Below, in pieces: positions 1 to 64,000 of a DNA stretch of 64,000 nt (position 1 is its first letter; each line of letters starts with the position of its first letter). This stretch comes from Enterobacter hormaechei subsp. xiangfangensis (lineage in GTDB: Bacteria; Pseudomonadota; Gammaproteobacteria; Enterobacterales; Enterobacteriaceae): the NCBI RefSeq assembly GCF_001729785.1, contig NZ_CP017183.1, positions 2,728,001 through 2,792,000 of the forward strand, read 5' to 3'. The notes under the pieces are model-generated. The model saw only the letters and a list, made by a program, of their open reading frames with translations, was not told the origin of the DNA and searched no databases. Both the position numbers and the translations under genes were made by a program.

Positions 1-1424
1 ATTCCACCACCGCCGGGTAATGCGACGCTCTCCATCATGTGCTCCACCTCGTGAACAATTTCCTCGGGCATCACCCGCTTGCCAATCACCGGCGGATCGA
101 TTCGGGTGATGGACAGAGGCCGTTCAATGCCATAGCTGCCGATGGTGGCATACACATGCGCCAGCTGGAGGGGGGTTACCATCAGGCCATATCCAAAGGC
201 AAAGGTCGCCCGGTCTAACTGGCTCCAGAATTTCCGCTGCGGCAGTAAACCTGCGCTTTCTCCCGTTAAGCCAAGCCCGGTACTCTCGCCAAAGCCAAAG
301 TGTTTATAGGTATCCAGTAACCGTTGCACAGGCATCGCCAGCGAAAGACGGGACACGCCCGTGTCACTGGATTTTTGCAGGATGCCGGTCATCGTCAGCT
401 CGGGATAGTAGCCCACATCGCGGATACGATGGCCATCAATGGTGTAGGGATGCGTGTCTATGACGCTGTCAGGCTGTACCAGCCCCTGCTGTAGCGCCGT
501 CATCAGCACCAGAGGCTTAACGGTAGAGCCAGGTTCAAAGGTGTCACTGATCGCGCGATTGCGAAAATCATCCAGCGTTGCCCCTTCCCGGTTGTTGGGG
601 TTGAAGTCGGGGAAGCTCGCCATTGCCAGAATTTCGCCCGTCTGGATATTAATCAGCACCGACGCGCCTGACTCAGCTTTGTTCCACGCCACGGCATTAT
701 CCAGCGCGTCTTCAGTGATAGTTTGCAGGCGTTCATCGATACTAAGCTGGATATTATGTGCAGGTACGGGAGCCACCTCCGTGAGGTTCTCCACCACATG
801 TCCGTAGCGATCTTTCCTGACCAGCCGCACGCCTGCCTTCCCGGTAAGCTGCGTGTTGAAGCTTTTCTCGACACCCTCAATGCCCTGACCATCAATATTG
901 GTGAAGCCAATCAGGTTCGCCGCCACGTGCCCGGCAGGATAAAAGCGGCGGGACTCATCGCGAAGGTTGATACCCGGAAGACGCAGCTTATCGATCCACT
1001 TTGTCTGGGAGGGATCAACCTGACGGGCAAGGTAAATAAATCGCCCGTGCGGGTTACTGTTGATTCGCGATGCGAGCGTGCTCAGAGAAAGGTGTAAGGC
1101 ATTTGCCAGGGCCTGCCAGCGCGAATCATAACCGATCCCCCCTTTTTCCAGCACTGTTTTGGGATCGGCCCAGACGGCCTGGACAGGTACGCTCACCGCA
1201 AGGGGTCGTCCTTCACGGTCCACAATCATCCCCCGCGGGGCGTCTATCGCCACTTCGCGCAGGGAGCGCATATCCTCCTGCTTAACCAGATTATCCGGTT
1301 TGATAATTTGCAGCCACGCCACGCGGCCCAGCAGAAACGCAAGACTACAAAAGATAGCGAGACACAGAAGTGCAAAACGTGCCGGAGTAAAGTTTCCGGT
1401 GGTCGTTATTGTCTTTTTTTTCAC
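1..1424 (-). CDS. FtsI-like penicillin-binding protein (PBP3 paralogue), C-terminus off the window
   Basis: Class B penicillin-binding protein, the transpeptidase that cross-links septal peptidoglycan. A GTG start gives a short cytoplasmic tail, one TM anchor (about residues 14-36, with FLLGRVAWLQ as in FtsI), the pedestal domain and the transpeptidase domain with SxxK seen as STVK. About 474 codons are visible; the frame leaves the window at VALPGGG, just before the expected KTG motif. The second motif reads SSD where E. coli FtsI has SSN. E. coli K-12 has no gene here, but Salmonella carries the acid-adapted paralogue PBP3SAL beside cspC, so this is most likely its orthologue. It is not ftsI itself, which lies in the mra cluster. 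It stands alone, downstream of cspC on the same strand. Confidence 0.88.
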   Translation of the reverse strand, partial: MKKKTITTTGNFTPARFALLCLAIFCSLAFLLGRVAWLQIIKPDNLVKQEDMRSLREVAIDAPRGMIVDREGRPLAVSVPVQAVWADPKTVLEKGGIGYDSRWQALANALHLSLSTLASRINSNPHGRFIYLARQVDPSQTKWIDKLRLPGINLRDESRRFYPAGHVAANLIGFTNIDGQGIEGVEKSFNTQLTGKAGVRLVRKDRYGHVVENLTEVAPVPAHNIQLSIDERLQTITEDALDNAVAWNKAESGASVLINIQTGEILAMASFPDFNPNNREGATLDDFRNRAISDTFEPGSTVKPLVLMTALQQGLVQPDSVIDTHPYTIDGHRIRDVGYYPELTMTGILQKSSDTGVSRLSLAMPVQRLLDTYKHFGFGESTGLGLTGESAGLLPQRKFWSQLDRATFAFGYGLMVTPLQLAHVYATIGSYGIERPLSITRIDPPVIGKRVMPEEIVHEVEHMMESVALPGGGG

Positions 1425-1565
1425 CTTAACCCCAGGGCTGTTGATCAACGCCCTGATTTAACGGGAAAAGCTGATAATAAGGCGGGAAAACAATGCTAAT
1501 ATTCTCGCGGGTTTGCAACAAGATAATAACAGCGGAGGATTACGTAATATTTTGAAAAATAAGTG

Positions 1566-1594
1566 AATAAAAAAGCCCCGCATCGGCGAGGCTT
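1566..1594 (-). terminator. Rho-independent terminator of yobF-cspC
   Basis: Read on the minus strand, the stem AAGCCTCG/CGGGGCTT (one G:U-type pair) is followed by a T run. It lies about 50 bases past the cspC stop. Confidence 0.75.
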
Positions 1595-1640
1595 ATGTCT
1601 GGGATCGAAGCGCTGAGCGCTTCAGTCAGCAGTGATTCGA

Positions 1641-1850
1641 TCAGATAGCAGTTACGTTAACCGCAGCTGGGCCTTTCTGGCCATCCTGAATTTCGAACTC
1701 AACGTTCTGGCCTTCAGCCAGAGTTTTGAAGCCGTTACCCTGGATTGCAGAGAAGTGTACGAACACATCTTTGCTGCCGTCAGCAGGAGTAATGAAACCA
1801 AAACCTTTAGACTCGTTGAACCACTTAACTTGACCTTTAATCTTTGCCAT
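1641..1850 (-). CDS. cspC: Cold-shock-like protein CspC
   Basis: A 69-residue single OB-fold cold-shock protein that binds RNA and single-stranded DNA and stabilises transcripts such as rpoS. From MAKIKGQ to VNVTAI it appears identical to E. coli CspC. RNP1 (KGFGFI) and RNP2 (VFVHF) are present. The start two codons inside a longer MQM frame is chosen because it matches the family and follows AAGGAATTTTGCAA. It lies downstream of yobF, which in E. coli shares its transcript. Confidence 0.97.
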
Positions 1851-1875
1851 TTGCAAAATTCCTTAGAGTGTTTTC

Positions 1876-2007
1876 TTAGCCCGCAGGCTTTGACTTAGAT
1901 AAAACTGAGACATTACTGCTTGAGGCACTAATATAAGGTTCGGCAGAGAAGCGGTATTCAACGACAACGTGTTTACTCAGGACTTCTTTACTGAAAATGC
2001 CACACAT
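1876..2007 (-). CDS. yobF: Small stress protein YobF
   Basis: A 43-residue protein, [14 protein letters not shown] onward, clearly matching E. coli YobF (47 residues, induced by heat and stress) for about 36 residues. The tail then differs: it ends SKSKPAG, whereas the E. coli-like tail SLRAKKTL is still encoded in the neighbouring frame, as if by a one-base insertion. It lies 25 bases upstream of cspC, the usual operon. Function is unknown. Confidence 0.85.
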
Positions 2008-2675
2008 AAACAGAACTGTACCTCGTTTGACCCAAAACGTGTTATCACACACAACGTTTAATATGGCAAGCCATTTTTAAACATGTCTCGATCCGCCGCA
2101 CAAATTCAGGTGTTACTCCATAACAATCTGCACAGTTATGCGAATTGTCAAATGAAGCGCTACCTGACCTCACTGCCCGCAGGGTGCGTTGACGTGCCCT
2201 GTAATCAAAGACTTTTTAAACATAGCTCAATCATTTCAAAGCGTCCATCCCAATCCCTGATTTTCTTTAAAAGAATGACTGAGTTAGAACATTTTGTGAA
2301 AAGTTATGCTGAAAACATTGCAACGCACCGACATGTGTCAGGGAATATACGATGTTAATTACATTTTGCTAATTGTATTAAAATCCACCATTTAATTAGC
2401 GTTATTCTGCACCAAAATAATGAAATTTTTATGACTCTGCCTCAAAACAAGGCAAGCAAAACGTTTCGATAAAAATAAAACACTTCGGGAAAGATAAAAC
2501 ACACAATTTATTCAACGAAACGGTAATTATCGAATAAGGATAAATATTCACCAGTTTTCAGTATGCTGAAACAATAGTTAACTGCTGCTTAATTATATGT
2601 TGGGATGTTGTGGATCACATTTGATAAGGGAGGGGATTTACGCCGTACGTCAGGCCACCTCCCTTTCCGGGCAAA
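2008..2675. other. Long AT-rich intergenic region between yebO and yobF
   Basis: I see no gene I can support here. It must hold the yobF-cspC promoter and a leader on the minus strand. A stem of AAGGGAGG (2626-2633) with CCTCCCTT (2658-2665) lies just past the yebO stop and may end yebO transcription, but it lacks a clear T run. An open frame on the plus strand (2083-2358) has no family resemblance and no good ribosome site. Confidence 0.5.
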
Positions 2676-2963
2676 CTATCGTTCGGCTACCAGGCGAATG
2701 AAGTCTTCCTCGTCCTGTTGTTGAGCAACAGCGTCCTTAGGTACCGCTTTCTCCTCCGGCTCGTTGGCTTCGCACAGACGACGCAGCAACGCATTCTGCC
2801 GTTTCTGCTGATCGAGCAATGCTTCCAGCAGTTCAATCTGCTCGTTTGTGCGGGAGCTGGCGCGGTTAACGAAGAACCACAGTACCAGCCCAACGACCAG
2901 CACCACCAAAGACATTACCAGGGATGCAATGCTCAGCAGCCCCGAATTCAGTAACTCACCCAT
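2676..2963 (-). CDS. yebO: YebO, small single-pass membrane protein
   Basis: A 95-residue protein with one N-terminal TM segment (about residues 10-32) and a cytoplasmic tail containing a segment nearly identical to E. coli YebO (ASSRTNEQIELLEALLDQQK). The tail ends FIRLVAER as in the family. Function is unknown. It sits downstream of mgrB on the same strand, as in E. coli. Confidence 0.93.
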   Translation of the reverse strand: MGELLNSGLLSIASLVMSLVVLVVGLVLWFFVNRASSRTNEQIELLEALLDQQKRQNALLRRLCEANEPEEKAVPKDAVAQQQDEEDFIRLVAER

Positions 2964-3037
2964 TTCACCACCTCAGTAAAAACAGTCATTTTACCACTGC
3001 CGCCACGTAAGGACATCACTCAGCGTAAAAATGGCCT

Positions 3038-3181
3038 CTACCAGGGGATAAACTTATTGATTGAACAAATGCCGCTAAAGAATTGTACATCCTGATCGCA
3101 CATCACATTGATAGTCTGCGTCCACAGCACCACACAAGCTATCAACACTATAATCAGAATTACCCAGCGTATTTTTTTCAC
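3038..3181 (-). CDS. mgrB: MgrB, negative regulator of the PhoQ sensor kinase
   Basis: A 47-residue inner-membrane peptide that binds PhoQ in the periplasm and represses it, giving feedback on the PhoPQ regulon. Its loss causes colistin resistance in related species. Start is GTG (VKKIRWVIL), then one TM helix (about residues 6-23) and a periplasmic part with both conserved cysteines in [10 protein letters not shown] and [11 protein letters not shown]. The length equals the E. coli protein. The gene looks intact. Confidence 0.95.
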
Positions 3182-3230
3182 TCCACACTCCGTCTTATGA
3201 CCTGATGCAGCCAGGTTATCACGGTTATCT

Positions 3231-3258
3231 TAAACAGGGGCTAACTGTACCTTCAACA
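3231..3258 (-). promoter_or_regulatory. Candidate PhoP box upstream of mgrB
   Basis: Read on the minus strand, three hexamers repeat every 11 bases: TGTTGA, CAGTTA and TGTTTA, each separated by 5 bases. The PhoP consensus is two (T/G)GTTTA hexamers 5 bases apart, and the last hexamer is a perfect match. mgrB is a known PhoP target. A GATAAC-like -10 follows 11-12 bases downstream. Confidence 0.55.
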
Positions 3259-3341
3259 GACGCTTTTCGGAATCGTGCACTTGTTTCACTGCGTAAACCC
3301 GTTACGCTTACTCCATGACAACAAAGAAAAAAGAGGCAACG

Positions 3342-3581
3342 ATGCGTTTACTTATTCGTACAGTAATTGTACTGGCCATTGTGTGGATCGGCCTGTTATT
3401 AAGTGGGTACGGCGTATTAATGGGAAGCAAAGAAAATGCCGCGGGTCTGGGTATCCAGTGTAAATATCTTACCGCCCGGGGGGTAAGCACGGCGCAGTAC
3501 ATTCATTCCGACAGCGGGATCATCGGGTTAACCAACTGTCCTGTGCTGCGTAAATCATCTGATGTGATTGATAACGGTTAA
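3342..3581 (+). CDS. yobH: YobH, small exported or membrane protein
   Basis: A 79-residue protein, MRLLIRTVIV onward, with an N-terminal hydrophobic segment (residues 4-24) and the YobH body (GVLMGSKENAAGLG, LTARG) ending RKSSDVIDNG. The start is the ATG nine codons inside a longer frame because it follows an AGAGG ribosome site and gives the length of E. coli YobH. Two cysteines in the periplasmic part could pair. Function is unknown. Confidence 0.9.
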   Translation: MRLLIRTVIVLAIVWIGLLLSGYGVLMGSKENAAGLGIQCKYLTARGVSTAQYIHSDSGIIGLTNCPVLRKSSDVIDNG

Positions 3582-3605
3582 TCAGCGTTGAATTTCGCTT
3601 ACAAG

Positions 3606-3632
3606 AACGCCGCACTGTTGCGGCGTTTTTAT
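3606..3632 (+). terminator. Terminator between yobH and kdgR
   Basis: A perfect 9-bp stem AACGCCGCA/TGCGGCGTT with a 4-base loop and a T run on the plus strand ends yobH. It may also serve convergent kdgR. Confidence 0.85.
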
Positions 3633-3644
3633 TGAAAGCGTCGA

Positions 3645-4436
3645 TCAGAACGGATAATCGTTATATCCCATCTGCTCTGAAATTTTGCGCGCTGCGGTAT
3701 GCAGGATCGCCACATATTCATGAAGACGCTCTTCAGAGAAACGCAGCGTTGGGAACGAAATGCTCAGGCCCGCAATGACAACGCCGAAGCGGTCAAATAC
3801 CGGCACACCGATGCAACGCAGCCCCTCTTCCTGCTCTTCGTTATCTTCCCCGTAACCCTGCTCACGCACGTTATCCAGCACGCTCAGCAGTTCATCCGTA
3901 CTGGTAATGGTGCGGTCGGTGCTGCGTTTGTACTCCACCCCGTCAAGGATCTGCTTCACCTCTTCGCGATCGCGCCAGGCCAGCAGTACTTTACCAATTG
4001 CGGTGCTGTAGAGCGGGTTACGACGACCGATGCGTGAATACATGCGCAGGTTGTACATGGAGTCAATTTTGTGGATGTAAACAATGCTGTCTTCATCCAG
4101 CGCACCGAGGTGAATTGTCTCTTTCGTCAGTCGTGAAAGTTCACGCATCTGAATGTCAGCGCTGCGGATCAGATCCACGTTCTGCAAGGCGCGGGCGCCC
4201 AGTTCAAACAGTTTCAGCGTCAGAGAATATTTTTCTGATTCTCCTTCCTGCGCGACATAACCCAATGATTTCATCGTCTGCAAAAAGCGATAAACGGTGC
4301 TTTTCGACATCATCACACGCTGCGACAACTCTGTAATACCAATTTCACGCTCTTCTCCGAGCGCCTGCAAGATGCCAAACACCTTCAGCACGGAAGAAAC
4401 AGAATCTGGCTGCTTATCCAAATCTGCGATTGCCAT
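3645..4436 (-). CDS. kdgR: KdgR, IclR-family repressor of pectin/2-keto-3-deoxygluconate metabolism
   Basis: A 263-residue IclR-family regulator. The N-terminal winged helix-turn-helix (about residues 12-75, recognition helix near SKSTVYRFL) is followed by the IclR effector-binding domain (about 85-255) that senses KDG. It is nearly identical to E. coli KdgR through the C-terminal GYNDYPF. In enterobacteria it represses kdgK, kdgT and eda; eda lies about 32 kb away in this window. It is divergent from yebQ, so the 178-base gap probably holds both promoters. Confidence 0.95.
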   Translation of the reverse strand: MAIADLDKQPDSVSSVLKVFGILQALGEEREIGITELSQRVMMSKSTVYRFLQTMKSLGYVAQEGESEKYSLTLKLFELGARALQNVDLIRSADIQMRELSRLTKETIHLGALDEDSIVYIHKIDSMYNLRMYSRIGRRNPLYSTAIGKVLLAWRDREEVKQILDGVEYKRSTDRTITSTDELLSVLDNVREQGYGEDNEEQEEGLRCIGVPVFDRFGVVIAGLSISFPTLRFSEERLHEYVAILHTAARKISEQMGYNDYPF

Positions 4437-4614
4437 TTATCACCTCATGGAGAGTGTTTTATAAAAATCAGAACCGGTTTTTATTATAAATTCGTGTGAT
4501 GCGTGCTGCAATCTATCTGGGTTTACTTCGTTACAAATCTGCGACATAAAACCGAAATAACGATGCTAAAATAGTTACTCTGAAAATAATTTCACGCTGA
4601 GTCATTCTTTTCTC

Positions 4615-5988
4615 ATGCAAAAAAACGTTTCTGATGGCCTGCCCTTACCGCAGAGGTACGGGGCAATTGCCACTATTGTCATCGGTATTTCGATGGCTGT
4701 CCTTGACGGTGCGATTGCCAACGTTGCTCTTCCTACCATTGCAAAAGACCTTAATGCTTCTCCCGCAAGCTCCATCTGGATTGTGAACGCGTACCAGATA
4801 GCAATTGTGATTTCCCTCCTGTCACTCTCTTTCCTGGGCGATATGTTTGGCTATCGCCGGGTTTACCAGTGCGGGCTGGTGGTCTTTACCCTCACCTCGC
4901 TCTTCTGTGCCCTTTCCGATTCACTGCACACCCTCACCCTGGCGCGTATCGCGCAGGGCTTTGGCGGCGCGGCGCTAATGAGCGTGAACACGGCCCTCAT
5001 ACGGCTTATCTATCCTCACCGCCACCTGGGGCGCGGCATGGGCATTAATTCCTTTATTGTGGCCGTGTCGTCCGCTGCCGGGCCGACGATTGCCGCCGCC
5101 ATTCTGTCCGTTGCCTCGTGGCAGTGGCTGTTTGCCATTAATGTGCCGCTGGGTATTGTGGCGATCTTCTTCGCCCTGCGCTATCTTCCGGAAAATGGTC
5201 CGAAAAACACCATGCCGCGTTTTGACCTGCCCAGCGCCGTGATGAACGCGCTGACCTTTGGCCTGCTGATTACCGCGCTGAGCGGATTTGCGCAGGGGCA
5301 GTCTCTGTCGCTCATTGCCGCAGAAATCGTTGCAATGCTTATCATCGGATTTTTCTTCGTACGACGTCAGCTGGCGCTGCCCGTGCCGTTACTGCCGGTG
5401 GATTTGCTGCGTATTCCGCTGTTTTCGCTATCCATTTGTACCTCCATTTGCTCGTTCTGCGCCCAGATGCTGGCGCTGGTTGCGCTGCCGTTCTTTTTGC
5501 AGAGCGTGATTGGCCGTTCGGAAGTGGAAACAGGCTTGCTGCTCACGCCCTGGCCTCTGGCAACCATGGTGATGGCCCCGCTGGCCGGTTACCTTATTGA
5601 GCGCGTTCATGCCGGGCTTCTGGGGGCGATTGGGCTGGTTGTCATGGCGGTGGGACTGTTTGCACTGGCGCTCCTGCCCGCCTCGCCAGGGGATCTGGAT
5701 ATTATCTGGCGCATGATCCTGTGCGGGGCCGGTTTTGGTCTGTTCCAGTCCCCTAATAACCACACGATTATCACCTCTGCCCCACGTCATCGCAGCGGTG
5801 GCGCCAGCGGGATGCTGGGCACGGCAAGACTGTTAGGGCAAAGCACCGGGGCCGCACTGGTAGCCTTGATGTTTAACCTGGCCGGGCAGAATGCGACACA
5901 CGTTGCGCTGATTACCGCAGGGACACTGGCGACCCTCGCGGCTGTCATTAGCGGTCTTCGTGTCACCCAACCAAGGGCGCAGGCATAA
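4615..5988 (+). CDS. yebQ: YebQ, major facilitator superfamily drug-efflux-type transporter
   Basis: A 457-residue inner-membrane transporter of the DHA2 (14-TM) branch of the MFS. Family motifs are visible: DGAIANVALPTIA in TM1, a GDMFGYRR loop between TM2 and TM3, and GPTIAAAIL for motif C. Its length equals E. coli YebQ, a predicted proton-driven multidrug exporter whose substrate is not established. It is read divergently from kdgR, as in E. coli. Confidence 0.9.
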   Translation: MQKNVSDGLPLPQRYGAIATIVIGISMAVLDGAIANVALPTIAKDLNASPASSIWIVNAYQIAIVISLLSLSFLGDMFGYRRVYQCGLVVFTLTSLFCALSDSLHTLTLARIAQGFGGAALMSVNTALIRLIYPHRHLGRGMGINSFIVAVSSAAGPTIAAAILSVASWQWLFAINVPLGIVAIFFALRYLPENGPKNTMPRFDLPSAVMNALTFGLLITALSGFAQGQSLSLIAAEIVAMLIIGFFFVRRQLALPVPLLPVDLLRIPLFSLSICTSICSFCAQMLALVALPFFLQSVIGRSEVETGLLLTPWPLATMVMAPLAGYLIERVHAGLLGAIGLVVMAVGLFALALLPASPGDLDIIWRMILCGAGFGLFQSPNNHTIITSAPRHRSGGASGMLGTARLLGQSTGAALVALMFNLAGQNATHVALITAGTLATLAAVISGLRVTQPRAQA

Positions 5989-5993
5989 AAAAA

Positions 5994-6023
5994 CCGGGCG
6001 GAGAAGGACTCCTGCCCGGTTGT
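5994..6023. terminator. Terminator between yebQ and htpX
   Basis: Stem CCGGGC (5994-5999) with GCCCGG (6014-6019), an A run on the left and a T-rich run on the right. It could end both convergent genes. Confidence 0.8.
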
Positions 6024-6039
6024 TTTCAACCCGATTACG

Positions 6040-6921
6040 TTACTTCAGATATTCGCCGCTACGCAGCGCTTCAATACGTTTATCCAGCGGCGGGTGAGAC
6101 ATAAACAGCTCGCTCAGCGACTTTGACTTGCCGTTGATGCAGAAGGCCATCATGCTGTTTGCTTCCTGCGGCTCGTAGCTGGTTTTAAGACGTTGCAGCG
6201 CAGCAATCATCTTTTCACGACCCACCAGTTTCGCGGAACCGGCATCCGCATGGAACTCACGATGACGGGAGAACCACATGGTAATAATGCTTGCCAGGAT
6301 ACCGAACACCAGCTCCAGCACCATTGAAACAGCAAAATAGATCAGCGGGTTGCCGTTGCTCTCTTCACCCTCATCACGGTTGCCACCCATAAACCCGGCA
6401 GCAATCTGCGCCAGAATACGGGAAATAAAGATAACGAAGGTGTTCACCACGCCCTGGATCAGGGTCATGGTGACCATATCGCCGTTGGCGATGTGGCTGA
6501 TCTCGTGAGCAATAACCGCTTCCGCTTCGTCACGGCTCATGTTTTGCAGCAGACCGGTGCTGACGGCCACCAGGGACGCGTCACGACGCGCACCGGTAGC
6601 AAACGCGTTGATATCCGGCGCGTGGTAGATGGCTACCTGTGGCATGGCAATGCCCGCCTGCTTTGACTGCTGAGCAACCGTGCTCATCAGCCACTGCTCC
6701 ATATCGTTACGCGGTTGCTCAATAACTTCACCGCCCACGGATTTCAGTGCCATCCACTTCGACATTAGCAGTGAAATGAAAGAGCCACCGAAACCAAACA
6801 GCAGCGCCATAATCAACAGACCCTGAACGCTGCTCGACTGAATTCCCGTCAGGCTTAGCACCAGCCCGAATACCACCATCACCGCCAGGTTGGTGAGCAG
6901 GAAGAGCGCGATTCGCATCAT
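6040..6921 (-). CDS. htpX: HtpX, membrane zinc metalloprotease
   Basis: A 293-residue M48-family protease of the inner membrane that cleaves damaged membrane proteins and partly overlaps FtsH. The zinc motif HEISH is at residues 139-143 and the third ligand Glu222 lies in REFHADAG. There are two N-terminal TM helices and two more around 155-180 and 192-215. Length and start match E. coli. The gene is CpxR-activated in E. coli, but I could not pick out a convincing Cpx box here. Confidence 0.96.
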
Positions 6922-7069
6922 AATATTCTTTTAACCTCAGTTTAACAAAACGCACTATGCGATTACCCACATCGTATGGGTATTACGGCTATTTTCAAGC
7001 ATCCAGACGGCGTAAGTCACCAGAAAGACACAACTTTACACAATTGGAAATCTGCCTGACGGAAGGATG

Positions 7070-7108
7070 AGGAACAAAAAGAAACAGGCACAATTTCTTG
7101 TGCCTGTT
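7070..7108 (-). terminator. Terminator of prc
   Basis: An 11-bp perfect stem AACAGGCACAA/TTGTGCCTGTT with loop TTTC, followed on the minus strand by a broken T run, just after the prc stop. Confidence 0.8.
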
Positions 7109-7114
7109 GGGGGA

Positions 7115-9163
7115 TTATTTTGTCGGAGCAGGTTGCACAGCAGGTTTCTCTTTTTCCAGCTTCGCGAGATCAAGCGCGATATGCACCGTCTCGTCCAGAT
7201 ACGGATCGGGCTCCTGGTAATCCTTAGGCAGATCGTCCAGTTTTTTGAGCAGAGGCTTGCCTTCACGTTTGAAGCGATCGTTGATACGCGCCAGACGTGT
7301 CGCGTCATCTTCATTGTTCTCTTTCTCACGCTGAGCGTAGTTCAGAGACACAATGTTCCGTTTTGCTTTCAGGGCGTTGAAACGCGCGATGTCCTTCATG
7401 ATGTACTGGAATTCCGGATCCTTCCCGATGCGATCGTTGTGATTTTTCAGCAGTTCCGGTCCGAACTGTTTCATATCACCCGATTTCACGAATGTCGCGG
7501 CATCAATGCTATCCCACGGCAGCGCGTTATCTTCAAACTTCTCGCCCGTTTCCGTCTCTTCGGTACCTGTCGGCATCATAATATCCGGCGTCACGCCTTT
7601 GCGCTGCGTGCTGCCGCCGTTGACGCGGTAAAACTTCTGAATGGTGTACTGTACTGAGCCCAGCGCCGGCCATTCAGGGCGCAGCATCTGGTCGTAAATA
7701 CGGTTCAGAGAGCGGTACTGCTGAACGGTGCCCTTGCCAAACGTCGGTTCGCCGACGATTAACGCCCGGCCGTAATCCTGCATGGCAGCAGCGAAGATTT
7801 CCGATGCAGAGGCGCTGAAGCGATCGACAAGCACCACCAGCGGCCCCTTATAGTAGACCACACCATCGGTATCCGCATCTTCACGCACTTTACCGTTGTT
7901 ATCGCGCACCTGTACCACCGGGCCAGACGGGATAAACAGCCCGGAAAGCGAGACGGCCTCGGTCAATGCCCCGCCGCCGTTGCTGCGCAGGTCAATGATC
8001 ACGCTGCTGACATTCTGCTTTTCAAGCTTCTGAAGCTGCACTTTCACATCATCGGTCAGGCCGACGTAGAAACCAGGGATATCCAGAACGCCAACCTTCT
8101 CTTTACCCACGGTTTTAACCGACATTTTCACCGCGCGATCTTCCAGACGGATACGCTCACGGGTCAGAGTAACGATACGGGTTTTGGTCCCCTTACCGGC
8201 TGGCAGGATCTCCAGGCGAACTTTGCTGCCCTTCGGCCCTTTGATCAGCGCAACTACGTCATCAAGACGCCAGCCAATCACGTCCACCATGCTCTTTCCG
8301 GTTTGGCCCACACCGACAATACGGTCGCCTACGCTGATCGCTTTGCTTTTCGATGCAGGGCCACCGGCCACCATGGAGTTGATTACGGTGTAGTCATCGT
8401 CCATCTGAAGCACAGCACCGATACCTTCCAGAGACAGGCTCATTTCGGTATTGAACTGTTCGGTGTTACGTGGAGAGAGATAATTAGTGTGCGGATCAAT
8501 TTCGTGCGCAAACGCGGTCATCGCCAGCGAGAAAACATCTTCACTGTTGGTCTGCGCCAGTCGGCGAATAGCGAACTTGTAGCGACGGTTTAACGTCTCA
8601 CGGATCTCTTTCTCGTCTTTGCCTGTGAGCTTGAGGCTCAGTTCGTCATATTTGACTTTTCCATCCCACAGCGCATTCAGTTCAGCCTCGTCTTTCGGCC
8701 ATGGCGCTTTGCTGCGGTCCAGATTAAAGGTGTCGTTGCCGGTGAAGTCCATAGGACGTTCCAGCACTTTCAGCGCGTATTGATAACGCTCAAAACGGCG
8801 CTTTTGCGATAAGTTGTACAGATCGTAGAACAGATCGAGTTTTCCGGAGCGCAGCTCATCACCCACTTCGGATTTGCGTTTAGCGAACTGTTCGACATCG
8901 CTGGCCAGCAGTACGTTATGGCTGTAATCCAGCAAGTTCAGATAACGGTCAAAGATTTTGGCCGAAAAGGCCTGATCGAGATCGAACTGACGATAGTGCG
9001 AACGAGTAAAGCGCGACGTCACGCGCTCACTCACCGTCGCGTGCTGAGTCTCTTCCTTGAGAACCGGAATTTGATCAACACGCGTAATATCGTCCACAGC
9101 GAAAGCGTGGCCTGTTATAGCAAACAGGCCAGCCAGCGCGGTGAGCTTAAAAAAAGTGTTCAT
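7115..9163 (-). CDS. prc: Prc (Tsp), periplasmic tail-specific protease
   Basis: A 682-residue S41 carboxyl-terminal protease. It degrades periplasmic proteins with nonpolar C-termini, processes FtsI and, with NlpI, degrades MepS. A signal peptide (MNTFFKLTALAGLFAITGHA) is followed by the N-terminal domain, a PDZ domain (about 235-325) and the Ser-Lys catalytic domain (SASASEIFAAAM and GEPTFGKGT). The start is 16 codons inside a longer frame because it matches E. coli, begins the signal peptide and follows GGAGG. It lies 19 bases downstream of proQ, the known proQ-prc operon. Confidence 0.97.
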   Translation of the reverse strand: MNTFFKLTALAGLFAITGHAFAVDDITRVDQIPVLKEETQHATVSERVTSRFTRSHYRQFDLDQAFSAKIFDRYLNLLDYSHNVLLASDVEQFAKRKSEVGDELRSGKLDLFYDLYNLSQKRRFERYQYALKVLERPMDFTGNDTFNLDRSKAPWPKDEAELNALWDGKVKYDELSLKLTGKDEKEIRETLNRRYKFAIRRLAQTNSEDVFSLAMTAFAHEIDPHTNYLSPRNTEQFNTEMSLSLEGIGAVLQMDDDYTVINSMVAGGPASKSKAISVGDRIVGVGQTGKSMVDVIGWRLDDVVALIKGPKGSKVRLEILPAGKGTKTRIVTLTRERIRLEDRAVKMSVKTVGKEKVGVLDIPGFYVGLTDDVKVQLQKLEKQNVSSVIIDLRSNGGGALTEAVSLSGLFIPSGPVVQVRDNNGKVREDADTDGVVYYKGPLVVLVDRFSASASEIFAAAMQDYGRALIVGEPTFGKGTVQQYRSLNRIYDQMLRPEWPALGSVQYTIQKFYRVNGGSTQRKGVTPDIMMPTGTEETETGEKFEDNALPWDSIDAATFVKSGDMKQFGPELLKNHNDRIGKDPEFQYIMKDIARFNALKAKRNIVSLNYAQREKENNEDDATRLARINDRFKREGKPLLKKLDDLPKDYQEPDPYLDETVHIALDLAKLEKEKPAVQPAPTK

Positions 9164-9182
9164 GCCAGGCTCGGCCTCCGTT

Positions 9183-9869
9183 TCAGAACAACAAGTGTTC
9201 TGCGCGTACAATCATTGACATACCAGAAGTCAGCTGTACACGAACGCCATCTTTGGTGATTTCCAGTACGGTGGCGTCCATCGCGTTGTTACCCGCTTTC
9301 ACCTTCAGAGACTGACCTACGCTCAGCGCATTGATGTCAGAAACCGGGGTGTGGCGCGGCTCTTCGCGCGGCGCACGTGGGGCTTTAGCTGCTGGTTTGT
9401 CAGCACGCGGTTTGCGATCGTTATTTTCAGTACGACGCGGTGCCGGGCGCGGTTTACGCTCGCGACGAGGGGCGTCTTCCTGACCGTTTGCCGCTGCGGC
9501 TTCGCGTTTTTTCGCCTGCTGTTCCGCACGCTGTGCCTGCACGCGAGCTTTGGCTTCTTCAAGCTGCTTACGCGCATGTTCTACGTGCTGCTCGTCCAGC
9601 TCACCGCACGGGTTGCCGTCAAGGTCGACACGGGTCGCACCCGGCTTGATACCGTACAGGTAACGCCAGCTCGAGGTATAAAGGCGCAAGGCAGAACGAA
9701 GCTGCGTTTTGCTGAGGTTCATCTCCCCCTCAACGCGCGCGACCAAATCCTGAAAGATACCGACTTTCAGAGGACGCGCTTCACCTTCAGCGCTGAAGCA
9801 CTGCGGGAAACGCTCGGCCAGAAATGCGATAACTTCTTTACTGCTATTCAACTTAGGTTGATTTTCCAT
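9183..9869 (-). CDS. proQ: ProQ, RNA chaperone of the FinO family
   Basis: A 228-residue global RNA-binding protein that stabilises structured sRNAs and mRNA 3' ends and affects ProP levels. The FinO/ProQ domain (about residues 5-120) is followed by a basic, Ala/Arg/Pro-rich linker (about 120-178) and a Tudor-like C-terminal domain ([17 protein letters not shown] onward). It is slightly shorter than E. coli ProQ (232), with the difference in the linker. It is first in the operon with prc. Confidence 0.97.
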
Positions 9870-9965
9870 GAAATTTCCTGATTACAACGGACGTTGCCAA
9901 CAAGCGCAGGCATGAACAGGCGACATTATAATGACGCTATCAGTAAATGCTACGTTATCCGTTGA

Positions 9966-10463
9966 TTATCCTGCGACGCTCGCAAAGAATTTATGATAAT
10001 CGGTGTCTGCCAGAACATTTTCCAGGTTTGCGGCCAGCGCGCGCAGCCCCTGCTCATCCTCGGCAGTAAAGCGACTGAAGACCGTGCTGTCGATATCCAG
10101 AACGCCAATAATCTGATTTTTAACCACCAGCGGCAGTACGATTTCAGAATTGCTGCTGGCATCGCAGGCGATGTGGCCGTCAAACGCATGAACATCTTCG
10201 ACACGCTGAACCTGACGGGTCGCCACTGCGGTACCGCACACGCCGCGACCTACCGGGATACGCACGCAGGCGAGTTTCCCCTGGAAAGGCCCCAGTACCA
10301 GCGTGTCGCCTTCCAGCAGATAAAAGCCCGCCCAGTTCACGTCAGAAAGGCGTTCGAACAGTAACGCACTGGTATTTGCCAGAGTGGCTAAGAAACTGGT
10401 TTCCCCTGCCATTAATGCCTTAAAATCGCGATTCAGATCCGCGTAGAATTCTGTTTTGTTCAT
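9966..10463 (-). CDS. msrC: MsrC, free methionine-(R)-sulfoxide reductase
   Basis: A 165-residue single GAF-domain enzyme that reduces free L-methionine-(R)-sulfoxide with thioredoxin. Three cysteines at 66, 76 and 100 have the family spacing (10 and 24), in LACVRIPVGRGVCG and HIACDASSNSE. Residues around NWAGFYLL form the substrate pocket. Length equals E. coli YebR. It is monocistronic, divergent from letA. Confidence 0.95.
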   Translation of the reverse strand: MNKTEFYADLNRDFKALMAGETSFLATLANTSALLFERLSDVNWAGFYLLEGDTLVLGPFQGKLACVRIPVGRGVCGTAVATRQVQRVEDVHAFDGHIACDASSNSEIVLPLVVKNQIIGVLDIDSTVFSRFTAEDEQGLRALAANLENVLADTDYHKFFASVAG

Positions 10464-10595
10464 TATTCAATCACTTAGTTATCTTACATAGTTACCGCAT
10501 AGCCTATTAAAATAAGCATTAAATGCGCTCATGCTCAAGATGAATCCGTTCATGAGTTATTATAACTTTCAACAATACTAATCTGTGTGCGACTG

Positions 10596-11879
10596 ATGGC
10601 CCTAAAAACACCCCAAATTACGCCGACACGAAAGATCGTTGTCCGTACGGTAAGCAAGGCTCTGCCCCGTGCACATTATCAGCGTTGTCCCCAGTGCGAT
10701 ACGCTTTTTATGTTGCCGAAGATGAAATCGCACCAAAGTGCTTTTTGTCCATGCTGCGATGCCAAAATTCGCGATGGCCGGGACTGGTCATTGACGCGTC
10801 TGGCGGCAATGGCGGTCACCATGCTACTGCTGATGCCCTTCGCCTGGACCGAGCCGCTGTTAAAGCTCTACCTGCTTGGCGTGCGTATTGACGCTAACGT
10901 GTTGCAGGGGATCTGGCAGATGACGCGCCAGGGCGATCCGCTTACGGCCGCCATGGTGCTGTTCTGCGTCGTCGGCGCGCCGTTGGTGCTGGTCGCGGCA
11001 ATTGCCTACCTGTGGTTTGGCAACATACTGGGGATGAACCTGCGCCCCGTCCTGCTCATGCTGGAAAAGCTCAAGGAGTGGGTGATGCTGGACATCTATC
11101 TGGTGGGCGTCGGCGTGGCGTCTATCAAGGTGCAGGATTATGCATTTTTACAACCTGGCATTGGCCTTTTTGCGTTTATTTCACTGGTCCTGCTGAGTAT
11201 TCTGACCCTGATTCATCTCAATGTTGAACAGCTTTGGGAGCGATTTTACCCGCAGCGTCCCGCGACCCGGCCTGATGACAACCTGCGCGTCTGCCTGGGG
11301 TGCCATTACACCGGTTTTCCGGATAAACGCGGGAGATGTCCGCGCTGCCACATTCCGTTAAGATTGCGACGCAACAACAGCCTGCAAAAATGCTGGGCGG
11401 CGCTTATCGCCTCCCTGGTATTTTTGTTCCCGGCCAACATGCTGCCGATCTCCGTAATTTATGTGAACGGCGCCCGTCAGGAAGATACTATCCTTTCAGG
11501 GATTATCTCTCTGGCGCACAGTAACGTGGGGGTCGCCGTCATTGTTTTCATCGCCAGTATTCTGGTGCCCTTTACCAAAGTGGTGGTGATGTTTACGCTG
11601 CTTATCAGCATTCACTTTAAATGCGAACAAGGACTACGCACCCGCATCCTGCTTCTGCGATTCGTGACCTGGATTGGTCGCTGGTCGATGTTGGATCTGT
11701 TCGTGATTTCGCTGATGATGTCGCTCATCAATCGCGATCAGTTACTTGCTTTTACCATGGGACCCGCAGCTTTTTATTTCGGCTCTGCGGTGATATTGAC
11801 TATTCTTGCAGTGGAATGGCTGGACAGCCGCTTACTTTGGGACGCACATGAGTCAGGAAACGCCCGCTTCGCCGACTGA
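10596..11879 (+). CDS. letA: LetA (YebS), inner-membrane partner of the LetB lipid-transport tunnel
   Basis: A 427-residue polytopic protein of the PqiA family that works with the MCE protein LetB in lipid transport between the membranes. It is built from two homologous halves, each with a cytoplasmic zinc ribbon (CPQC and CPCC near residues 34-58; CLGC and CPRC near 230-252) followed by four TM helices. The ATG start three codons inside a GTG-initiated frame matches E. coli. It overlaps letB by 32 bases, so translation is probably coupled. Confidence 0.95.
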
Positions 11880-14481
11880 AGCGAGAATTAAAACAAAACG
11901 CCGCATTTCGCCATTCTGGTTGCTACCTGTCATCGCGCTGATGATCGCAGGCTGGCTTATCTGGACGAGCTATGAAGATCGCGGAAGTACCATCACGATT
12001 GATTTCCAGTCTGCGGACGGCATTGTCGCCGGACGTACCCCCGTTCGCTTCCAGGGGGTGGAAGTGGGTACCGTGCAGGATATTTCCCTCGGCAAAGGGC
12101 TGAACAAAATTCAGGTCCGGGCGAGCATTAAGTCTGATATGCAGGATGCCCTGCGCGCCGAAACGCAGTTCTGGCTGGTCACGCCTAAAGCCTCCCTGGC
12201 CGGCGTTTCCGGGCTGGATGCGCTTGTGGGCGGTAACTATATCGGCATGATGCCCGGCAAAGGCGAGCCACAGGATCACTTTGTTGCGCTGGACACCCAG
12301 CCGAAATATCGGCTGAATAACGGCGATTTGATGATCCACCTCCGCGCGCCGGATTTGGGTTCGCTGAACAGTGGTTCTCTGGTCTATTTCCGCAAAATTC
12401 CGGTTGGTCGCGTTTACGACTACGCCATTAACCCGAACAAAGATGGCGTGACCATTGATGTACTCATCGAGCGCCGTTTTACCAACCTGGTGAAAAAAGG
12501 CAGTCGCTTCTGGAACGTCTCCGGCGTCGATGCCGACCTGAGCTTAAGCGGTGCGAAAGTGAAGCTTGAGAGCCTGGCGGCGCTGGTGAATGGCGCTATC
12601 GCCTTCGACTCACCTGCTGACTCCAGCCCTGCCGCCGCAGAAGATACCTTTGGCCTGTACGCCGACCTGGCGCACAGCCAGCGCGGCGTCATCGTCAAGC
12701 TGACCCTGCCGGATGCCAAAGGCCTGAAAGCCGGTTCGACCCCGTTGATGTACCAGGGTTTAGAGGTCGGGCAACTGACAAAATTAACCCTCAATGCGGG
12801 CGGCTCCGTTACCGGCGAAATGACGGTGGATCCGAGCGTGGTGGATCTCCTGCGGGAAAAAACGCGCATTGAACTGCGTAATCCGAAGCTCTCCCTCAGC
12901 GACGCCAGCATCAGTTCCCTGCTGACGGGAAGCACCTTTGAGCTGATCCCCGGTGAAGGCGCGCCGAACAAAAACTTTGTTATCGCCCCGGCGGATAAAG
13001 CCCTGCTGCAAAAACCGGGCGTGTTGACGGTTACGCTGAATGCGCCGGAAAGCTACGGTATCGAAGCCGGGCAACCGCTGATCCTGCACGGTGTGCAGGT
13101 GGGCCAGGTCCTCGAACGTAAGCTGACAGAAAAAGGGGTCTCCTTCTCCGCCGCCATCGATCCGCAGTACAGCAATCTGGTTCACGGCGACAGTAAATTT
13201 GTGGTTAACAGCCGGGTCGACGTGAAGGTGGGTCTGGACGGCGTTGAGTTCCTCGGCGCCAGCGCCAGCGAGTGGGTTAACGGCGGGATCCGCATTCTGC
13301 CGGGCAGCAAAGGTGCGCTGCGCGAGAGTTATCCGCTGTTCGCCAATCTGGACAAAGCCATTGAAAACAGCCTTGGCGACCTGCCGACCACCACGCTGAC
13401 CTTAAGCGCTGAAACGCTGCCGGACGTCCAGGCAGGCTCCGTCGTGCTTTATCGTAAGTTTGAAGTCGGGGAAGTGATCACCGTTCGTCCTCGTGCGGAC
13501 GCGTTTGATATCGAACTGCATATCAAGCCGGAGTACCGCAAGCTGCTCACGCCAAACAGCGTGTTCTGGGCTGAAGGCGGCGCGAAAGTGCAGCTCAACG
13601 GCAGCGGGCTGACCGTACAGGCGTCTCCCCTCTCCCGTGCCCTGCGCGGTGCGATCAGCTTCGATAACCTGAGCGGCGCGGGCGGCAACATGCGTAAAGG
13701 TGACAAGCGGATCCTCTTCCCGTCCGAAACCGCGGCGCGTGCGGTCGGGGGGCAGATTACCCTGCACACCTTTGATGCCGGTAAACTGGCTGAAGGCATG
13801 CCCATCCGCTATCTCGGCATTGATATCGGGCAGGTCCAGAAGCTGACGCTGATCACCGCGCGCAACGAAGTTCAGGCGACCGCCGTGCTTTATCCGGAAT
13901 ATGTGCAGACGTTCGCCCGGGCAGGCTCGCGCTTCTCGGTGGTTACGCCGCAAATTTCTGCCGCAGGGGTTGAGCATCTCGACACCATACTTCAACCGTA
14001 CATAAACGTTGAACCGGGTCGCGGCAACGCGCGTCGTGAATTTGAGTTGCAGGAGGCAACCATCACCGACTCCCGTTATCTGGACGGTCTGAGCATTGTG
14101 GTTGAAGTGCCGGAAGCCGGTTCGCTGGGCATCGGTACGCCGGTCCTGTTCCGCGGCATTGAAGTGGGGACAGTAACAAGCCTGACGCTGGGTAATCTGT
14201 CCGATCGCGTGATGGTCGGCCTGCGCATCAGCCAGCGTTATCAGCATCTGGTTCGCAACAACTCGGTGTTCTGGCTCGCTTCAGGCTACTCGCTGGACTT
14301 CGGCCTGACCGGTGGCGTGGTCAAAACGGGGACCTTTAACCAGTTCATTCGCGGCGGCATTGCCTTCGCGACGCCGCCTGGCACGCCTCTGGCGCCTAAG
14401 GCGCAGGCAGGTAAACACTTCCTGCTGCTGGAAAGTGAACCGAAAGAGTGGCGCGAATGGGGAACGGCGCTGCCGCGTTAA
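11848..14481 (+). CDS. letB: LetB (YebT), seven-MCE-domain periplasm-spanning lipid transport protein
   Basis: An 877-residue protein with a cytoplasmic N-terminus, one TM helix (about residues 18-38) and seven repeated MCE domains, each opening with a variant of GLxxGTPVxFxGxxVG (e.g. [17 protein letters not shown] and [14 protein letters not shown]). In E. coli the hexamer forms a tube across the periplasm for phospholipid movement. The internal start (MSQETPASP) gives exactly the E. coli length. It is followed by rsmF on the same strand. Confidence 0.96.
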
Positions 14482-14558
14482 TCTCGCAGGCTCCGGTGTC
14501 AACGCGCCGGAGCCTTTATGTTACACTGCGCACCTGAATGTTTCCCTGTGGTGTGCCC

Positions 14559-16001
14559 GTGGCTCAAAACTCCGTATTTCTTCCCGAACAATTCCTCGCA
14601 CAGATGCGCGAGGCGCTTCCAGCTCATCTCTCTTTCGACAATTTCGTCGCCGCATGCCAGCGCCCTTTGCGCCGGAGTATTCGCGTCAATACGCTGAAAA
14701 TCAGCGTCGGGGCGTTTCTGGATCTCGTCTCCCCGTACGGCTGGCAATTAACGCCAGTGCCGTGGTGTGAAGAGGGTTTCTGGATCGAACGGGATGAAGA
14801 GGAGAGCCTGCCGCTCGGCAGCACCGCCGAGCACCTGAGCGGGCTGTTTTATATTCAGGAAGCCAGCTCCATGCTGCCGGTTGCTGCGCTGTTTGCCGAC
14901 GGGAACCAGCCTGAGCGGGTTATGGATGTCGCGGCGGCGCCGGGCTCTAAAACCACGCAGATTGCCGCCCGGATGAACAACCGCGGCGCGATCCTCGCCA
15001 ACGAATTTTCCGCCAGCCGCGTCAAAGTCCTGCACGCCAATATCAGCCGCTGCGGGATCCACAACGTCGCGTTAACGCACTTCGACGGTCGCGTGTTTGG
15101 CGCTGCCCTGCCGGAAGCCTTTGATGCCATCCTGCTCGACGCGCCCTGCTCCGGCGAAGGCGTGGTGCGTAAAGATCCTGATGCGTTAAAAAACTGGTCC
15201 GTTGAAAGCAACCTGCAGATCGCCGCCACGCAGCGCGAACTGATCGACAGCGCGTTTCATGCCCTGCGCCCAGGCGGGACGCTGGTTTACTCTACCTGCA
15301 CGCTGAATCGCGATGAAAACGAGGACGTCTGCCTGTGGCTCAAGCAACGCTATGTGGATGCCGTCGAGTTTCTGCCGCTGGACACCCTCTTCGACTCGGC
15401 CAGCCATGCGGCCACGCCTGAAGGCTTCCTGCATGTCTTCCCGCAGATTTACGATTGCGAAGGCTTCTTTGTTGCCCGTCTGCGTAAAACCCGCGCCGTC
15501 GATCCCTTGCCTGCCCCTAAGTTTAAGGTCGGCAACTTCCCGTTCGCGCCGGTCAAAGGCCGTGAGGCGGCACAGGCGCAAGCGGCTGCGAGCAAAGTCG
15601 GCCTGCACTGGGATGAGAGCCTGCGCCTCTGGATGCGTGACAAAGAGCTGTGGCTGTTCCCGGTCAACATCGAACCGCTGATTGGTAAGGTGCGTTTCTC
15701 CCGCCTCGGTATTCGCCTGGCGGAGATCCACAACAAAGGCTATCGCTGGCAGCACGAAGCGGTCATTGCGCTGGCCGGCAGTGAGAACACCTTTGCCCTG
15801 ACGCATCAGGAAGCGGAAGAGTGGTATCGCGGTCGTGACGTTTACCCGGAAGACGGCCCGTTACAGGATGAAGTCATCGTGACGTATCAGGGCTATCCGC
15901 TGGGGCTGGCGAAAAAAGTCGGCTCGCGGCTGAAAAACAGCTATCCGCGCGAACTGGTACGCGATGGCCGCCTGTTTACCGGTAACAACCGCAGCGCCTG
16001 A
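14559..16001 (+). CDS. rsmF: RsmF, 16S rRNA m5C1407 methyltransferase
   Basis: A 480-residue SAM-dependent methyltransferase of the RsmB/Nop2/Sun group, acting on 16S rRNA C1407 in the 30S subunit. The SAM motif is [12 protein letters not shown]; catalytic and release cysteines are in DAPCSGEG and STCTL. A C-terminal PUA-like domain follows. The GTG start ([12 protein letters not shown]) is preferred over an ATG seven codons upstream because it aligns with the E. coli N-terminus; the upstream ATG is possible. It lies 77 bases after letB. Confidence 0.93.
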
Positions 16002-16107
16002 AAAAAAGCGCATTTTTTTACTGGCGATTTCGCTCTCCTTGTCTAGGATCAAAAATGGGTGACTGCACTGGTCATACCAGATTTTGGGCAACAAACCGGA
16101 GAGCATT

Positions 16108-16347
16108 ATGACGAAAACCAGCGTACGCATTGGCGCTTTTGAAATCGACGACGCTGAATTGCGCGGCGAATCACAAGGCGAACGAACGTTAAGTATTCCC
16201 TGCAAATCCGATCCGGATTTGTGCATGCAGCTGGACGCCTGGGATGCAGATACCAGCGTCCCGGCAATCCTTGATGGGGAACATTCCGTTCTGTACCGTG
16301 AGCATTACGACAGTAAAACCGATGCCTGGGTCTTGCGTCTTGCCTGA
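16108..16347 (+). CDS. yebV: YebV, small conserved protein
   Basis: A 79-residue protein closely matching E. coli YebV (KTSVRIGAFEIDD, SIPCKSDPDLCMQLDAWD, AWVLRLA). The start MTKTSVR follows a GGAGAG ribosome site and agrees with the family. No known function, no TM segment. In E. coli K-12 yebW follows; here the next gene is pphA, and no yebW is seen. Confidence 0.92.
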   Translation: MTKTSVRIGAFEIDDAELRGESQGERTLSIPCKSDPDLCMQLDAWDADTSVPAILDGEHSVLYREHYDSKTDAWVLRLA

Positions 16348-16356
16348 CCCAAAGAG

Positions 16357-16382
16357 AACCCGCCCGAAGGCGGGTTATTTAT
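16357..16382. terminator. Terminator between yebV and pphA
   Basis: An 8-bp stem AACCCGCC/GGCGGGTT with loop CGAA, then ATTTATT on the plus strand. It separates two convergent genes and abuts the pphA stop. Confidence 0.8.
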
Positions 16383-17026
16383 TACTGAAGCTGCGCCAGC
16401 GTCAGAAAGCCCCCGAATACTGCCCCCGTATCAATGTAGTGCAGATTGTTAAAATCGTAGCGTTTGTCCACAGGCGTATGTCCAAACCAGAAGTGATCCG
16501 CGCCGCTAATGCCCTGCCCTTTGCCCACCATAAAGCCCATTAACCGGTCGCGATCCCACAGCACGCGCTGGGCATCCACCGGCTTATGCCAGCCATATTC
16601 GGCGGAGGGATAATCCGCATGAGCAATCACGTTGAGACCGTTTTTGCAGGTTATTTCAATAATGTGCGGTAAGTCCCGACACGCGTTGAGTAAACCCTTC
16701 ACCTGTTTTTGTTGAGCGTCCTTAAGACCGGTAAACCAGTTACCGCCATTTATCGACCAGAGACTAAAATCATTATTTTTAAGCGCATCTAACGCCATTT
16801 GCTCGTGATTACCGCGTACCGCATAAAACCAGTTTTCCTGCATCAGCTGTAAACATTTTACGCTGTCAGGCCCGCGGTCGATAATATCCCCCACCGAGAT
16901 CAGCAGATCCGTATCAGGATTAAAATGTCGTCGTTTCAGCTCATCCATAAGCCACTGATAGCAACCATGAATATCGCTGACAACCCAGACATGACGCCAG
17001 TGTTCTCCCTCTATTTTCTGATACAT
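16382..17026 (-). CDS. pphA: PphA (PrpA), serine/threonine protein phosphatase
   Basis: A 214-residue PPP-type metallophosphatase linked in E. coli to signalling of misfolded proteins through CpxR. Metal-site motifs are in order: SDIHGC, GDIIDRGPDS, RGNHEQ, and His residues in VIAHADYP and FGHTP. The internal ATG (MYQKIEG) is chosen because it follows a perfect AGGAGG and matches the family; the longer frame adds 14 residues. In E. coli the same gene sits beside yebV/yebW. Confidence 0.93.
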   Translation of the reverse strand: MYQKIEGEHWRHVWVVSDIHGCYQWLMDELKRRHFNPDTDLLISVGDIIDRGPDSVKCLQLMQENWFYAVRGNHEQMALDALKNNDFSLWSINGGNWFTGLKDAQQKQVKGLLNACRDLPHIIEITCKNGLNVIAHADYPSAEYGWHKPVDAQRVLWDRDRLMGFMVGKGQGISGADHFWFGHTPVDKRYDFNNLHYIDTGAVFGGFLTLAQLQ

Positions 17027-17193
17027 AACGCCTCCTGTAAGAAGTATAGCTGCCACAGAAAATGTCATGAACTGGCGTCGGATTTCGCGAATCCAAACAA
17101 ACCATAAACCAGCCGGAAATAAAGATCGCTGCGCTATTAATCCCTTATTCCCTGGCCTTTAAAATAGAGCGGAATAAAAAGAGGGATTTTCAC

Positions 17194-18174
17194 GTGTCAA
17201 ACATACACCTGCAAAACGATGTTTTTTATCCGCATCGCACAAATATTATTTCTGAACTGGTGAGAGGAAAACGCGTTCCCGGCCCAATCTGGCACAAACG
17301 TGATTACCGGTTAAAGTTCCTTCTGCGCTCGCTTTTATTCTGGTCCTCCACCCATCGCATGCTGGAGGCCCTGTCCGGGCGCGATGATTTCGACAGGCTG
17401 CTCACCTCTCAAATTACCTTGCCGAGCAAAACTCACCGCCAGTATCTGATGCGCGGCCTGAACTCAAACGACCGGGCCGATGCTATCGTCAGCCACTATC
17501 AGTGGATTGATAGTCTGAAAAACATCGCCCTCGCCCACGCGCTGACCAGCCCGCAAGAGGTGCCGGTTGTCCGGTTCGAGGCAAAAAACGGCGAAATCTA
17601 TACCGTCCACGCCTCGTCCGCAGGTAAGGCCGAACGCGAAGGCGAAAGCACGCTTTGGCTGCACGACAATGACAATACGCTGCTTGCCAGCCTGACGTTC
17701 TGTGTCGCACGCAGTAACGGCCGTACGGTGCTGGTGATCGGCGGCCTTCAGGGTCCACGTCGTCATGTTTCACGGGAGGTGATTAAGCAGGCTACCCGTG
17801 CCTGCCATGGTCTTTTCCCGAAACGCGTGCTGATGGAGGTGATCTTCCAGCTTGCCTCACGCTCGAACATCAGCGCGATTTTTGCCGTCAGCGATGAAGG
17901 CCATGTTTTCCGCGCGCTGCGCTACCGTCTGAGCAAAGGCCGTCATTTTCACGCCAGCTACGACGAGTTCTGGGAAGGCCTGAACGGAAAGAAACTCTCC
18001 CCCTTCTGCTGGCAGTTGCCGCTCCAGATGGAGCGTAAAGCACTGGAGGAGATTGCCAGCAAAAAACGCGCCGAATACCGTCGCCGCTTTGCGTTACTTG
18101 ATGATATTGCGGCTTCCGTACAGGCGCGCATTGATCCCGTAGTCGTCTCAGGCAAAATACAAACAAAAATTTAA
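17194..18174 (+). CDS. VirK/YbjX family protein (DUF535)
   Basis: A 326-residue protein of the VirK/YbjX (DUF535) family. Recognisable family blocks are near WSSTHRMLEAL, AREG-like EREGESTLWLHD and GLQGPR-type VLVIGGLQGPRR. Family members in Salmonella and Shigella are tied to antimicrobial-peptide resistance and late virulence, but the biochemistry is not settled. Start is GTG. E. coli has no gene at this locus (its ybjX is elsewhere), so this is a lineage-specific insertion between pphA and the RyeA/SdsR locus. Confidence 0.8.
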   Translation: MSNIHLQNDVFYPHRTNIISELVRGKRVPGPIWHKRDYRLKFLLRSLLFWSSTHRMLEALSGRDDFDRLLTSQITLPSKTHRQYLMRGLNSNDRADAIVSHYQWIDSLKNIALAHALTSPQEVPVVRFEAKNGEIYTVHASSAGKAEREGESTLWLHDNDNTLLASLTFCVARSNGRTVLVIGGLQGPRRHVSREVIKQATRACHGLFPKRVLMEVIFQLASRSNISAIFAVSDEGHVFRALRYRLSKGRHFHASYDEFWEGLNGKKLSPFCWQLPLQMERKALEEIASKKRAEYRRRFALLDDIAASVQARIDPVVVSGKIQTKI

Positions 18175-18297
18175 CAAAACAGCCAAAAAGGACTGGACTT
18201 ACGCCTGCCGGGTTGTGGTATGTTTGAGGCAGGCGCACAGGAAGTGAACCTTCTGCTGAGACGAAAACCGGATTTTATCGTTTATTTTCATGCAGAT

Positions 18298-18400
18298 AAA
18301 AAGAGACCGAATACGATTCCTGTATTCGGTCCAGGGAAATGGCTCTTGGGAGAGAGCCGTGCGCTAAAAGTTGGCATTAATGCAGGCTCAATCGCCTTGC
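18298..18400 (-). ncRNA. sdsR: SdsR (RyeB), sigma-S-dependent small RNA
   Basis: A 103-nt Hfq-bound sRNA, abundant in stationary phase, that represses ompD, tolC, mutS and others. The minus strand reads GCAAGGCGATTGAGCC at the 5' end, a conserved central TTTTAGCGCACGG, and the 3' terminator stem GACCGAATAC/GTATTCGGTC followed by TCTTTTT, nearly identical to E. coli. It is fully overlapped by RyeA. Confidence 0.92.
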
Positions 18401-18415
18401 CCTTTAAGAATAGAT
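18401..18415 (-). promoter_or_regulatory. SdsR promoter, sigma-S type -10
   Basis: CTATTCT at 18407-18413 (minus strand) followed by TAAAGG lies seven bases upstream of the expected SdsR 5' end. CTATxCT is the extended -10 favoured by sigma-S, matching the known control of SdsR. Confidence 0.7.
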
Positions 18416-18543
18416 GACGACGTCAGGTTTTCCAGTCCACAGTAAAAGTGGTCTGAAAAAAAGCGTCAGAACATCACTAAATGTGAAAAACCGCAGAGCT
18501 TTTACAAGCACCTGCGGTTTTTTTTTTACTGGAAACCTGACGG

Positions 18544-18882
18544 CTAGCAGAGCTTTTCAGCGCGCTCAATAAACGGTGCCAGACTTTTCTTCTGCCCGGG
18601 GTTTGCCGGGTCATCCACCTGGATCACGCTGACAGGCTGTCCGTTACTTTTCCCGCTGGCCACCTGCTGCTCCGCTACGTCATTTAACGGATACTGCACG
18701 AGCGTACTGGGATTGATGACATACAGCGCGTTACCGTGACGGCAGGTGAGCATGACCTCTTCACGATTAAATGCCCAGTTGTCCTTGCCCACTTCAAACC
18801 GGCTGACGGTGATGACCTGCGGCGCGGCCAGCGCACTGCTGGCACAGGTGAGAAGTAAAAGAGAAAGCAGTGTCTTTTTCAT
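18544..18882 (-). CDS. yebY: YebY, periplasmic protein of the copper-type yobA-yebZ-yebY operon
   Basis: A 112-residue DUF2511 protein with a signal peptide (residues 1-19, cleavage after SSALA). Two cysteines (CRHGN and the terminal EKLC) may form a disulfide. It is last of three same-strand genes with yobA (CopC-like) and yebZ (CopD-like), and E. coli studies place the operon in copper handling. The exact role of YebY is not settled. Confidence 0.9.
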
Positions 18883-18898
18883 ATGTTATTTAACCTTG

Positions 18899-19768
18899 TC
18901 AGAAGGGTTCCCAGGTCGCGAACAGGCTGACGGCCGCCAGTACCAGCGCGCCCAGCACTACCTCTGCCTGTGTCATCCTGATAAAAATCTGTTGTTCCCG
19001 CCCGGCCTCCGGGCGAAAGCGTGGCACAAGAAAATACCGATTCGCCAGCGCAATTGCCACCATCATCATGACCAGCGCACATTTGAACAACAACAGCTGG
19101 ACATAAGGCGCATGCCACGGCACGTTTATGCCAACAATAAAGAGCGTATTGATTATCCCGGTCAGCAGCACGCCTGCCACGGCGTAATGCCCCACGCGGG
19201 AGAAGCGCATCATGGTAAAGATAGCGGCTGGCTGCCAGCGGCCTTTCGCCAGACGCATACAAAACAGCAGCGGCAGTAAACCACCCACCCAGGTCGCGGC
19301 GCAGAGCAGGTGAAGCGCATGGTTGAGACGATGCAATGCTCCCGGTGCGCCACCGTTCATCGCGGCATGTCCCACGCCCGCCAACAGCACCAGCTGCCCC
19401 ATCACGAGCAGTAACAGCCGTGAGCCTTTTTGCGGGGTAAGCCATGCAGCGCCCGCCGTCGCAGCGGCCAGCACCATTTGCCACAACCAGACGCCGCCAA
19501 ATTGCGTTCCCAGCACGCTGCGCCAGACCGCCGGACGAATGACATCGCTCCAGCCGTTGCCCATCAACCCACTTTGCAGGCCAAACATCAGCAGAGCCGC
19601 CATCAGGCTGATTAAGGCCGCGAGTTTCTGCTGCCGCTGGAAACGCCGGGTCATGAGGCGCTGCAACGAAGACGGTGCAAACCAGACGCTGTAAAGCGCG
19701 TTGCCGAAAAGCAGCATCAGCGCAGCAAAATGGATAAAGCGTAACGCGACGTAGCTCAGGGCCAGCAT
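18899..19768 (-). CDS. yebZ: YebZ, CopD-family inner-membrane copper protein
   Basis: A 289-residue, eight-TM CopD-family protein. Histidines likely to bind copper lie in the TM region ([25 protein letters not shown]). It is thought to move copper into the cytoplasm with CopC-like YobA. One base separates its start from the yobA stop, so they are co-translated. Length agrees with E. coli YebZ. Confidence 0.92.
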
Positions 19769-19769
19769 A

Positions 19770-20141
19770 CTATTTCACACTAAAGTGATAGCTGCCCTTG
19801 GTTTTGTGGCCGTCCACGGAGACCACGTGCCAGTCCACCGTGTAGGTGCCGGTCGGCAACGGTTTCTCAAGAGGAACAATCAGCTTTGCGTTATCCTTCT
19901 CGTCACGCTTCACCGCGCCGGTCTGGATCTTGTGCTGCTGCGCGTCCGTCACCACCACGCCGCTGAAGGCAGGCTCAATGCCTTCCGAGAAGTTCAGGGT
20001 AATGACCTCTGGTGCCACCGCAACGGTATTTTCCTGCGGGGATTGCTGCTTAAGATGCGCATGGGCCAGAGCTGAGGTCGCGGTTGCTGAAGAGAGCAGA
20101 AATGCCAGCGCGCACGCGACGCGGGAAGGGGTAAAGTGCAT
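19770..20141 (-). CDS. yobA: YobA, CopC-family periplasmic copper-binding protein
   Basis: A 123-residue protein. A signal peptide ends SALA, and the mature N-terminus AHAHLKQ gives the CopC Cu(II) histidine brace; the second conserved stretch is [14 protein letters not shown]. The second ATG (MHFTPSR) is preferred because AAGGA lies nine bases before it; the first ATG touches the ribosome site. First gene of the yobA-yebZ-yebY operon. Confidence 0.92.
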
Positions 20142-20278
20142 CACAATCATTCCTTTTCGTTATGCCTGAATGCTAAAGAATAACTCTGTATAATTAACGA
20201 GTCGAGGAACATCCTTTGCTCCCTTGTCATCGTTGAACAATCGCGGTAACGTTGCCGCCGCAGAAAAAGGAGAAGGAA

Positions 20279-20509
20279 ATGAACGTTAACCTGGCCGCCC
20301 TTCCTCAGGACGAGATGGACAAAGTGAATGTCGATCTCGCCGCCGCGGGTGTCGCATTCAAAGAGCGTTACAACATGCCCGTCGTAGCTGAAGTGGTAGA
20401 GCGTGAACAACCCGCACATCTGCGCGACTGGTTTCGCGAACGTCTCATTGCGCATCGCCTCGCCTCCGTCAATCTCTCGCGCCTGCCGTACGAACCTAAA
20501 GTTAAATAA
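20279..20509 (+). CDS. holE: HolE, theta subunit of DNA polymerase III
   Basis: A 76-residue helical protein that binds the epsilon proofreading exonuclease in the Pol III core. The central stretch ([20 protein letters not shown]) is the same as in E. coli. The internal ATG after AAGGAGAAGGAA is the real start and restores the family length. Confidence 0.96.
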
Positions 20510-20620
20510 GCTTAACGTCTCGTTACACTTCCTTACGCGTTATGTGGCAGGATAAGAAAACCCTGATAAATTTAGGTGTAATCTTAAAATCCCAGCGACT
20601 TAGTGTATAAGGAAGTCACG

Positions 20621-21271
20621 ATGTCACGATGGAATATTGCCGCGGCTCAGTATGCCCCGCGGCACAACTGTGTTGATGAGCACGTAAAACATCACCTGCA
20701 CTTTATTGCCGAAGCTGCCTGGCATGGGTGCGATTTGATCGTCTTTCCGGAGCTTTCGCTTACCGGCCCAGGCGGAACATCCTTACCCCCACCTCCTGAC
20801 GATTTGCAGCTTGCCCCCCTCCTTCACGCCGCCCAGTCACGTTTCATCACGGTGATTGCTGGTATTACGCTCCAGCAACACGGCCAGCGCCAGAAAGGAC
20901 TCGCGCTTTTCACCCCTAACCTGTCGACCATCCGGCGTTATCCGCAGGGCAACGGTGCGGGTGTTATTCCTGGCGATAAAAGGTTAACCATCGTGGATAA
21001 CCAGGCTGACGCCCCGGAACTGGACCCGGAGGCAACGCTGTTCACCAGCAGCCTGGCCGTGGGCGAGCACCGCTGGCGACAATCGATCGGTTCGTTACAA
21101 CGCTTCGCGCACAAGTACGCCATCGCGGTATTAATGGCGAACGCGCGCGGCGGTAGCGCGTTATGGGATGAAAAAGGTCAGCTGATTGTACGTGCCGATA
21201 AGGGAGAACTGCTGCTAACCGGTTCTTTAGGCCAACAGGGTTGGCAAGGCGATATCATTCCATTAGGCTAG
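20621..21271 (+). CDS. yobB: YobB, nitrilase-superfamily protein, probably lacking the catalytic cysteine
   Basis: A 216-residue member of the carbon-nitrogen hydrolase superfamily, start MSRWNIAAAQYAP. The glutamate of the Glu-Lys-Cys triad is in VFPELSLTGP (residue about 44). The region where the nucleophile should stand (around YAIAVLMANARGG) has no cysteine, and the only cysteines are near the N-terminus. An amidase activity is therefore doubtful. It lies between holE and exoX, as in E. coli. Confidence 0.85.
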   Translation: MSRWNIAAAQYAPRHNCVDEHVKHHLHFIAEAAWHGCDLIVFPELSLTGPGGTSLPPPPDDLQLAPLLHAAQSRFITVIAGITLQQHGQRQKGLALFTPNLSTIRRYPQGNGAGVIPGDKRLTIVDNQADAPELDPEATLFTSSLAVGEHRWRQSIGSLQRFAHKYAIAVLMANARGGSALWDEKGQLIVRADKGELLLTGSLGQQGWQGDIIPLG

Positions 21272-21295
21272 GCATTTTAGGATCAGGAGCGATCA

Positions 21296-21958
21296 ATGCT
21301 GCGCGTTATCGATACCGAAACCTGTGATTTGCAGGGTGGAATTGTGGAAGTCGCTTCTGTCGACGTGATTGACGGAAAGATAGTCAACCCAATGAGCCAT
21401 CTGGTGCGCCCGGATCGTCCCATCAGTGCGCAGGCGATGGCTATACATCGCATTACGGAATCGATGGTGGCGGATAAGCCGTGGATTGAAGAGATCATCC
21501 CTCTTTACCACGGTAGCCAGTGGTATGTCGCCCATAACGCCAGCTTTGACCGCCGCGTGCTGCCGGAGATGCCCGGCGAATGGATTTGCACCATGAAGCT
21601 GGCGCGCCGTCTGTGGCCAGGGATCAAATACAGCAATATGGCGCTGTATAAGTCGCGCAAACTCAGCGTGCGAACGCCGGAAGGGCTGCATCATCACCGT
21701 GCCCTCTATGACTGCTACATCACCGCAGCGCTCCTGATTGATATCATGAATACTTCCGGCTGGACGCCAGACGATATGGCGACCATTACCGGGCGCCCCG
21801 CGCTACTGACTACCTTTACGTTCGGTAAATATCGCGGGAAGCCAGTATCGGAAGTGGCGGACAAAGATCCGGGCTATCTGCGCTGGCTGTACAACAACCT
21901 CGACAGAATGAGCCCGGAACTGCGCCTGACGCTGAAGCATTATTTAGGCGAAGCCTGA
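21296..21958 (+). CDS. exoX: ExoX, exodeoxyribonuclease X
   Basis: A 220-residue DnaQ-superfamily 3'-5' exonuclease acting in mismatch repair and UV repair. Motif ExoI is VIDTETCDL, ExoII is [10 protein letters not shown], and ExoIII is [11 protein letters not shown]. The C-terminal domain (about residues 150-220, TFGKYRGK) is characteristic of ExoX. Its 3' end overlaps the convergent ptrB stop by 19 bases. Confidence 0.95.
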
Positions 21959-24015
21959 GTCCCCGCCCGGCCTGGCAGCGTATCCTGCGCCAGGCCAATC
22001 AAAAAGGCGTACTCCAGCGCCACCCCTTCATAGGATTTAAATCGCCCTGATTTCCCTCCGTGCCCTGAGTCCATATCGGTACACAGCAGCAGCAGATTAT
22101 CGTCAGTTTTCAGCTCACGCAGCTTCGCCACCCATTTCGCGGGCTCCCAGTACTGCACCTGGGAATCGTGCAGGCCGGTGGTCACCAGCATATGCGGATA
22201 GGCTTTCGCCTCGACGTTATCGTACGGGCTGTACTCTTTCATGTAGCGATAATAGGTTTCATCCTGCGGATTCCCCCACTCCTCAAACTCCCCGGTGGTC
22301 AGTGGAATGGACTCATCCAGCATGGTCGTCACCACGTCCACAAACGGCACCTGGGCGATAACGCCTTTAAACAGTTCAGGCCGCTGGTTGATCACGGCGC
22401 CCATTAGCATGCCCCCGGCGCTGCCCCCCATGCCAAAGCAGAGCTGCGGATCGCCATAACCCTGCGCGATCAGCGCATCGCAGACATCAAGGTAGTCGTT
22501 AAAGGTATTTTTCTTTTTGAGAAATTTTCCGTCTTCATACCAGTGCTGACCCAGTTCGCCGCCCCCGCGAATATGGGCAATCGCATAAACAAAACCGCGG
22601 TCGAGCAGGCTCAGCCTGCTGCTGCTGAAATCGGCGTCCATGCTTGATCCATAGGAGCCATAGCCATAGACGAGGATGGGGTTTTTACCTTTGTTGAAGT
22701 GCGCCTTGTGATAGACGAGCGATACAGGGACTTCAACGCCGTCGCGTGCGCTCACCCACAGGTGCTCACTGCGATAATTTTCCGACTCAAAACCCCGGAC
22801 CTCAGCCTGTTTAATCACCTGACGCTGCCCGGTGTCCATATCCAGTTCAAACAACGTATCCGGGGTGGTCATCGACGAATAGCCGTACCGCAGGCGGGAC
22901 GATTCCGGTTCCGGGTTAAAGCCGATCCACGTTACGTAAGCCGGGTCATCGAACGCAATGCCCACCACTTCGCGGGTTTTGCGGTTGATTTGGCGGATAC
23001 TGGTCAGTCCGCGCTGACGCTCTTCCACCACCAGCCAGTCGGTAAACAGGGTGAACCCCTCCAGCATCACCTGATCGCGCGCGGGAATTAACACTTCCCA
23101 TTTGCGTTCATCGCGCACTTTGGTTTTATAAAGGCCAAAGTTTTTGCCCTCGCGGTTCGAACGCAGGTAAAAGCTGTGCTGGAAGTGATCCAGGCTGTAC
23201 TCATGATCTTTACGGCGCGGCAGGAAGCACAGCGGCTGCGCATCCGGCAGCTCTGCATCCAGCAGCAGCACTTCTGAAGTGGTGGCGCTGGAGAGGAAAA
23301 TGATCACGTAGTGGCGAGACGACGTTTTGTGCAGGCTGACATAGAACGTTTCGTCTTTTTCCTCGTAGACTAATTCATCGTCGGCGGAATCGGTCCCCAC
23401 CGTATGACGCCATACCTGATAAGGCAGCAGCGTTGAGGCATGCTTTTTAACGTAGTAGACCGTTTCTGAATCGTTACCCCAGACGAAATCGGGGGAGACA
23501 TTATCCAGCATTTCGGGATACCAGTTTCCCGTTTCAAGATTGCGGAAACGCAAACCGTACTGGCGGCGGGAGAGGTAATCCTCAGCCAGCGCCATAATGG
23601 CGTTATCGGGGGAAATGGACATGCCGCCCAGCGTATAAAACTCACTGTGGGCAGCACGTTTGTTGGCATCCAGCAAGATCTCCCATTCGTCCCACTCGGC
23701 GCTCAGCACAGACTGGCGCTGGTAGATGGGATATTCGTTTCCCGGCTCATAAATATGGCGATAGCGATAACCGTTTTTGCACCACGGGGCAGAGACATCA
23801 CGCTGGGGGATACGCTGCACCATTTCGTTCAGGAGCTGATCCTGAAGCGCCTGCTGGCTGGCCATGACCTGGCGGCCATAGTCGTTTTCCTCGTGCAGAT
23901 AGTCGAGCACCTCTGGCCGGGAACGAGAATCGTCCCGCAGCCAGTAGTAGTTATCGATACGCGTATCGCCATGCGTGGTGATCGCATAAGGAGTACGTCG
24001 GGCTTTTGGAGGCAT
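21940..24015 (-). CDS. ptrB: PtrB, oligopeptidase B (protease II)
   Basis: A 691-residue S9A serine peptidase that cuts short peptides after Lys/Arg. The N-terminal beta-propeller (about residues 70-410) caps an alpha/beta-hydrolase domain with the nucleophile in GGSAGG, and Asp and His in GLHDSQV and SGHGGKSG. Cytoplasmic. The length is close to E. coli (686); the C-terminal tail [10 protein letters not shown] is slightly extended and overlaps exoX. Confidence 0.95.
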
Positions 24016-24090
24016 GGCATTCTTACTTTTTCGTTTTACATCCTATAAGGTTGGCAAAACACGCGTATGATGCAAGCGAAACATGGCCTT

Positions 24091-24741
24091 CTAGCCCGCG
24101 AGAGTCTGCTTCTGCTGCTGAATATCCTGCTCAATTCCCTCGCGAACGTCCTGGGGGATCTTCAGCGCATCGCCCAGGGCGTTCAGGTAGCTGCGCTCCA
24201 TAAAGTGATCGATATCGATGGCGGCACAGCTCAGAAAATAGAGTTCCAGCGCCTCTTCTTCGTTTTTCACGCCTTGCGCCAGACGCTGCGGATCGAGCGG
24301 CTGTTCAATGGCCTGCGCCACCAGCGCCCTGCCCTGCTCCTCAACGCCCGCTTCCCGCATCTGCTGTTCAATTGCGGCACGTTCACTGGCATCAATATGC
24401 CCGTCGCTCTTGGCTGCAAAGACCAGGGCGAGGATCAGGCGCTCGGTGCGTAAATCTAACGGTGATACCTGCTTCCCGTACTGCGGTTCATCCTGATGCG
24501 CGCTGCGCACCTTGTCTTTGTATTTGTTCCATAAGACGGAGCCTGCAATAGCCCCTCCGCCCGCCAGCAGCGCGCCGGTACCGTATTTGGTAAGCAGTTT
24601 CCGCGATGATTTATTGGCAACCAGCAAACCGGCCAGCCCGCCAAGCGCACCCGGCACCAGCAGCTTGCTTAGACCCTGCTCGCCCGACGACGAGCCTTTT
24701 TGTCCCAACAGGGATTGCAGTTGATTCATCCAGCCTGACAT
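24091..24741 (-). CDS. yebE: YebE, DUF533 inner-membrane protein
   Basis: A 216-residue protein with a hydrophobic segment ([13 protein letters not shown] and [15 protein letters not shown]) and a C-terminal TerB-like helical domain (about residues 100-210, [12 protein letters not shown]). The internal ATG ([10 protein letters not shown]) follows GAGGAAA and fits the family. E. coli yebE is part of the Cpx envelope-stress response; its function is unknown. In E. coli yebF and yebG follow before purT; neither is present here. Confidence 0.92.
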
Positions 24742-24862
24742 ATTTTTCCTCACGTAACAGTGCGTAATCTTCACAGCCTAAGCGAGCGGGTGTCAGGAAA
24801 TGTCTGTCAGTGCTAAAGAAGCGCAAATTTCCCCCTTGTCCGGTTAACCCCATACAAGACAG

Positions 24863-24878
24863 ACGCAAACGTTTTCGT
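24863..24878 (+). promoter_or_regulatory. PurR operator of purT
   Basis: ACGCAAACGTTTTCGT matches the PurR consensus (ANGCAAACGTTTNCNT) almost perfectly, 34 bases upstream of the purT start. purT is a PurR target in E. coli. Confidence 0.9.
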
Positions 24879-24912
24879 TTATACTACCCGCATCTTTTTC
24901 AGGGGGATTTTT

Positions 24913-26091
24913 ATGACTCTTTTAGGAACCGCGCTGCGCCCTGCCGCGACGCGCGTCATGCTGTTGGGATCGGGTGAACTGGGTAAAGAAGTGGCCATTG
25001 AATGCCAGCGTTTGGGCGTGGAGGTGATTGCGGTGGACCGTTACGCGAACGCCCCTGCCATGCACGTTGCGCATCGCTCGCACGTCATCGATATGCTTGA
25101 CGGCAATGCCCTGCGGGCGTTAATTGCCGAGGAAAAACCGGATTTCGTGGTGCCTGAAATTGAGGCCATTGCCACTGAGATGCTGGTTGCCCTTGAGCAG
25201 GAAGGCCAGCGCGTAGTGCCTTGCGCCACTGCGGCAAAACTGACCATGAACCGGGAAGGCATTCGTCGCCTGGCGGCAGAAGAATTACAGCTCCCGACCT
25301 CCAGCTACCGTTTTGCCGGGGATAAAGCTGCGTTTCTCCAGGCCGTCGAAAAGATTGGCTACCCGTGCATCATTAAGCCGGTAATGAGCTCCTCCGGCAA
25401 AGGGCAGAGCTTTATCCGCGACAGCAGCACGCTGGACCAGGCCTGGGACTATGCCCAGCAGGGCGGTCGTGCCGGTGCCGGGCGCGTCATCGTGGAAGGC
25501 GTGGTGAAGTTTGATTTCGAAATTACCCTGCTTACCGTCAGTGCCGTGGACGGCGTTTATTTCTGCGACCCGATTGGTCATCGTCAGGAAGACGGCGATT
25601 ATCGAGAATCCTGGCAGCCGCAGCAGATGAGCGCGCTGGCGCTGGCACGCGCGCAGGAGATCGCCCGCAAGACGGTGCTGGCGCTGGGCGGCTACGGCCT
25701 GTTCGGCGTGGAATTGTTTGTTTGCGGCGACGAGGTGATCTTCAGCGAAGTCTCCCCTCGCCCGCACGATACCGGGATGGTTACGCTGATTTCACAGGAT
25801 CTCTCCGAGTTCGCGCTGCACGTGCGCGCTTTCCTCGGCCTGCCGGTTGGCGGCATCCGTCAATACGGCCCGGCAGCCTCCGCGGTGATCCTGCCGCAGC
25901 TGACCAGCCAGAATGTCACCTTTGATAACGTCGAAGGTGCGGTTGGTGCAGGCTTACAGGTCAGACTGTTCGGCAAACCGGAGATCGACGGAAGCCGTCG
26001 TCTGGGCGTGGCATTAGCAACCGGGGAAAACGTGGACGAAGCCGTCGCGAGAGCGAAAATAGCGGCCACTGCGGTAAAAGTGACAGGGTAA
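24913..26091 (+). CDS. purT: PurT, formate-dependent GAR transformylase
   Basis: A 392-residue ATP-grasp enzyme making formylglycinamide ribonucleotide from GAR, formate and ATP in purine synthesis. The N-terminal domain has [10 protein letters not shown]; the ATP-grasp loop is [12 protein letters not shown]; metal ligands are in GVELFV and [12 protein letters not shown]. Length equals E. coli PurT. Preceded by a PurR box. Downstream the backbone is broken by a type VI secretion module before eda. Confidence 0.97.
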
Positions 26092-26100
26092 ATAACTAAA

Positions 26101-26124
26101 GGCTGGTCAACTAAGCGACCAGCC
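26101..26124. terminator. Hairpin after purT, left edge of the T6SS module
   Basis: An 8-bp perfect stem GGCTGGTC/GACCAGCC lies 10 bases past the purT stop. The T run is poor, so it may be a bidirectional stop for purT and the convergent module. Its stem shares GCTGGTC with the hairpin at the other end of the module (35563-35589). Confidence 0.6.
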
Positions 26125-26152
26125 ACATTACATGATTAACATTGTTCCGTTT

Positions 26153-27547
26153 CTATCGCTTCCATTCGTATTCCATATCCTCGTAGGCTTCATTCGTTTT
26201 CGAGATGAAAACAAAAATACCGAGGCCAATAAAAATAACGAAGGGAATGATGATGCTCGCAATCAGTTCCCAGATTGCTGGCGGATCGTTTTGCGCCAGG
26301 AAACTGATACGATAGGCAATGAGGGATAACACGCAGAATAAAGCCGCCATCCCCGCAGGATAAAGGGGATTACTCCAGTTACACCAGGTAAGTTTTTTTG
26401 GGATAGCTGTCTTCATGGAGGAAAGCGAAGTAATACAAAATTTGTTTTTGTCTGAATAAGCTGCCAGTTGCTCCCCCTGGGCATATTTGACCGCATCCGC
26501 CGCAAATGCCAGAGCCAGCCACCGATACCCGGCACTCTTTGCGCCCAGAGAGGCATCGATATCCAGCCGTTCCACCGTGAGCGCTTTTTTATCCAGTGCC
26601 TGCATTAATGGATATTTTTCAATACGGGACAGCCCGGTATACCAGAGATTTTTCGGCGTAAGTACCGAACCCGTCTCAAGGAAGACCGCCATTTTGTCCT
26701 CTACATCGGTCACGTCAGACATAGGCTGATATAAATATACCGGTTTTTCGCCCTCCTCCCGGACATAATGACTGGTTAGCAGGAATGCACATGCATTTTC
26801 CATGCTCTTTGATTCGCCGCTTTCTTCATGTAAATCAACGATAACAATCAACCGGTTTTCAACTCTGTAATCAGATAAGTTCATCCATTGGCTAACGATC
26901 GCGTAGTCAGGACATTCTGTGCTGTACTCAATTTTACACGTGCTTGCCGTTTCAATACCCAACCGCTCCAGAGTGCGCCTCAGTTCATCAATGCAGGATC
27001 CACTCCCTCCGTGAACCCAGACAACGGTTTCAAAAATACGGTAGTTATAGTCCTTCAATTTTTCTGCCATCGGGTCCAGTAAGCGGTAAAACATCTGTTC
27101 ATTCCTGGTCTGGTCGAAGCGATCTTCCAGCTGAATATTAACCGGCGTTTTCGGTGCCAGCGGAAATTCGCCTTCCAGTTTCAACATATTCAGCGCGGGT
27201 TCCTCCAGGGGGGTGATTGCAGACCATGCTGCGATAGCGATATTTTTTCGCGCATACGCCTTTAAATTAATCTCCTGCTCTTTTGCTATGAATTTTCGGG
27301 TTTCAGCATAATGAATGTTGGCGTCATGAAATATGAAACTTGTAAAAACTAGCAACGATACAACACAGATGGGCAGAATAACTGAAGGCACAAAAAAGAG
27401 AGCCGTAACGTGTTCCTGTTCAGGCCAGGTGAGAGCCCGGATCGCGAGGCCCATTGCGACGGCTATCACATAGAGGAAAACAATCATGACGACTGGCACA
27501 GTGGAATCCGGGTCTGGCTGTTGTTTGTATAACCACCACGCGCGCAT
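26153..27547 (-). CDS. Unknown four-TM membrane protein of the T6SS effector module
   Basis: A 464-residue protein I cannot assign to a family. Two TM helices lie near the N-terminus (about residues 18-40 and 48-72) and two near the C-terminus (about 388-410 and 420-450). The large middle part (about 100-370) is soluble, with alternating beta/helix patterns and motifs such as WVHGGSGSCIDELRRTLE. Its start overlaps the PAAR stop by one base (TAATG), so it is translated with the module. Possible roles are effector adaptor, extra immunity or a second effector; Pseudomonas Tle3 also needs an accessory protein (Tla3), but homology to it is not shown here. Confidence 0.75.
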   Translation of the reverse strand: MRAWWLYKQQPDPDSTVPVVMIVFLYVIAVAMGLAIRALTWPEQEHVTALFFVPSVILPICVVSLLVFTSFIFHDANIHYAETRKFIAKEQEINLKAYARKNIAIAAWSAITPLEEPALNMLKLEGEFPLAPKTPVNIQLEDRFDQTRNEQMFYRLLDPMAEKLKDYNYRIFETVVWVHGGSGSCIDELRRTLERLGIETASTCKIEYSTECPDYAIVSQWMNLSDYRVENRLIVIVDLHEESGESKSMENACAFLLTSHYVREEGEKPVYLYQPMSDVTDVEDKMAVFLETGSVLTPKNLWYTGLSRIEKYPLMQALDKKALTVERLDIDASLGAKSAGYRWLALAFAADAVKYAQGEQLAAYSDKNKFCITSLSSMKTAIPKKLTWCNWSNPLYPAGMAALFCVLSLIAYRISFLAQNDPPAIWELIASIIIPFVIFIGLGIFVFISKTNEAYEDMEYEWKR

Positions 27548-27804
27548 TACGAAGCTCCCGCCACAGGTAAGGTACTTTTGATTTCACATCCACACGCCGC
27601 GCGACAGCCATCTACCACAACCCCACGGCCATGCATGGTCCAGGTTGGGTGACATTCAGTGATTGCGAACGTCCCTTTATGGAGCGGACACTGCGCAAGA
27701 TCATCTTTTAAGGCCACGGGCTGCCCCATAAAGTCTGCCCCAGAGGCCTTAGTGACTTTTCCTCCGCTTATCAGCGGATCGTTTAACCTAATGACGCCTT
27801 TCAT
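27547..27804 (-). CDS. PAAR-domain spike-tip protein
   Basis: An 85-residue single-domain PAAR protein, the conical cap of the VgrG spike. Visible features are RLNDPLISGGKV near the start, GQPVALKDD, and the metal ligands CPLHKG, CHPTW, and CRAACGCEI. No extra toxin domain is attached. It lies 12 bases after the last immunity copy and overlaps the next gene by one base. Confidence 0.85.
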   Translation of the reverse strand: MKGVIRLNDPLISGGKVTKASGADFMGQPVALKDDLAQCPLHKGTFAITECHPTWTMHGRGVVVDGCRAACGCEIKSTLPVAGAS

Positions 27805-27816
27805 CGCTTTATCTCC

Positions 27817-28525
27817 CTATTTTCCCGCATCCATGTTGCATTGCATGTGCTCCCAGCCGGTATAGCCTTTCACGTCGGGTACGCTGTCGGGTAAATCTTG
27901 CCAGTTAGCCTTAAGTTGCTGCGTGCTGCCCTCGAGCCCCTGCTTAGTCATGTAGACCATTCCCCACGCCCAGCCAGGGGAACGGGGGTCCAGCTTCCCG
28001 CTGACTTTATTTCCCATTCCGTCATCCACGGTATAGGCAATCCCCGGCCCGCCGGGCAGAATGCGCGGGTCTTCAAATGGCTTTGATGACATATACAGCC
28101 GGTGTTTGGTCTGTAAAAAACCCTGGTCGTTGACGACGGTGAAAGAAATAATATCCTCATAGGATGGTTGGTTAGTACCATCGGGCTCATTAGGCCCTAC
28201 CGAAAAAAAACTGGGGAGACCATGTTTTACCATAATCTTTAGAAATCATTGTTCCTGGGTCATCCCAGGTGGGTATGGCAATATATCGTTCAGAAGGATG
28301 AACAAATTTTTTGGTGAAAATCCGATAAAATTGACTGACGGGCCTGGTATGAATACCCCGAAAAGTATCCGTATACCAGAGTTCACCTTCGCAGCCCCAG
28401 CCTTTCAATTCGAGAAAACGGTGATCATCGAACCGGTAAACAACCTGTGTGGGCGGTTCTTTAGCCTGGCATCCGGTCGCCAGCACAACGGACGTCGCTG
28501 CGAGAACGGTACATAATCCTTTCAT
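27817..28525 (-). pseudogene. Fourth immunity-lipoprotein copy, frameshifted
   Basis: The same 235-residue lipoprotein as its neighbours but broken. The first part (28190-28525) reads the signal peptide, lipobox and ISKDYGKTWSPQFF and then shifts; the rest (to 27817) continues in another frame. The cause is visible: the plus strand has eight A at 28203-28210 where the next copy has seven (28915-28921), giving a 712-bp unit in place of 711. It is either a dead gene or one rescued by slippage on the homopolymer. Confidence 0.85.
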
Positions 28526-28528
28526 CAG

Positions 28529-29236
28529 TTATCGCCCCGCATCCATATCACAGCGCATATGATCCCAGCCGGTGTACCCCTTCACTTCGGGTACGCTGTC
28601 GGGTAAATCCTGCCAGTTTGCCTTAAGTTGCTGCGTGCTGTGCTTAAGCCCCTGCTTAGTCATATAGACCATTCCCCAGGCCCAGCCAGGGAAACGGGGG
28701 TCCAGCGTATCGCTTACTTTATTTCCCATTCCGTCATCCACGGTATAGGCAATCCCCGGCCCGCCGGGCAGAATGCGCGGGTCTTCAAACGGTTTTGACG
28801 ACATATACAGCCGGTGTTTGGTCTGTAAAAAACCCTGATCGTTGACGACGGTGAAAGAAATAATATCCTCATAGGATGGTTGGTTAGTACCATCGGGCTC
28901 GTTAGGCCCTACCGAAAAAAACTGGGGAGACCATGTTTTACCATAATCTTTTGAAATTATTGTTCCTGGGTCATCCCAGGTGGGTATGGCAATATATCGT
29001 TCAGAAGGATGAACAAATTTTTTGGTGAAGATCCTGTAAAATTGGCTAACAGGTTGGGTATGAATACCCCGCCGAGTATCCGTATACCAGAGTTCACCTT
29101 CGCAATCCCACCCTTTCAGTTCGAGATAACGATGATCATCGAACCGGTAAACAACCTGTGTCGGTGGTTCTTTCGCCTGGCACCCGGTTGCCAGCACAAC
29201 GGACGTAGCTGCGAGAACGGTACATAATCCTTTCAT
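28529..29236 (-). CDS. Putative Tli-type immunity lipoprotein, third copy
   Basis: A 235-residue lipoprotein: signal peptide and lipobox LATGC with Cys19 followed by Gln, which predicts outer-membrane anchoring facing the periplasm. The first 19 residues are the same as in copies two and four. It differs from copies one and two mainly at about residues 53-125. It has no TM segment beyond the signal. Position beside a lipase effector suggests it blocks the enzyme in the periplasm; no enzymatic motif is seen. Confidence 0.8.
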   Translation of the reverse strand: MKGLCTVLAATSVVLATGCQAKEPPTQVVYRFDDHRYLELKGWDCEGELWYTDTRRGIHTQPVSQFYRIFTKKFVHPSERYIAIPTWDDPGTIISKDYGKTWSPQFFSVGPNEPDGTNQPSYEDIISFTVVNDQGFLQTKHRLYMSSKPFEDPRILPGGPGIAYTVDDGMGNKVSDTLDPRFPGWAWGMVYMTKQGLKHSTQQLKANWQDLPDSVPEVKGYTGWDHMRCDMDAGR

Positions 29237-29239
29237 CAG

Positions 29240-29947
29240 TTATCGCCCCGCATCCATATCACAGCGCATATGATCCCAGCCGGTGTAGCCTTTCACGTCG
29301 GGTACGCTGTCGGGTAAATCCTGCCAGTTTGCCTTAAGTTGCTGCGTGCTGCCCTCGAGCCCCTGCTTAGTCATGTAGACCATTCCCCACGCCCAGCCAG
29401 GGGAACGGGGTTCCAGCTTCCCGCTGACTTTATTTCCCATTCCGTCATCCACGGTATAGGCAATCCCCGGCCCACCGGGCAGAATGCGCGGGTCTTCAAA
29501 TGGCTTCGACGACATATACAGCCGATGTTTGGTCAGTAAAAAACCCTGATCGTTGACGACGGTGAAAGAAAGAATATCCTCATAAGGCGCGTAGTCATCG
29601 CCATTGGGTTCATTATGATTTGGTGAAAACGCTACGGAGTGCCACGTTTTCCCATAGTCCTTAGATACTATGAATCCACTCGCGCCCCATCCCGTCAGTG
29701 CAATATATCGCTCTGATGGATGAATAAATTTACGGGTAAAGAGTCGATAAAACTGACTTACGGGTTCGGTGTGAATGCCTCGCTTAGTATCCGTGTACCA
29801 GAGTTCGCCTTCACAATCCCAGCCTTTCAGTTCGAGATAACGATGATCATCAAATCGGTACACCACCTGCGTTGGTGGTTCTTTCGCCTGGCATCCGGTC
29901 GCCAGCACAACGGACGTAGCTGCGAGAACGGTACATAATCCTTTCAT
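29240..29947 (-). CDS. Putative Tli-type immunity lipoprotein, second copy
   Basis: 235 residues with the same signal peptide and lipobox (LATGC) as copies three and four and the same C-terminus (TGWDHMRCDMDAGR). It is the most divergent in the middle: about residues 84-125 carry LTGWGASGFIVSKDYG and HSVAFSPNHNEPNGDD where the others have IPTW...GTIISKDYG. It starts three bases after the stop of copy one. The local divergence suggests specificity for another effector variant. Confidence 0.8.
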   Translation of the reverse strand: MKGLCTVLAATSVVLATGCQAKEPPTQVVYRFDDHRYLELKGWDCEGELWYTDTKRGIHTEPVSQFYRLFTRKFIHPSERYIALTGWGASGFIVSKDYGKTWHSVAFSPNHNEPNGDDYAPYEDILSFTVVNDQGFLLTKHRLYMSSKPFEDPRILPGGPGIAYTVDDGMGNKVSGKLEPRSPGWAWGMVYMTKQGLEGSTQQLKANWQDLPDSVPDVKGYTGWDHMRCDMDAGR

Positions 29948-29950
29948 CAG

Positions 29951-30658
29951 TTATCGCCCCGCATCCATATCACAGCGCATATGATCCCAGCCGGTATAGC
30001 CCTTCACCTCGGGTACGCTGTCGGGTAAATCTTGCCAGTTAGCCTTAAGTTGCTGCGTGCTGCCCTCGAGTCCCTGCTTAGTCATGTAGACCATTCCCCA
30101 CGCCCAGCCAGGGGAACGGGGGTCCAGCTTCCCGCTTACTTTATTTCCCATTCCGTCATCCACGGTATAGGCAATCCCCGGCCCGCCGGGCAGAATGCGC
30201 GGGTCTTCAAACGGTTTTGACGACATATACAGCCGGTGTTTGGTCAGCATAAATCCCTGGTCCTTAACAACAGTAAAGGAAATAATGTCATCGTAGGGCG
30301 GTGAAGAATCTCCATTTGGTTCGTTAGAACCCGCTGAATAAAACTGAGGGGACCAGGTTTTACCATAATCTTTTGAAATTATTGTTCCTGGAGAGCCCCA
30401 GGTAGGGATAGCTATATAACGCTCCGATGGAGGTATGAATTTTTTGGTGAAGATCTTGTAAAATTGGCTAACAGGTTGGGTATGTATACCCAGCTCAGTA
30501 TCCGTGTACCAGAGTTCGCCTTCGCAGCCCCAGCCTTTCAGTTCGAGATAACGATGATCATCGAACCGGTACACCACCTGCGTTGGCGGTTCTTTCGCCT
30601 GGCATCCGATCGCCAGTAAAACAGCAGTGGCCATCAGACCCATAAATGATATTTTCAT
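29951..30658 (-). CDS. Putative Tli-type immunity lipoprotein, first copy (next to the effector)
   Basis: 235 residues. The signal peptide (MKISFMGLMATAVLLAIGC) differs from the other three copies, and the mature part starts CQAKEPPTQVVYRFDDHRY like all of them. It lies nine bases after the lipase stop, the expected place for the cognate immunity gene, so it most likely protects against this effector. The distinct leader suggests the other copies were duplicated from each other rather than from this one. Confidence 0.82.
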   Translation of the reverse strand: MKISFMGLMATAVLLAIGCQAKEPPTQVVYRFDDHRYLELKGWGCEGELWYTDTELGIHTQPVSQFYKIFTKKFIPPSERYIAIPTWGSPGTIISKDYGKTWSPQFYSAGSNEPNGDSSPPYDDIISFTVVKDQGFMLTKHRLYMSSKPFEDPRILPGGPGIAYTVDDGMGNKVSGKLDPRSPGWAWGMVYMTKQGLEGSTQQLKANWQDLPDSVPEVKGYTGWDHMRCDMDAGR

Positions 30659-30667
30659 GCTCTATCC

Positions 30668-32782
30668 TTAAGCCAGTTGACTGTCACTTATGGGCTTTGG
30701 CATGTCCCATTGCAGATTTGCGACGTCCTGATTCCCTGCGACAAGATCACTGGACGGCTTGACAGTCGTTGCATTATTGAACTTATTTACCACCCCATAC
30801 TCACCTTTCGGCAGCACGTCATATGGCTTATTCATGAAAAATTTGGTTGTAGGTTCATCTAGCTTACCCGTCCGGTAATATGCCCTTGCATAGGGATTTT
30901 CATTCTGAGGATCGCGCCAGTCTGCACGATGTAACAACCCTTCCCAAAATTTCCCCGCCTGATAATCGAATGATTTGCACTGCCCAATAGCCAAATCAAA
31001 CGCCATAGCGTGCGATGGCGCAAATTCGCTCATCACAATAGAGGAGTGCTGGCTGTAGCCCACCGGGTCGATTTTCTGCCATTCCGCTTGCAGTTCTTCC
31101 GGTGTTTTCTTCCAGGTAAGGGTAACTAACTGAAAATCACGCGAACCTGACACCTCACCATAAATAACCTCATGCTTGCGTTCAAAACTCTCTTCTTTAA
31201 GCTCTGAAGCAGATAAAACGTGACCCGGCTGCCAGCCAATATTTTGATAGCGGTTCACTGCAAAGGTTGTCGTTACCGTGCGCTTAATGGCGCTGGCTTT
31301 GGCGGAATAGGAAATGTAGGCGTCCGGGCTGTCCGGATCGACATAATAGGTATACGGTTTATCACTGGTTTTAGGATCGTTATCCGGGTGATTATCCTCC
31401 CCCTGAAGTTTGAAAATAAAAGGTTCCGGTAACTCCTCACCGTTTATCACCACATCGCGAGCGCTGTAACTGGCGTTCGTGAGAAAGGCATATTTTGCAT
31501 CCCCCTCATTTCGCGGTGGTAGCTCAAAGGGGTTAGCGTCAGGGATGTTTCCTACTTCACCATGCTGGTAAAACACGCGCTGAAACAGATTAGGTATATC
31601 ACTGGCAATATTCTGAGGAATGCCTCGCCAGCCAAACCCCTGCACATTCTCCAGCGACACGACGCCATCGTTCGGGCAAAAGTAGTTATACACTTTACCG
31701 TCGTTGCTTCGGCAATATCTGCCATCCGTTCGCAGCGGATTATCGGAAGGTTTACGCAGGGTACAGGAGGCCTCCAGAGCAAGTAATTCGCTCTCGGCCA
31801 TTTTCCCGCCACCTTTCCATTGCGTATGCATCAGGCGACAGAAATTTTTAAATGTCTGCTGTCTGGCGTCGTCGGTCTGTTGATAACCCGGCTGAATATT
31901 TTCAGCCACGCGCGACTCAAGAGAATATGGTGAGTGATTAAGAATCACACAATTTACCGGATCGTATCCGGCCTGTTTCACCAGCATATTTGCCAGCATA
32001 GTAATAATCGTGCCCTGACTGTGAGCGACGATATTGATAACATCGTTTTGAGTTACTAACGGCTGACGAATCTGAATAATCAAATCCGCCAGCCGTTGAG
32101 CGGCAAAAAACTGGTAAATGCGGTGCGGGTTTTCATAAATGGGATGGGTAAAATCGCCATCATTGAAGTGCAGCGAGGCAAATCCCGCAGCGGCAACGCC
32201 GAAGCCACCGGCGCCGGGCCCCAGCATATCCGGGATCGTCGTCGTCGCGTTGGCAAAGGTCCCGCCCCCCTTGGCAAAACTCTTATCAAGTGCGTTCTTA
32301 AAGTTATCGTTCTGGTACTGAAACGGCCCTTTTCCGTCATTACCCAGCGACTTTTTATTCGTCTCGTTATCTTCCTGGTACGCATCATAGGGAAGATGCG
32401 CTTTGTCACTCAGCTTCCCGACCTCCTCCCGGTAGCGCTTCTGGTCCGCCCGGTAATCAGCATGCGTAACCGGTTTATATCCCCAGTAAAACGGGATGAT
32501 GGGGGAACGCCCTGGAGTGATAATTCTGTAGTCTTTCCATTCGTGGGCGTAAAAATCCTGCCGGTTAAGTCGCTTACCCAGCCCGGCAAGTATACCTTTC
32601 TCCTGGTTCTGGTAGGCTTCACCCACGTCGTTCACGCCATGGACGAGGATCACAATGCCGGGCATCGGACGCGGTATCCCGACGTTGCGCGTCTGGGCGA
32701 CTTCGCCCAGGGTTTTGTGTACCGGAATATCGCCTTCTGATACCACCCGTGGAGCGTAGGGTTTTGTCTTCGCCTCCGTCAT
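30668..32782 (-). CDS. T6SS lipase effector, DUF3274/Tle3-like
   Basis: A 704-residue alpha/beta-hydrolase-like protein. The oxyanion strand is VILVHGVND (residues 44-52) and the nucleophile elbow is VAHSQGT (Ser255), a GxSxG variant with Ala first. The C-terminal part (about 480-640) resembles DUF3274, the mark of Tle3-type phospholipases. It has no signal peptide, as expected for VgrG-delivered cargo. Its start overlaps the vgrG stop by four bases and immunity genes follow at once. Likely a periplasmic phospholipase of target cells; lipid specificity cannot be read from sequence. Confidence 0.82.
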   Translation of the reverse strand: MTEAKTKPYAPRVVSEGDIPVHKTLGEVAQTRNVGIPRPMPGIVILVHGVNDVGEAYQNQEKGILAGLGKRLNRQDFYAHEWKDYRIITPGRSPIIPFYWGYKPVTHADYRADQKRYREEVGKLSDKAHLPYDAYQEDNETNKKSLGNDGKGPFQYQNDNFKNALDKSFAKGGGTFANATTTIPDMLGPGAGGFGVAAAGFASLHFNDGDFTHPIYENPHRIYQFFAAQRLADLIIQIRQPLVTQNDVINIVAHSQGTIITMLANMLVKQAGYDPVNCVILNHSPYSLESRVAENIQPGYQQTDDARQQTFKNFCRLMHTQWKGGGKMAESELLALEASCTLRKPSDNPLRTDGRYCRSNDGKVYNYFCPNDGVVSLENVQGFGWRGIPQNIASDIPNLFQRVFYQHGEVGNIPDANPFELPPRNEGDAKYAFLTNASYSARDVVINGEELPEPFIFKLQGEDNHPDNDPKTSDKPYTYYVDPDSPDAYISYSAKASAIKRTVTTTFAVNRYQNIGWQPGHVLSASELKEESFERKHEVIYGEVSGSRDFQLVTLTWKKTPEELQAEWQKIDPVGYSQHSSIVMSEFAPSHAMAFDLAIGQCKSFDYQAGKFWEGLLHRADWRDPQNENPYARAYYRTGKLDEPTTKFFMNKPYDVLPKGEYGVVNKFNNATTVKPSSDLVAGNQDVANLQWDMPKPISDSQLA

Positions 32783-35292
32783 TCCATTATCTCCATTTTA
32801 TAGCTGTCGAGGTCGTCAGCATCGAGCAGGGGTGAACGACCGCAGCTGTCCGTCACGCCTTCCACCACCTGTCCGGATGCACTGGTCAGCCTGAATTTTT
32901 TGTTTGCCAGAATTTGCTCCGGATCATCGCCGGCGTGCAGTTTGTAGCGAAGTTTAAAGGCGCCTTTCTCAAAGGATGGCGTCGGTACCGACACACTTTC
33001 CGGACCGTCGTATTTCAGGCTCGGCGCTTTGAGCTCAATGCCCGTCGGCGAGAAAATGGTGACCAGTCCGGTCGGGCTGATACGGATCCCGCCGCCCCCG
33101 CAGACAAACTGCATTCCCTTTCTGGCACTGCCGTTCATTTTCCCGGCGGTGCTCGTCAGCGTGAAATCCTGCTGCGACAGCATGTGCATTTCGCCCCGCT
33201 GCGCCTGCGTCGTAATATCCCCCGCACCGGCAATCATCTGGATGCCGAGTTTGCGGGCAAACAGCGACAGTTTTTCCCCTACGGCCAGCGAGAATTTTTT
33301 CACCACATTCACGCTGGCATTCCCGCCCGCTGTGGCAATCAGGTCTTTCCCGGCGGAAAGTTGCAGGCTGTCCGGCGTAACCAGCGCAATTCCACTTTTT
33401 CCATATGCCAAAATACCGGGCTCCGCGAGATGACTCAGCGTCTGGCTGAGCGCATTTTGCCGATCGGTTTCCACATTACTCGCACCTGCCGTAAGCGCAC
33501 TTTGTTGTAGGGTCATCGCCAGCGATAACGCCTTTTCAAGTTGTGTAATAGCCGCTGTCATATCCAGTTGCTTACCCCCCGCGCGGGGCTGGGCTTCCGT
33601 GGTGATCATCACGCCTTTCGCAGCACGCAGCGCCATCCAGTCGTCGGTGCGAGCCTCCACACCTTCCCCGCGCTTTTTGCCTTCAGCATCAACCAGGTGA
33701 CCCACACTCACTTGCCCTTTGCCGTACTCCGTAGCGATTTTGATGTGCTCCTGCCCGCGACGATCTTCAAGACGGATCTTGTTCAACGCGGCCGTGCGGA
33801 TCACGTTTCGGGTATCGTTACGGTTTGTGACTAAATCCGGGTGGCTGCCGTCGTGCATGACATGCGCGATAAAAGGTCTGTCCGGATCGCCGCCTTCGAA
33901 ACCAACGGCAACTTCAGTCCCCTCCAGTAGCGGAAAGTGAATACCAAAGGTGTCACCGGCGTACGGCCTGCCGAGGCGTACCAGGGCGCTTTCGAATCCG
34001 ACCCGTTTTTCATCAAGGTCAAAATCGAACTTAACCCTGTAGCGCCCAACCGCATCAAGTCCGGCATAGGTTTTATCTCCCCCGATAGCCTTCACTCTGG
34101 CGGGCACCGTTCCGGCTATCACCGGCCGGGATAAGTATTCAGGACGGAAGCTATAGCCCTGGATATAGGGGATCCCAGAAAGTACGGCGCGATAGTGTTC
34201 AGCACGGCTGCCGCGGATAGTCATCGCAGTTATCACAAACCCGGACTTAAACCCGTCAGGTACAGGCCCTGAGGGATAAAACATAATGCCTGGCTGAAGC
34301 TCGGGATCGCTGGTTGTCGCCCCCAGAAGACTCTGTCCGTTCAACAGGCGTTCATAACGCAGACGAGCGTAAAATGCGGCGGTTTCCGCCTCTTCACCGT
34401 GAAAATCCCCCGCAGTCAGATAGTGATCGGCATAGTGATAGTGTTGGCCTGTCGTTACACCTTCGGGAATATCGCTCGTTTTAACGGTCTTATCCGTCTG
34501 CGGCGATTGCGGGTCACGGTAGTTATAGGTGCGAACCAACACATTTTTGGGGATCAGGCCGTGCTGCTCCTCCAGATCGGTAATGTATTCGCTATAACTG
34601 GTCATGCCTGAATGTCGGACATAAGGCATCTGTTTGTCGCTGAAGTTGTAACGACGCGCAGAATCCCCAAAAATAACGACGGTTTCCGTTTTCACTTTGT
34701 TGTGATTCTCAAATCGGAACCAGATCCCTATCTCTGCCAGCAGCCGACGGATGAACCGCAAATCGGTTTCTTTCCACTGAACGATCATTTCCCGTCGTGG
34801 ATAACTGTGGCTCAGTTGGTCAAAATCAATGTTGTAGCCGTCAAAGTGACCACTGTCCTTCATCAGCTTTGTAACGAGCTCCGGGACTGTCATGTTCATG
34901 TAAACCGCAGAACGGTAATTTTGATCCAGCAGCGCCAGCTCATGCTCCAGCACGCATTCATACAGTGCTTCGTCACCTGAAGACATCAGCCGCGAAAATT
35001 GGGTGATCGTGCCATTAATCTGGCGAACCGGCAGCCAGGAGGTTTGCCCATGCCATGAGGCTTCCAGATTGGGTGCACGCAGAATAAACTCAGCCCTTTG
35101 ATTAAGAACAGCATTAATGGCAATGTTTAGATCCGGACTGGTAAAGCGAATGGTATAGCGATAAGGCTCGCTTAATATCTCTTTTCCTGTAAAAGAATGA
35201 ACATCTGAAATAACATTTTTGCTACGCGGGAAATACAATAAATATCTGTTTAACGTGTCCTGCCTTTGAGCTACCTCAGATTCCCCTGACAT
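32779..35292 (-). CDS. vgrG: VgrG spike protein with a C-terminal extension
   Basis: An 837-residue T6SS spike. Gp27-like region (about residues 15-380), gp5 OB-fold (about 400-480, GTEVAVGFEGGDPDRPF), a DUF2345 beta-helix (about 560-750), then about 75 extra residues (from SFEKGAFKLRYKLHAG to the end). The tail looks like a transthyretin-like beta fold, the type that holds the lipase Tle1 on VgrG1 of enteroaggregative E. coli. No structural T6SS genes (tss) are near, so it must serve an apparatus encoded elsewhere. Confidence 0.93.
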   Translation of the reverse strand: MSGESEVAQRQDTLNRYLLYFPRSKNVISDVHSFTGKEILSEPYRYTIRFTSPDLNIAINAVLNQRAEFILRAPNLEASWHGQTSWLPVRQINGTITQFSRLMSSGDEALYECVLEHELALLDQNYRSAVYMNMTVPELVTKLMKDSGHFDGYNIDFDQLSHSYPRREMIVQWKETDLRFIRRLLAEIGIWFRFENHNKVKTETVVIFGDSARRYNFSDKQMPYVRHSGMTSYSEYITDLEEQHGLIPKNVLVRTYNYRDPQSPQTDKTVKTSDIPEGVTTGQHYHYADHYLTAGDFHGEEAETAAFYARLRYERLLNGQSLLGATTSDPELQPGIMFYPSGPVPDGFKSGFVITAMTIRGSRAEHYRAVLSGIPYIQGYSFRPEYLSRPVIAGTVPARVKAIGGDKTYAGLDAVGRYRVKFDFDLDEKRVGFESALVRLGRPYAGDTFGIHFPLLEGTEVAVGFEGGDPDRPFIAHVMHDGSHPDLVTNRNDTRNVIRTAALNKIRLEDRRGQEHIKIATEYGKGQVSVGHLVDAEGKKRGEGVEARTDDWMALRAAKGVMITTEAQPRAGGKQLDMTAAITQLEKALSLAMTLQQSALTAGASNVETDRQNALSQTLSHLAEPGILAYGKSGIALVTPDSLQLSAGKDLIATAGGNASVNVVKKFSLAVGEKLSLFARKLGIQMIAGAGDITTQAQRGEMHMLSQQDFTLTSTAGKMNGSARKGMQFVCGGGGIRISPTGLVTIFSPTGIELKAPSLKYDGPESVSVPTPSFEKGAFKLRYKLHAGDDPEQILANKKFRLTSASGQVVEGVTDSCGRSPLLDADDLDSYKMEIME

Positions 35293-35562
35293 TATTAGCT
35301 ATCCTTTTAACAAACATTCCGTTCATTAAAAACAATACACCCATCGCTCCCCCATTAAAATACCCAACTTCAGGTTGAATTAATTCACGGGAAGTGAATC
35401 TATTCACAGAATAAATAAAAAAGGACCAGACAATTTTATCACACATAAATTCAGAATGATTTATTCATCAAATATATAAGTGAAGGATTATTTAATAATG
35501 AAAAATAATACGCCTGGGGTTAGGGATATTAGAAATGTTGTGTAGAGAAGAAGAACTTATAC
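35293..35562. promoter_or_regulatory. AT-rich promoter region upstream of vgrG
   Basis: There is no gene. It probably holds the promoter of the T6SS module on the minus strand. A nested repeat ATTCAC (35383), GTGAAT (35394), ATTCAC (35402) could be an operator; the regulator is unknown. Confidence 0.4.
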
Positions 35563-35604
35563 ATGCTGGTCACATAAAGTGACCAGCATCAGGCCAGAGG
35601 GCCT
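35563..35604. terminator. Two hairpins after eda, right edge of the T6SS module
   Basis: An 11-bp perfect stem ATGCTGGTCAC/GTGACCAGCAT (35563-35589) and a shorter AGGCC/GGCCT (35591-35604). They follow the eda stop on the minus strand. T runs are weak. The longer stem resembles the purT-side hairpin. Confidence 0.55.
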
Positions 35605-35625
35605 GCTTTATGCATTGGGCATTTG

Positions 35626-36267
35626 TTACTGTTTCGCGCCTTCTACCGCTTCGCGAGCCAGTTTAGTGATGCGATCCCAGTCGCCTGCTTCCAGCGCATC
35701 CGCCGGAACCAGCCAGGAGCCACCGATGCACAGCACGCTTTTCAGCGCCAGGTAGTCACGGTAGTTTGCCGGAGAGATGCCGCCCGTTGGGCAGAAACGC
35801 ACCTGGGAGAATGGGCCCGCAATCGCCTGCAACGCTTTGGTGCCGCCGTTCGCTTCAGCAGGGAAGAATTTGAACTCTTTCAGGCCGTAGTCCATGCCCA
35901 GCATCAGTTCAGAAACGGTGCTGATACCCGGGATCAGCGGAATAGAACCTTCGGTTGCGGCTTTCAGCAGGGGCTCGGTCAGCCCCGGGCTGATGGCAAA
36001 CTGTGCGCCCGCTTCGGTCACTTCCGCCAGCTGCTGCGCATTCAGAACCGTACCTGCACCGATGATCGCTTCCGGCACTTCTTTGGCGATAGCACGGATC
36101 GCATCCATCGCACAGGCCGTACGCAGGGTCACTTCCAGAACACGAACGCCACCCGCAACCAGCGCCTTCGCCATTGGGACAGCGTGCTCCAGTTTGTTTA
36201 CCACAATAACCGGCACGACAGGGCCAGTAGTCAGGATTGCTTCTGCACTTGTTTTCCAGTTTTTCAT
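35626..36267 (-). CDS. eda: Eda, KDPG/KHG aldolase
   Basis: A 213-residue class I aldolase splitting 2-keto-3-deoxy-6-phosphogluconate to pyruvate and glyceraldehyde 3-phosphate, the last Entner-Doudoroff step. Schiff-base Lys133 is in [12 protein letters not shown] and catalytic Glu45 in VLEVTL. The internal ATG ([10 protein letters not shown]) gives the E. coli length. It lies 39 bases downstream of edd, in the usual operon. Confidence 0.97.
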
Positions 36268-36306
36268 CAGAGTTTTCTCTCGCCAGATCGTTAAAATCAA
36301 GTCGTC

Positions 36307-38118
36307 TTAAAACGTAATACAGGTTGCGCCCTGCTCCGCACCGGAGAGTTTCTCACGCAACGCACCAAACATTTCGCGTCCGGTACCCACGCGGGATGCG
36401 CTCAGGTCAGGAATATGTGGCTGACGCGCCGCCAGCTCTGCTTCGTCCACCAGCAGGGTTAACTCGCCTGTCTGACCGTTAACGCGGATCATGTCACCAT
36501 CACGCACTTTCGCCAGCAGGCCGCCGTCGTAGGCTTCCGGGGTGACATGAATCGCTGAAGGCACTTTACCGGATGCCCCCGAGAGGCGTCCATCGGTCAC
36601 AAGTGCAATTTTGAAACGGCGGTCCAATAATACACCAAGCGGCGGCATAAGTTTATGTAATTCTGGCATCCCGTTCGCTTTTGGTCCCTGATGACGCACC
36701 ACGACCACACAGTCTTTATCAAGCAGACCCGCGTCAAAAGCAGGTAAAACGTCGTGCTGGCTTTCAAACACCACCGCCGGGGCTTCAATCACCTGATTCT
36801 CTTCCGGCACGGCAGAGGTTTTCATCACGGCACGTCCAAGGTTACCGCTCAGCACTTTGGTGCCGCCGTGAGGAGAGAACGGCTGTTCGAAGGTTGCGAT
36901 AACCTGAGGATCGAGCGAGTCGCTCGCTCCTTCGCGCCAGTCCAGCTCACCGTTGTTCAGCCAGGGTTCAAGGGTATAGCGATGCAGGCCAAAGCCCGCC
37001 ACCGTGTTGACATCCTCATGCAGCAGGCCGCCTTTCAGCAGCTCGCGCATCAGCACCGGCACGCCGCCCGCGGCCTGGAAGTGGTTGATGTCCGCCGGAC
37101 CGTTCGGGTACAGACGCGCCATCAGCGGTACCACGGAGGAGATATCGGAGAAGTCATCCCAGTTAATCAGAATGCCCGCCGCGCGCGCCATCGCGACAAG
37201 GTGCATGGTATGGTTGGTTGAACCGCCGGTCGCCAGCAGGGCGACAATCCCGTTTACGATAACTTTTTCATCCACCATTTTGCCCATTGGCATCCACTCG
37301 TTGCCGTTACCGGTCAGGCGCGTCACCTGACGGGCTGCGGCTTCGGTCAGCGCTTTACGCAGTGGCGCATCCGGCTGGATGAACGACGAGCCCGGTAGCT
37401 GCATCCCCATAAACTCCACCACCATCTGGTTGGTGTTGGCCGTACCGTAGAATGTACAGGTGCCCGGCGCGTGATAAGACGCGGCTTCCGCTTCCAGCAG
37501 TGCCTGACGGTCCGCTTTTCCTTCGGCATACAGCTGGCGGATACGGACTTTTTCCTTGTTTGGCAGACCGCTTGCCATCGGGCCTGACGGCACAAAAATC
37601 GCTGGCAGATGGCCAAACGACAGCGCGGCCATCACCAGCCCCGGGACGATTTTGTCGCACACGCCCAGATAGAGCGCGCCATCAAACATATTGTGAGACA
37701 GGCCCACTGCCGCCGACATGGCGATCACTTCGCGGCTCAGCAGGGACAGTTCCATACCGTCCTGGCCCTGGGTTACGCCATCACACATGGCCGGCACGCC
37801 GCCTGCAACCTGGCCCACCGCGTTCACGCTGTGCAGCGCATTGCGGATGATAGACGGGTAGACCTCATACGGCTGGTGGGCTGAAAGCATGTCGTTATAG
37901 GAGGTAATGATGGCGATATTGTTACGCAACATGCTTTTCAGCGCGTCTTTATCACCAGGCTGGCAGGCCGCAAAGCCGTGGGCCAGATTCCCGCAGGCCA
38001 GCTGTGAGCGATGGACCGTTTCACTCTTCGCCTGTTCGATGCGGGCAAGGTAGGCAGCACGGGTCTCTTGCGAGCGTTCAACAATGCGTTGTGTTACGCG
38101 TAACAATGTCGGATTCAT
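36307..38118 (-). CDS. edd: Edd, phosphogluconate dehydratase
   Basis: A 603-residue IlvD/Edd-family Fe-S dehydratase converting 6-phosphogluconate to KDPG. Cluster cysteines are in [20 protein letters not shown] and the [12 protein letters not shown] segment. Full length as in E. coli. It is transcribed with eda; a GntR-type operator lies about 190 bases upstream, consistent with gluconate induction. Confidence 0.97.
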
Positions 38119-38235
38119 AAAAGCTCCTCTAATTTATCTGTCCAGGCTCGGGAGTTTACACAGTTTCTGACGGTTGTTAACAACGCTGAAACGCCTGATA
38201 TCCGGAGCACAGGGGCAAAATGTCTGAAGGGAGTG

Positions 38236-38274
38236 TAATAAAAAAAGCTCCGCGGGTGAATCCACGCGGAGCTT
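38236..38274 (-). terminator. Strong terminator after zwf
   Basis: On the minus strand the 10-bp stem AAGCTCCGCG/CGCGGAGCTT is followed by TTTTTTTATTA. It ends zwf transcripts but lies downstream of the GntR box, so edd transcripts starting there would also cross it. Confidence 0.85.
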
Positions 38275-38310
38275 AAAAGATAAAAATTATGCCACTTGCT
38301 GTGTTAGATC

Positions 38311-38326
38311 ATGTTACCGGTAAAAT
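38311..38326. promoter_or_regulatory. GntR-type operator in the zwf-edd intergenic region
   Basis: ATGTTACCGGTAAAAT matches the E. coli GntR box (ATGTTACCSGTAACAT) at 14 of 16 positions. GntR represses edd-eda without gluconate. Confidence 0.75.
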
Positions 38327-38351
38327 AACACCTTTGGGCTAGAGAAGGTGG

Positions 38352-39827
38352 TTATTCAAACTCGTTCCAGGAGCGGCCATCACGGGTGATCATCGCAACG
38401 GAGGCGACAGGTCCCCATGTTCCCGCCTGATACGGTTTTGGCGCGTCCTGATCGGCTGCCCACGCTTCGGTGATGGAGTCGACCCACTTCCACGCCTCTT
38501 CCACTTCATCGCGGCGGACGAACAGCGCCTGGATACCACGCATGGTTTCCAGCAGCAGACGCTCGTAAGCGTCGGCCAGATGCGTCTGGTTGAAGGTTTC
38601 AGAGTAGCTCAGGTCGAGCTTGGTGGTTTGCAGGTTGTGTTTGTGATCAAGACCCGGCACTTTGTTCAGGATCTGAATATCCACACCCTCGTCCGGTTGC
38701 AGACGGATGGTCAGTTTATTCTGCGGCAGTTCCTGCCAGGATTCTTTGAACAGGTTCAGTTCCGGATTTTTGAAGTAGACCACCACTTCGGAGCATTTTG
38801 CCGGCAGACGTTTCCCGGTACGCAGGTAGAACGGCACACCGGCCCAGCGCCAGTCGTCGATATCCACGCGGATCGCCACAAACGTCTCGGTGTTGCTGGA
38901 CTTGTTCGCGCCCTCTTCTTCCAGATAGCCAGGAACTTTTTTCCCCTGGGCAAAACCTGCGGTGTACTGGCCGCGCACGGTTTTCTCACGCACGTTGGAG
39001 CGGTCAATACGGCGCAGTGATTTCAGCACTTTCACTTTGGCGTCACGAATGCTGTCGGCCGTCAGATCTGACGGTGGAGACATGGCAATCATGCACAGAA
39101 TTTGCAGCAGGTGGTTCTGGATCATGTCACGCATCTGGCCGGCCTGGTCGAAGTAGCCCCAACGGCCTTCGATGCCCACCTCTTCCGCCACGGTAATTTC
39201 CACGTGGTCGATAGTGCGGTTGTCCCAGTTGTTCACAAACAGGGAGTTGGCAAAACGCAGCGCCAGCAGGTTCAGTACCGTCTCTTTGCCCAGATAGTGG
39301 TCAATACGGTAAACCTGACACTCCTCAAAGAACTCGCCTACCTGGTCGTTGATTTCACGCGAGGTCGCCAGCGACGTACCCAGCGGTTTCTCCATCACTA
39401 CGCGCGCCGGTTTGGCGTTCAGCTTCGCCTCGCCCAGACCTTTGCAGATGGCGCCGAAGGTGCTTGGCGGCATGGCGAAATAGTTAATAGTGACACGATT
39501 TTCCTGGTCAAGCATTTCACCCAGACGGGTAAAGGCGCCTACATCGTTGACGTCCAGGTTGCAGAAATCGAGACGCCCGCTCAGCTTATCCCAAAGGCTT
39601 TCATCGATTTTCTCTTTCATGAACGTTTCGAGCGCCTCACGCACGACTTTGGTATAAGCCTCCTTATCCCAGTCTGCGCGCCCTACCCCAAGGATCCGGG
39701 TGTCGGGATGGATCTGGCCCGCTTTTTCGAGCTGATACAGGGAAGGCAGCAATTTTCGGCGTGCAAGATCGCCTTTCGCGCCGAAAATGACCAGGTCACA
39801 TGCCTGGGCTGTTTGCGTTACCGCCAT
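38352..39827 (-). CDS. zwf: Zwf, glucose-6-phosphate 1-dehydrogenase
   Basis: A 491-residue enzyme giving 6-phosphogluconolactone and NADPH, the entry to the pentose phosphate and Entner-Doudoroff routes. Nucleotide site [11 protein letters not shown] near residue 15; active-site stretch RIDHYLGKE. The internal ATG (MAVTQTAQ) after a GAGGA site gives the E. coli length. A HexR-type box lies 46 bases upstream and hexR is divergent. Confidence 0.97.
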
Positions 39828-39872
39828 GTCATTCTCCTCAGTTAGATCGCCTGGTACTCTGCCAGGTATCGT

Positions 39873-39887
39873 TGTAATTTTATTACA
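39873..39887. promoter_or_regulatory. HexR operator between zwf and hexR
   Basis: TGTAATTTTATTACA is a 15-bp near-perfect palindrome equal to the HexR consensus TGTAATwwwATTACA. It sits 46 bases before zwf. The rest of the 356-base zwf-hexR gap shows no gene. Confidence 0.85.
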
Positions 39888-40183
39888 ATGCACTGTACTG
39901 CTTTTACGCGTTTCCTGAAACCATTAGCGCTTAACGTCACGTGCGATACGGTGATTTTTCGTCGCCTGGGCCATTACGCCCGTCTGATGACGCAACAAAC
40001 GTCGATTCTTTGCGCAACGGGGTCAGAGCAAAACCCGACGTCGATCAAGTAATGAAAAAAAACAACAACATTTCTTGTCGACGATTACCCTTTCGGGAGT
40101 CCTGGGGGTAATATCGGCTAAATCGAATCAAGGTTTCATCTCTTTATGAAATCGTTTATGCCCTCATGAGCGTCTTGTTAACA

Positions 40184-41053
40184 ATGAACATGCTGGAAAA
40201 AATCCAGTTTCAACTGGAACACCTTAGCAAATCCGAGCGCAAAGTGGCTGAAGTTATTCTCGCCGCGCCCGCTCAGGCGATTCATTCAAGCATCGCCGCT
40301 CTGGCACAGGAATCGGGCGTCAGCGAACCGACGGTCAATCGATTCTGTCGTAGTCTGGACACGCGCGGCTTTCCTGATTTTAAACTGCATCTGGCCCAAA
40401 GTCTGGCAAACGGCACCCCGTATGTTAATCGCAATGTCGATGAAGACGACAGCGTTGATGCATACACCGCAAAAATATTTGAATCGGCAATGGCCACGCT
40501 CGACCACGTTCGCCAGTCTCTGGACATGAGTTCAGTAAATCGCGCGGTCGATCTTCTCACGCAGGCCAAACGGATTGCCTTCTTTGGCCTTGGCTCGTCC
40601 GCCGCCGTGGCGCATGACGCCATGAATAAGTTCTTTCGCTTTAACGTGCCGGTGATTTACTCCGATGACATTGTGCTGCAACGCATGAGCTGTATGAATT
40701 GTAGCGAAGATGATGTCGTGGTACTCATCTCTCATACGGGCCGCACCAAGAGCCAGGTGGAGCTGGCGCAGCTCGCGCGTGACAACGATGCGATGGTCAT
40801 CGCCCTGACGACGGCAGGTACGCCGCTCGCCCGGGAAGCGACGCTCGCCATTACCCTGGACGTACCGGAGGATACCGACATGTACATGCCGATGGTCTCC
40901 CGCCTGGCGCAGTTGACGGTCATCGACGTACTGGCGACCGGTTTTACCTTACGCCGGGGCGCAAAATTCCGGGATAACTTGAAGCGGGTCAAGGAAGCCC
41001 TGAAAGAATCGCGTTTTGATAAAGAATTGCTTATAAAGAGCGATGTTCCCTAA
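40184..41053 (+). CDS. hexR: HexR, RpiR-family regulator of central carbon genes
   Basis: A 289-residue regulator with an N-terminal HTH_6 domain (residues 1-77, SEPTVNRFCRSLD) and a SIS sugar-phosphate domain (about 125-255, FFGLGSSAAVAHDA, SHTGRTKSQVE) that binds KDPG. The second ATG (MNMLEKIQ) is chosen to match E. coli HexR. It faces zwf across the HexR box. Confidence 0.95.
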   Translation: MNMLEKIQFQLEHLSKSERKVAEVILAAPAQAIHSSIAALAQESGVSEPTVNRFCRSLDTRGFPDFKLHLAQSLANGTPYVNRNVDEDDSVDAYTAKIFESAMATLDHVRQSLDMSSVNRAVDLLTQAKRIAFFGLGSSAAVAHDAMNKFFRFNVPVIYSDDIVLQRMSCMNCSEDDVVVLISHTGRTKSQVELAQLARDNDAMVIALTTAGTPLAREATLAITLDVPEDTDMYMPMVSRLAQLTVIDVLATGFTLRRGAKFRDNLKRVKEALKESRFDKELLIKSDVP

Positions 41054-41167
41054 TAACGACGAAGTACGATTTACGGCATTCGGTCCCCTCGCTACTGCAT
41101 TGCGATAGATGAAGGCCGATTCTATGTTCACGCAACACCAAAGTTGTTTCAGTCAACGGAGTATTAC

Positions 41168-42610
41168 ATGTCCAGAAGGCTTCGCAGAACCAAGATCGTC
41201 ACCACCTTAGGCCCGGCCACCGACCGCGATAATAACCTCGAAAAGATTATCGCCGCGGGTGCTAACGTGGTGCGTATGAACTTCTCTCACGGTACGCCAG
41301 AAGACCATAAATTACGTGCCGACAAAGTGCGTGAAATCGCAGCTAAACTGGGCCGCCATGTTGCTATCCTCGGTGACCTGCAAGGTCCAAAAATCCGCGT
41401 ATCGACCTTTAAAGAAGGCAAAGTCTTCCTCAACATCGGCGATAAATTCCTGCTGGACGCCAACCTGAGCAAAGGTGAAGGCGATAAGGAAAAAGTGGGT
41501 ATCGACTACAAAGGTCTGCCTGCTGACGTTGTGCCTGGCGACATCCTGCTGCTGGACGACGGACGCGTACAGCTGAAAGTGCTGGAAGTTCAGGGTATGA
41601 AGGTGTTCACCGAAGTGACCGTCGGCGGCCCGCTCTCCAACAACAAAGGCATCAACAAACTCGGCGGTGGCCTGTCTGCCGAAGCGCTGACCGATAAAGA
41701 CAAAGCGGATATCGTGACCGCAGCGCAGATCGGCGTGGATTATCTGGCCGTCTCCTTCCCGCGCTGCGGTGAAGATCTGAACTATGCTCGCCGCCTGGCG
41801 CGCGATGCAGGCTGCGATGCGAAAATCGTTGCAAAAGTGGAACGCGCTGAAGCGGTCTGCGATCAGGACGCGATGGACGACGTGATCCTGGCGTCTGACG
41901 TGGTGATGGTTGCCCGTGGTGACCTGGGCGTGGAAATTGGCGACCCTGAACTGGTCGGTATCCAGAAAGCGCTGATCCGTCGCGCGCGTCAGCTGAACCG
42001 CGCGGTGATCACTGCCACCCAGATGATGGAATCCATGATCACCAACCCAATGCCGACCCGTGCAGAAGTCATGGACGTGGCGAACGCCGTGCTGGATGGT
42101 ACTGACGCGGTGATGCTGTCAGCGGAAACCGCGGCGGGCCAGTATCCGGCGGAAACCGTGGCCGCCATGGCGCGCGTCTGCCTGGGTGCAGAGAAGATCC
42201 CAAGCATTAACGTCTCCAAGCACCGCCTGGATATCCAGTTCGACAATGTGGAAGAAGCGATTGCGATGTCCGCGATGTACGCAGCCAACCACCTGAAAGG
42301 GGTCACGGCGATCATCACCATGACCGAATCTGGCCGTACCGCGCTAATGACGTCCCGTATCAGCTCCGGTCTGCCGATCTTCGCCATGTCCCGTCACGAG
42401 CGTACGCTGAACCTGACGGCGCTGTATCGCGGCGTGACGCCAGTATACTTCGACAGCACCAACGACGGCGTGGCCGCCGCGCACGATGCCGTGAACCTGC
42501 TGCGCGACAAAGGTTATCTGGTATCCGGTGATATCGTTATCGTGACGCAGGGTGACGTGATGAGCACCATCGGCTCAACCAATACCACCCGCGTACTGAC
42601 CGTAGAGTAA
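41168..42610 (+). CDS. pykA: PykA, pyruvate kinase II
   Basis: A 480-residue AMP-activated pyruvate kinase. The A domain starts [14 protein letters not shown]; the B domain spans about 72-170; the signature is in AKVERAEAV, with K+/Mg2+ site residues in [10 protein letters not shown]. Start MSRRLRRTK matches E. coli. It follows hexR by 114 bases. Confidence 0.97.
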
Positions 42611-42618
42611 GCTCTGAT

Positions 42619-42643
42619 CCCCTCTCCCCTAAGGGGAGAGGGG
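42619..42643. terminator. Hairpin between pykA and lpxM
   Basis: CCCCTCTCCCC (42619-42629) pairs with GGGGAGAGGGG (42633-42643) across a 3-base loop. A very stable stem between convergent genes, with little T run. Confidence 0.7.
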
Positions 42644-42653
42644 TGAAGGTTTC

Positions 42654-43625
42654 CTATTTCTTCGGGAAAAGTTCTTTACGCTTGTACGGCTCTGTTTCGC
42701 CAGGTTTACGCGTTTTGAGCAGCTTCAGGATCCACGTATATTGCTCCTTATGCGGCCCCACCAGCACTTCCACCTCTTCATTCATGCGGCGTGCGATGGT
42801 GTGATCGTCTGCGGTCAGCAGATCGTCCATCGGCGGACGTACCTCAATGCTCAGGCGATGCGTTTTACCGTCATAAGCCGGGAACAGTGGGATCACGCGG
42901 GCGCGGCAGACTTTCATCAGGCGACCAATCGCTGGTAGCGTGGCTTTATAGGTTGCGAAGAAATCGACAAACTCGCTGTGCTCAGGACCGTGGTCCTGAT
43001 CGGGCAGATAGTAGCCCCAGTAACCCTGACGTACCGACTGAATGAAAGGCTTAATGCCATCGTTTCTGGCGTGCAAGCGTCCGCCAAAGCGACGGCGCAC
43101 GGTATTCCAGACGAAATCGTAGATTTTGTTTCCCTGATTATGGAACATCGCCGCCATTTTCTGGCCCTGCGACGCCATTAACATCGCCGGAATGTCGACC
43201 CCCCAGCCGTGCGGCACCAGGAAAATCACCTTTTCATCATTGCGACGCATCTCGTCGATGATCTCCAGCCCTTTCCAGTCAACGCGTTCGACGATCTTCT
43301 CCGGCCCTTTCAGCGCCAGTTCCGCCATCATCGCCATCGCCTGCGGCGCAGTGGTATACATGTCATCAATGATTGCTTCGCGTTCGGCGTCGCTTTTATC
43401 CGGGAAACAGTACAACAGGTTTATTTGCGCGCGTCGGCGCGCGCTTTTACCCAAGCGCCCTGCCAGGCGCCCCACTTTACCGAGCACCGGATCGCGAAGG
43501 GAAGCAGGTAGCAACGCCATGCCAGCAAACGCGTATACGCCAATCCAGGCGCCCCAGTTACGCGGGTGGCGAAAAGATTTTTCAAACTCAGGAATGTACT
43601 CAATATTGTTTTTTTTGGTTTCCAT
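42654..43625 (-). CDS. lpxM: LpxM (MsbB), lipid A myristoyltransferase
   Basis: A 323-residue inner-membrane acyltransferase that adds the secondary myristate to lipid A using acyl-ACP. N-terminal TM segment near residues 26-44 and the catalytic HX4D motif in VPHGWGVDIP. The internal ATG (METKKNNIEYIP) restores the E. coli length; the longer frame would add 29 residues. Confidence 0.95.
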   Translation of the reverse strand: METKKNNIEYIPEFEKSFRHPRNWGAWIGVYAFAGMALLPASLRDPVLGKVGRLAGRLGKSARRRAQINLLYCFPDKSDAEREAIIDDMYTTAPQAMAMMAELALKGPEKIVERVDWKGLEIIDEMRRNDEKVIFLVPHGWGVDIPAMLMASQGQKMAAMFHNQGNKIYDFVWNTVRRRFGGRLHARNDGIKPFIQSVRQGYWGYYLPDQDHGPEHSEFVDFFATYKATLPAIGRLMKVCRARVIPLFPAYDGKTHRLSIEVRPPMDDLLTADDHTIARRMNEEVEVLVGPHKEQYTWILKLLKTRKPGETEPYKRKELFPKK

Positions 43626-43697
43626 GCGGGTTCCAGGGTCTGGTGACGCAAAAATATATGCGGATAGTGTAGCGAGGCTGCCGCCCGCGCACAAAAG

Positions 43698-43729
43698 AAA
43701 AAGCCGGCGCATACTGACGCCGGCTTTTT
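43698..43729. terminator. Terminator between mepM and lpxM
   Basis: A 12-bp perfect stem AAAAAGCCGGCG/CGCCGGCTTTTT. It ends mepM on the minus strand before lpxM begins. Confidence 0.85.
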
Positions 43730-43742
43730 AAATCAGGAGAGC

Positions 43743-45062
43743 TTAGTCGAAGCGCAGCTGCGGCATCACCTCTTTCACCTGCGCCAGGTAATCTTTGCGA
43801 TCTTTTCCGGTCAGCCCTTCGGTGCGCGGCAGTTTCGCCGTCAGCGGGTTAACCGCCTGCTGGTTGATCCACACTTCATAGTGCAGGTGCGGCCCCGTCG
43901 ACCGGCCGGTGTTACCGGACAGCGCGATGCGATCGCCACGTTTCACCTTTTGGCCCGGTTTGACCAGCAGTTTACGCAGGTGCATGTAGCGGGTGGTGTA
44001 CGTACGACCGTGACGAATAGCAACGTAATAGCCAGCAGCACCGCTGCGTTTCGCCATGACCACTTCACCATCTCCTACCGCCAGCACTGGCGTGCCCTGC
44101 GGCATAGCGAAGTCAACGCCACGGTGCGGCGCTACGCGGCCCGTTACCGGGTTCAGACGACGCGGGTTAAAGTTGGAGGAGACGCGGAACTGTTTCGCCG
44201 TTGGGAAACGCAGGAAGCCTTTTGCCAGACCCGTACCGCTGCGGTCATAGAACTTACCGTCTTCCGCGCGAATAGCGTAGTAGTCTTTGCCGTCTGAACG
44301 CAGACGAACGCCCACCAGCTGGCTCTGCTCGCGCTTACCGTCCAGCATTTCGCGGGACATCAGGACAGAGAACTGATCGCCTTTTTTCAGTTTGCGGAAA
44401 TCCATCTGCCACTGCATGGCTTTGATCACCGAGCTGATTTCAGCGCTGGTCAGGCCGGCATCGCGTGCGCTGGAAACAAAGCTGCCGCCGACGGTCCCTT
44501 TCATGACGCTGTTAACCCAGTCGCCCTGCTGCAATTCACTGGTCATTTTGAAACCGTTTGCAGTGCGATCGTAGGTGCGGGTTTCGCGACGGGACATCTC
44601 CCAGGTCAAACGTTGCAGATCGCCGTCGGGCGTTAAGGTCCAGGAAAGTTGCTGACCAATTTTCAGGTTACGCAGCTCTTTATCGGATGCGGCGAGCTGG
44701 CTGATGTTGCCCATGTCGATACCGTACTGGTTCAGGACGCTGCTCAGCGTATCGCCAGTGGATACAACATATTCATGAATGCCAGCTTCATTCTGGATCT
44801 TGTCATCCAGCTCATCCTGGGGAATCGCTTCATCTTCCTGAGCGGCCTGATCGATAGGCTCGCTGGCCTCGGGCAGCAGAGAGCGGATCTCGCTCTTCTC
44901 CAGTTCGATGGTTTTGATGATTGGGGCGGAACTCGGGTGGTAAACATAGGGCCGCCAGACGGCGACCGCTAATGTGAGAACTGTAAGCGACCCCAGCATA
45001 ACGCGGTGGGGTCGAGGCAGATTGTTAAATGCCAGGGCGACAGAGCGGGCTATCTGTTGCAC
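43743..45062 (-). CDS. mepM: MepM, murein DD-endopeptidase
   Basis: A 439-residue M23 zinc endopeptidase that cuts D-Ala-mDAP cross-links to let the wall grow. N-terminal TM anchor (about residues 20-40), LysM domain (YVVSTGDTLSSVLNQYG), and LytM domain with HRGVDFAMP and GPHLHYEVW supplying the zinc ligands. Its length agrees with E. coli (440). It is a Prc/NlpI-controlled system partner, and prc is also in this window. Confidence 0.96.
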   Translation of the reverse strand: MQQIARSVALAFNNLPRPHRVMLGSLTVLTLAVAVWRPYVYHPSSAPIIKTIELEKSEIRSLLPEASEPIDQAAQEDEAIPQDELDDKIQNEAGIHEYVVSTGDTLSSVLNQYGIDMGNISQLAASDKELRNLKIGQQLSWTLTPDGDLQRLTWEMSRRETRTYDRTANGFKMTSELQQGDWVNSVMKGTVGGSFVSSARDAGLTSAEISSVIKAMQWQMDFRKLKKGDQFSVLMSREMLDGKREQSQLVGVRLRSDGKDYYAIRAEDGKFYDRSGTGLAKGFLRFPTAKQFRVSSNFNPRRLNPVTGRVAPHRGVDFAMPQGTPVLAVGDGEVVMAKRSGAAGYYVAIRHGRTYTTRYMHLRKLLVKPGQKVKRGDRIALSGNTGRSTGPHLHYEVWINQQAVNPLTAKLPRTEGLTGKDRKDYLAQVKEVMPQLRFD

Positions 45063-45077
45063 GTATTCACTTCCTCG

Positions 45078-46022
45078 TTAATCTCCTTTCAGGCAGCTCG
45101 CATACTGATTCGCCAGTTGGCTGAGGAACTGCGAATAGCTCGCTTTGCTCAACTGGATGTTCGTACCTAGCGGGTCAAGGGTTCCCATGCGCACGGATGT
45201 TCCCCTGGCCACGGCTTCTACGACCGCTGGCCTGAACTGTGGCTCAGCAAAAACGCATGTCGCTTTTTGCTCAACCAACTGTGTTCTGATTTCATGTAAA
45301 CGCTGCGCACCAGGCTGAATTTCAGGGTTGACGGTAAAATGCCCCAGCGGGGTCAGACCGTAATGTTTCTCGTAATACCCGTAGGCATCATGAAAAACGA
45401 AGTACCCTTTTCCTTTAAGCGGTGCGAGCTCGTTACCCACCTGTTTGTCGGTTGCGGCTAATTGAGCCTCAAAATCCTTCAGGTTGGCGTCGAGTTTGAT
45501 TCGACTTTGCGGCATAAGTTCCACTAATTTGTCGTGGATTGCAACCGCTGTAAGCCGCGCTATCTCTGGGGAGAGCCAGAGATGCATGTTGTATTCACCG
45601 TGATGGTGATGGTCGTCACCTTTTTCACCATGAGCATGGTCGTGGTCATGCTCATCACCCTCGTCCTCAGCTCCTTTCATGAGTAACGGTTTCACGCCGG
45701 ACAGCCCGGCAATCGTCACCTGTTTCTCAGCGGGAAGCTGTCTGGCTGACTTCTGCATGAACGCTTCCATCTCAGGACCAATCCAGACGACTAAGTCCGC
45801 GTTCTGTAAGCGTTTTACATCAGATGGACGCAGAGAATAATCATGCTCGGAAGCCCCGTCAGGCAGCAGAACCTGTGTCTCAGTGACCCCGTCCGCGATG
45901 GCAGAGGCGATAAATCCAAGCGGTTTAAGCGAAGCGACAACAGCGGCGTTAACATCTTGTGCTGTTGTACCCCAAAGAGCAGCGGATAAAGCTGCGAAAA
46001 GAAGCGTATTTTTCTGTAACAT
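45078..46022 (-). CDS. znuA: ZnuA, periplasmic zinc-binding protein
   Basis: A 314-residue cluster A-I solute-binding protein for high-affinity zinc uptake. Signal peptide ([18 protein letters not shown]), ligand residues in [18 protein letters not shown] and GHFTVNPE, and a His/Asp-rich loop ([15 protein letters not shown]) that collects zinc. The internal ATG is chosen since it starts the signal peptide; upstream codons run through the Zur operator. Confidence 0.96.
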
Positions 46023-46052
46023 AATGCGACTAATCATCGTAATGAATGCGTG

Positions 46053-46073
46053 GAATGTGATATTATAACATTC
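46053..46073. promoter_or_regulatory. Zur operator between znuA and znuCB
   Basis: GAATGTgataTTATAACATTC is an almost perfect palindrome equal in form to the E. coli znu Zur box, placed between the divergent starts so that one site controls both. Confidence 0.88.
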
Positions 46074-46099
46074 GATGACTTCTGCAAGCTTAAATTGAC

Positions 46100-46855
46100 A
46101 TGACGACTTTAGTTTCTCTTGAAAATGTTTCGGTCTCATTCGGCCAGCGCCGCGTCCTTTCTGACGTGTCGCTGAATCTGAAGCCCGGCAAAATACTCAC
46201 GCTGCTCGGCCCTAACGGTGCAGGCAAATCGACGCTGGTGCGCGTCGTATTAGGCCTGGTAGCCCCTGACGCAGGTGTTATCGTCCGCGAAGACAAATTG
46301 CGTATCGGCTATGTGCCGCAAAAATTACATCTTGATGCCACCCTGCCCCTGACGGTGAGCCGCTTCCTGCGCCTCCGTCCCGGTACGCGTAAAGCGGATA
46401 TCCTCCCGGCGCTGAAACGCGTTCAGGCGGGACATCTTGTTGAGGCGCCCTTGCAAAAGCTGTCGGGCGGTGAAACCCAGCGCGTATTGCTTGCCCGTGC
46501 CCTGCTCAGCAGCCCTCAGCTGCTGGTCCTGGACGAGCCGACGCAGGGTGTTGACGTCAACGGTCAGGTTGCGCTGTACGATCTGATTGACCAGCTCCGT
46601 CGGGAGCTTAACTGCGCGGTGCTGATGGTCTCCCATGATCTGCATCTGGTGATGGCCAAAACCGACGAAGTACTGTGCCTGAACCATCACATTTGTTGTT
46701 CCGGCACGCCGGAAGTGGTGTCAATGCATCCCGAATTTATCTCCATGTTTGGCCATCGTGGCGCCGAACAGCTGGGCATCTATCGCCATAATCACAATCA
46801 CCGCCATGATTTACAGGGACGAATTGTCCTGCGTCGGGGAAATGGACACTCATGA
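46100..46855 (+). CDS. znuC: ZnuC, zinc ABC transporter ATPase
   Basis: A 251-residue ABC ATPase. Walker [11 protein letters not shown], signature [16 protein letters not shown], Walker [13 protein letters not shown], switch His in MVSHDLH. The C-terminal tail is His-rich (HNHNHRHD), a family trait for zinc. It overlaps znuB by four bases. Confidence 0.97.
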
Positions 46856-47637
46856 TTGAACTGTTACTGCCCGGCTGGCTGGCCGGGATTATGCTTGCCT
46901 GCGCCGCGGGTCCACTCGGCTCGTTTGTCGTCTGGCGCAGAATGTCCTATTTCGGCGATACGCTGGCCCATGCTTCATTGCTGGGTGTCGCGTTTGGTTT
47001 ATTACTGGACGTGAACCCGTTTTATGCGGTGATTGTCGTCACGCTGCTGCTGGCTGCCGGTCTGGTCTGGCTGGAAAAACGCCCTCACCTGGCAATTGAT
47101 ACCCTGCTCGGCATTATGGCGCACAGCGCCCTGTCGCTGGGCCTGGTGGTAGTGAGCCTGATGTCAAACATCCGCGTAGATCTGATGGCCTACCTGTTTG
47201 GCGATCTGCTGGCCGTCACGCCCGAAGATCTCATTTCCATTGCCATTGGCGTGGCGGTGGTGCTCGGGATCCTGCTGTGGCAGTGGCGGAGTTTACTGGC
47301 GATGACCGTCAGCCCGGATCTGGCCTTTGTCGACGGCGTGAAGCTTCAGCGCGTGAAGCTGCTGTTGATGCTGGTGACGGCGTTAACCATCGGCGTGGCG
47401 ATGAAGTTTGTCGGCGCGCTGATCATCACGTCGCTGCTGATAATCCCTGCCGCCACGGCGCGCCGTTTTGCGCGTACGCCGGAGCAAATGGCCGGTATCG
47501 CGGTGATTATCGGAATGATTGCGGTGACGGGCGGGTTAACCTTCTCGGCGTTTTATGACACGCCAGCGGGGCCGTCGGTGGTATTGTGCGCGGCGGTGTT
47601 GTTTATTTTCAGTATGATGAAAAAGACCGCGCAGTAG
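46852..47637 (+). CDS. znuB: ZnuB, zinc ABC transporter permease
   Basis: A 261-residue ABC-3 family permease with about seven TM helices. Family stretches include [20 protein letters not shown] and the late [20 protein letters not shown]. It forms the membrane pore with ZnuA and ZnuC. Confidence 0.96.
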
Positions 47638-47646
47638 TCAGCATGT

Positions 47647-47672
47647 CCCCGGTGGCGCTTCGCTTACCGGGG
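47647..47672. terminator. Hairpin between znuB and ruvB
   Basis: CCCCGGT (47647) pairs with ACCGGGG (47666) across a 12-base loop, between two convergent genes. Confidence 0.6.
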
Positions 47673-47689
47673 CTAGAATTTATCGCTAC

Positions 47690-48703
<1,014 letters not shown>

Positions 48704-48708
48704 TTACC

Positions 48709-49323
48709 TCACAATGCAGCGCGCAGCGCTTCACGAATCAGGGTTTCACTGCTGGCATCCGGTTTAGCAATTTTGCTCACCATCCGGCTGGCCTCCTGAG
48801 GTTTATAGCCCAGCGCCACCAGCGCGGCAACCGCTTCCTGCTCGGCATCATCATCCGATGCAGGCGCGCCCGGGGAAGTCAGCACCAGATCGGCTGCCGG
48901 CGTGAACAGATCGCCATGCAGACCTTTAAAGCGGTCCTTCATCTCGACAATTAAACGCTCGGCAGTTTTCTTCCCGATGCCCGGAAGTTTAATTAACGCA
49001 GCCGGATCTTCACGCTCAACGGCGTTCACAAACTGTGGCGCTGACATACCGGACAGAATCGCAAGCGCCAGCTTCGGCCCGACGCCGTTGGTTTTGATCA
49101 ATTCGCGGAACAGGGTGCGTTCCTGTTTGTTATTGAATCCGTACAGCAGCTGAGCGTCTTCACGCACCACAAACTGGGTAAAGACAACCGCCTCTTTGCC
49201 CGCCTCCGGAAGCTCGTAGAAGCAGGTCATCGGCATATGGACTTCATAGCCCACGCCACCCACTTCCAGCAGCACTAACGGGGGTTGTTTTTCAATGATG
49301 ATGCCTCTGAGTCTGCCTATCAC
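48709..49323 (-). CDS. ruvA: RuvA, Holliday junction recognition subunit
   Basis: A 204-residue protein that forms tetramers on four-way junctions. N-terminal OB fold ([11 protein letters not shown]), tandem HhH motifs ([27 protein letters not shown]) and the RuvB-binding C-terminal domain. Start is GTG (VIGRLRG), matching the family; the longer frame runs into the LexA box. Confidence 0.97.
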
Positions 49324-49365
49324 GTGACGCTCCTGCGTTCTGGAAGAAATTATCTGCCGACATAA

Positions 49366-49394
49366 TAAAAAAAGGCTGGATAAACATCCAGCCT
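49366..49394 (-). terminator. ruvC terminator that contains the ruvAB LexA box
   Basis: On the minus strand AGGCTGGA/TCCAGCCT is a stem with a T7 run after it, which ends ruvC. The core CTGGATGTTTATCCAG (49376-49391) is also a LexA operator, close to the known E. coli ruvAB SOS box, so ruvAB is probably SOS-induced. Confidence 0.82.
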
Positions 49395-49403
49395 GATTTG
49401 TCA

Positions 49404-49925
49404 TTATCGTAACCTGCCTCGCGCCAGATTGAGCCGCGACTCGCTCATTTGCATCGCATTCTGGCTGACGTGACAGTGGGTAATCGCAATGGCCAGCGCA
49501 TCCGCGGCGTCGGCCTGCGGGTTCGCAGGGAGCTTCAGCAGGGTACGCACCATGTGCTGCACCTGGCTTTTCTCCGCGCTACCAATGCCCACCACCGTCT
49601 GCTTAACCTGACGGGCCGCATACTCGAACACCGGCAGATCCTGGTTCACGGCGGCAACAATCGCCACGCCGCGCGCCTGACCGAGCTTTAACGCCGAGTC
49701 AGCGTTTTTCGCCATAAAGACCTGCTCGATGGCGAAATAGTCCGGCTGAAACTGAGTGATGATCTCCGACACGCCCGCATAGATGAGCTTCAGGCGCGAC
49801 GGCAGATCGTCCACTTTGGTGCGAATACACCCACTGCCGAGGTAGGTTAACTGGCGTCCCACCTGACGGATAACGCCATACCCGGTGACGCGTGAGCCTG
49901 GGTCAATCCCGAGAATAATCGACAT
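49404..49925 (-). CDS. ruvC: RuvC, Holliday junction resolvase
   Basis: A 173-residue RNase H-fold nuclease that cuts Holliday junctions. Catalytic acids: Asp7 in GIDPGS, Glu66 in AIEQVF, and Asp138/Asp141 in [14 protein letters not shown] lies one codon upstream of the ATG; the ATG is taken to match E. coli. Confidence 0.97.
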
Positions 49926-49959
49926 CACGCGTCTCCTGTAACGGATCTACACGCTCTCA

Positions 49960-50700
49960 TCAGAGAGTCGCTGCAACCTCATCAGAGATTTCACCGTTGT
50001 GGTACACTTCCTGTACGTCGTCGCAGTCTTCGAGCATGTCGATCAGACGCAGCAGTTTCGGTGCGGTTTCCGCATCCATGTCCGCTTTGGTAGACGGGAT
50101 CATGGAGACTTCAGCGTTATCCGCCTTCAGGCCAGCCGCTTCCAGCGCATCACGCACGGCCCCCATCTCTTCCCATGCGGTGTAAACATCAATAGCGCCG
50201 TCGTCGTAGGTCACCACGTCTTCCGCACCGGCTTCCAGCGCCGCTTCCATGATCGCATCTTCGTCGCCTTTCTCGAAGGAGATGACGCCTTTTTTGCTGA
50301 ACAGGTACGCTACAGAACCGTCAGTGCCCAGGTTGCCGCCGGTTTTGGTGAACGCGTGGCGCACTTCCGCAACGGTACGGTTACGGTTGTCGGACAGGCA
50401 CTCAACCATCACCGCCGTACCGCCAGGACCGTAACCTTCATAAATGATGGTTTCCATGTTCGCGTCTTCATCACCGCCCACGCCACGTGCGATTGCACGG
50501 TTCAGGGTGTCACGCGTCATGTTGTTGGACAGGGCTTTATCCACCGCTGCGCGCAGACGTGGGTTAGAGGCCGGATCGCCGCCGCCCAGACGCGCCGCTG
50601 TCACCAGCTCACGAATGATTTTGGTAAAGATTTTACCGCGTTTGGCATCCTGTGCCGCTTTGCGGTGTTTGGTGTTGGCCCACTTACTATGACCTGCCAT
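49960..50700 (-). CDS. yebC: YebC/PmpR-family protein
   Basis: A 246-residue TACO1/YebC-family protein, [20 protein letters not shown] at the N-terminus. Family members act as transcription regulators or, as shown in some bacteria, relieve ribosome stalling at proline runs. It lies between ruvC and nudB as in E. coli. Confidence 0.96.
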
Positions 50701-50727
50701 AAAAAGTTCTCCAAAAATCGCGCCTTC

Positions 50728-51171
50728 TCAGGCAGCGTTAATTACAAATTCTTCAATCGCCTGCCGGTTGCTCCACGACTTGGTCAGTGCGGCGGCATCC
50801 GCCGCATCCACCCAGCGGTAGGTCAGGTGTTCCGTGAACACGATCTCCCGCTCATGGGGAAGCGCAAGGCAGAACCATGATTCCGTATTGCGCTCAATTC
50901 CCGGTGCATAGCGATGACGTAAATGGCTAAAAATTTCAAACTCCACCGTGCGCTGACAGTCCTTCAGGGTCAGTTGCTCGTAAGCAACATCAATGGCGAC
51001 CTCTTCCTTTACTTCACGCGCGGCGGCCTGCGGTGCGGTCTCCCCCTCTTCCAGGCTGCCGGTAACCGACTGCCAGAAATCCGGATCGTCGCGCCGCTGC
51101 AACATCAGCACCCGCTTCGTGTCTTCTGCATAAATGACCACCAGAACCGAAACGGGACGCTTATATGCCAT
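50728..51171 (-). CDS. nudB: NudB, dihydroneopterin triphosphate pyrophosphatase
   Basis: A 147-residue Nudix hydrolase of folate synthesis. The Nudix box is visible from GSLEEGETAPQAAAREVKEE. Close in length to E. coli (150). It starts one base after the aspS stop, so the two are probably cotranscribed. Confidence 0.95.
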   Translation of the reverse strand: MAYKRPVSVLVVIYAEDTKRVLMLQRRDDPDFWQSVTGSLEEGETAPQAAAREVKEEVAIDVAYEQLTLKDCQRTVEFEIFSHLRHRYAPGIERNTESWFCLALPHEREIVFTEHLTYRWVDAADAAALTKSWSNRQAIEEFVINAA

Positions 51172-51172
51172 A

Positions 51173-52945
51173 TCAGTTTTTCTCTTCCTTCTTCACCACC
51201 TCAATGCCCAGCTCAGCCAGCGCGGCCGGGTTGGCAAAGCTTGGCGCTTCGGTCATCAGACACGCGGCGGCAGTGGTTTTCGGGAAGGCGATCACATCAC
51301 GGATGTTATCGGTGCCGGTCAGCAGCATGGTCAGACGGTCAAGACCGAAAGCCAGACCCGCGTGCGGAGGCGTACCGTATTTCAGCGCGTCCAGCAGGAA
51401 GCCGAACTTCTCGCGCTGCTCCTGTTCGTTGATGCCCAGGATGCCGAACACGGTCTGCTGCATTTCACCGCTGTGAATACGCACGGAACCACCGCCCACT
51501 TCGTAGCCGTTGATGACCATATCGTAGGCGTTTGCCACTGCGTCTTCCGGTGCTGCCTTCAGCTCTGCCGGCGTCATGTCTTTTGGCGAGGTGAACGGGT
51601 GGTGCATCGCGGTCAGGCCGCCTTCACCGTCGTCTTCAAACATCGGGAAGTCGATCACCCACAGCGGCGCCCATTTACTTTCGTCGGTCAGGTTCAGGTC
51701 TTTGCCGAGCTTCAGACGCAGCGCACCCATCGCATCCGCAACCACTTTCTTGTTGTCTGCGCCGAAGAAGATCATGTCGCCGTCCTGCGCACCGGTGCGC
51801 TCAAGGATCGCTTCCACGATGTCCGCATTCAGGAATTTCGCCACCGGGCTGGTGATGCCTTCCAGACCTTTTGCACGCTCGGTTACTTTAATATAGGCCA
51901 GACCTTTCGCGCCGTAGATCTTGATGAAGTTGCCGTAGTCGTCAATCTGCTTACGGCTCAGGGCAGCACCGCCCGGCACGCGCAGTGCCGCCACGCGGCC
52001 TTTCGGATCGTTAGCCGGGCCAGCAAAGACCGCGAACTCAACGGCTTTCACCAGGTCTGCCACGTCCACCAGCTCCATCGGGTTACGCAGGTCTGGTTTG
52101 TCGGAGCCGTAGCGACGCTCGGCTTCCGCGAAGGTCATGATTGGGAAATCGCCCAGCTCAACGCCTTTCACGTCGTTCCACAGGCTACGCACCAGGGCTT
52201 CCATCACTTCACGCACCTGCTCAGCGGTCATGAAGGAGGTTTCCACATCGATCTGGGTAAATTCTGGCTGACGGTCAGCGCGCAGGTCTTCGTCGCGGAA
52301 GCATTTCACAATCTGATAGTAGCGATCGAAGCCAGACATCATCAGCAGCTGTTTGAACAGCTGTGGAGACTGCGGCAGCGCATAGAATTTGCCTTTATGG
52401 ACGCGGGATGGCACCAGGTAATCGCGCGCGCCTTCCGGCGTGGCTTTGGTCAGCATCGGGGTTTCGATATCAAGGAAACCGTGGTCATCCATAAAACGGC
52501 GCACCAGGCTGGTGATTTTCGCACGGGTTTTCAGGCGCTGAGCCATTTCCGGACGACGCAGATCCAGGTAGCGGTATTTCAGACGCGCTTCTTCGGTGTT
52601 GACGTGGTTGGAGTCCAGCGGCAACGCTTCCGCGCGGTTGATGATCGTCAGATCGGACGCCAGCACTTCGATAGCGCCGGTCGCCATGTCGGCGTTGACG
52701 TTTTTCTCGTCACGCGCACGCACGGTGCCCGTCACCTGAATGCAGAACTCATTGCGCAGCTCAGAAGCCAGCTTCAACGCATCAGCGCGATCCGGATCGA
52801 AGAACACCTGAACGATACCTTCGCGGTCACGCATATCAATAAAGATAAGGCTACCAAGATCGCGACGACGATTGACCCAACCACACAGGGTGACCTGCTG
52901 CCCGACGTGGGACTGACGCAGCTGCCCGCAATATTCTGTACGCAT
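51173..52945 (-). CDS. aspS: AspS, aspartyl-tRNA synthetase
   Basis: A 590-residue class II synthetase. N-terminal OB anticodon-binding domain (about 1-105), catalytic motifs FLDIETPML and [17 protein letters not shown], a GAD insertion domain (about 290-420), and motif 3 GLAFGLDRL. Same length as E. coli. Confidence 0.98.
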
Positions 52946-53207
52946 GAGATATCCCTTAATTAGCCGCAGGCTGATTGTCGCCTGTCTCGCAGGCTACGAT
53001 GTCGCAGCTTTCTGTATGTCACAACTGGATGAAAAAAGGCGGCTATTATACTGGAAATTCTGCCGCACGATAAGAGCGAAGCACGACCTGACGCGCGTTT
53101 GCTGAACTCTTATTGCCTATTCTCACAAAAATTAACAAAATTATCCGACCGATAACAGGCCATCACGTCGTAAGGTGTAGAAAAGCAATCATTTGACGGG
53201 AGCGACG

Positions 53208-53774
53208 ATGTTTACACTTGATGCCACCAAAACCGCCCTTGTGGTCATTGATTTACAGGAAGGCATTCTGCCTTTTGCCGGTGGTCCGCACACCGCTGAC
53301 GATGTGGTCAGCCGCGCTGCGCGCCTGGCAGAAAAATGCCGCGCCAGCGGCTCGCCTGTTGTTATGGTGCGCGTCGGCTGGTCCGCTGATTTCGCCGAAG
53401 CGTTAAAACAGCCGGTTGATGCTCAGGCCCCGGCGCAGGCGCTGCCGGACAACTGGTGGACATATCCTGTCTCGCTCGGTAAACGCGACAGCGATATAGA
53501 AGTCACCAAACGCCAGTGGGGCGCATTCTACGGCACCGACCTGGAGCTCCAGCTGCGCCGTCGCGGGATCGACACGATTATTCTGTGCGGGATCTCCACC
53601 AACATTGGTGTGGAATCCACCGCCCGTAACGCCTGGGAGCTGGGCTTTAACCTGGTGATCGCGGAAGATGCGTGCAGCGCAGCCTCTGCGGATCAGCACC
53701 AGGGCAGCATGACCCATATCTTCCCGCGTATCGGTCGCGTGCGCAGCACGGATGAGATCCTCAGCGCGCTATGA
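53208..53774 (+). CDS. yecD: YecD, isochorismatase-family hydrolase
   Basis: A 188-residue cysteine hydrolase. Asp in VVIDLQEG, Lys in KRQWGAFYG and the nucleophile Cys in [12 protein letters not shown] form the triad. The substrate is unknown. The ATG (MFTLDATK) gives the E. coli length. It overlaps yecE by four bases. Confidence 0.93.
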
Positions 53775-54268
53775 TGTACGTGGGCCTGCCCCAGTGGTCG
53801 CACCCGAAATGGGTGCGCCTGGGTATTACCAACCTTGAAGAGTATGCCCGACACTTTAACTGCGTGGAGGGCAATACCACGCTGTACGCTCTGCCCCGCG
53901 CGGAGATCGTCGAACGCTGGCGCGAGCAAACCACCGACGACTTCCGCTTTTGCTTTAAATTCCCGGCGACCATCTCCCACAACGCCGCGCTGCGCAACTG
54001 CGATGATTTAACCCACGAGTTTTTCACCCGGATGTCGCCTCTGGCCAACCGTATTGGCCAGTACTGGCTCCAGCTTCCCGCCACGTTTGGCCCACGCGAC
54101 CTGCCCGCCCTCTGGCAGTTTCTCGAGGCCCTGCCACTTGATTTCACCTACGGCGTAGAAGTGAGGCATCCGGAATTCTTTGCCAAAGGCGACGCGGAGA
54201 AAGCGCTCAATCGCGGCCTGCATGAACGATCGGTCAACCGCGTGATCCTGAAGAGACCTTTCTATTGA
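53771..54268 (+). pseudogene. yecE: YecE (DUF72), 3' part cut off by a mobile element
   Basis: The first about 160 residues match E. coli YecE (272 residues): GLPQWSHPKWVRLGI, CVEGNTTLYALP, FKFPATISH, VEVRHPEFF. After NRVIL the sequence turns to KRPFY and a stop, where E. coli continues DSRPVHAA. The remaining about 110 codons are not in the window and should lie beyond its right end. The TIM-barrel cannot be complete, so the gene is most likely inactive. yecE is a known prophage insertion site (Stx2e phage P27). Confidence 0.92.
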
Positions 54269-54292
54269 TACACTTTCCCTCTCAGACTGAAA

Positions 54293-55102
54293 TCACTTAT
54301 TTTGAAGATTAATCTCTGATGTTTCGCTTTGGTTGAGTTTAACCTCTTCAATAAATTCAGCTACGCTCCGTTTTTTCCTTATACCATTCTTCAGAGCATT
54401 CCTTTGTTCTGAAAGCTCGAAGTCTTCCACGCTGAACAAATCAGAAATTTCATCCACCAATTGCTGAACTGACCTTCTGTCATCAAGTCTTAGGGCTTTT
54501 TCTAACAGAGTCGTAACGTTTATCGCAATATCTTGAATCTTTTGCTTTTCCTTTAACAACTCTTCAAAATCGGCTTTCTCATCCTCAAGTTTTTTGGTAA
54601 GAAGTTCAATTTTTTCATCAAGGATTTTCTTTTGGGTTTCAAGCTCTTCAGTTAGTATCTGCTCGCGCTTGCCTCTTTCGACTTCAGTCTGTATATCAGC
54701 GTTGATTTTGGCAATTTCAACATCCACTGCCATATCTGATTGAACCTTAAGCTTTGATAGCTTGATGTTATCTTGAAACACTCTCTCCTTGGACTGAAAA
54801 ACATTATCCTTGTATCTGTCATCAGCCCACCTATGTGCCTGAGACAGGAGCCACTGAGCATAGGGTGAGACAACAGCCAAAATGCTGCCAGAGAGGATGG
54901 GGGCAAACACGTAATACAGATAGAAATAATCCTGTGAAAGGATGTAATCGATTCGGAACTTTACAGGCGCATCACTCATGAACAACATTGCTAGGTTAGG
55001 CCAATTAAACCATGTCCACGCCAGAATAATGAACCCCCACAAGGGACTCTTAATCCTCTGTTCTAAAGCATGTTTCACTGAATCAGTGAGACCTCCATCC
55101 AT
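54293..55102 (-). CDS. Unknown membrane protein with a long coiled coil
   Basis: 269 residues. Two TM segments (about residues 20-40 and 62-85), then a long charged heptad-rich helix (about 110-215, with EELETQKKILDEKIELL and KKLEDEKADFEELLKEKQ) and an acidic tail. The start MDGGLTDSV is preferred because AGAGG lies seven bases before it; an earlier ATG would add 31 residues. It is the first gene of the element beside broken yecE and runs toward it. I do not recognise a family. Confidence 0.7.
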   Translation of the reverse strand: MDGGLTDSVKHALEQRIKSPLWGFIILAWTWFNWPNLAMLFMSDAPVKFRIDYILSQDYFYLYYVFAPILSGSILAVVSPYAQWLLSQAHRWADDRYKDNVFQSKERVFQDNIKLSKLKVQSDMAVDVEIAKINADIQTEVERGKREQILTEELETQKKILDEKIELLTKKLEDEKADFEELLKEKQKIQDIAINVTTLLEKALRLDDRRSVQQLVDEISDLFSVEDFELSEQRNALKNGIRKKRSVAEFIEEVKLNQSETSEINLQNK

Positions 55103-55260
55103 TATTGAACCTCTAATTCTCAGCTTTTTCTTATCATAATCGTTCAAAATATTTTTCGAAACAATACTGGCAACATGAATGGCCACCCTCGGCAACCCTT
55201 ACAATTAGAAGATGGCTAATCGATTGATAAACATGAATACGGCGGGATTAATGAGAGGGG

Positions 55261-55599
55261 TTAAACAGCTTCAAGCAAATGAGAGAGAGCAACCACTCGG
55301 ATTCGTTCTTGCGTGTAACCTGCTAAACGGTACTTCTTAACCAACGAGTAACCAATCTCATCCAGACGGTTAAGAGCCTTATCAGACAGCTTCACAATGA
55401 TGTTATTTCGGTTATCCCCACCTTCAGAGTGAAACGGTGCTCTTGCTGCTGAAGCGGTTACCCGTACAATCTGTGGCTTTGGTTTAGGCGGCTGTCTACG
55501 TGTCTTTGAACAGTCCACACATCTACCCGATGAGACATAACGGATAAGTGAGCCGCAATGAATGCAAGGCTTATCAGGGTTAGTGAAAGTATTAGCCAT
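55261..55599 (-). CDS. Small zinc-ribbon protein with a ribbon-helix-helix-like tail
   Basis: 112 residues. An N-terminal treble-clef-type ribbon (CIHCGSLIRYVSSGRCVDC), a basic proline linker, and a C-terminal segment NNIIVKLSDKALNRLDEIGY that looks like a beta strand plus helices as in ribbon-helix-helix proteins. A DNA-binding role is likely but not shown. It overlaps the upstream gene by eight bases, the last of four compact genes. Confidence 0.6.
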   Translation of the reverse strand: MANTFTNPDKPCIHCGSLIRYVSSGRCVDCSKTRRQPPKPKPQIVRVTASAARAPFHSEGGDNRNNIIVKLSDKALNRLDEIGYSLVKKYRLAGYTQERIRVVALSHLLEAV

Positions 55600-55780
55600 T
55601 TAAGAGTCCTTCTAAGTAGCTGGTGATTCGGGCTTGCTGGCAACGGGTTGAACCATCGTTTGAACGGCGAACCAGCTTATCAAATAATTGAGGGTGGATT
55701 TTTCCAACCAGATTGTGACCAACAATTAGACGCTTTTCAGAATCGTAATAGTTAATAGGGGCGTTAATTGTATCTTCCAT
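55592..55780 (-). CDS. Small unknown protein of the four-gene operon
   Basis: 62 residues, no TM segment, no recognised motif (YYDSEKRLIVGHNLVGKIHP). It is one base after the preceding stop and overlaps the next gene, which supports it being translated. Confidence 0.5.
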   Translation of the reverse strand: MEDTINAPINYYDSEKRLIVGHNLVGKIHPQLFDKLVRRSNDGSTRCQQARITSYLEGLLNG

Positions 55781-55781
55781 A

Positions 55782-56042
55782 TCAGCCCCCGCTTACCATC
55801 TGTTTAATAGCCTCTTTCAAGGCTGCATCTCTTTGCTGTTCAATTGTTGGCTTAGGCTTCACCTTATACGTGGTCACCGCTTTAGCTGGCTTCACTGAGG
55901 GCTTTGGCTTATTACCTGAAGAGAGTGCTTTAAAGGTTGATTCACTGATTTCATTTTGACCGTTGAAATATTTGAATTCCATTGAGTCAGTAAGATGATT
56001 ATAGCTGCCACGTTTGGACAGCCCTTTCATTGGAATACTCAT
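55782..56042 (-). CDS. Small basic unknown protein of the four-gene operon
   Basis: 86 residues, Lys/Pro-rich middle (KPKPSVKPAKAVTTYKVKPK) and a short helical end. Its ATG overlaps the stop of the preceding gene by one base. No family recognised. Confidence 0.5.
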   Translation of the reverse strand: MSIPMKGLSKRGSYNHLTDSMEFKYFNGQNEISESTFKALSSGNKPKPSVKPAKAVTTYKVKPKPTIEQQRDAALKEAIKQMVSGG

Positions 56043-56605
56043 TATTCGGTCACCTCTTCAGAATCGGTGACAATCACGTTCAGGTAATCTGTAAAGTCTT
56101 TTACAGCATCCCGAGCTTTACGGGCTTCAATCACAATCTTGTTTCGCTGGTGTACAGCTTCAGAGGTTTTTACCTTCAGACGTTCAATCATCTTTTCAAT
56201 GGCTAATTCAGCTTCAGCTTCAGCTTTATCAGTTGCGTCTTTCAGAGCATTCTTTTTAGATGAGATAAAATAGATTAAGCCCATTCCTACACGATGAACG
56301 ATATAACCTTGTTCAGCCATGCTTTGAATCACAGATTGCTGGTTTGTTGGGTAAACCTGAACAACTTTAAAACCGTGTCTTTCAGACGGGTTAGCCAAAT
56401 ACTCAGCCGTCTTCTGTTGAATAAGCACTGAGCGGGATTCTAGAGCGTTTTGATATTCAAATTCAGCTTTACTCATTCGGTCAGTGGCCTGTTGAATCCG
56501 TGGGAAGTACAACTTTTCAATATGCTGTTTCTGTTCGAACGGTAATAAGTGGGAAATGCTTGCAACTGGCGATTCAATTCTTACAGCTTGATTTAAATTA
56601 GTCAT
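56042..56605 (-). CDS. Unknown 187-residue protein, first of the four-gene operon
   Basis: A largely helical soluble protein; charged helices near residues 30-70 and 115-165 (AEAEAELAIEKMIERLKVK) could form a coiled coil. No TM segment. It starts the compact operon that ends at 55261, and a promoter-like segment lies at 56852-56872. Confidence 0.55.
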   Translation of the reverse strand: MTNLNQAVRIESPVASISHLLPFEQKQHIEKLYFPRIQQATDRMSKAEFEYQNALESRSVLIQQKTAEYLANPSERHGFKVVQVYPTNQQSVIQSMAEQGYIVHRVGMGLIYFISSKKNALKDATDKAEAEAELAIEKMIERLKVKTSEAVHQRNKIVIEARKARDAVKDFTDYLNVIVTDSEEVTE

Positions 56606-56872
56606 TAGTAATTACTCTTAGTCTGGTTTGCTTAGATTTCAGAAAGCACAAAACCGCATCCAGCCAACTTAATGTTACGGGACACGGTTCAATGTTTTCA
56701 AATTAGGGCTGTTCATCTTCTCAAGAGGAATTCCCGTCACTCGTTCGGGATGGATGCCAAAGAAGATAAACAGAAGGAACTGAGGAGTCAGATAATAAAT
56801 CGGGGATTGATGGATGGTGAAATACCCCCTAACTCATATAACCATTCTTTCATACATTAACAAATTGTCAAC
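56606..56872 (-). promoter_or_regulatory. Leader and promoter-like segment of the four-gene operon
   Basis: The rightmost 21 bases (56852-56872) are a near copy of the promoter segment at 59120-59140 and include a perfect TTGACA; an AAGAAT -10 lies 16 bases on. About 230 bases of leader follow with only very short frames. From 56873 to 57012 I see nothing further. Confidence 0.45.
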
Positions 56873-57012
56873 AGTTTCTAAGTGATTATTTCTCGGATAA
56901 ACCTGACGAGCAAAAACCTTTTACATGGCTGACATCCTAAAATCTTTTGATTGCCTCACTATAAAGCTTTAGATAAAAACCTTATAAAGCCACAATTATA
57001 TAATTTCAAGCT

Positions 57013-57849
57013 TTACTCTCTGGCGCCACCATCTCGAACCATTTTTGCCAAATCATTAACTGAACTATCATTTTGAATGCTATGCTCTAGCTCAGACCAA
57101 ACTTCCCAGTCAACATCAACTTCATCGATACTTTTATCACCGAAGCATATCGATATATACCGGACAATATTTCGGCAAACTAAATAGTAGTTCAATGCCT
57201 CAAGTCTTGAAGCTGGTTCAGGTGATGATAAATGGGTAAGTTCATTTCGTCTTTTTGAGATGACTTCATAAAGAGAAATCTGATTTTCAGATAACTCTTT
57301 TACACCCAACCTCCCCCACCGTTTAATTCTTTTACGACATGAGGAGAATTGATACTCTGCCATATGCCTGTCAATGCTTTTTCTTCTAATGCCTTCTATG
57401 CCATACTCTTCTACATCTTTCAAGGTGTATTTATCATCATTACAAATCCTCTGTAAATTTGAGGACAATTCCTTTTCGTAGACATAGAATTCATATTCTT
57501 CCAGCAGGCAAAACAAGTAAAGAATTGTTTGCGCCGACATAATTTCTTCAGGCTTAGTCATTTCATGAATATTAATGAACTTTCGCCCCCCACCTTTTCC
57601 TTTTTCTGGAGTTTTAAAGTCATTAATAACATGTATTGCAAGCTGGAATAGTTCGGATGTCTTCAGGGCTAATGGGAGGATTGTTTTATCCAATCTTGGA
57701 CGGTTTGCTGCACTATGTAAACTTGGGCCAGTAGACCATTTCTCCTCCGAAAATGACATTGCCGAATTAGCAGCGACGGCCAACTCACAAGCGTAAAGTG
57801 CGGAATGAACATACAATTCCATTTTCTTTATTAAATCCACAGCTTTCAT
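57013..57849 (-). CDS. Unknown protein with a HEPN-type RNxxxH motif
   Basis: 278 residues from MKAVDLIKKM, chosen because GAGG lies six bases before it. Mostly helical, soluble. Residues 201-206 read RNELTH inside SKRRNELTHLSSPEP, followed by a helix LNYYLVCRNIVRYI, the pattern of HEPN RNases that occur in toxins and phage defence. The N-terminal part has no recognised domain. It is not clearly in an operon; it lies between two element operons. Confidence 0.6.
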   Translation of the reverse strand: MKAVDLIKKMELYVHSALYACELAVAANSAMSFSEEKWSTGPSLHSAANRPRLDKTILPLALKTSELFQLAIHVINDFKTPEKGKGGGRKFINIHEMTKPEEIMSAQTILYLFCLLEEYEFYVYEKELSSNLQRICNDDKYTLKDVEEYGIEGIRRKSIDRHMAEYQFSSCRKRIKRWGRLGVKELSENQISLYEVISKRRNELTHLSSPEPASRLEALNYYLVCRNIVRYISICFGDKSIDEVDVDWEVWSELEHSIQNDSSVNDLAKMVRDGGARE

Positions 57850-58011
57850 CTGTTGCCTCATTATCAATAATGAATACTTAGTGACGGCTATATTATATAC
57901 TGCAATAGAATTGAGTGCTATAGCGAAAAGCAATAACTACCAATTTTATCAACTGAAAGGTTCATATTGTCTGCTTCCACTCACAGTAGTGATACCTTTG
58001 CATTGTTAAAG

Positions 58012-58179
58012 TCACACAACTATTATTTTATCACAACCACTAATCTCATTCATTTTCTTATTGAGCAACACCGCTAAGGTCTGCTGTCGTGTTAAATCAT
58101 ATTTTTCACCTAATTGACTCAATAGTTCAAGCGTCTTGACTGGCATATTGACTACTGAAGCCTGTTTCTTATCCGGCAT
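58012..58179 (-). CDS. Tiny ribbon-helix-helix-like protein
   Basis: 55 residues: a strand-like ASVVNMPVKTLE then a helix SQLGEKYDLTRQQTLAVLLN. It has an AGAGGAG ribosome site 9 bases before ATG and overlaps the previous gene by 11 bases. Its layout parallels the next gene (LTRQQTLAVLL against LSRQKTLEIIV), so the two are probably paralogues. Likely transcription regulator. Confidence 0.6.
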   Translation of the reverse strand: MPDKKQASVVNMPVKTLELLSQLGEKYDLTRQQTLAVLLNKKMNEISGCDKIIVV

Positions 58180-58300
58180 TGTTTAACTCCTCTTTCACGA
58201 TAATTTCTAAGGTCTTCTGACGGCTCAGGCCGTACAGCTTAGATAGCGCTTCTAGCTTTTTTATTAGTGCTGGCGCAATATGCACCACTACGTATTTCAT
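58169..58300 (-). CDS. Tiny ribbon-helix-helix-like protein
   Basis: 43 residues from MKYVVVHIAPALIKKL, preceded by AGGAA. A strand (YVVVHIAP) and two helices (LIKKLEALSKLYG, SRQKTLEIIVKEELN) fit the MetJ/Arc fold. It starts just two bases past the stop of the Rep-like gene, in the same operon. Confidence 0.6.
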   Translation of the reverse strand: MKYVVVHIAPALIKKLEALSKLYGLSRQKTLEIIVKEELNNAG

Positions 58301-58301
58301 T

Positions 58302-58865
58302 TTACAATTCCTCATAAACTGGCATTTTAATTGGTTCGTCGTCTTCCTCTGAATCACTGACAAAAAGATAATTCAGTTTACTTTCTGATTTAGGCTTTGG
58401 TTTAGAAAGACGGATAATAACTGGTTCAATCTCTTCTACAACGTCAATAAATGGATTCTCATCTCCTTCAATCACTGGAAAGGGAAGGACATTATTAGAA
58501 TCACTGGTAATTATGGTCTCTGGTTCAGATACTGATTCAGGTTTATTATCTTGCTGGTGGCGTTTAATTAATTCAGGTGGCATGATTTCAACTGTGTACA
58601 CCTTAGAACTATCATAACGCTGAATAGAACTAATAAGACATGATTCATGTAATTGGGTTAAAGCCCCTATAGCAACCTTTCGTCCAATACCAAACAATTC
58701 ACACAGGTAATTAATTGAGGGGAAGACTTCTTGACCGTTTCTTTGAAGACCTACCATAAACAGGTAAATCATTTTAGCTGAAAGAGATAACTTAACACCG
58801 TTGAAAGAAGTGATTCGGGTTACATCACTATAAGCGGGGGTAAACGGGATTTCATAGAGTTTCAT
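58302..58865 (-). CDS. Winged-helix (HTH_36-like) protein, possible replication initiator
   Basis: 187 residues. An N-terminal winged helix (about residues 25-90; SLSAKMIYLFMVGLQRNGQE and GIGRKVAIGALTQLHE) resembles HTH_36 proteins of phage and plasmid replication modules. The C-terminal half is acidic and proline-rich, probably disordered. It lies about 340 bases from the iteron-like repeats, on the side expected for a rep gene. A plain transcription regulator is the alternative. Confidence 0.6.
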   Translation of the reverse strand: MKLYEIPFTPAYSDVTRITSFNGVKLSLSAKMIYLFMVGLQRNGQEVFPSINYLCELFGIGRKVAIGALTQLHESCLISSIQRYDSSKVYTVEIMPPELIKRHQQDNKPESVSEPETIITSDSNNVLPFPVIEGDENPFIDVVEEIEPVIIRLSKPKPKSESKLNYLFVSDSEEDDEPIKMPVYEEL

Positions 58866-58922
58866 TCATGGGATTTTCCTAATATCAGAAATGCCTTTTA
58901 ACAAGGCCGTATATTGTTCGGT

Positions 58923-59072
58923 TTAAGCTGTGATTACATTTTCACGAATCATGTTTTTAATCAGGGCTGAGTAGCTAACACCCTGTTTCGCTGCCATTTC
59001 AACAATTTTACGGTGAATGGCGTGTGATACTTCAACGCGGATTGTTACTTGCTGTGGGATGTCTTTTCTCAT
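58923..59072 (-). CDS. Tiny ribbon-helix-helix protein
   Basis: 49 residues: MRKDIPQQVTIRVEVSHAIH as strand, then helices (RKIVEMAAKQG, SYSALIKNMIRENV), a typical Arc/CopG layout. The internal ATG follows AAGGAAAG. It is first in the operon downstream of a TTGACA promoter and may autoregulate it. Confidence 0.65.
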   Translation of the reverse strand: MRKDIPQQVTIRVEVSHAIHRKIVEMAAKQGVSYSALIKNMIRENVITA

Positions 59073-59110
59073 TGGGCTTTCCTTCATGCAATTCAATAAG
59101 CTATAGAAAT

Positions 59111-59139
59111 ACTGTAACAATACATTAACAATCTGTCAA
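59111..59139 (-). promoter_or_regulatory. Sigma-70 promoter of the RHH/Rep operon
   Basis: On the minus strand TTGACA (59134-59139), 17 bases, TACAGT (59111-59116), about 40 bases before the first ATG. The -35 and spacer share 19 of 21 bases with 56852-56872, with a repeated TGTTnA every 10 bases that could be a repressor site. Confidence 0.6.
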
Positions 59140-59204
59140 CATATTTGTTTGATTTTTAATCTCAAATAGTATAAGGGATTCTTTTTTGCATGATTAGTTG
59201 AAGG

Positions 59205-59291
59205 GTGGGGATACCAAAACGGTATAGGGGGTCTACCAAAAGGGAATGGGGGGTGTACCAAAACGGCATAGGGGGTATGCCAAAAGGAAAC
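59205..59291 (+). repeat. Four iteron-like direct repeats, 22-bp period
   Basis: GGGGnTACCAAAAcGGnATA-type units. The CC of each TACCAAAA-like core falls at 59214, 59236, 59258 and 59280, an exact 22-bp spacing (about two helical turns). Such arrays are initiator-binding sites of plasmid origins; here they lie upstream of the RHH and Rep-like genes. Confidence 0.75.
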
Positions 59292-59901
59292 ACTATTAGA
59301 ATAAAGATAAGAATAGAGAAGAGAACAGAATAACTAAATAGATTACTGTAAAGAGGGCTAACGCCCTGAATCACCATGATTTATTTACCTTAACCGATTG
59401 TAATCGATTGTTTTTTATGCTACCCTAAAACCTCTTAACAGATTCTTTTTGTTCTTTGTTTTTCATCTTCTTGTCTCTGAGTATCTTTTAAGAGTTCTTT
59501 AAAGAAGCCCCTCTAACCTCACCTTGCTTCGCTCATCGGTGATTCTGGTTTCCACCTTGTAGCCTTCAATAAATCATATCGGGATCCGTGAAAGAGGCTT
59601 TGAAGCTGGTGGATGAATTTTCACAAATATTATTTTTCTAAAAAATTTTCAGACCTATTTTTATTTCAGCTTTACCGGAAACTTTCAGCATATCTAAAGC
59701 AACTTTGAAGATTTTGGATAGTCTGAATCTCTCTGCTTAGTAGCGCCCTTTTCAAAGATTCCATACCAATGGCAAAAAATGAACATATCTGAGCCTGTAC
59801 AGCGCTCTAAGCGATTATTTAATGATAGTAACCCTAACCCATAGGTTAATAACAAAGACTGCTTAGAATGCGTTACAGGGATCCTGATAAACGCCAGACA
59901 T
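59292..59901. other. AT-rich region between the iterons and the resolvase
   Basis: I see no supported gene here. There are short repeats (CGATTGTAATCGATTG near 59396-59411) and long T/A-rich runs, which would fit an origin's unwinding region. An 82-codon frame (59694-59942) runs through the resolvase terminator and is unlikely to be real. No clear DnaA box was found. Confidence 0.4.
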
Positions 59902-59923
59902 AAAAAAGCCCCAACGAAGGGGC
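59902..59923 (-). terminator. Terminator of the resolvase gene
   Basis: On the minus strand GCCCC/GGGGC with loop TTCGTT and T6 after it, 23 bases past the resolvase stop. Confidence 0.8.
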
Positions 59924-59945
59924 ATTGTGAATCACCATACAATTG

Positions 59946-60500
59946 TTACTTGTTCAGTCGATAGAAAGTCGCCTTACTAATCTGTAACTCACCCTGCACC
60001 TGCTTTGGTGACATTCCCTGTGAAAGAAGTTCCTGAACCTGTTCAGCTGTTGCTTTAATCGGTCTGCCACAGTGAACCCCTTCTGACTGAGCACGTTTGA
60101 TGCCAGCTGTGCGGCGCTCTGCTATCAAGTCTTTCTCTAAAGAAGCCAATCCAGCCATCATAGTGAGCATTGCCTTACCCACTGGTGTAGAAAGGTCGAA
60201 CCCCTCACGCAAGCTGATAACCTTCACACCTTTAGCCTGTAAAGTCTCAACCGTGGATAATACGTCGATGGTATTACGGCCTAAGCGGTCGATCCCGATA
60301 ACTACCAGTGTATCCCCTTCACGTACATAGCTCAGTAGGTCACCGAACCCTTTACGCTCTGTTGCCTTAATGCCACCTGATACAGCCTCATCAGAGAACC
60401 ATTTACCCACCTGATAACCAGCCTCATTGATTTGTTTCTTCTGGTTCTCAATAGTCTGGTCAGAAGTTGAAACTCGAACGTAAGCGATTACAGATGACAT
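59946..60500 (-). CDS. Small serine resolvase/invertase
   Basis: 184 residues. The catalytic Ser11 is in YVRVSTSDQ, with further motifs FSDEAVSGG, VVIGIDRLGRN and the E-helix LASLEKDLIAERRTAG; a C-terminal helix-turn-helix (SPKQVQGELQ, SKATFYRLNK) binds DNA. This is the full Tn3/Hin family length. A repeat-rich segment just upstream is a good res-site candidate, so it may resolve dimers of the circular element or invert DNA. Confidence 0.9.
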   Translation of the reverse strand: MSSVIAYVRVSTSDQTIENQKKQINEAGYQVGKWFSDEAVSGGIKATERKGFGDLLSYVREGDTLVVIGIDRLGRNTIDVLSTVETLQAKGVKVISLREGFDLSTPVGKAMLTMMAGLASLEKDLIAERRTAGIKRAQSEGVHCGRPIKATAEQVQELLSQGMSPKQVQGELQISKATFYRLNK

Positions 60501-60521
60501 TATGGTGATTCCCTGAAAGTT

Positions 60522-60642
60522 GTCTCAAAACCTAGTCTCAAAATGATACATGTATCAAAACTCAAAATCAACCTTTTGAGACGAGCTAATCACACCTTTA
60601 GAGACCCTTTTCAGCAGTATCAAAACCACTTCCTTTTGAGAC
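60522..60642. promoter_or_regulatory. Candidate resolvase recombination site (res)
   Basis: The 9-mer GTCTCAAAA occurs at 60522 and 60535, and its inverse TTTTGAGAC at 60574 and 60634, with an imperfect TTTAGAGAC at 60598. A perfect 14-bp palindrome TGATACATGTATCA (60544-60557) lies inside. Position just before the resolvase start fits a res site or an autoregulatory operator. Confidence 0.6.
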
Positions 60643-60729
60643 TGCATCGACTGAGGGTTGATTGTAACCACATGACCAATCAATTATCTTAAAAGCCACT
60701 TGATAGCCCCTAACATAGACGGTAAGAGC

Positions 60730-61065
60730 ATGTTACACACAGCGGCATTGATTGCCCCAATCATCGGTTATTGTTCGTTCAGTTGTGGGATGACCTCATA
60801 CTTATGGTGTAAAGGTAAAGAGTTGAGCAAGTTGGGGTGGGTACTTGCCATCTTTAACGTTGCGGCCTTTTTATATCTGAATCACATATTGCTTATTGAC
60901 CTGATTCAACGTGTGGCTGATACGTCTGATGGCTATATAAGCATCTTTGATGATGACTTTGTGTCGGATGTTTCCCGCAATACCATTCAGATTATGATTA
61001 CCTATATAGCGGCCTCAACTGCTGGCGGTTACTTTGGAGCAAAGAAGAAATTTAAACAGGATTAA
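60730..61065 (+). CDS. Small unknown membrane protein
   Basis: 111 residues with about three TM segments (near residues 5-27, 38-58 and 88-105). No family recognised. The ATG is chosen over a TTG 30 bases upstream; neither has a strong ribosome site. A hairpin CTGTTCT/AGAACAG lies at 61082-61101. It is alone on the plus strand. Confidence 0.5.
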   Translation: MLHTAALIAPIIGYCSFSCGMTSYLWCKGKELSKLGWVLAIFNVAAFLYLNHILLIDLIQRVADTSDGYISIFDDDFVSDVSRNTIQIMITYIAASTAGGYFGAKKKFKQD

Positions 61066-61356
61066 ATTCACTGAATAATGCCTGTTCTGAATAAAGAACA
61101 GTTAATAGGCTACAGCTATTGATAATGCTTGTTTAGATAGGTGTTTTTAAGCCACCTATGAACACTGTTTTTCACTGTTAATTTAGCCATCTAAACGGCT
61201 ATTCTTCAGCGTTAGCAAGTCATTGAAGGGGTCACTATGGAAATTTCAAGAATCGAAAAGGAAATCTGGCTAACCATAGCGGCTAAACAACTGTCTCACA
61301 AACTAACTTTTCACTAAGATGATAAGGATGACACAGCATAAGGAGCTTCAAAGGAA

Positions 61357-62280
61357 ATGAAAGAAACCATTTATAACATCTTCTGCTTTTGTCCTGATGG
61401 TGTTCACATCACACATTGCGGAATCGTTGCGCATGAACGAGATGGTGACGATAATCAAAAACTGGAATTTTTAAGCAAGCAGTTAGAAACTGATTTAGCT
61501 TCTTGTAGGGCATTTCATGACATTCACCCTTCTGTACTCGATGATGACAAAAAACTGACACTTACAAGGTACAACACAAACTTGAGAGTGGGTAATAGCT
61601 ACGCCCCCTTTGAGTTGGCTCTTGAGGCTGTTAAAGCCCCTGCTAACCCTTTACTAATCGTTACACCAGTTGTTCAGAATAAGTTACAATATCATATTAA
61701 GCATCCGGTAGATGAACAATTGAGGAATGAACACACCCCTAACTATCATATTGAGGGGGTTCTTGACATTCCAGACTACCTTAATAAGTATTTAACAGGG
61801 AGTAAATTCCACCTCAAAAAGCTGATTAATGATGACCACATGGAGCCTGTGAAGCTTCTCTTTAATCAAAAACACTATATATCAAGCTTTAAGCTACTTG
61901 TTTCATTAATTGATACCATTGCTTACCTTGAATATGGTGACGTGAAAAGGAACTTCCAACAATGGCTCGATACCTATTCAGAAATCAGCAAGTTAGACAT
62001 TACACCTGATGAAGTCTATCAGTTGAGGAACTCTTTATTGCACATGACCAACCTCAACTCCAGAGATGTTCTGAAGAAAAAGCATCGACGCCTGAGCATT
62101 GCCATTTGCAAAAAAGGTCATCCGACTCAGTATCATGATGAAATTGTATATTTCAACTTTACAGACTTTTTATTCATCTTTGATGAAGCTGTTGATAGAT
62201 GGGTTGATAGCTACAGAGATAGTAAAAAGCAGTTAACTTTAATTGAAAGATATGATGAAGTATTGAGAGATAACTTCTGA
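61357..62280 (+). CDS. Unknown protein with a HEPN-type RNxxxH motif
   Basis: 307 residues, no TM segment. Residues 224-229 read RNSLLH in VYQLRNSLLHMTNLNS, preceded by a helix FKLLVSLIDTIAYLEYG, the HEPN RNase pattern. The N-terminal half (about 1-130) is mixed alpha/beta and not recognised. It is a single gene on the plus strand, ending at its own terminator. It shares no clear similarity with the other HEPN-type gene outside the motif. Confidence 0.65.
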   Translation: MKETIYNIFCFCPDGVHITHCGIVAHERDGDDNQKLEFLSKQLETDLASCRAFHDIHPSVLDDDKKLTLTRYNTNLRVGNSYAPFELALEAVKAPANPLLIVTPVVQNKLQYHIKHPVDEQLRNEHTPNYHIEGVLDIPDYLNKYLTGSKFHLKKLINDDHMEPVKLLFNQKHYISSFKLLVSLIDTIAYLEYGDVKRNFQQWLDTYSEISKLDITPDEVYQLRNSLLHMTNLNSRDVLKKKHRRLSIAICKKGHPTQYHDEIVYFNFTDFLFIFDEAVDRWVDSYRDSKKQLTLIERYDEVLRDNF

Positions 62281-62288
62281 GTAAGAAA

Positions 62289-62304
62289 GGGGCGAAATCG
62301 CCCC
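62289..62304 (+). terminator. Terminator of the 61357-62280 gene
   Basis: A compact stem GGGGCG/CGCCCC with loop AAAT, nine bases past the stop, then ATTAATT. Confidence 0.55.
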
Positions 62305-62345
62305 ATTAATTCACTGAGATTCTAACTTACCAATATAGCTAATAG

Positions 62346-62669
62346 TTAGCGAATTGAGCCATCAGGATAAAGATACATTCCACCTTCAAGATAAACCGCT
62401 TCACCATCTTCAACAGCCATATCCTCATATAGTGCAGCTAATTCATTCGGCTCTTTTTCCAGTGAAAGGTATGTCTCAACATCATAATCTTGTGCTTCTA
62501 ATTCTTCATTTGAAGAGACACCTAACTTTTGCTTTAAAGCTACAATATCAAAAATCCAAATCTTGCCATCCTTGACGTAATAAGCGCCATTATCATAACC
62601 ACGCTCATCAAGAACTTTTTCAAAGCCCATTGAAAGGGCTTTAAACACACTATGTTTTTTGTTAGCCAT
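62346..62669 (-). CDS. Unknown acidic small protein next to the recombinase
   Basis: 107 residues, soluble and acidic (YEDMAVEDGEAVYLEGG). It starts 54 bases after the recombinase stop on the same strand with GGGG six bases before ATG. No family recognised; place suggests an excision or anti-restriction helper, but this is a guess. Confidence 0.55.
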   Translation of the reverse strand: MANKKHSVFKALSMGFEKVLDERGYDNGAYYVKDGKIWIFDIVALKQKLGVSSNEELEAQDYDVETYLSLEKEPNELAALYEDMAVEDGEAVYLEGGMYLYPDGSIR

Positions 62670-62723
62670 AACTACCCCTGAGAATATTTTTGTTTGAGCA
62701 ATAAGTTACCTTCTTTAGAGGGC

Positions 62724-64000
62724 TTACTCAATCATCCTGTAAGTGTCAAAATCGAACTCATCAGCCTCTAACACTGGCAAGACTTCTAAGAAGATTTCAC
62801 CGTCAACCACCCTATCAAGTGGAAAGTTAAGCAGCTTCAAGCCGTTGTGTAAGAAGACATCACATTTCTTTCCAGCCGTGTTAAGTTGGATTTCTTTCAC
62901 TATCCGCTTAATGATAATTTGCGCCTCTATCCGGTCTTTCTTCACAGTCAAATCAAGATGACTGATTGTCTCAAGCTGGCTTGATTGCTCTCGCTGGTGA
63001 ACCTCTGAGACAGCCTTTTCAGCGTCCTTAATCTGGCTATTCAGGGCTTTCAAATCCTTAGCCATAGATTCGGTATCATCTGCCAGCATAGCCAGCTTAA
63101 TAAGCCTCTCACGCTGTTTGTGAAGCTCTTCTAGCTCACTTTGAAGAGAGCCTATAGCAGAGCCGTTATTACGATTGAGTGAAAGACGGTTAGTATTGTA
63201 AAGCAGCCCCTGAACCAATGCGCGGTCAGTCTGCAATCTGCTGAACCCAACACTATTACAGCGCCCTTCACTCTTCATTGAGCATTTGTAAATACCAGAC
63301 CTTTTAGCAGACACACCCGCAACAACGACAATAAAGCCACACTCAGAGCATCTGAGAACGCCCTTGAAGAGATTTGTTAGCAAAGGTAAGTCAGAGGAAG
63401 GTTTACGTCCTGAACCCTGTTTAAGCTGCTGTACAGCGTAGAATTGCTCATCGGTGATTATTGCGGGGTAATAGTTAGAAATCTCAGCTACACCCTTAAC
63501 AGCCATTGATTTAGAAGGGACTTTGTAACCAATCACCGAACGGTTTGAAAGTAACTCTGTGACCGATGATTGAGACCAGCCGCCTGTAACGGATTTGAAC
63601 TGGTTCAGAGTGGAAAACCCTTCATCATTCATTTGCTTGGCTATCTTGACGTGAGACAAGCCCTCTAACCGTAGCTGAAAGACACGTTGAACAGCCTTTA
63701 CATTCTCAGGGATGAATTCAAAGTGTGAACGGTCTTCAGAGACTTTTAACCATGCTGCACAACGCTTAGACATGATTTCACCGTTAGCTGCACGTTCCCT
63801 TTTAGCAGCCCATACAGACCTTAAACGGGTAGATTTCATCGCGGATTCTTCGTGTGCTCGTTCCATCACCAGCATTGCTTTAATCATGGAAAGCGAATCT
63901 TTGAGACTTTCTTTCGTGTACCACTCGTTATCGACAAGGGTCACCACTTCAACGCCAGCCCTGAGAATTTTTCTAAGCTGTTCCCCTGCTGTATCGATGT
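62724..64000 (-). CDS. Large serine recombinase (integrase), N-terminus off the window
   Basis: About 425 codons are visible; the frame stays open to the window edge (IDTAGEQLRKILRAG precedes VEVVTLVDN). The end of the catalytic domain is followed by a recombinase domain (about 80-190), a zinc ribbon (CSECGF with CSMKSEGRC), a coiled coil (SLQSELEELHKQRERL) and a C-terminal tail, the layout of phiC31-type integrases. The catalytic serine is outside. It is the likely integrase that placed the element in yecE. Confidence 0.92.
   Translation of the reverse strand, partial: IDTAGEQLRKILRAGVEVVTLVDNEWYTKESLKDSLSMIKAMLVMERAHEESAMKSTRLRSVWAAKRERAANGEIMSKRCAAWLKVSEDRSHFEFIPENVKAVQRVFQLRLEGLSHVKIAKQMNDEGFSTLNQFKSVTGGWSQSSVTELLSNRSVIGYKVPSKSMAVKGVAEISNYYPAIITDEQFYAVQQLKQGSGRKPSSDLPLLTNLFKGVLRCSECGFIVVVAGVSAKRSGIYKCSMKSEGRCNSVGFSRLQTDRALVQGLLYNTNRLSLNRNNGSAIGSLQSELEELHKQRERLIKLAMLADDTESMAKDLKALNSQIKDAEKAVSEVHQREQSSQLETISHLDLTVKKDRIEAQIIIKRIVKEIQLNTAGKKCDVFLHNGLKLLNFPLDRVVDGEIFLEVLPVLEADEFDFDTYRMIE

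Follow-up and report, generated by a model that had tools for sequence, protein, structure and literature searches.

Why should an island in the chromosome of Enterobacter hormaechei subsp. xiangfangensis carry a block of direct repeats that looks like a plasmid origin? We addressed this question in a 64,000-bp stretch of contig NZ_CP017183.1 (here, the window, whose coordinates are used throughout). A preliminary description had reported four repeats at a 22-bp period, with cores at 59214, 59236, 59258, and 59280, and had proposed that they and a nearby winged-helix gene are the origin and initiator of an integrative plasmid-like element. TRF places a plus-strand tandem array at 59207-59289 (period 22, 3.9 copies), whose score of 103 is the top of 14 rows for the 64-kb window, and a direct-repeat search gives start-to-start spacings of 22 and 22. 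The four units (GTGGGGATACCAAAACGGTATA, GGGGGTCTACCAAAAGGGAATG, GGGGGTGTACCAAAACGGCATA, and GGGGGTATGCCAAAAGGAAACA) each contain CCAAAA, the first C of which falls exactly at the four reported positions, and a G run lies 5' of every core. The sequence TACCAAAA starts 2 bp before this C and reads TGCCAAAA in copy 4. Copy 1 has perfect 5-bp inverted arms (ATACC-AAAAC-GGTAT), while the arms of copies 2 to 4 are partial or weak.

At a lag of 22, 50 of 66 bases of the array are identical, compared with 37 at the best other lag (10 to 40) within the window. First-order Markov simulations reach a maximum lag identity of 39 for the 9,756 bp of the island that lie in the window (n = 300) and of 40 for the local 200-bp stretch (n = 2000). 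The four-repeat periodicity is thus far above chance, and both the period and the core positions are as first reported. With up to two mismatches, the repeat pattern matches the 4.66-Mb genome five times on the forward strand and never on the reverse strand; four of these matches are the array itself, with 0, 0, 1, and 2 mismatches. Because a backward-read control pattern yields four forward and three reverse matches at the same tolerance, single two-mismatch matches are expected by chance; what matters is the clustering, together with the exact matches, in the array. The single-strand fold of the array has a z of -2.26 (6 of 200 shuffles were equally good), and Rfam has no match in 54000-64000. 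A 71-aa minus-strand frame (59162-59377) runs through the array; we treated the gap as non-coding.

The array is adjoined by an A-rich tract with imperfect 12-bp repeats (59289-59348), in which A+T makes up 45 of 60 bases (75%) and A alone 33; on composition alone, it is a candidate strand-opening region. Simple DnaA-box patterns have no match in 57901-60000. On the far side of the tract, at 59391-59411, are tandem 10-mers (TAACCGATTG/TAATCGATTG), which might serve the origin as a second site for protein binding. On the other side of the array lies a minus-strand unit. Its first gene (58923-59072, ATG at 59072) encodes a ribbon-helix-helix-like protein of 49 aa, with Pfam HicB and RHH_1 matches that are both under the curated cut-offs. 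It is followed by the proposed initiator gene (58302-58865), encoding a 187-aa HTH_36 winged-helix protein, and by genes for two small proteins that are CopG-like by eye and lack a Pfam match (58169-58300, and 58012-58179 with 55 aa, both minus strand). The array is therefore upstream of the winged-helix gene, as had been noted, with the short ribbon-helix-helix-like gene in between.

Ribbon-helix-helix and winged-helix proteins frequently bind repeated operators. The array, being upstream of the unit, could be such an operator, bound by the ribbon-helix-helix-like protein or by HTH_36 solely to regulate the unit. However, the best candidate promoter of the unit (TTGACA-17-TACAGT, 59111-59139, minus strand) begins 68 bp from the array's near end, and a further site (9 of 12) beginning at 59165 is still 42 bp away. 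A promoter assignment is weak in any case, since the scan of the region found 10 sites where 7.0 were expected. In addition, no plus-strand frame of at least 50 aa starts between 59290 and 60096, and an AT-rich tract adjoins the array. Together with the occurrence of such arrays in free plasmids (see below), these observations make a purely regulatory role improbable.

The HTH_36 protein itself resembles replication proteins. Its Pfam match scores 33.2 bits against a curated cut-off of 25, and all seven of its PHROG matches are replication proteins, although O-like homology is weak (E value of 8.5e-4, PHROGs). One AlphaFold model is poor (mean pLDDT of 46.7); a second has a mean pLDDT of 65.3, with block means of 79 to 95 for residues 11 to 100. 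The winged helix-turn-helix (wHTH) domain spans approximately residues 15 to 95 and is followed by an acidic C-terminal tail modeled at low confidence. The top VIA-align entry for the model is 4RO3, a DnaD-like N-terminal domain. A viral structure library gives 47 matches at an E value of 0.001 or lower; among the best 50 rows, seven are named replication initiation or DnaD, one is MarR-like, and most others are unnamed, helix-turn-helix, or uncharacterized. RepA_N is absent from the Pfam matches of the protein up to an E value of 1, and an HHalign comparison of the HTH_36 family with a phage O set is not significant. Searches with the HTH_36 alignment in genome contigs gave 31 pattern matches and searches with the HTH_36 protein in viral contigs gave 23, none of which was confirmed. 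Against phages, the protein matches two Aeromonas phages (30% identity over 35% of the protein; E value of 5e-3); against plasmids, tblastn gives no match at 1e-5 and three weak ones at E values up to 5.

Repeats with the same core occur in phages. A search for two TACCAAAACGGTA cores 3 to 15 bp apart matches 13 viral contigs, and in all 13 the repeats sit within a gene whose first 100 residues are winged-helix-like by eye; as several of these loci are near-copies, they represent about five groups. In a Pfam scan of four of the repeat-bearing proteins, one matched Phage_rep_O (9.8e-28), one HTH_36 (2.7e-8), and one Phg_2220_C, and one had weak helix-turn-helix matches only. The iteron-pair pattern occurs in one stretch of the viral contigs (L012) and in none of the genome contigs. 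An exact 18-mer of copy 1 was found in five viral stretches, one in one gene and four in copies of another; these long frames are unlike replication genes by eye, and the matches were rejected as a coding coincidence.

The location inside a chromosomal island has held up. The island, 10,092 bp long, interrupts yecE and is bounded on each side by an ATCCT core (left junction at 54245-54249, right core at 64337-64341, beyond the window); when its flanks are joined, they align across the junction to four of four same-genus genomes examined, with 78 to 84% identity. A large serine recombinase of 518 aa, the presumed integrase (62724-64000, minus strand, continuing to window coordinate 64280), has an open frame and adjoins the right end; a protein search with it returned 468 proteins at an E value of 0.001 or lower. 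A small serine recombinase of the resolvase/invertase type (184 aa, 59946-60500, minus strand) is a candidate multimer resolvase, and the 132 bp just upstream of it (60514-60645), where GTCTCAAAA/TTTTGAGAC repeats cluster in direct and inverted orientation, are a candidate res site. The small recombinase is 87% identical to one in a Klebsiella pneumoniae element (L091) and 34 to 45% identical to those of five other elements (L044, L048, L086, L087, and L089). The genes at 60627-61940 show 93 to 94% DNA identity, in two to three pieces, to two Cronobacter plasmids, and this part of the island is thus common to plasmids. The window DNA has no match in the E. coli genomes. Pfam and PHROG scans of island proteins recognized no primase, and the Pfam scan found neither RepA_C nor a replicase/PriCT-1 alternative.

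The array could also be a decayed, non-functional leftover from the origin of a satellite or plasmid. The lower symmetry of copies 2 to 4 would fit, as would the result that Pfam and PHROG scans of island proteins recognized none of the head and tail genes that relatives carry (see below). On the other hand, the frames of the integrase, the small recombinase, and the HTH_36 protein are all open, the period is exact, and eight of nine close homologues of the HTH_36 protein (83 to 90% alike) have a length of 183 to 187 aa, and we therefore regard decay as unlikely. Within the first 100 residues, positions that vary among these close homologues are concentrated in residues 52 to 70 (11 of 19, versus 11 of 81 elsewhere; 36 of 87 in the tail), as if binding specificity had been switched.

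More-distant relatives of the HTH_36 protein, 22 to 33% identical in the parts aligned by blastp, are present in 4 of 392 genomes of the family (its own included) and, by profile at an E value of 1e-4, in 43 of 394 genomes of the order, many of them as short matches. By DNA, 9 of 5426 E. coli genomes match the gene of L080, and 172 of 5426 match that of L047. The gap beside the HTH_36 unit holds an array (period of 14 to 30, TRF score of at least 60) in 9 of 13 loci, including the window, while only one such array site exists in 256,167 bp outside those gaps; by eye, the 13 loci represent about seven lineages rather than 13 independent cases. Like the window's array, those of L046 (GGGTATAGCAAAAnTTGCCA, two copies, 22 bp) and L047 (GGGGGTATAACAAAACTCTGTA, spacings of 24 and 22) have a G run and TAnCAAAA, oriented the same way, and the best gap match of the window motif is the array in both (p of 0.077 and 0.007, respectively). 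The motif does not pick out the arrays of L081, L085, L086, L090, and L091. No matching array was found in L048 or L044, and the motif finds nothing in L048 either. L080, L083, and L084 have no array at threshold, and L080 and L083 carry a weaker one (score of 44) of the palindromic GGAAAATATTTCC type. A blastn search of plasmids with the array and its flanks returned 240 records, the best 20 with E values of 2 to 7 and in the AT-rich part; these were rejected.

L080 (positions 5900-17850; C1:3025900-3037850 of the host genome) is a second HTH_36 element in the same genome. By eye, it has capsid- and tape-measure-like genes and a small tyrosine-type recombinase, and its GGAAAATATTTCC palindromic repeats are near an AT-rich stretch. 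An annotated major capsid protein accompanies the HTH_36 unit in integrated elements (L083 to L085, L089, and L091) and in plasmids (L090, L092, and L094 to L098). An array is present in most of these capsid-bearing elements, and several also have a tape-measure or baseplate protein annotated; in the stretches viewed, the annotation includes neither a terminase nor a portal protein. In appearance, they are satellites of a type that provides its own proteins for the head and for tail length.

Free plasmid relatives also exist. The E. coli plasmid pZ1322MEC0003-2 (13,238 bp, circular) encodes an HTH_36 protein (E value of 1.4e-7) as well as capsid, tape-measure, and baseplate proteins, with no annotated integrase. 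Similar plasmids were found at nine places in 7 of 5426 E. coli genomes, all in plasmid records and none in a chromosome, by megablast, which more-diverged chromosomal copies would escape. One of these records, L098 (NZ_CP043822.1, 39.6 kb), matches the 13-kb plasmid in three places and is apparently a trimer or an assembly effect. A 23-bp array is present in the gap of seven of eight plasmids; the eighth, L095, has none in the examined part of its gap, which is cut by the start of the record. Since free plasmids require an origin, these arrays argue against a mere operator.

A third alternative gives the array a role in partition, as a centromere-like site recognized by the ribbon-helix-helix-like protein or by the helix-turn-helix protein. 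Single-protein partition systems, such as R388 StbA and pSK1 Par, typically have repeats upstream of a small DNA-binding gene, and the small protein beside the HTH_36 gene of L046 weakly matches a partition family (E value of 0.0086). However, the HTH_36 matches are replication proteins, Pfam and PHROG scans of island proteins found no ParA-type ATPase, and in pZ1322MEC0003-2 no other rep-like protein was recognized by Pfam or PHROGs among the 11 of 16 annotated proteins scanned. We consider a partition site very improbable.

Among these plasmids, L092 and L094 have wHTH domains that are 98% alike and identical arrays, whereas their C-terminal parts are only 30% alike; conversely, L094 and L097 have C termini that are 95% alike and different arrays. 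In a Mantel test over seven plasmids, the array correlates with the wHTH (r of 0.76, p of 0.0055) and not with the C terminus (r of 0.03, p of 0.44), although the rank correlation over plasmid pairs is weak (0.26, p of 0.26), and the pairs L096/L097 and L096/L098 oppose the trend, with wHTH domains 58 to 59% alike and moderately similar arrays. The small ORF between the array and the HTH_36 gene is 87 to 99% alike in all 21 pairs, independent of the array (89% in L092/L094 versus 99% in L092/L093). Because it does not track the array, simple array-to-wHTH linkage is unlikely, though one block end lies beyond the array: in L092/L094, the adjoining 400 bp (89%) follow it.

We think it likely, then, that the array serves an integrative element, satellite-like or plasmid-like, as the part of its oriV to which the initiator binds. 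The array, the gene order, the open integrase frame, and the split target with empty sites in relatives are observed directly; family matches, arrays in relatives, and the matched array/wHTH pair across plasmids add to them by comparison. In-register direct repeats of about 20 bp near an initiator-like gene and an adjacent AT-rich region are features of iteron-type replicons, and both are present here, the second on composition. The HTH_36 protein would bind the 22-bp repeats via its wHTH domain, open the adjoining AT-rich tract, and recruit a helicase of the host or of a helper phage, while the co-made ribbon-helix-helix-like protein would probably regulate the unit. The large serine integrase would excise the island (10.1 kb) as a circle, the circle would replicate, and multimers would probably be resolved by the small serine recombinase acting at its own repeats. 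The proposed pairing of a winged-helix initiator with origin-like iterons is well supported by comparison (replication-family matches, phage loci, relatives, plasmids, and wHTH/array pairing). The label "plasmid-like" is too narrow: many relatives have phage head or tail genes, and the closest studied island depends on a helper, so that we widen it to satellite-like.

That island is PLE of Vibrio cholerae, which is integrated, has a large serine integrase, a RepA_N initiator, and iterons in a non-coding region, and replicates only with its helper phage ICP1, as described in PMC7145576. The window island is likewise integrated, with a large serine integrase, iterons in a gap treated as non-coding, and a proposed initiator of its own; the DnaD-like N-terminal domain described for the PLE initiator (4RO3) is the top VIA-align entry for the model of this protein. 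The proposed initiator, however, has no RepA_N match, and no helper is known for the island; by analogy with PLE, it may need one. SGI1, whose excised form replicates, has four GC-rich iterons and AT-rich tracts; its initiator is described as RepA_C, its iterons as 17 bp long and located downstream of rep, and its origin as containing a DnaA box, with control by IncC plasmids (PMC7433901). Both are integrated islands with four iterons and AT-rich sequence, but the window island lacks a RepA_C or simple DnaA-box match, and its iterons are 22 bp long and upstream. Gram-negative PICIs, also enterobacterial islands with iterons adjoining an AT-rich region, are described as having a Pri-Rep initiator and an origin 3' of rep with iterons on both sides of that region; the replicon of EcCICFT073 was tested on a plasmid (PMC6092414). 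No primase match was recognized among the scanned proteins of the window island. The lambda-type origin is described as having, inside the O gene, four iterons of 19 bp, each an imperfect inverted repeat with G tracks, beside an AT-rich region (PMC7466680); four iterons, G runs, and an AT-rich neighbor recur here, and there are viral relatives with the TACCAAAACGGTA core, whereas the window array is outside the initiator gene and upstream of its unit. The HTH_36 Rep modules of plasmids pAES7, pMARC3, pMOS2, and pAES1, the first three with iteron-like direct repeats (PMC3832669), are the remaining comparison. The window element too has an HTH_36 domain, above the curated cut-off, and direct repeats near the gene, but it is integrated in a chromosome rather than carried as a plasmid.

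Iteron-origin integrated islands are already known, with replication tested in SGI1, PLE, and a PICI, and the window island belongs to none of these types. It is set apart by having both a large serine integrase and, as proposed initiator, an HTH_36 protein whose group is shared by capsid-bearing enterobacterial elements and free plasmids. Among the papers listed by searches of titles and abstracts, with bioRxiv and most subscription papers outside their scope, there is no description of this combination, of the island, of HTH_36-iteron satellites, or of capsid-bearing plasmids of this kind. There is, we estimate, an even chance that these elements form an undescribed enterobacterial group built on one replicon (ribbon-helix-helix-like protein, HTH_36 protein, and iterons), which exists in integrated form, with a serine or tyrosine integrase, or as free 13-kb plasmids, many with capsid and tape-measure genes. 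In such a group, the wHTH and the iterons would be swapped as a matched pair while the C terminus and the other parts vary, which would create natural incompatibility types, and the window island would be a capsid-less member. Reading the array as an origin makes an otherwise anonymous genomic island an element that probably replicates, with an initiator/iteron pair that can be tested and is of a type unlike those described for PICI, SGI1, and PLE. The free-plasmid relatives offer a route to studying how such elements shift from integrated to plasmid life and back, and the natural pairing of wHTH and array is a ready-made specificity experiment.

PADLOC has no match for the seven island proteins submitted. 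The region 57013-57933 encodes a protein of 306 aa (or shorter) with a sub-threshold Apea-like HEPN match (E value of 0.045) and is a possible defense gene. A 300-aa protein (54293-55195) has membrane and coiled-coil segments by eye and matches only PHROG families of unknown function. The same yecE site is occupied in another genome by a different element (L044, 5663-17061), in whose frames blastp finds no match to the window's HTH_36 protein. Its serine integrase is related to that of the window (70%), and it carries tape-measure and tail-family proteins.
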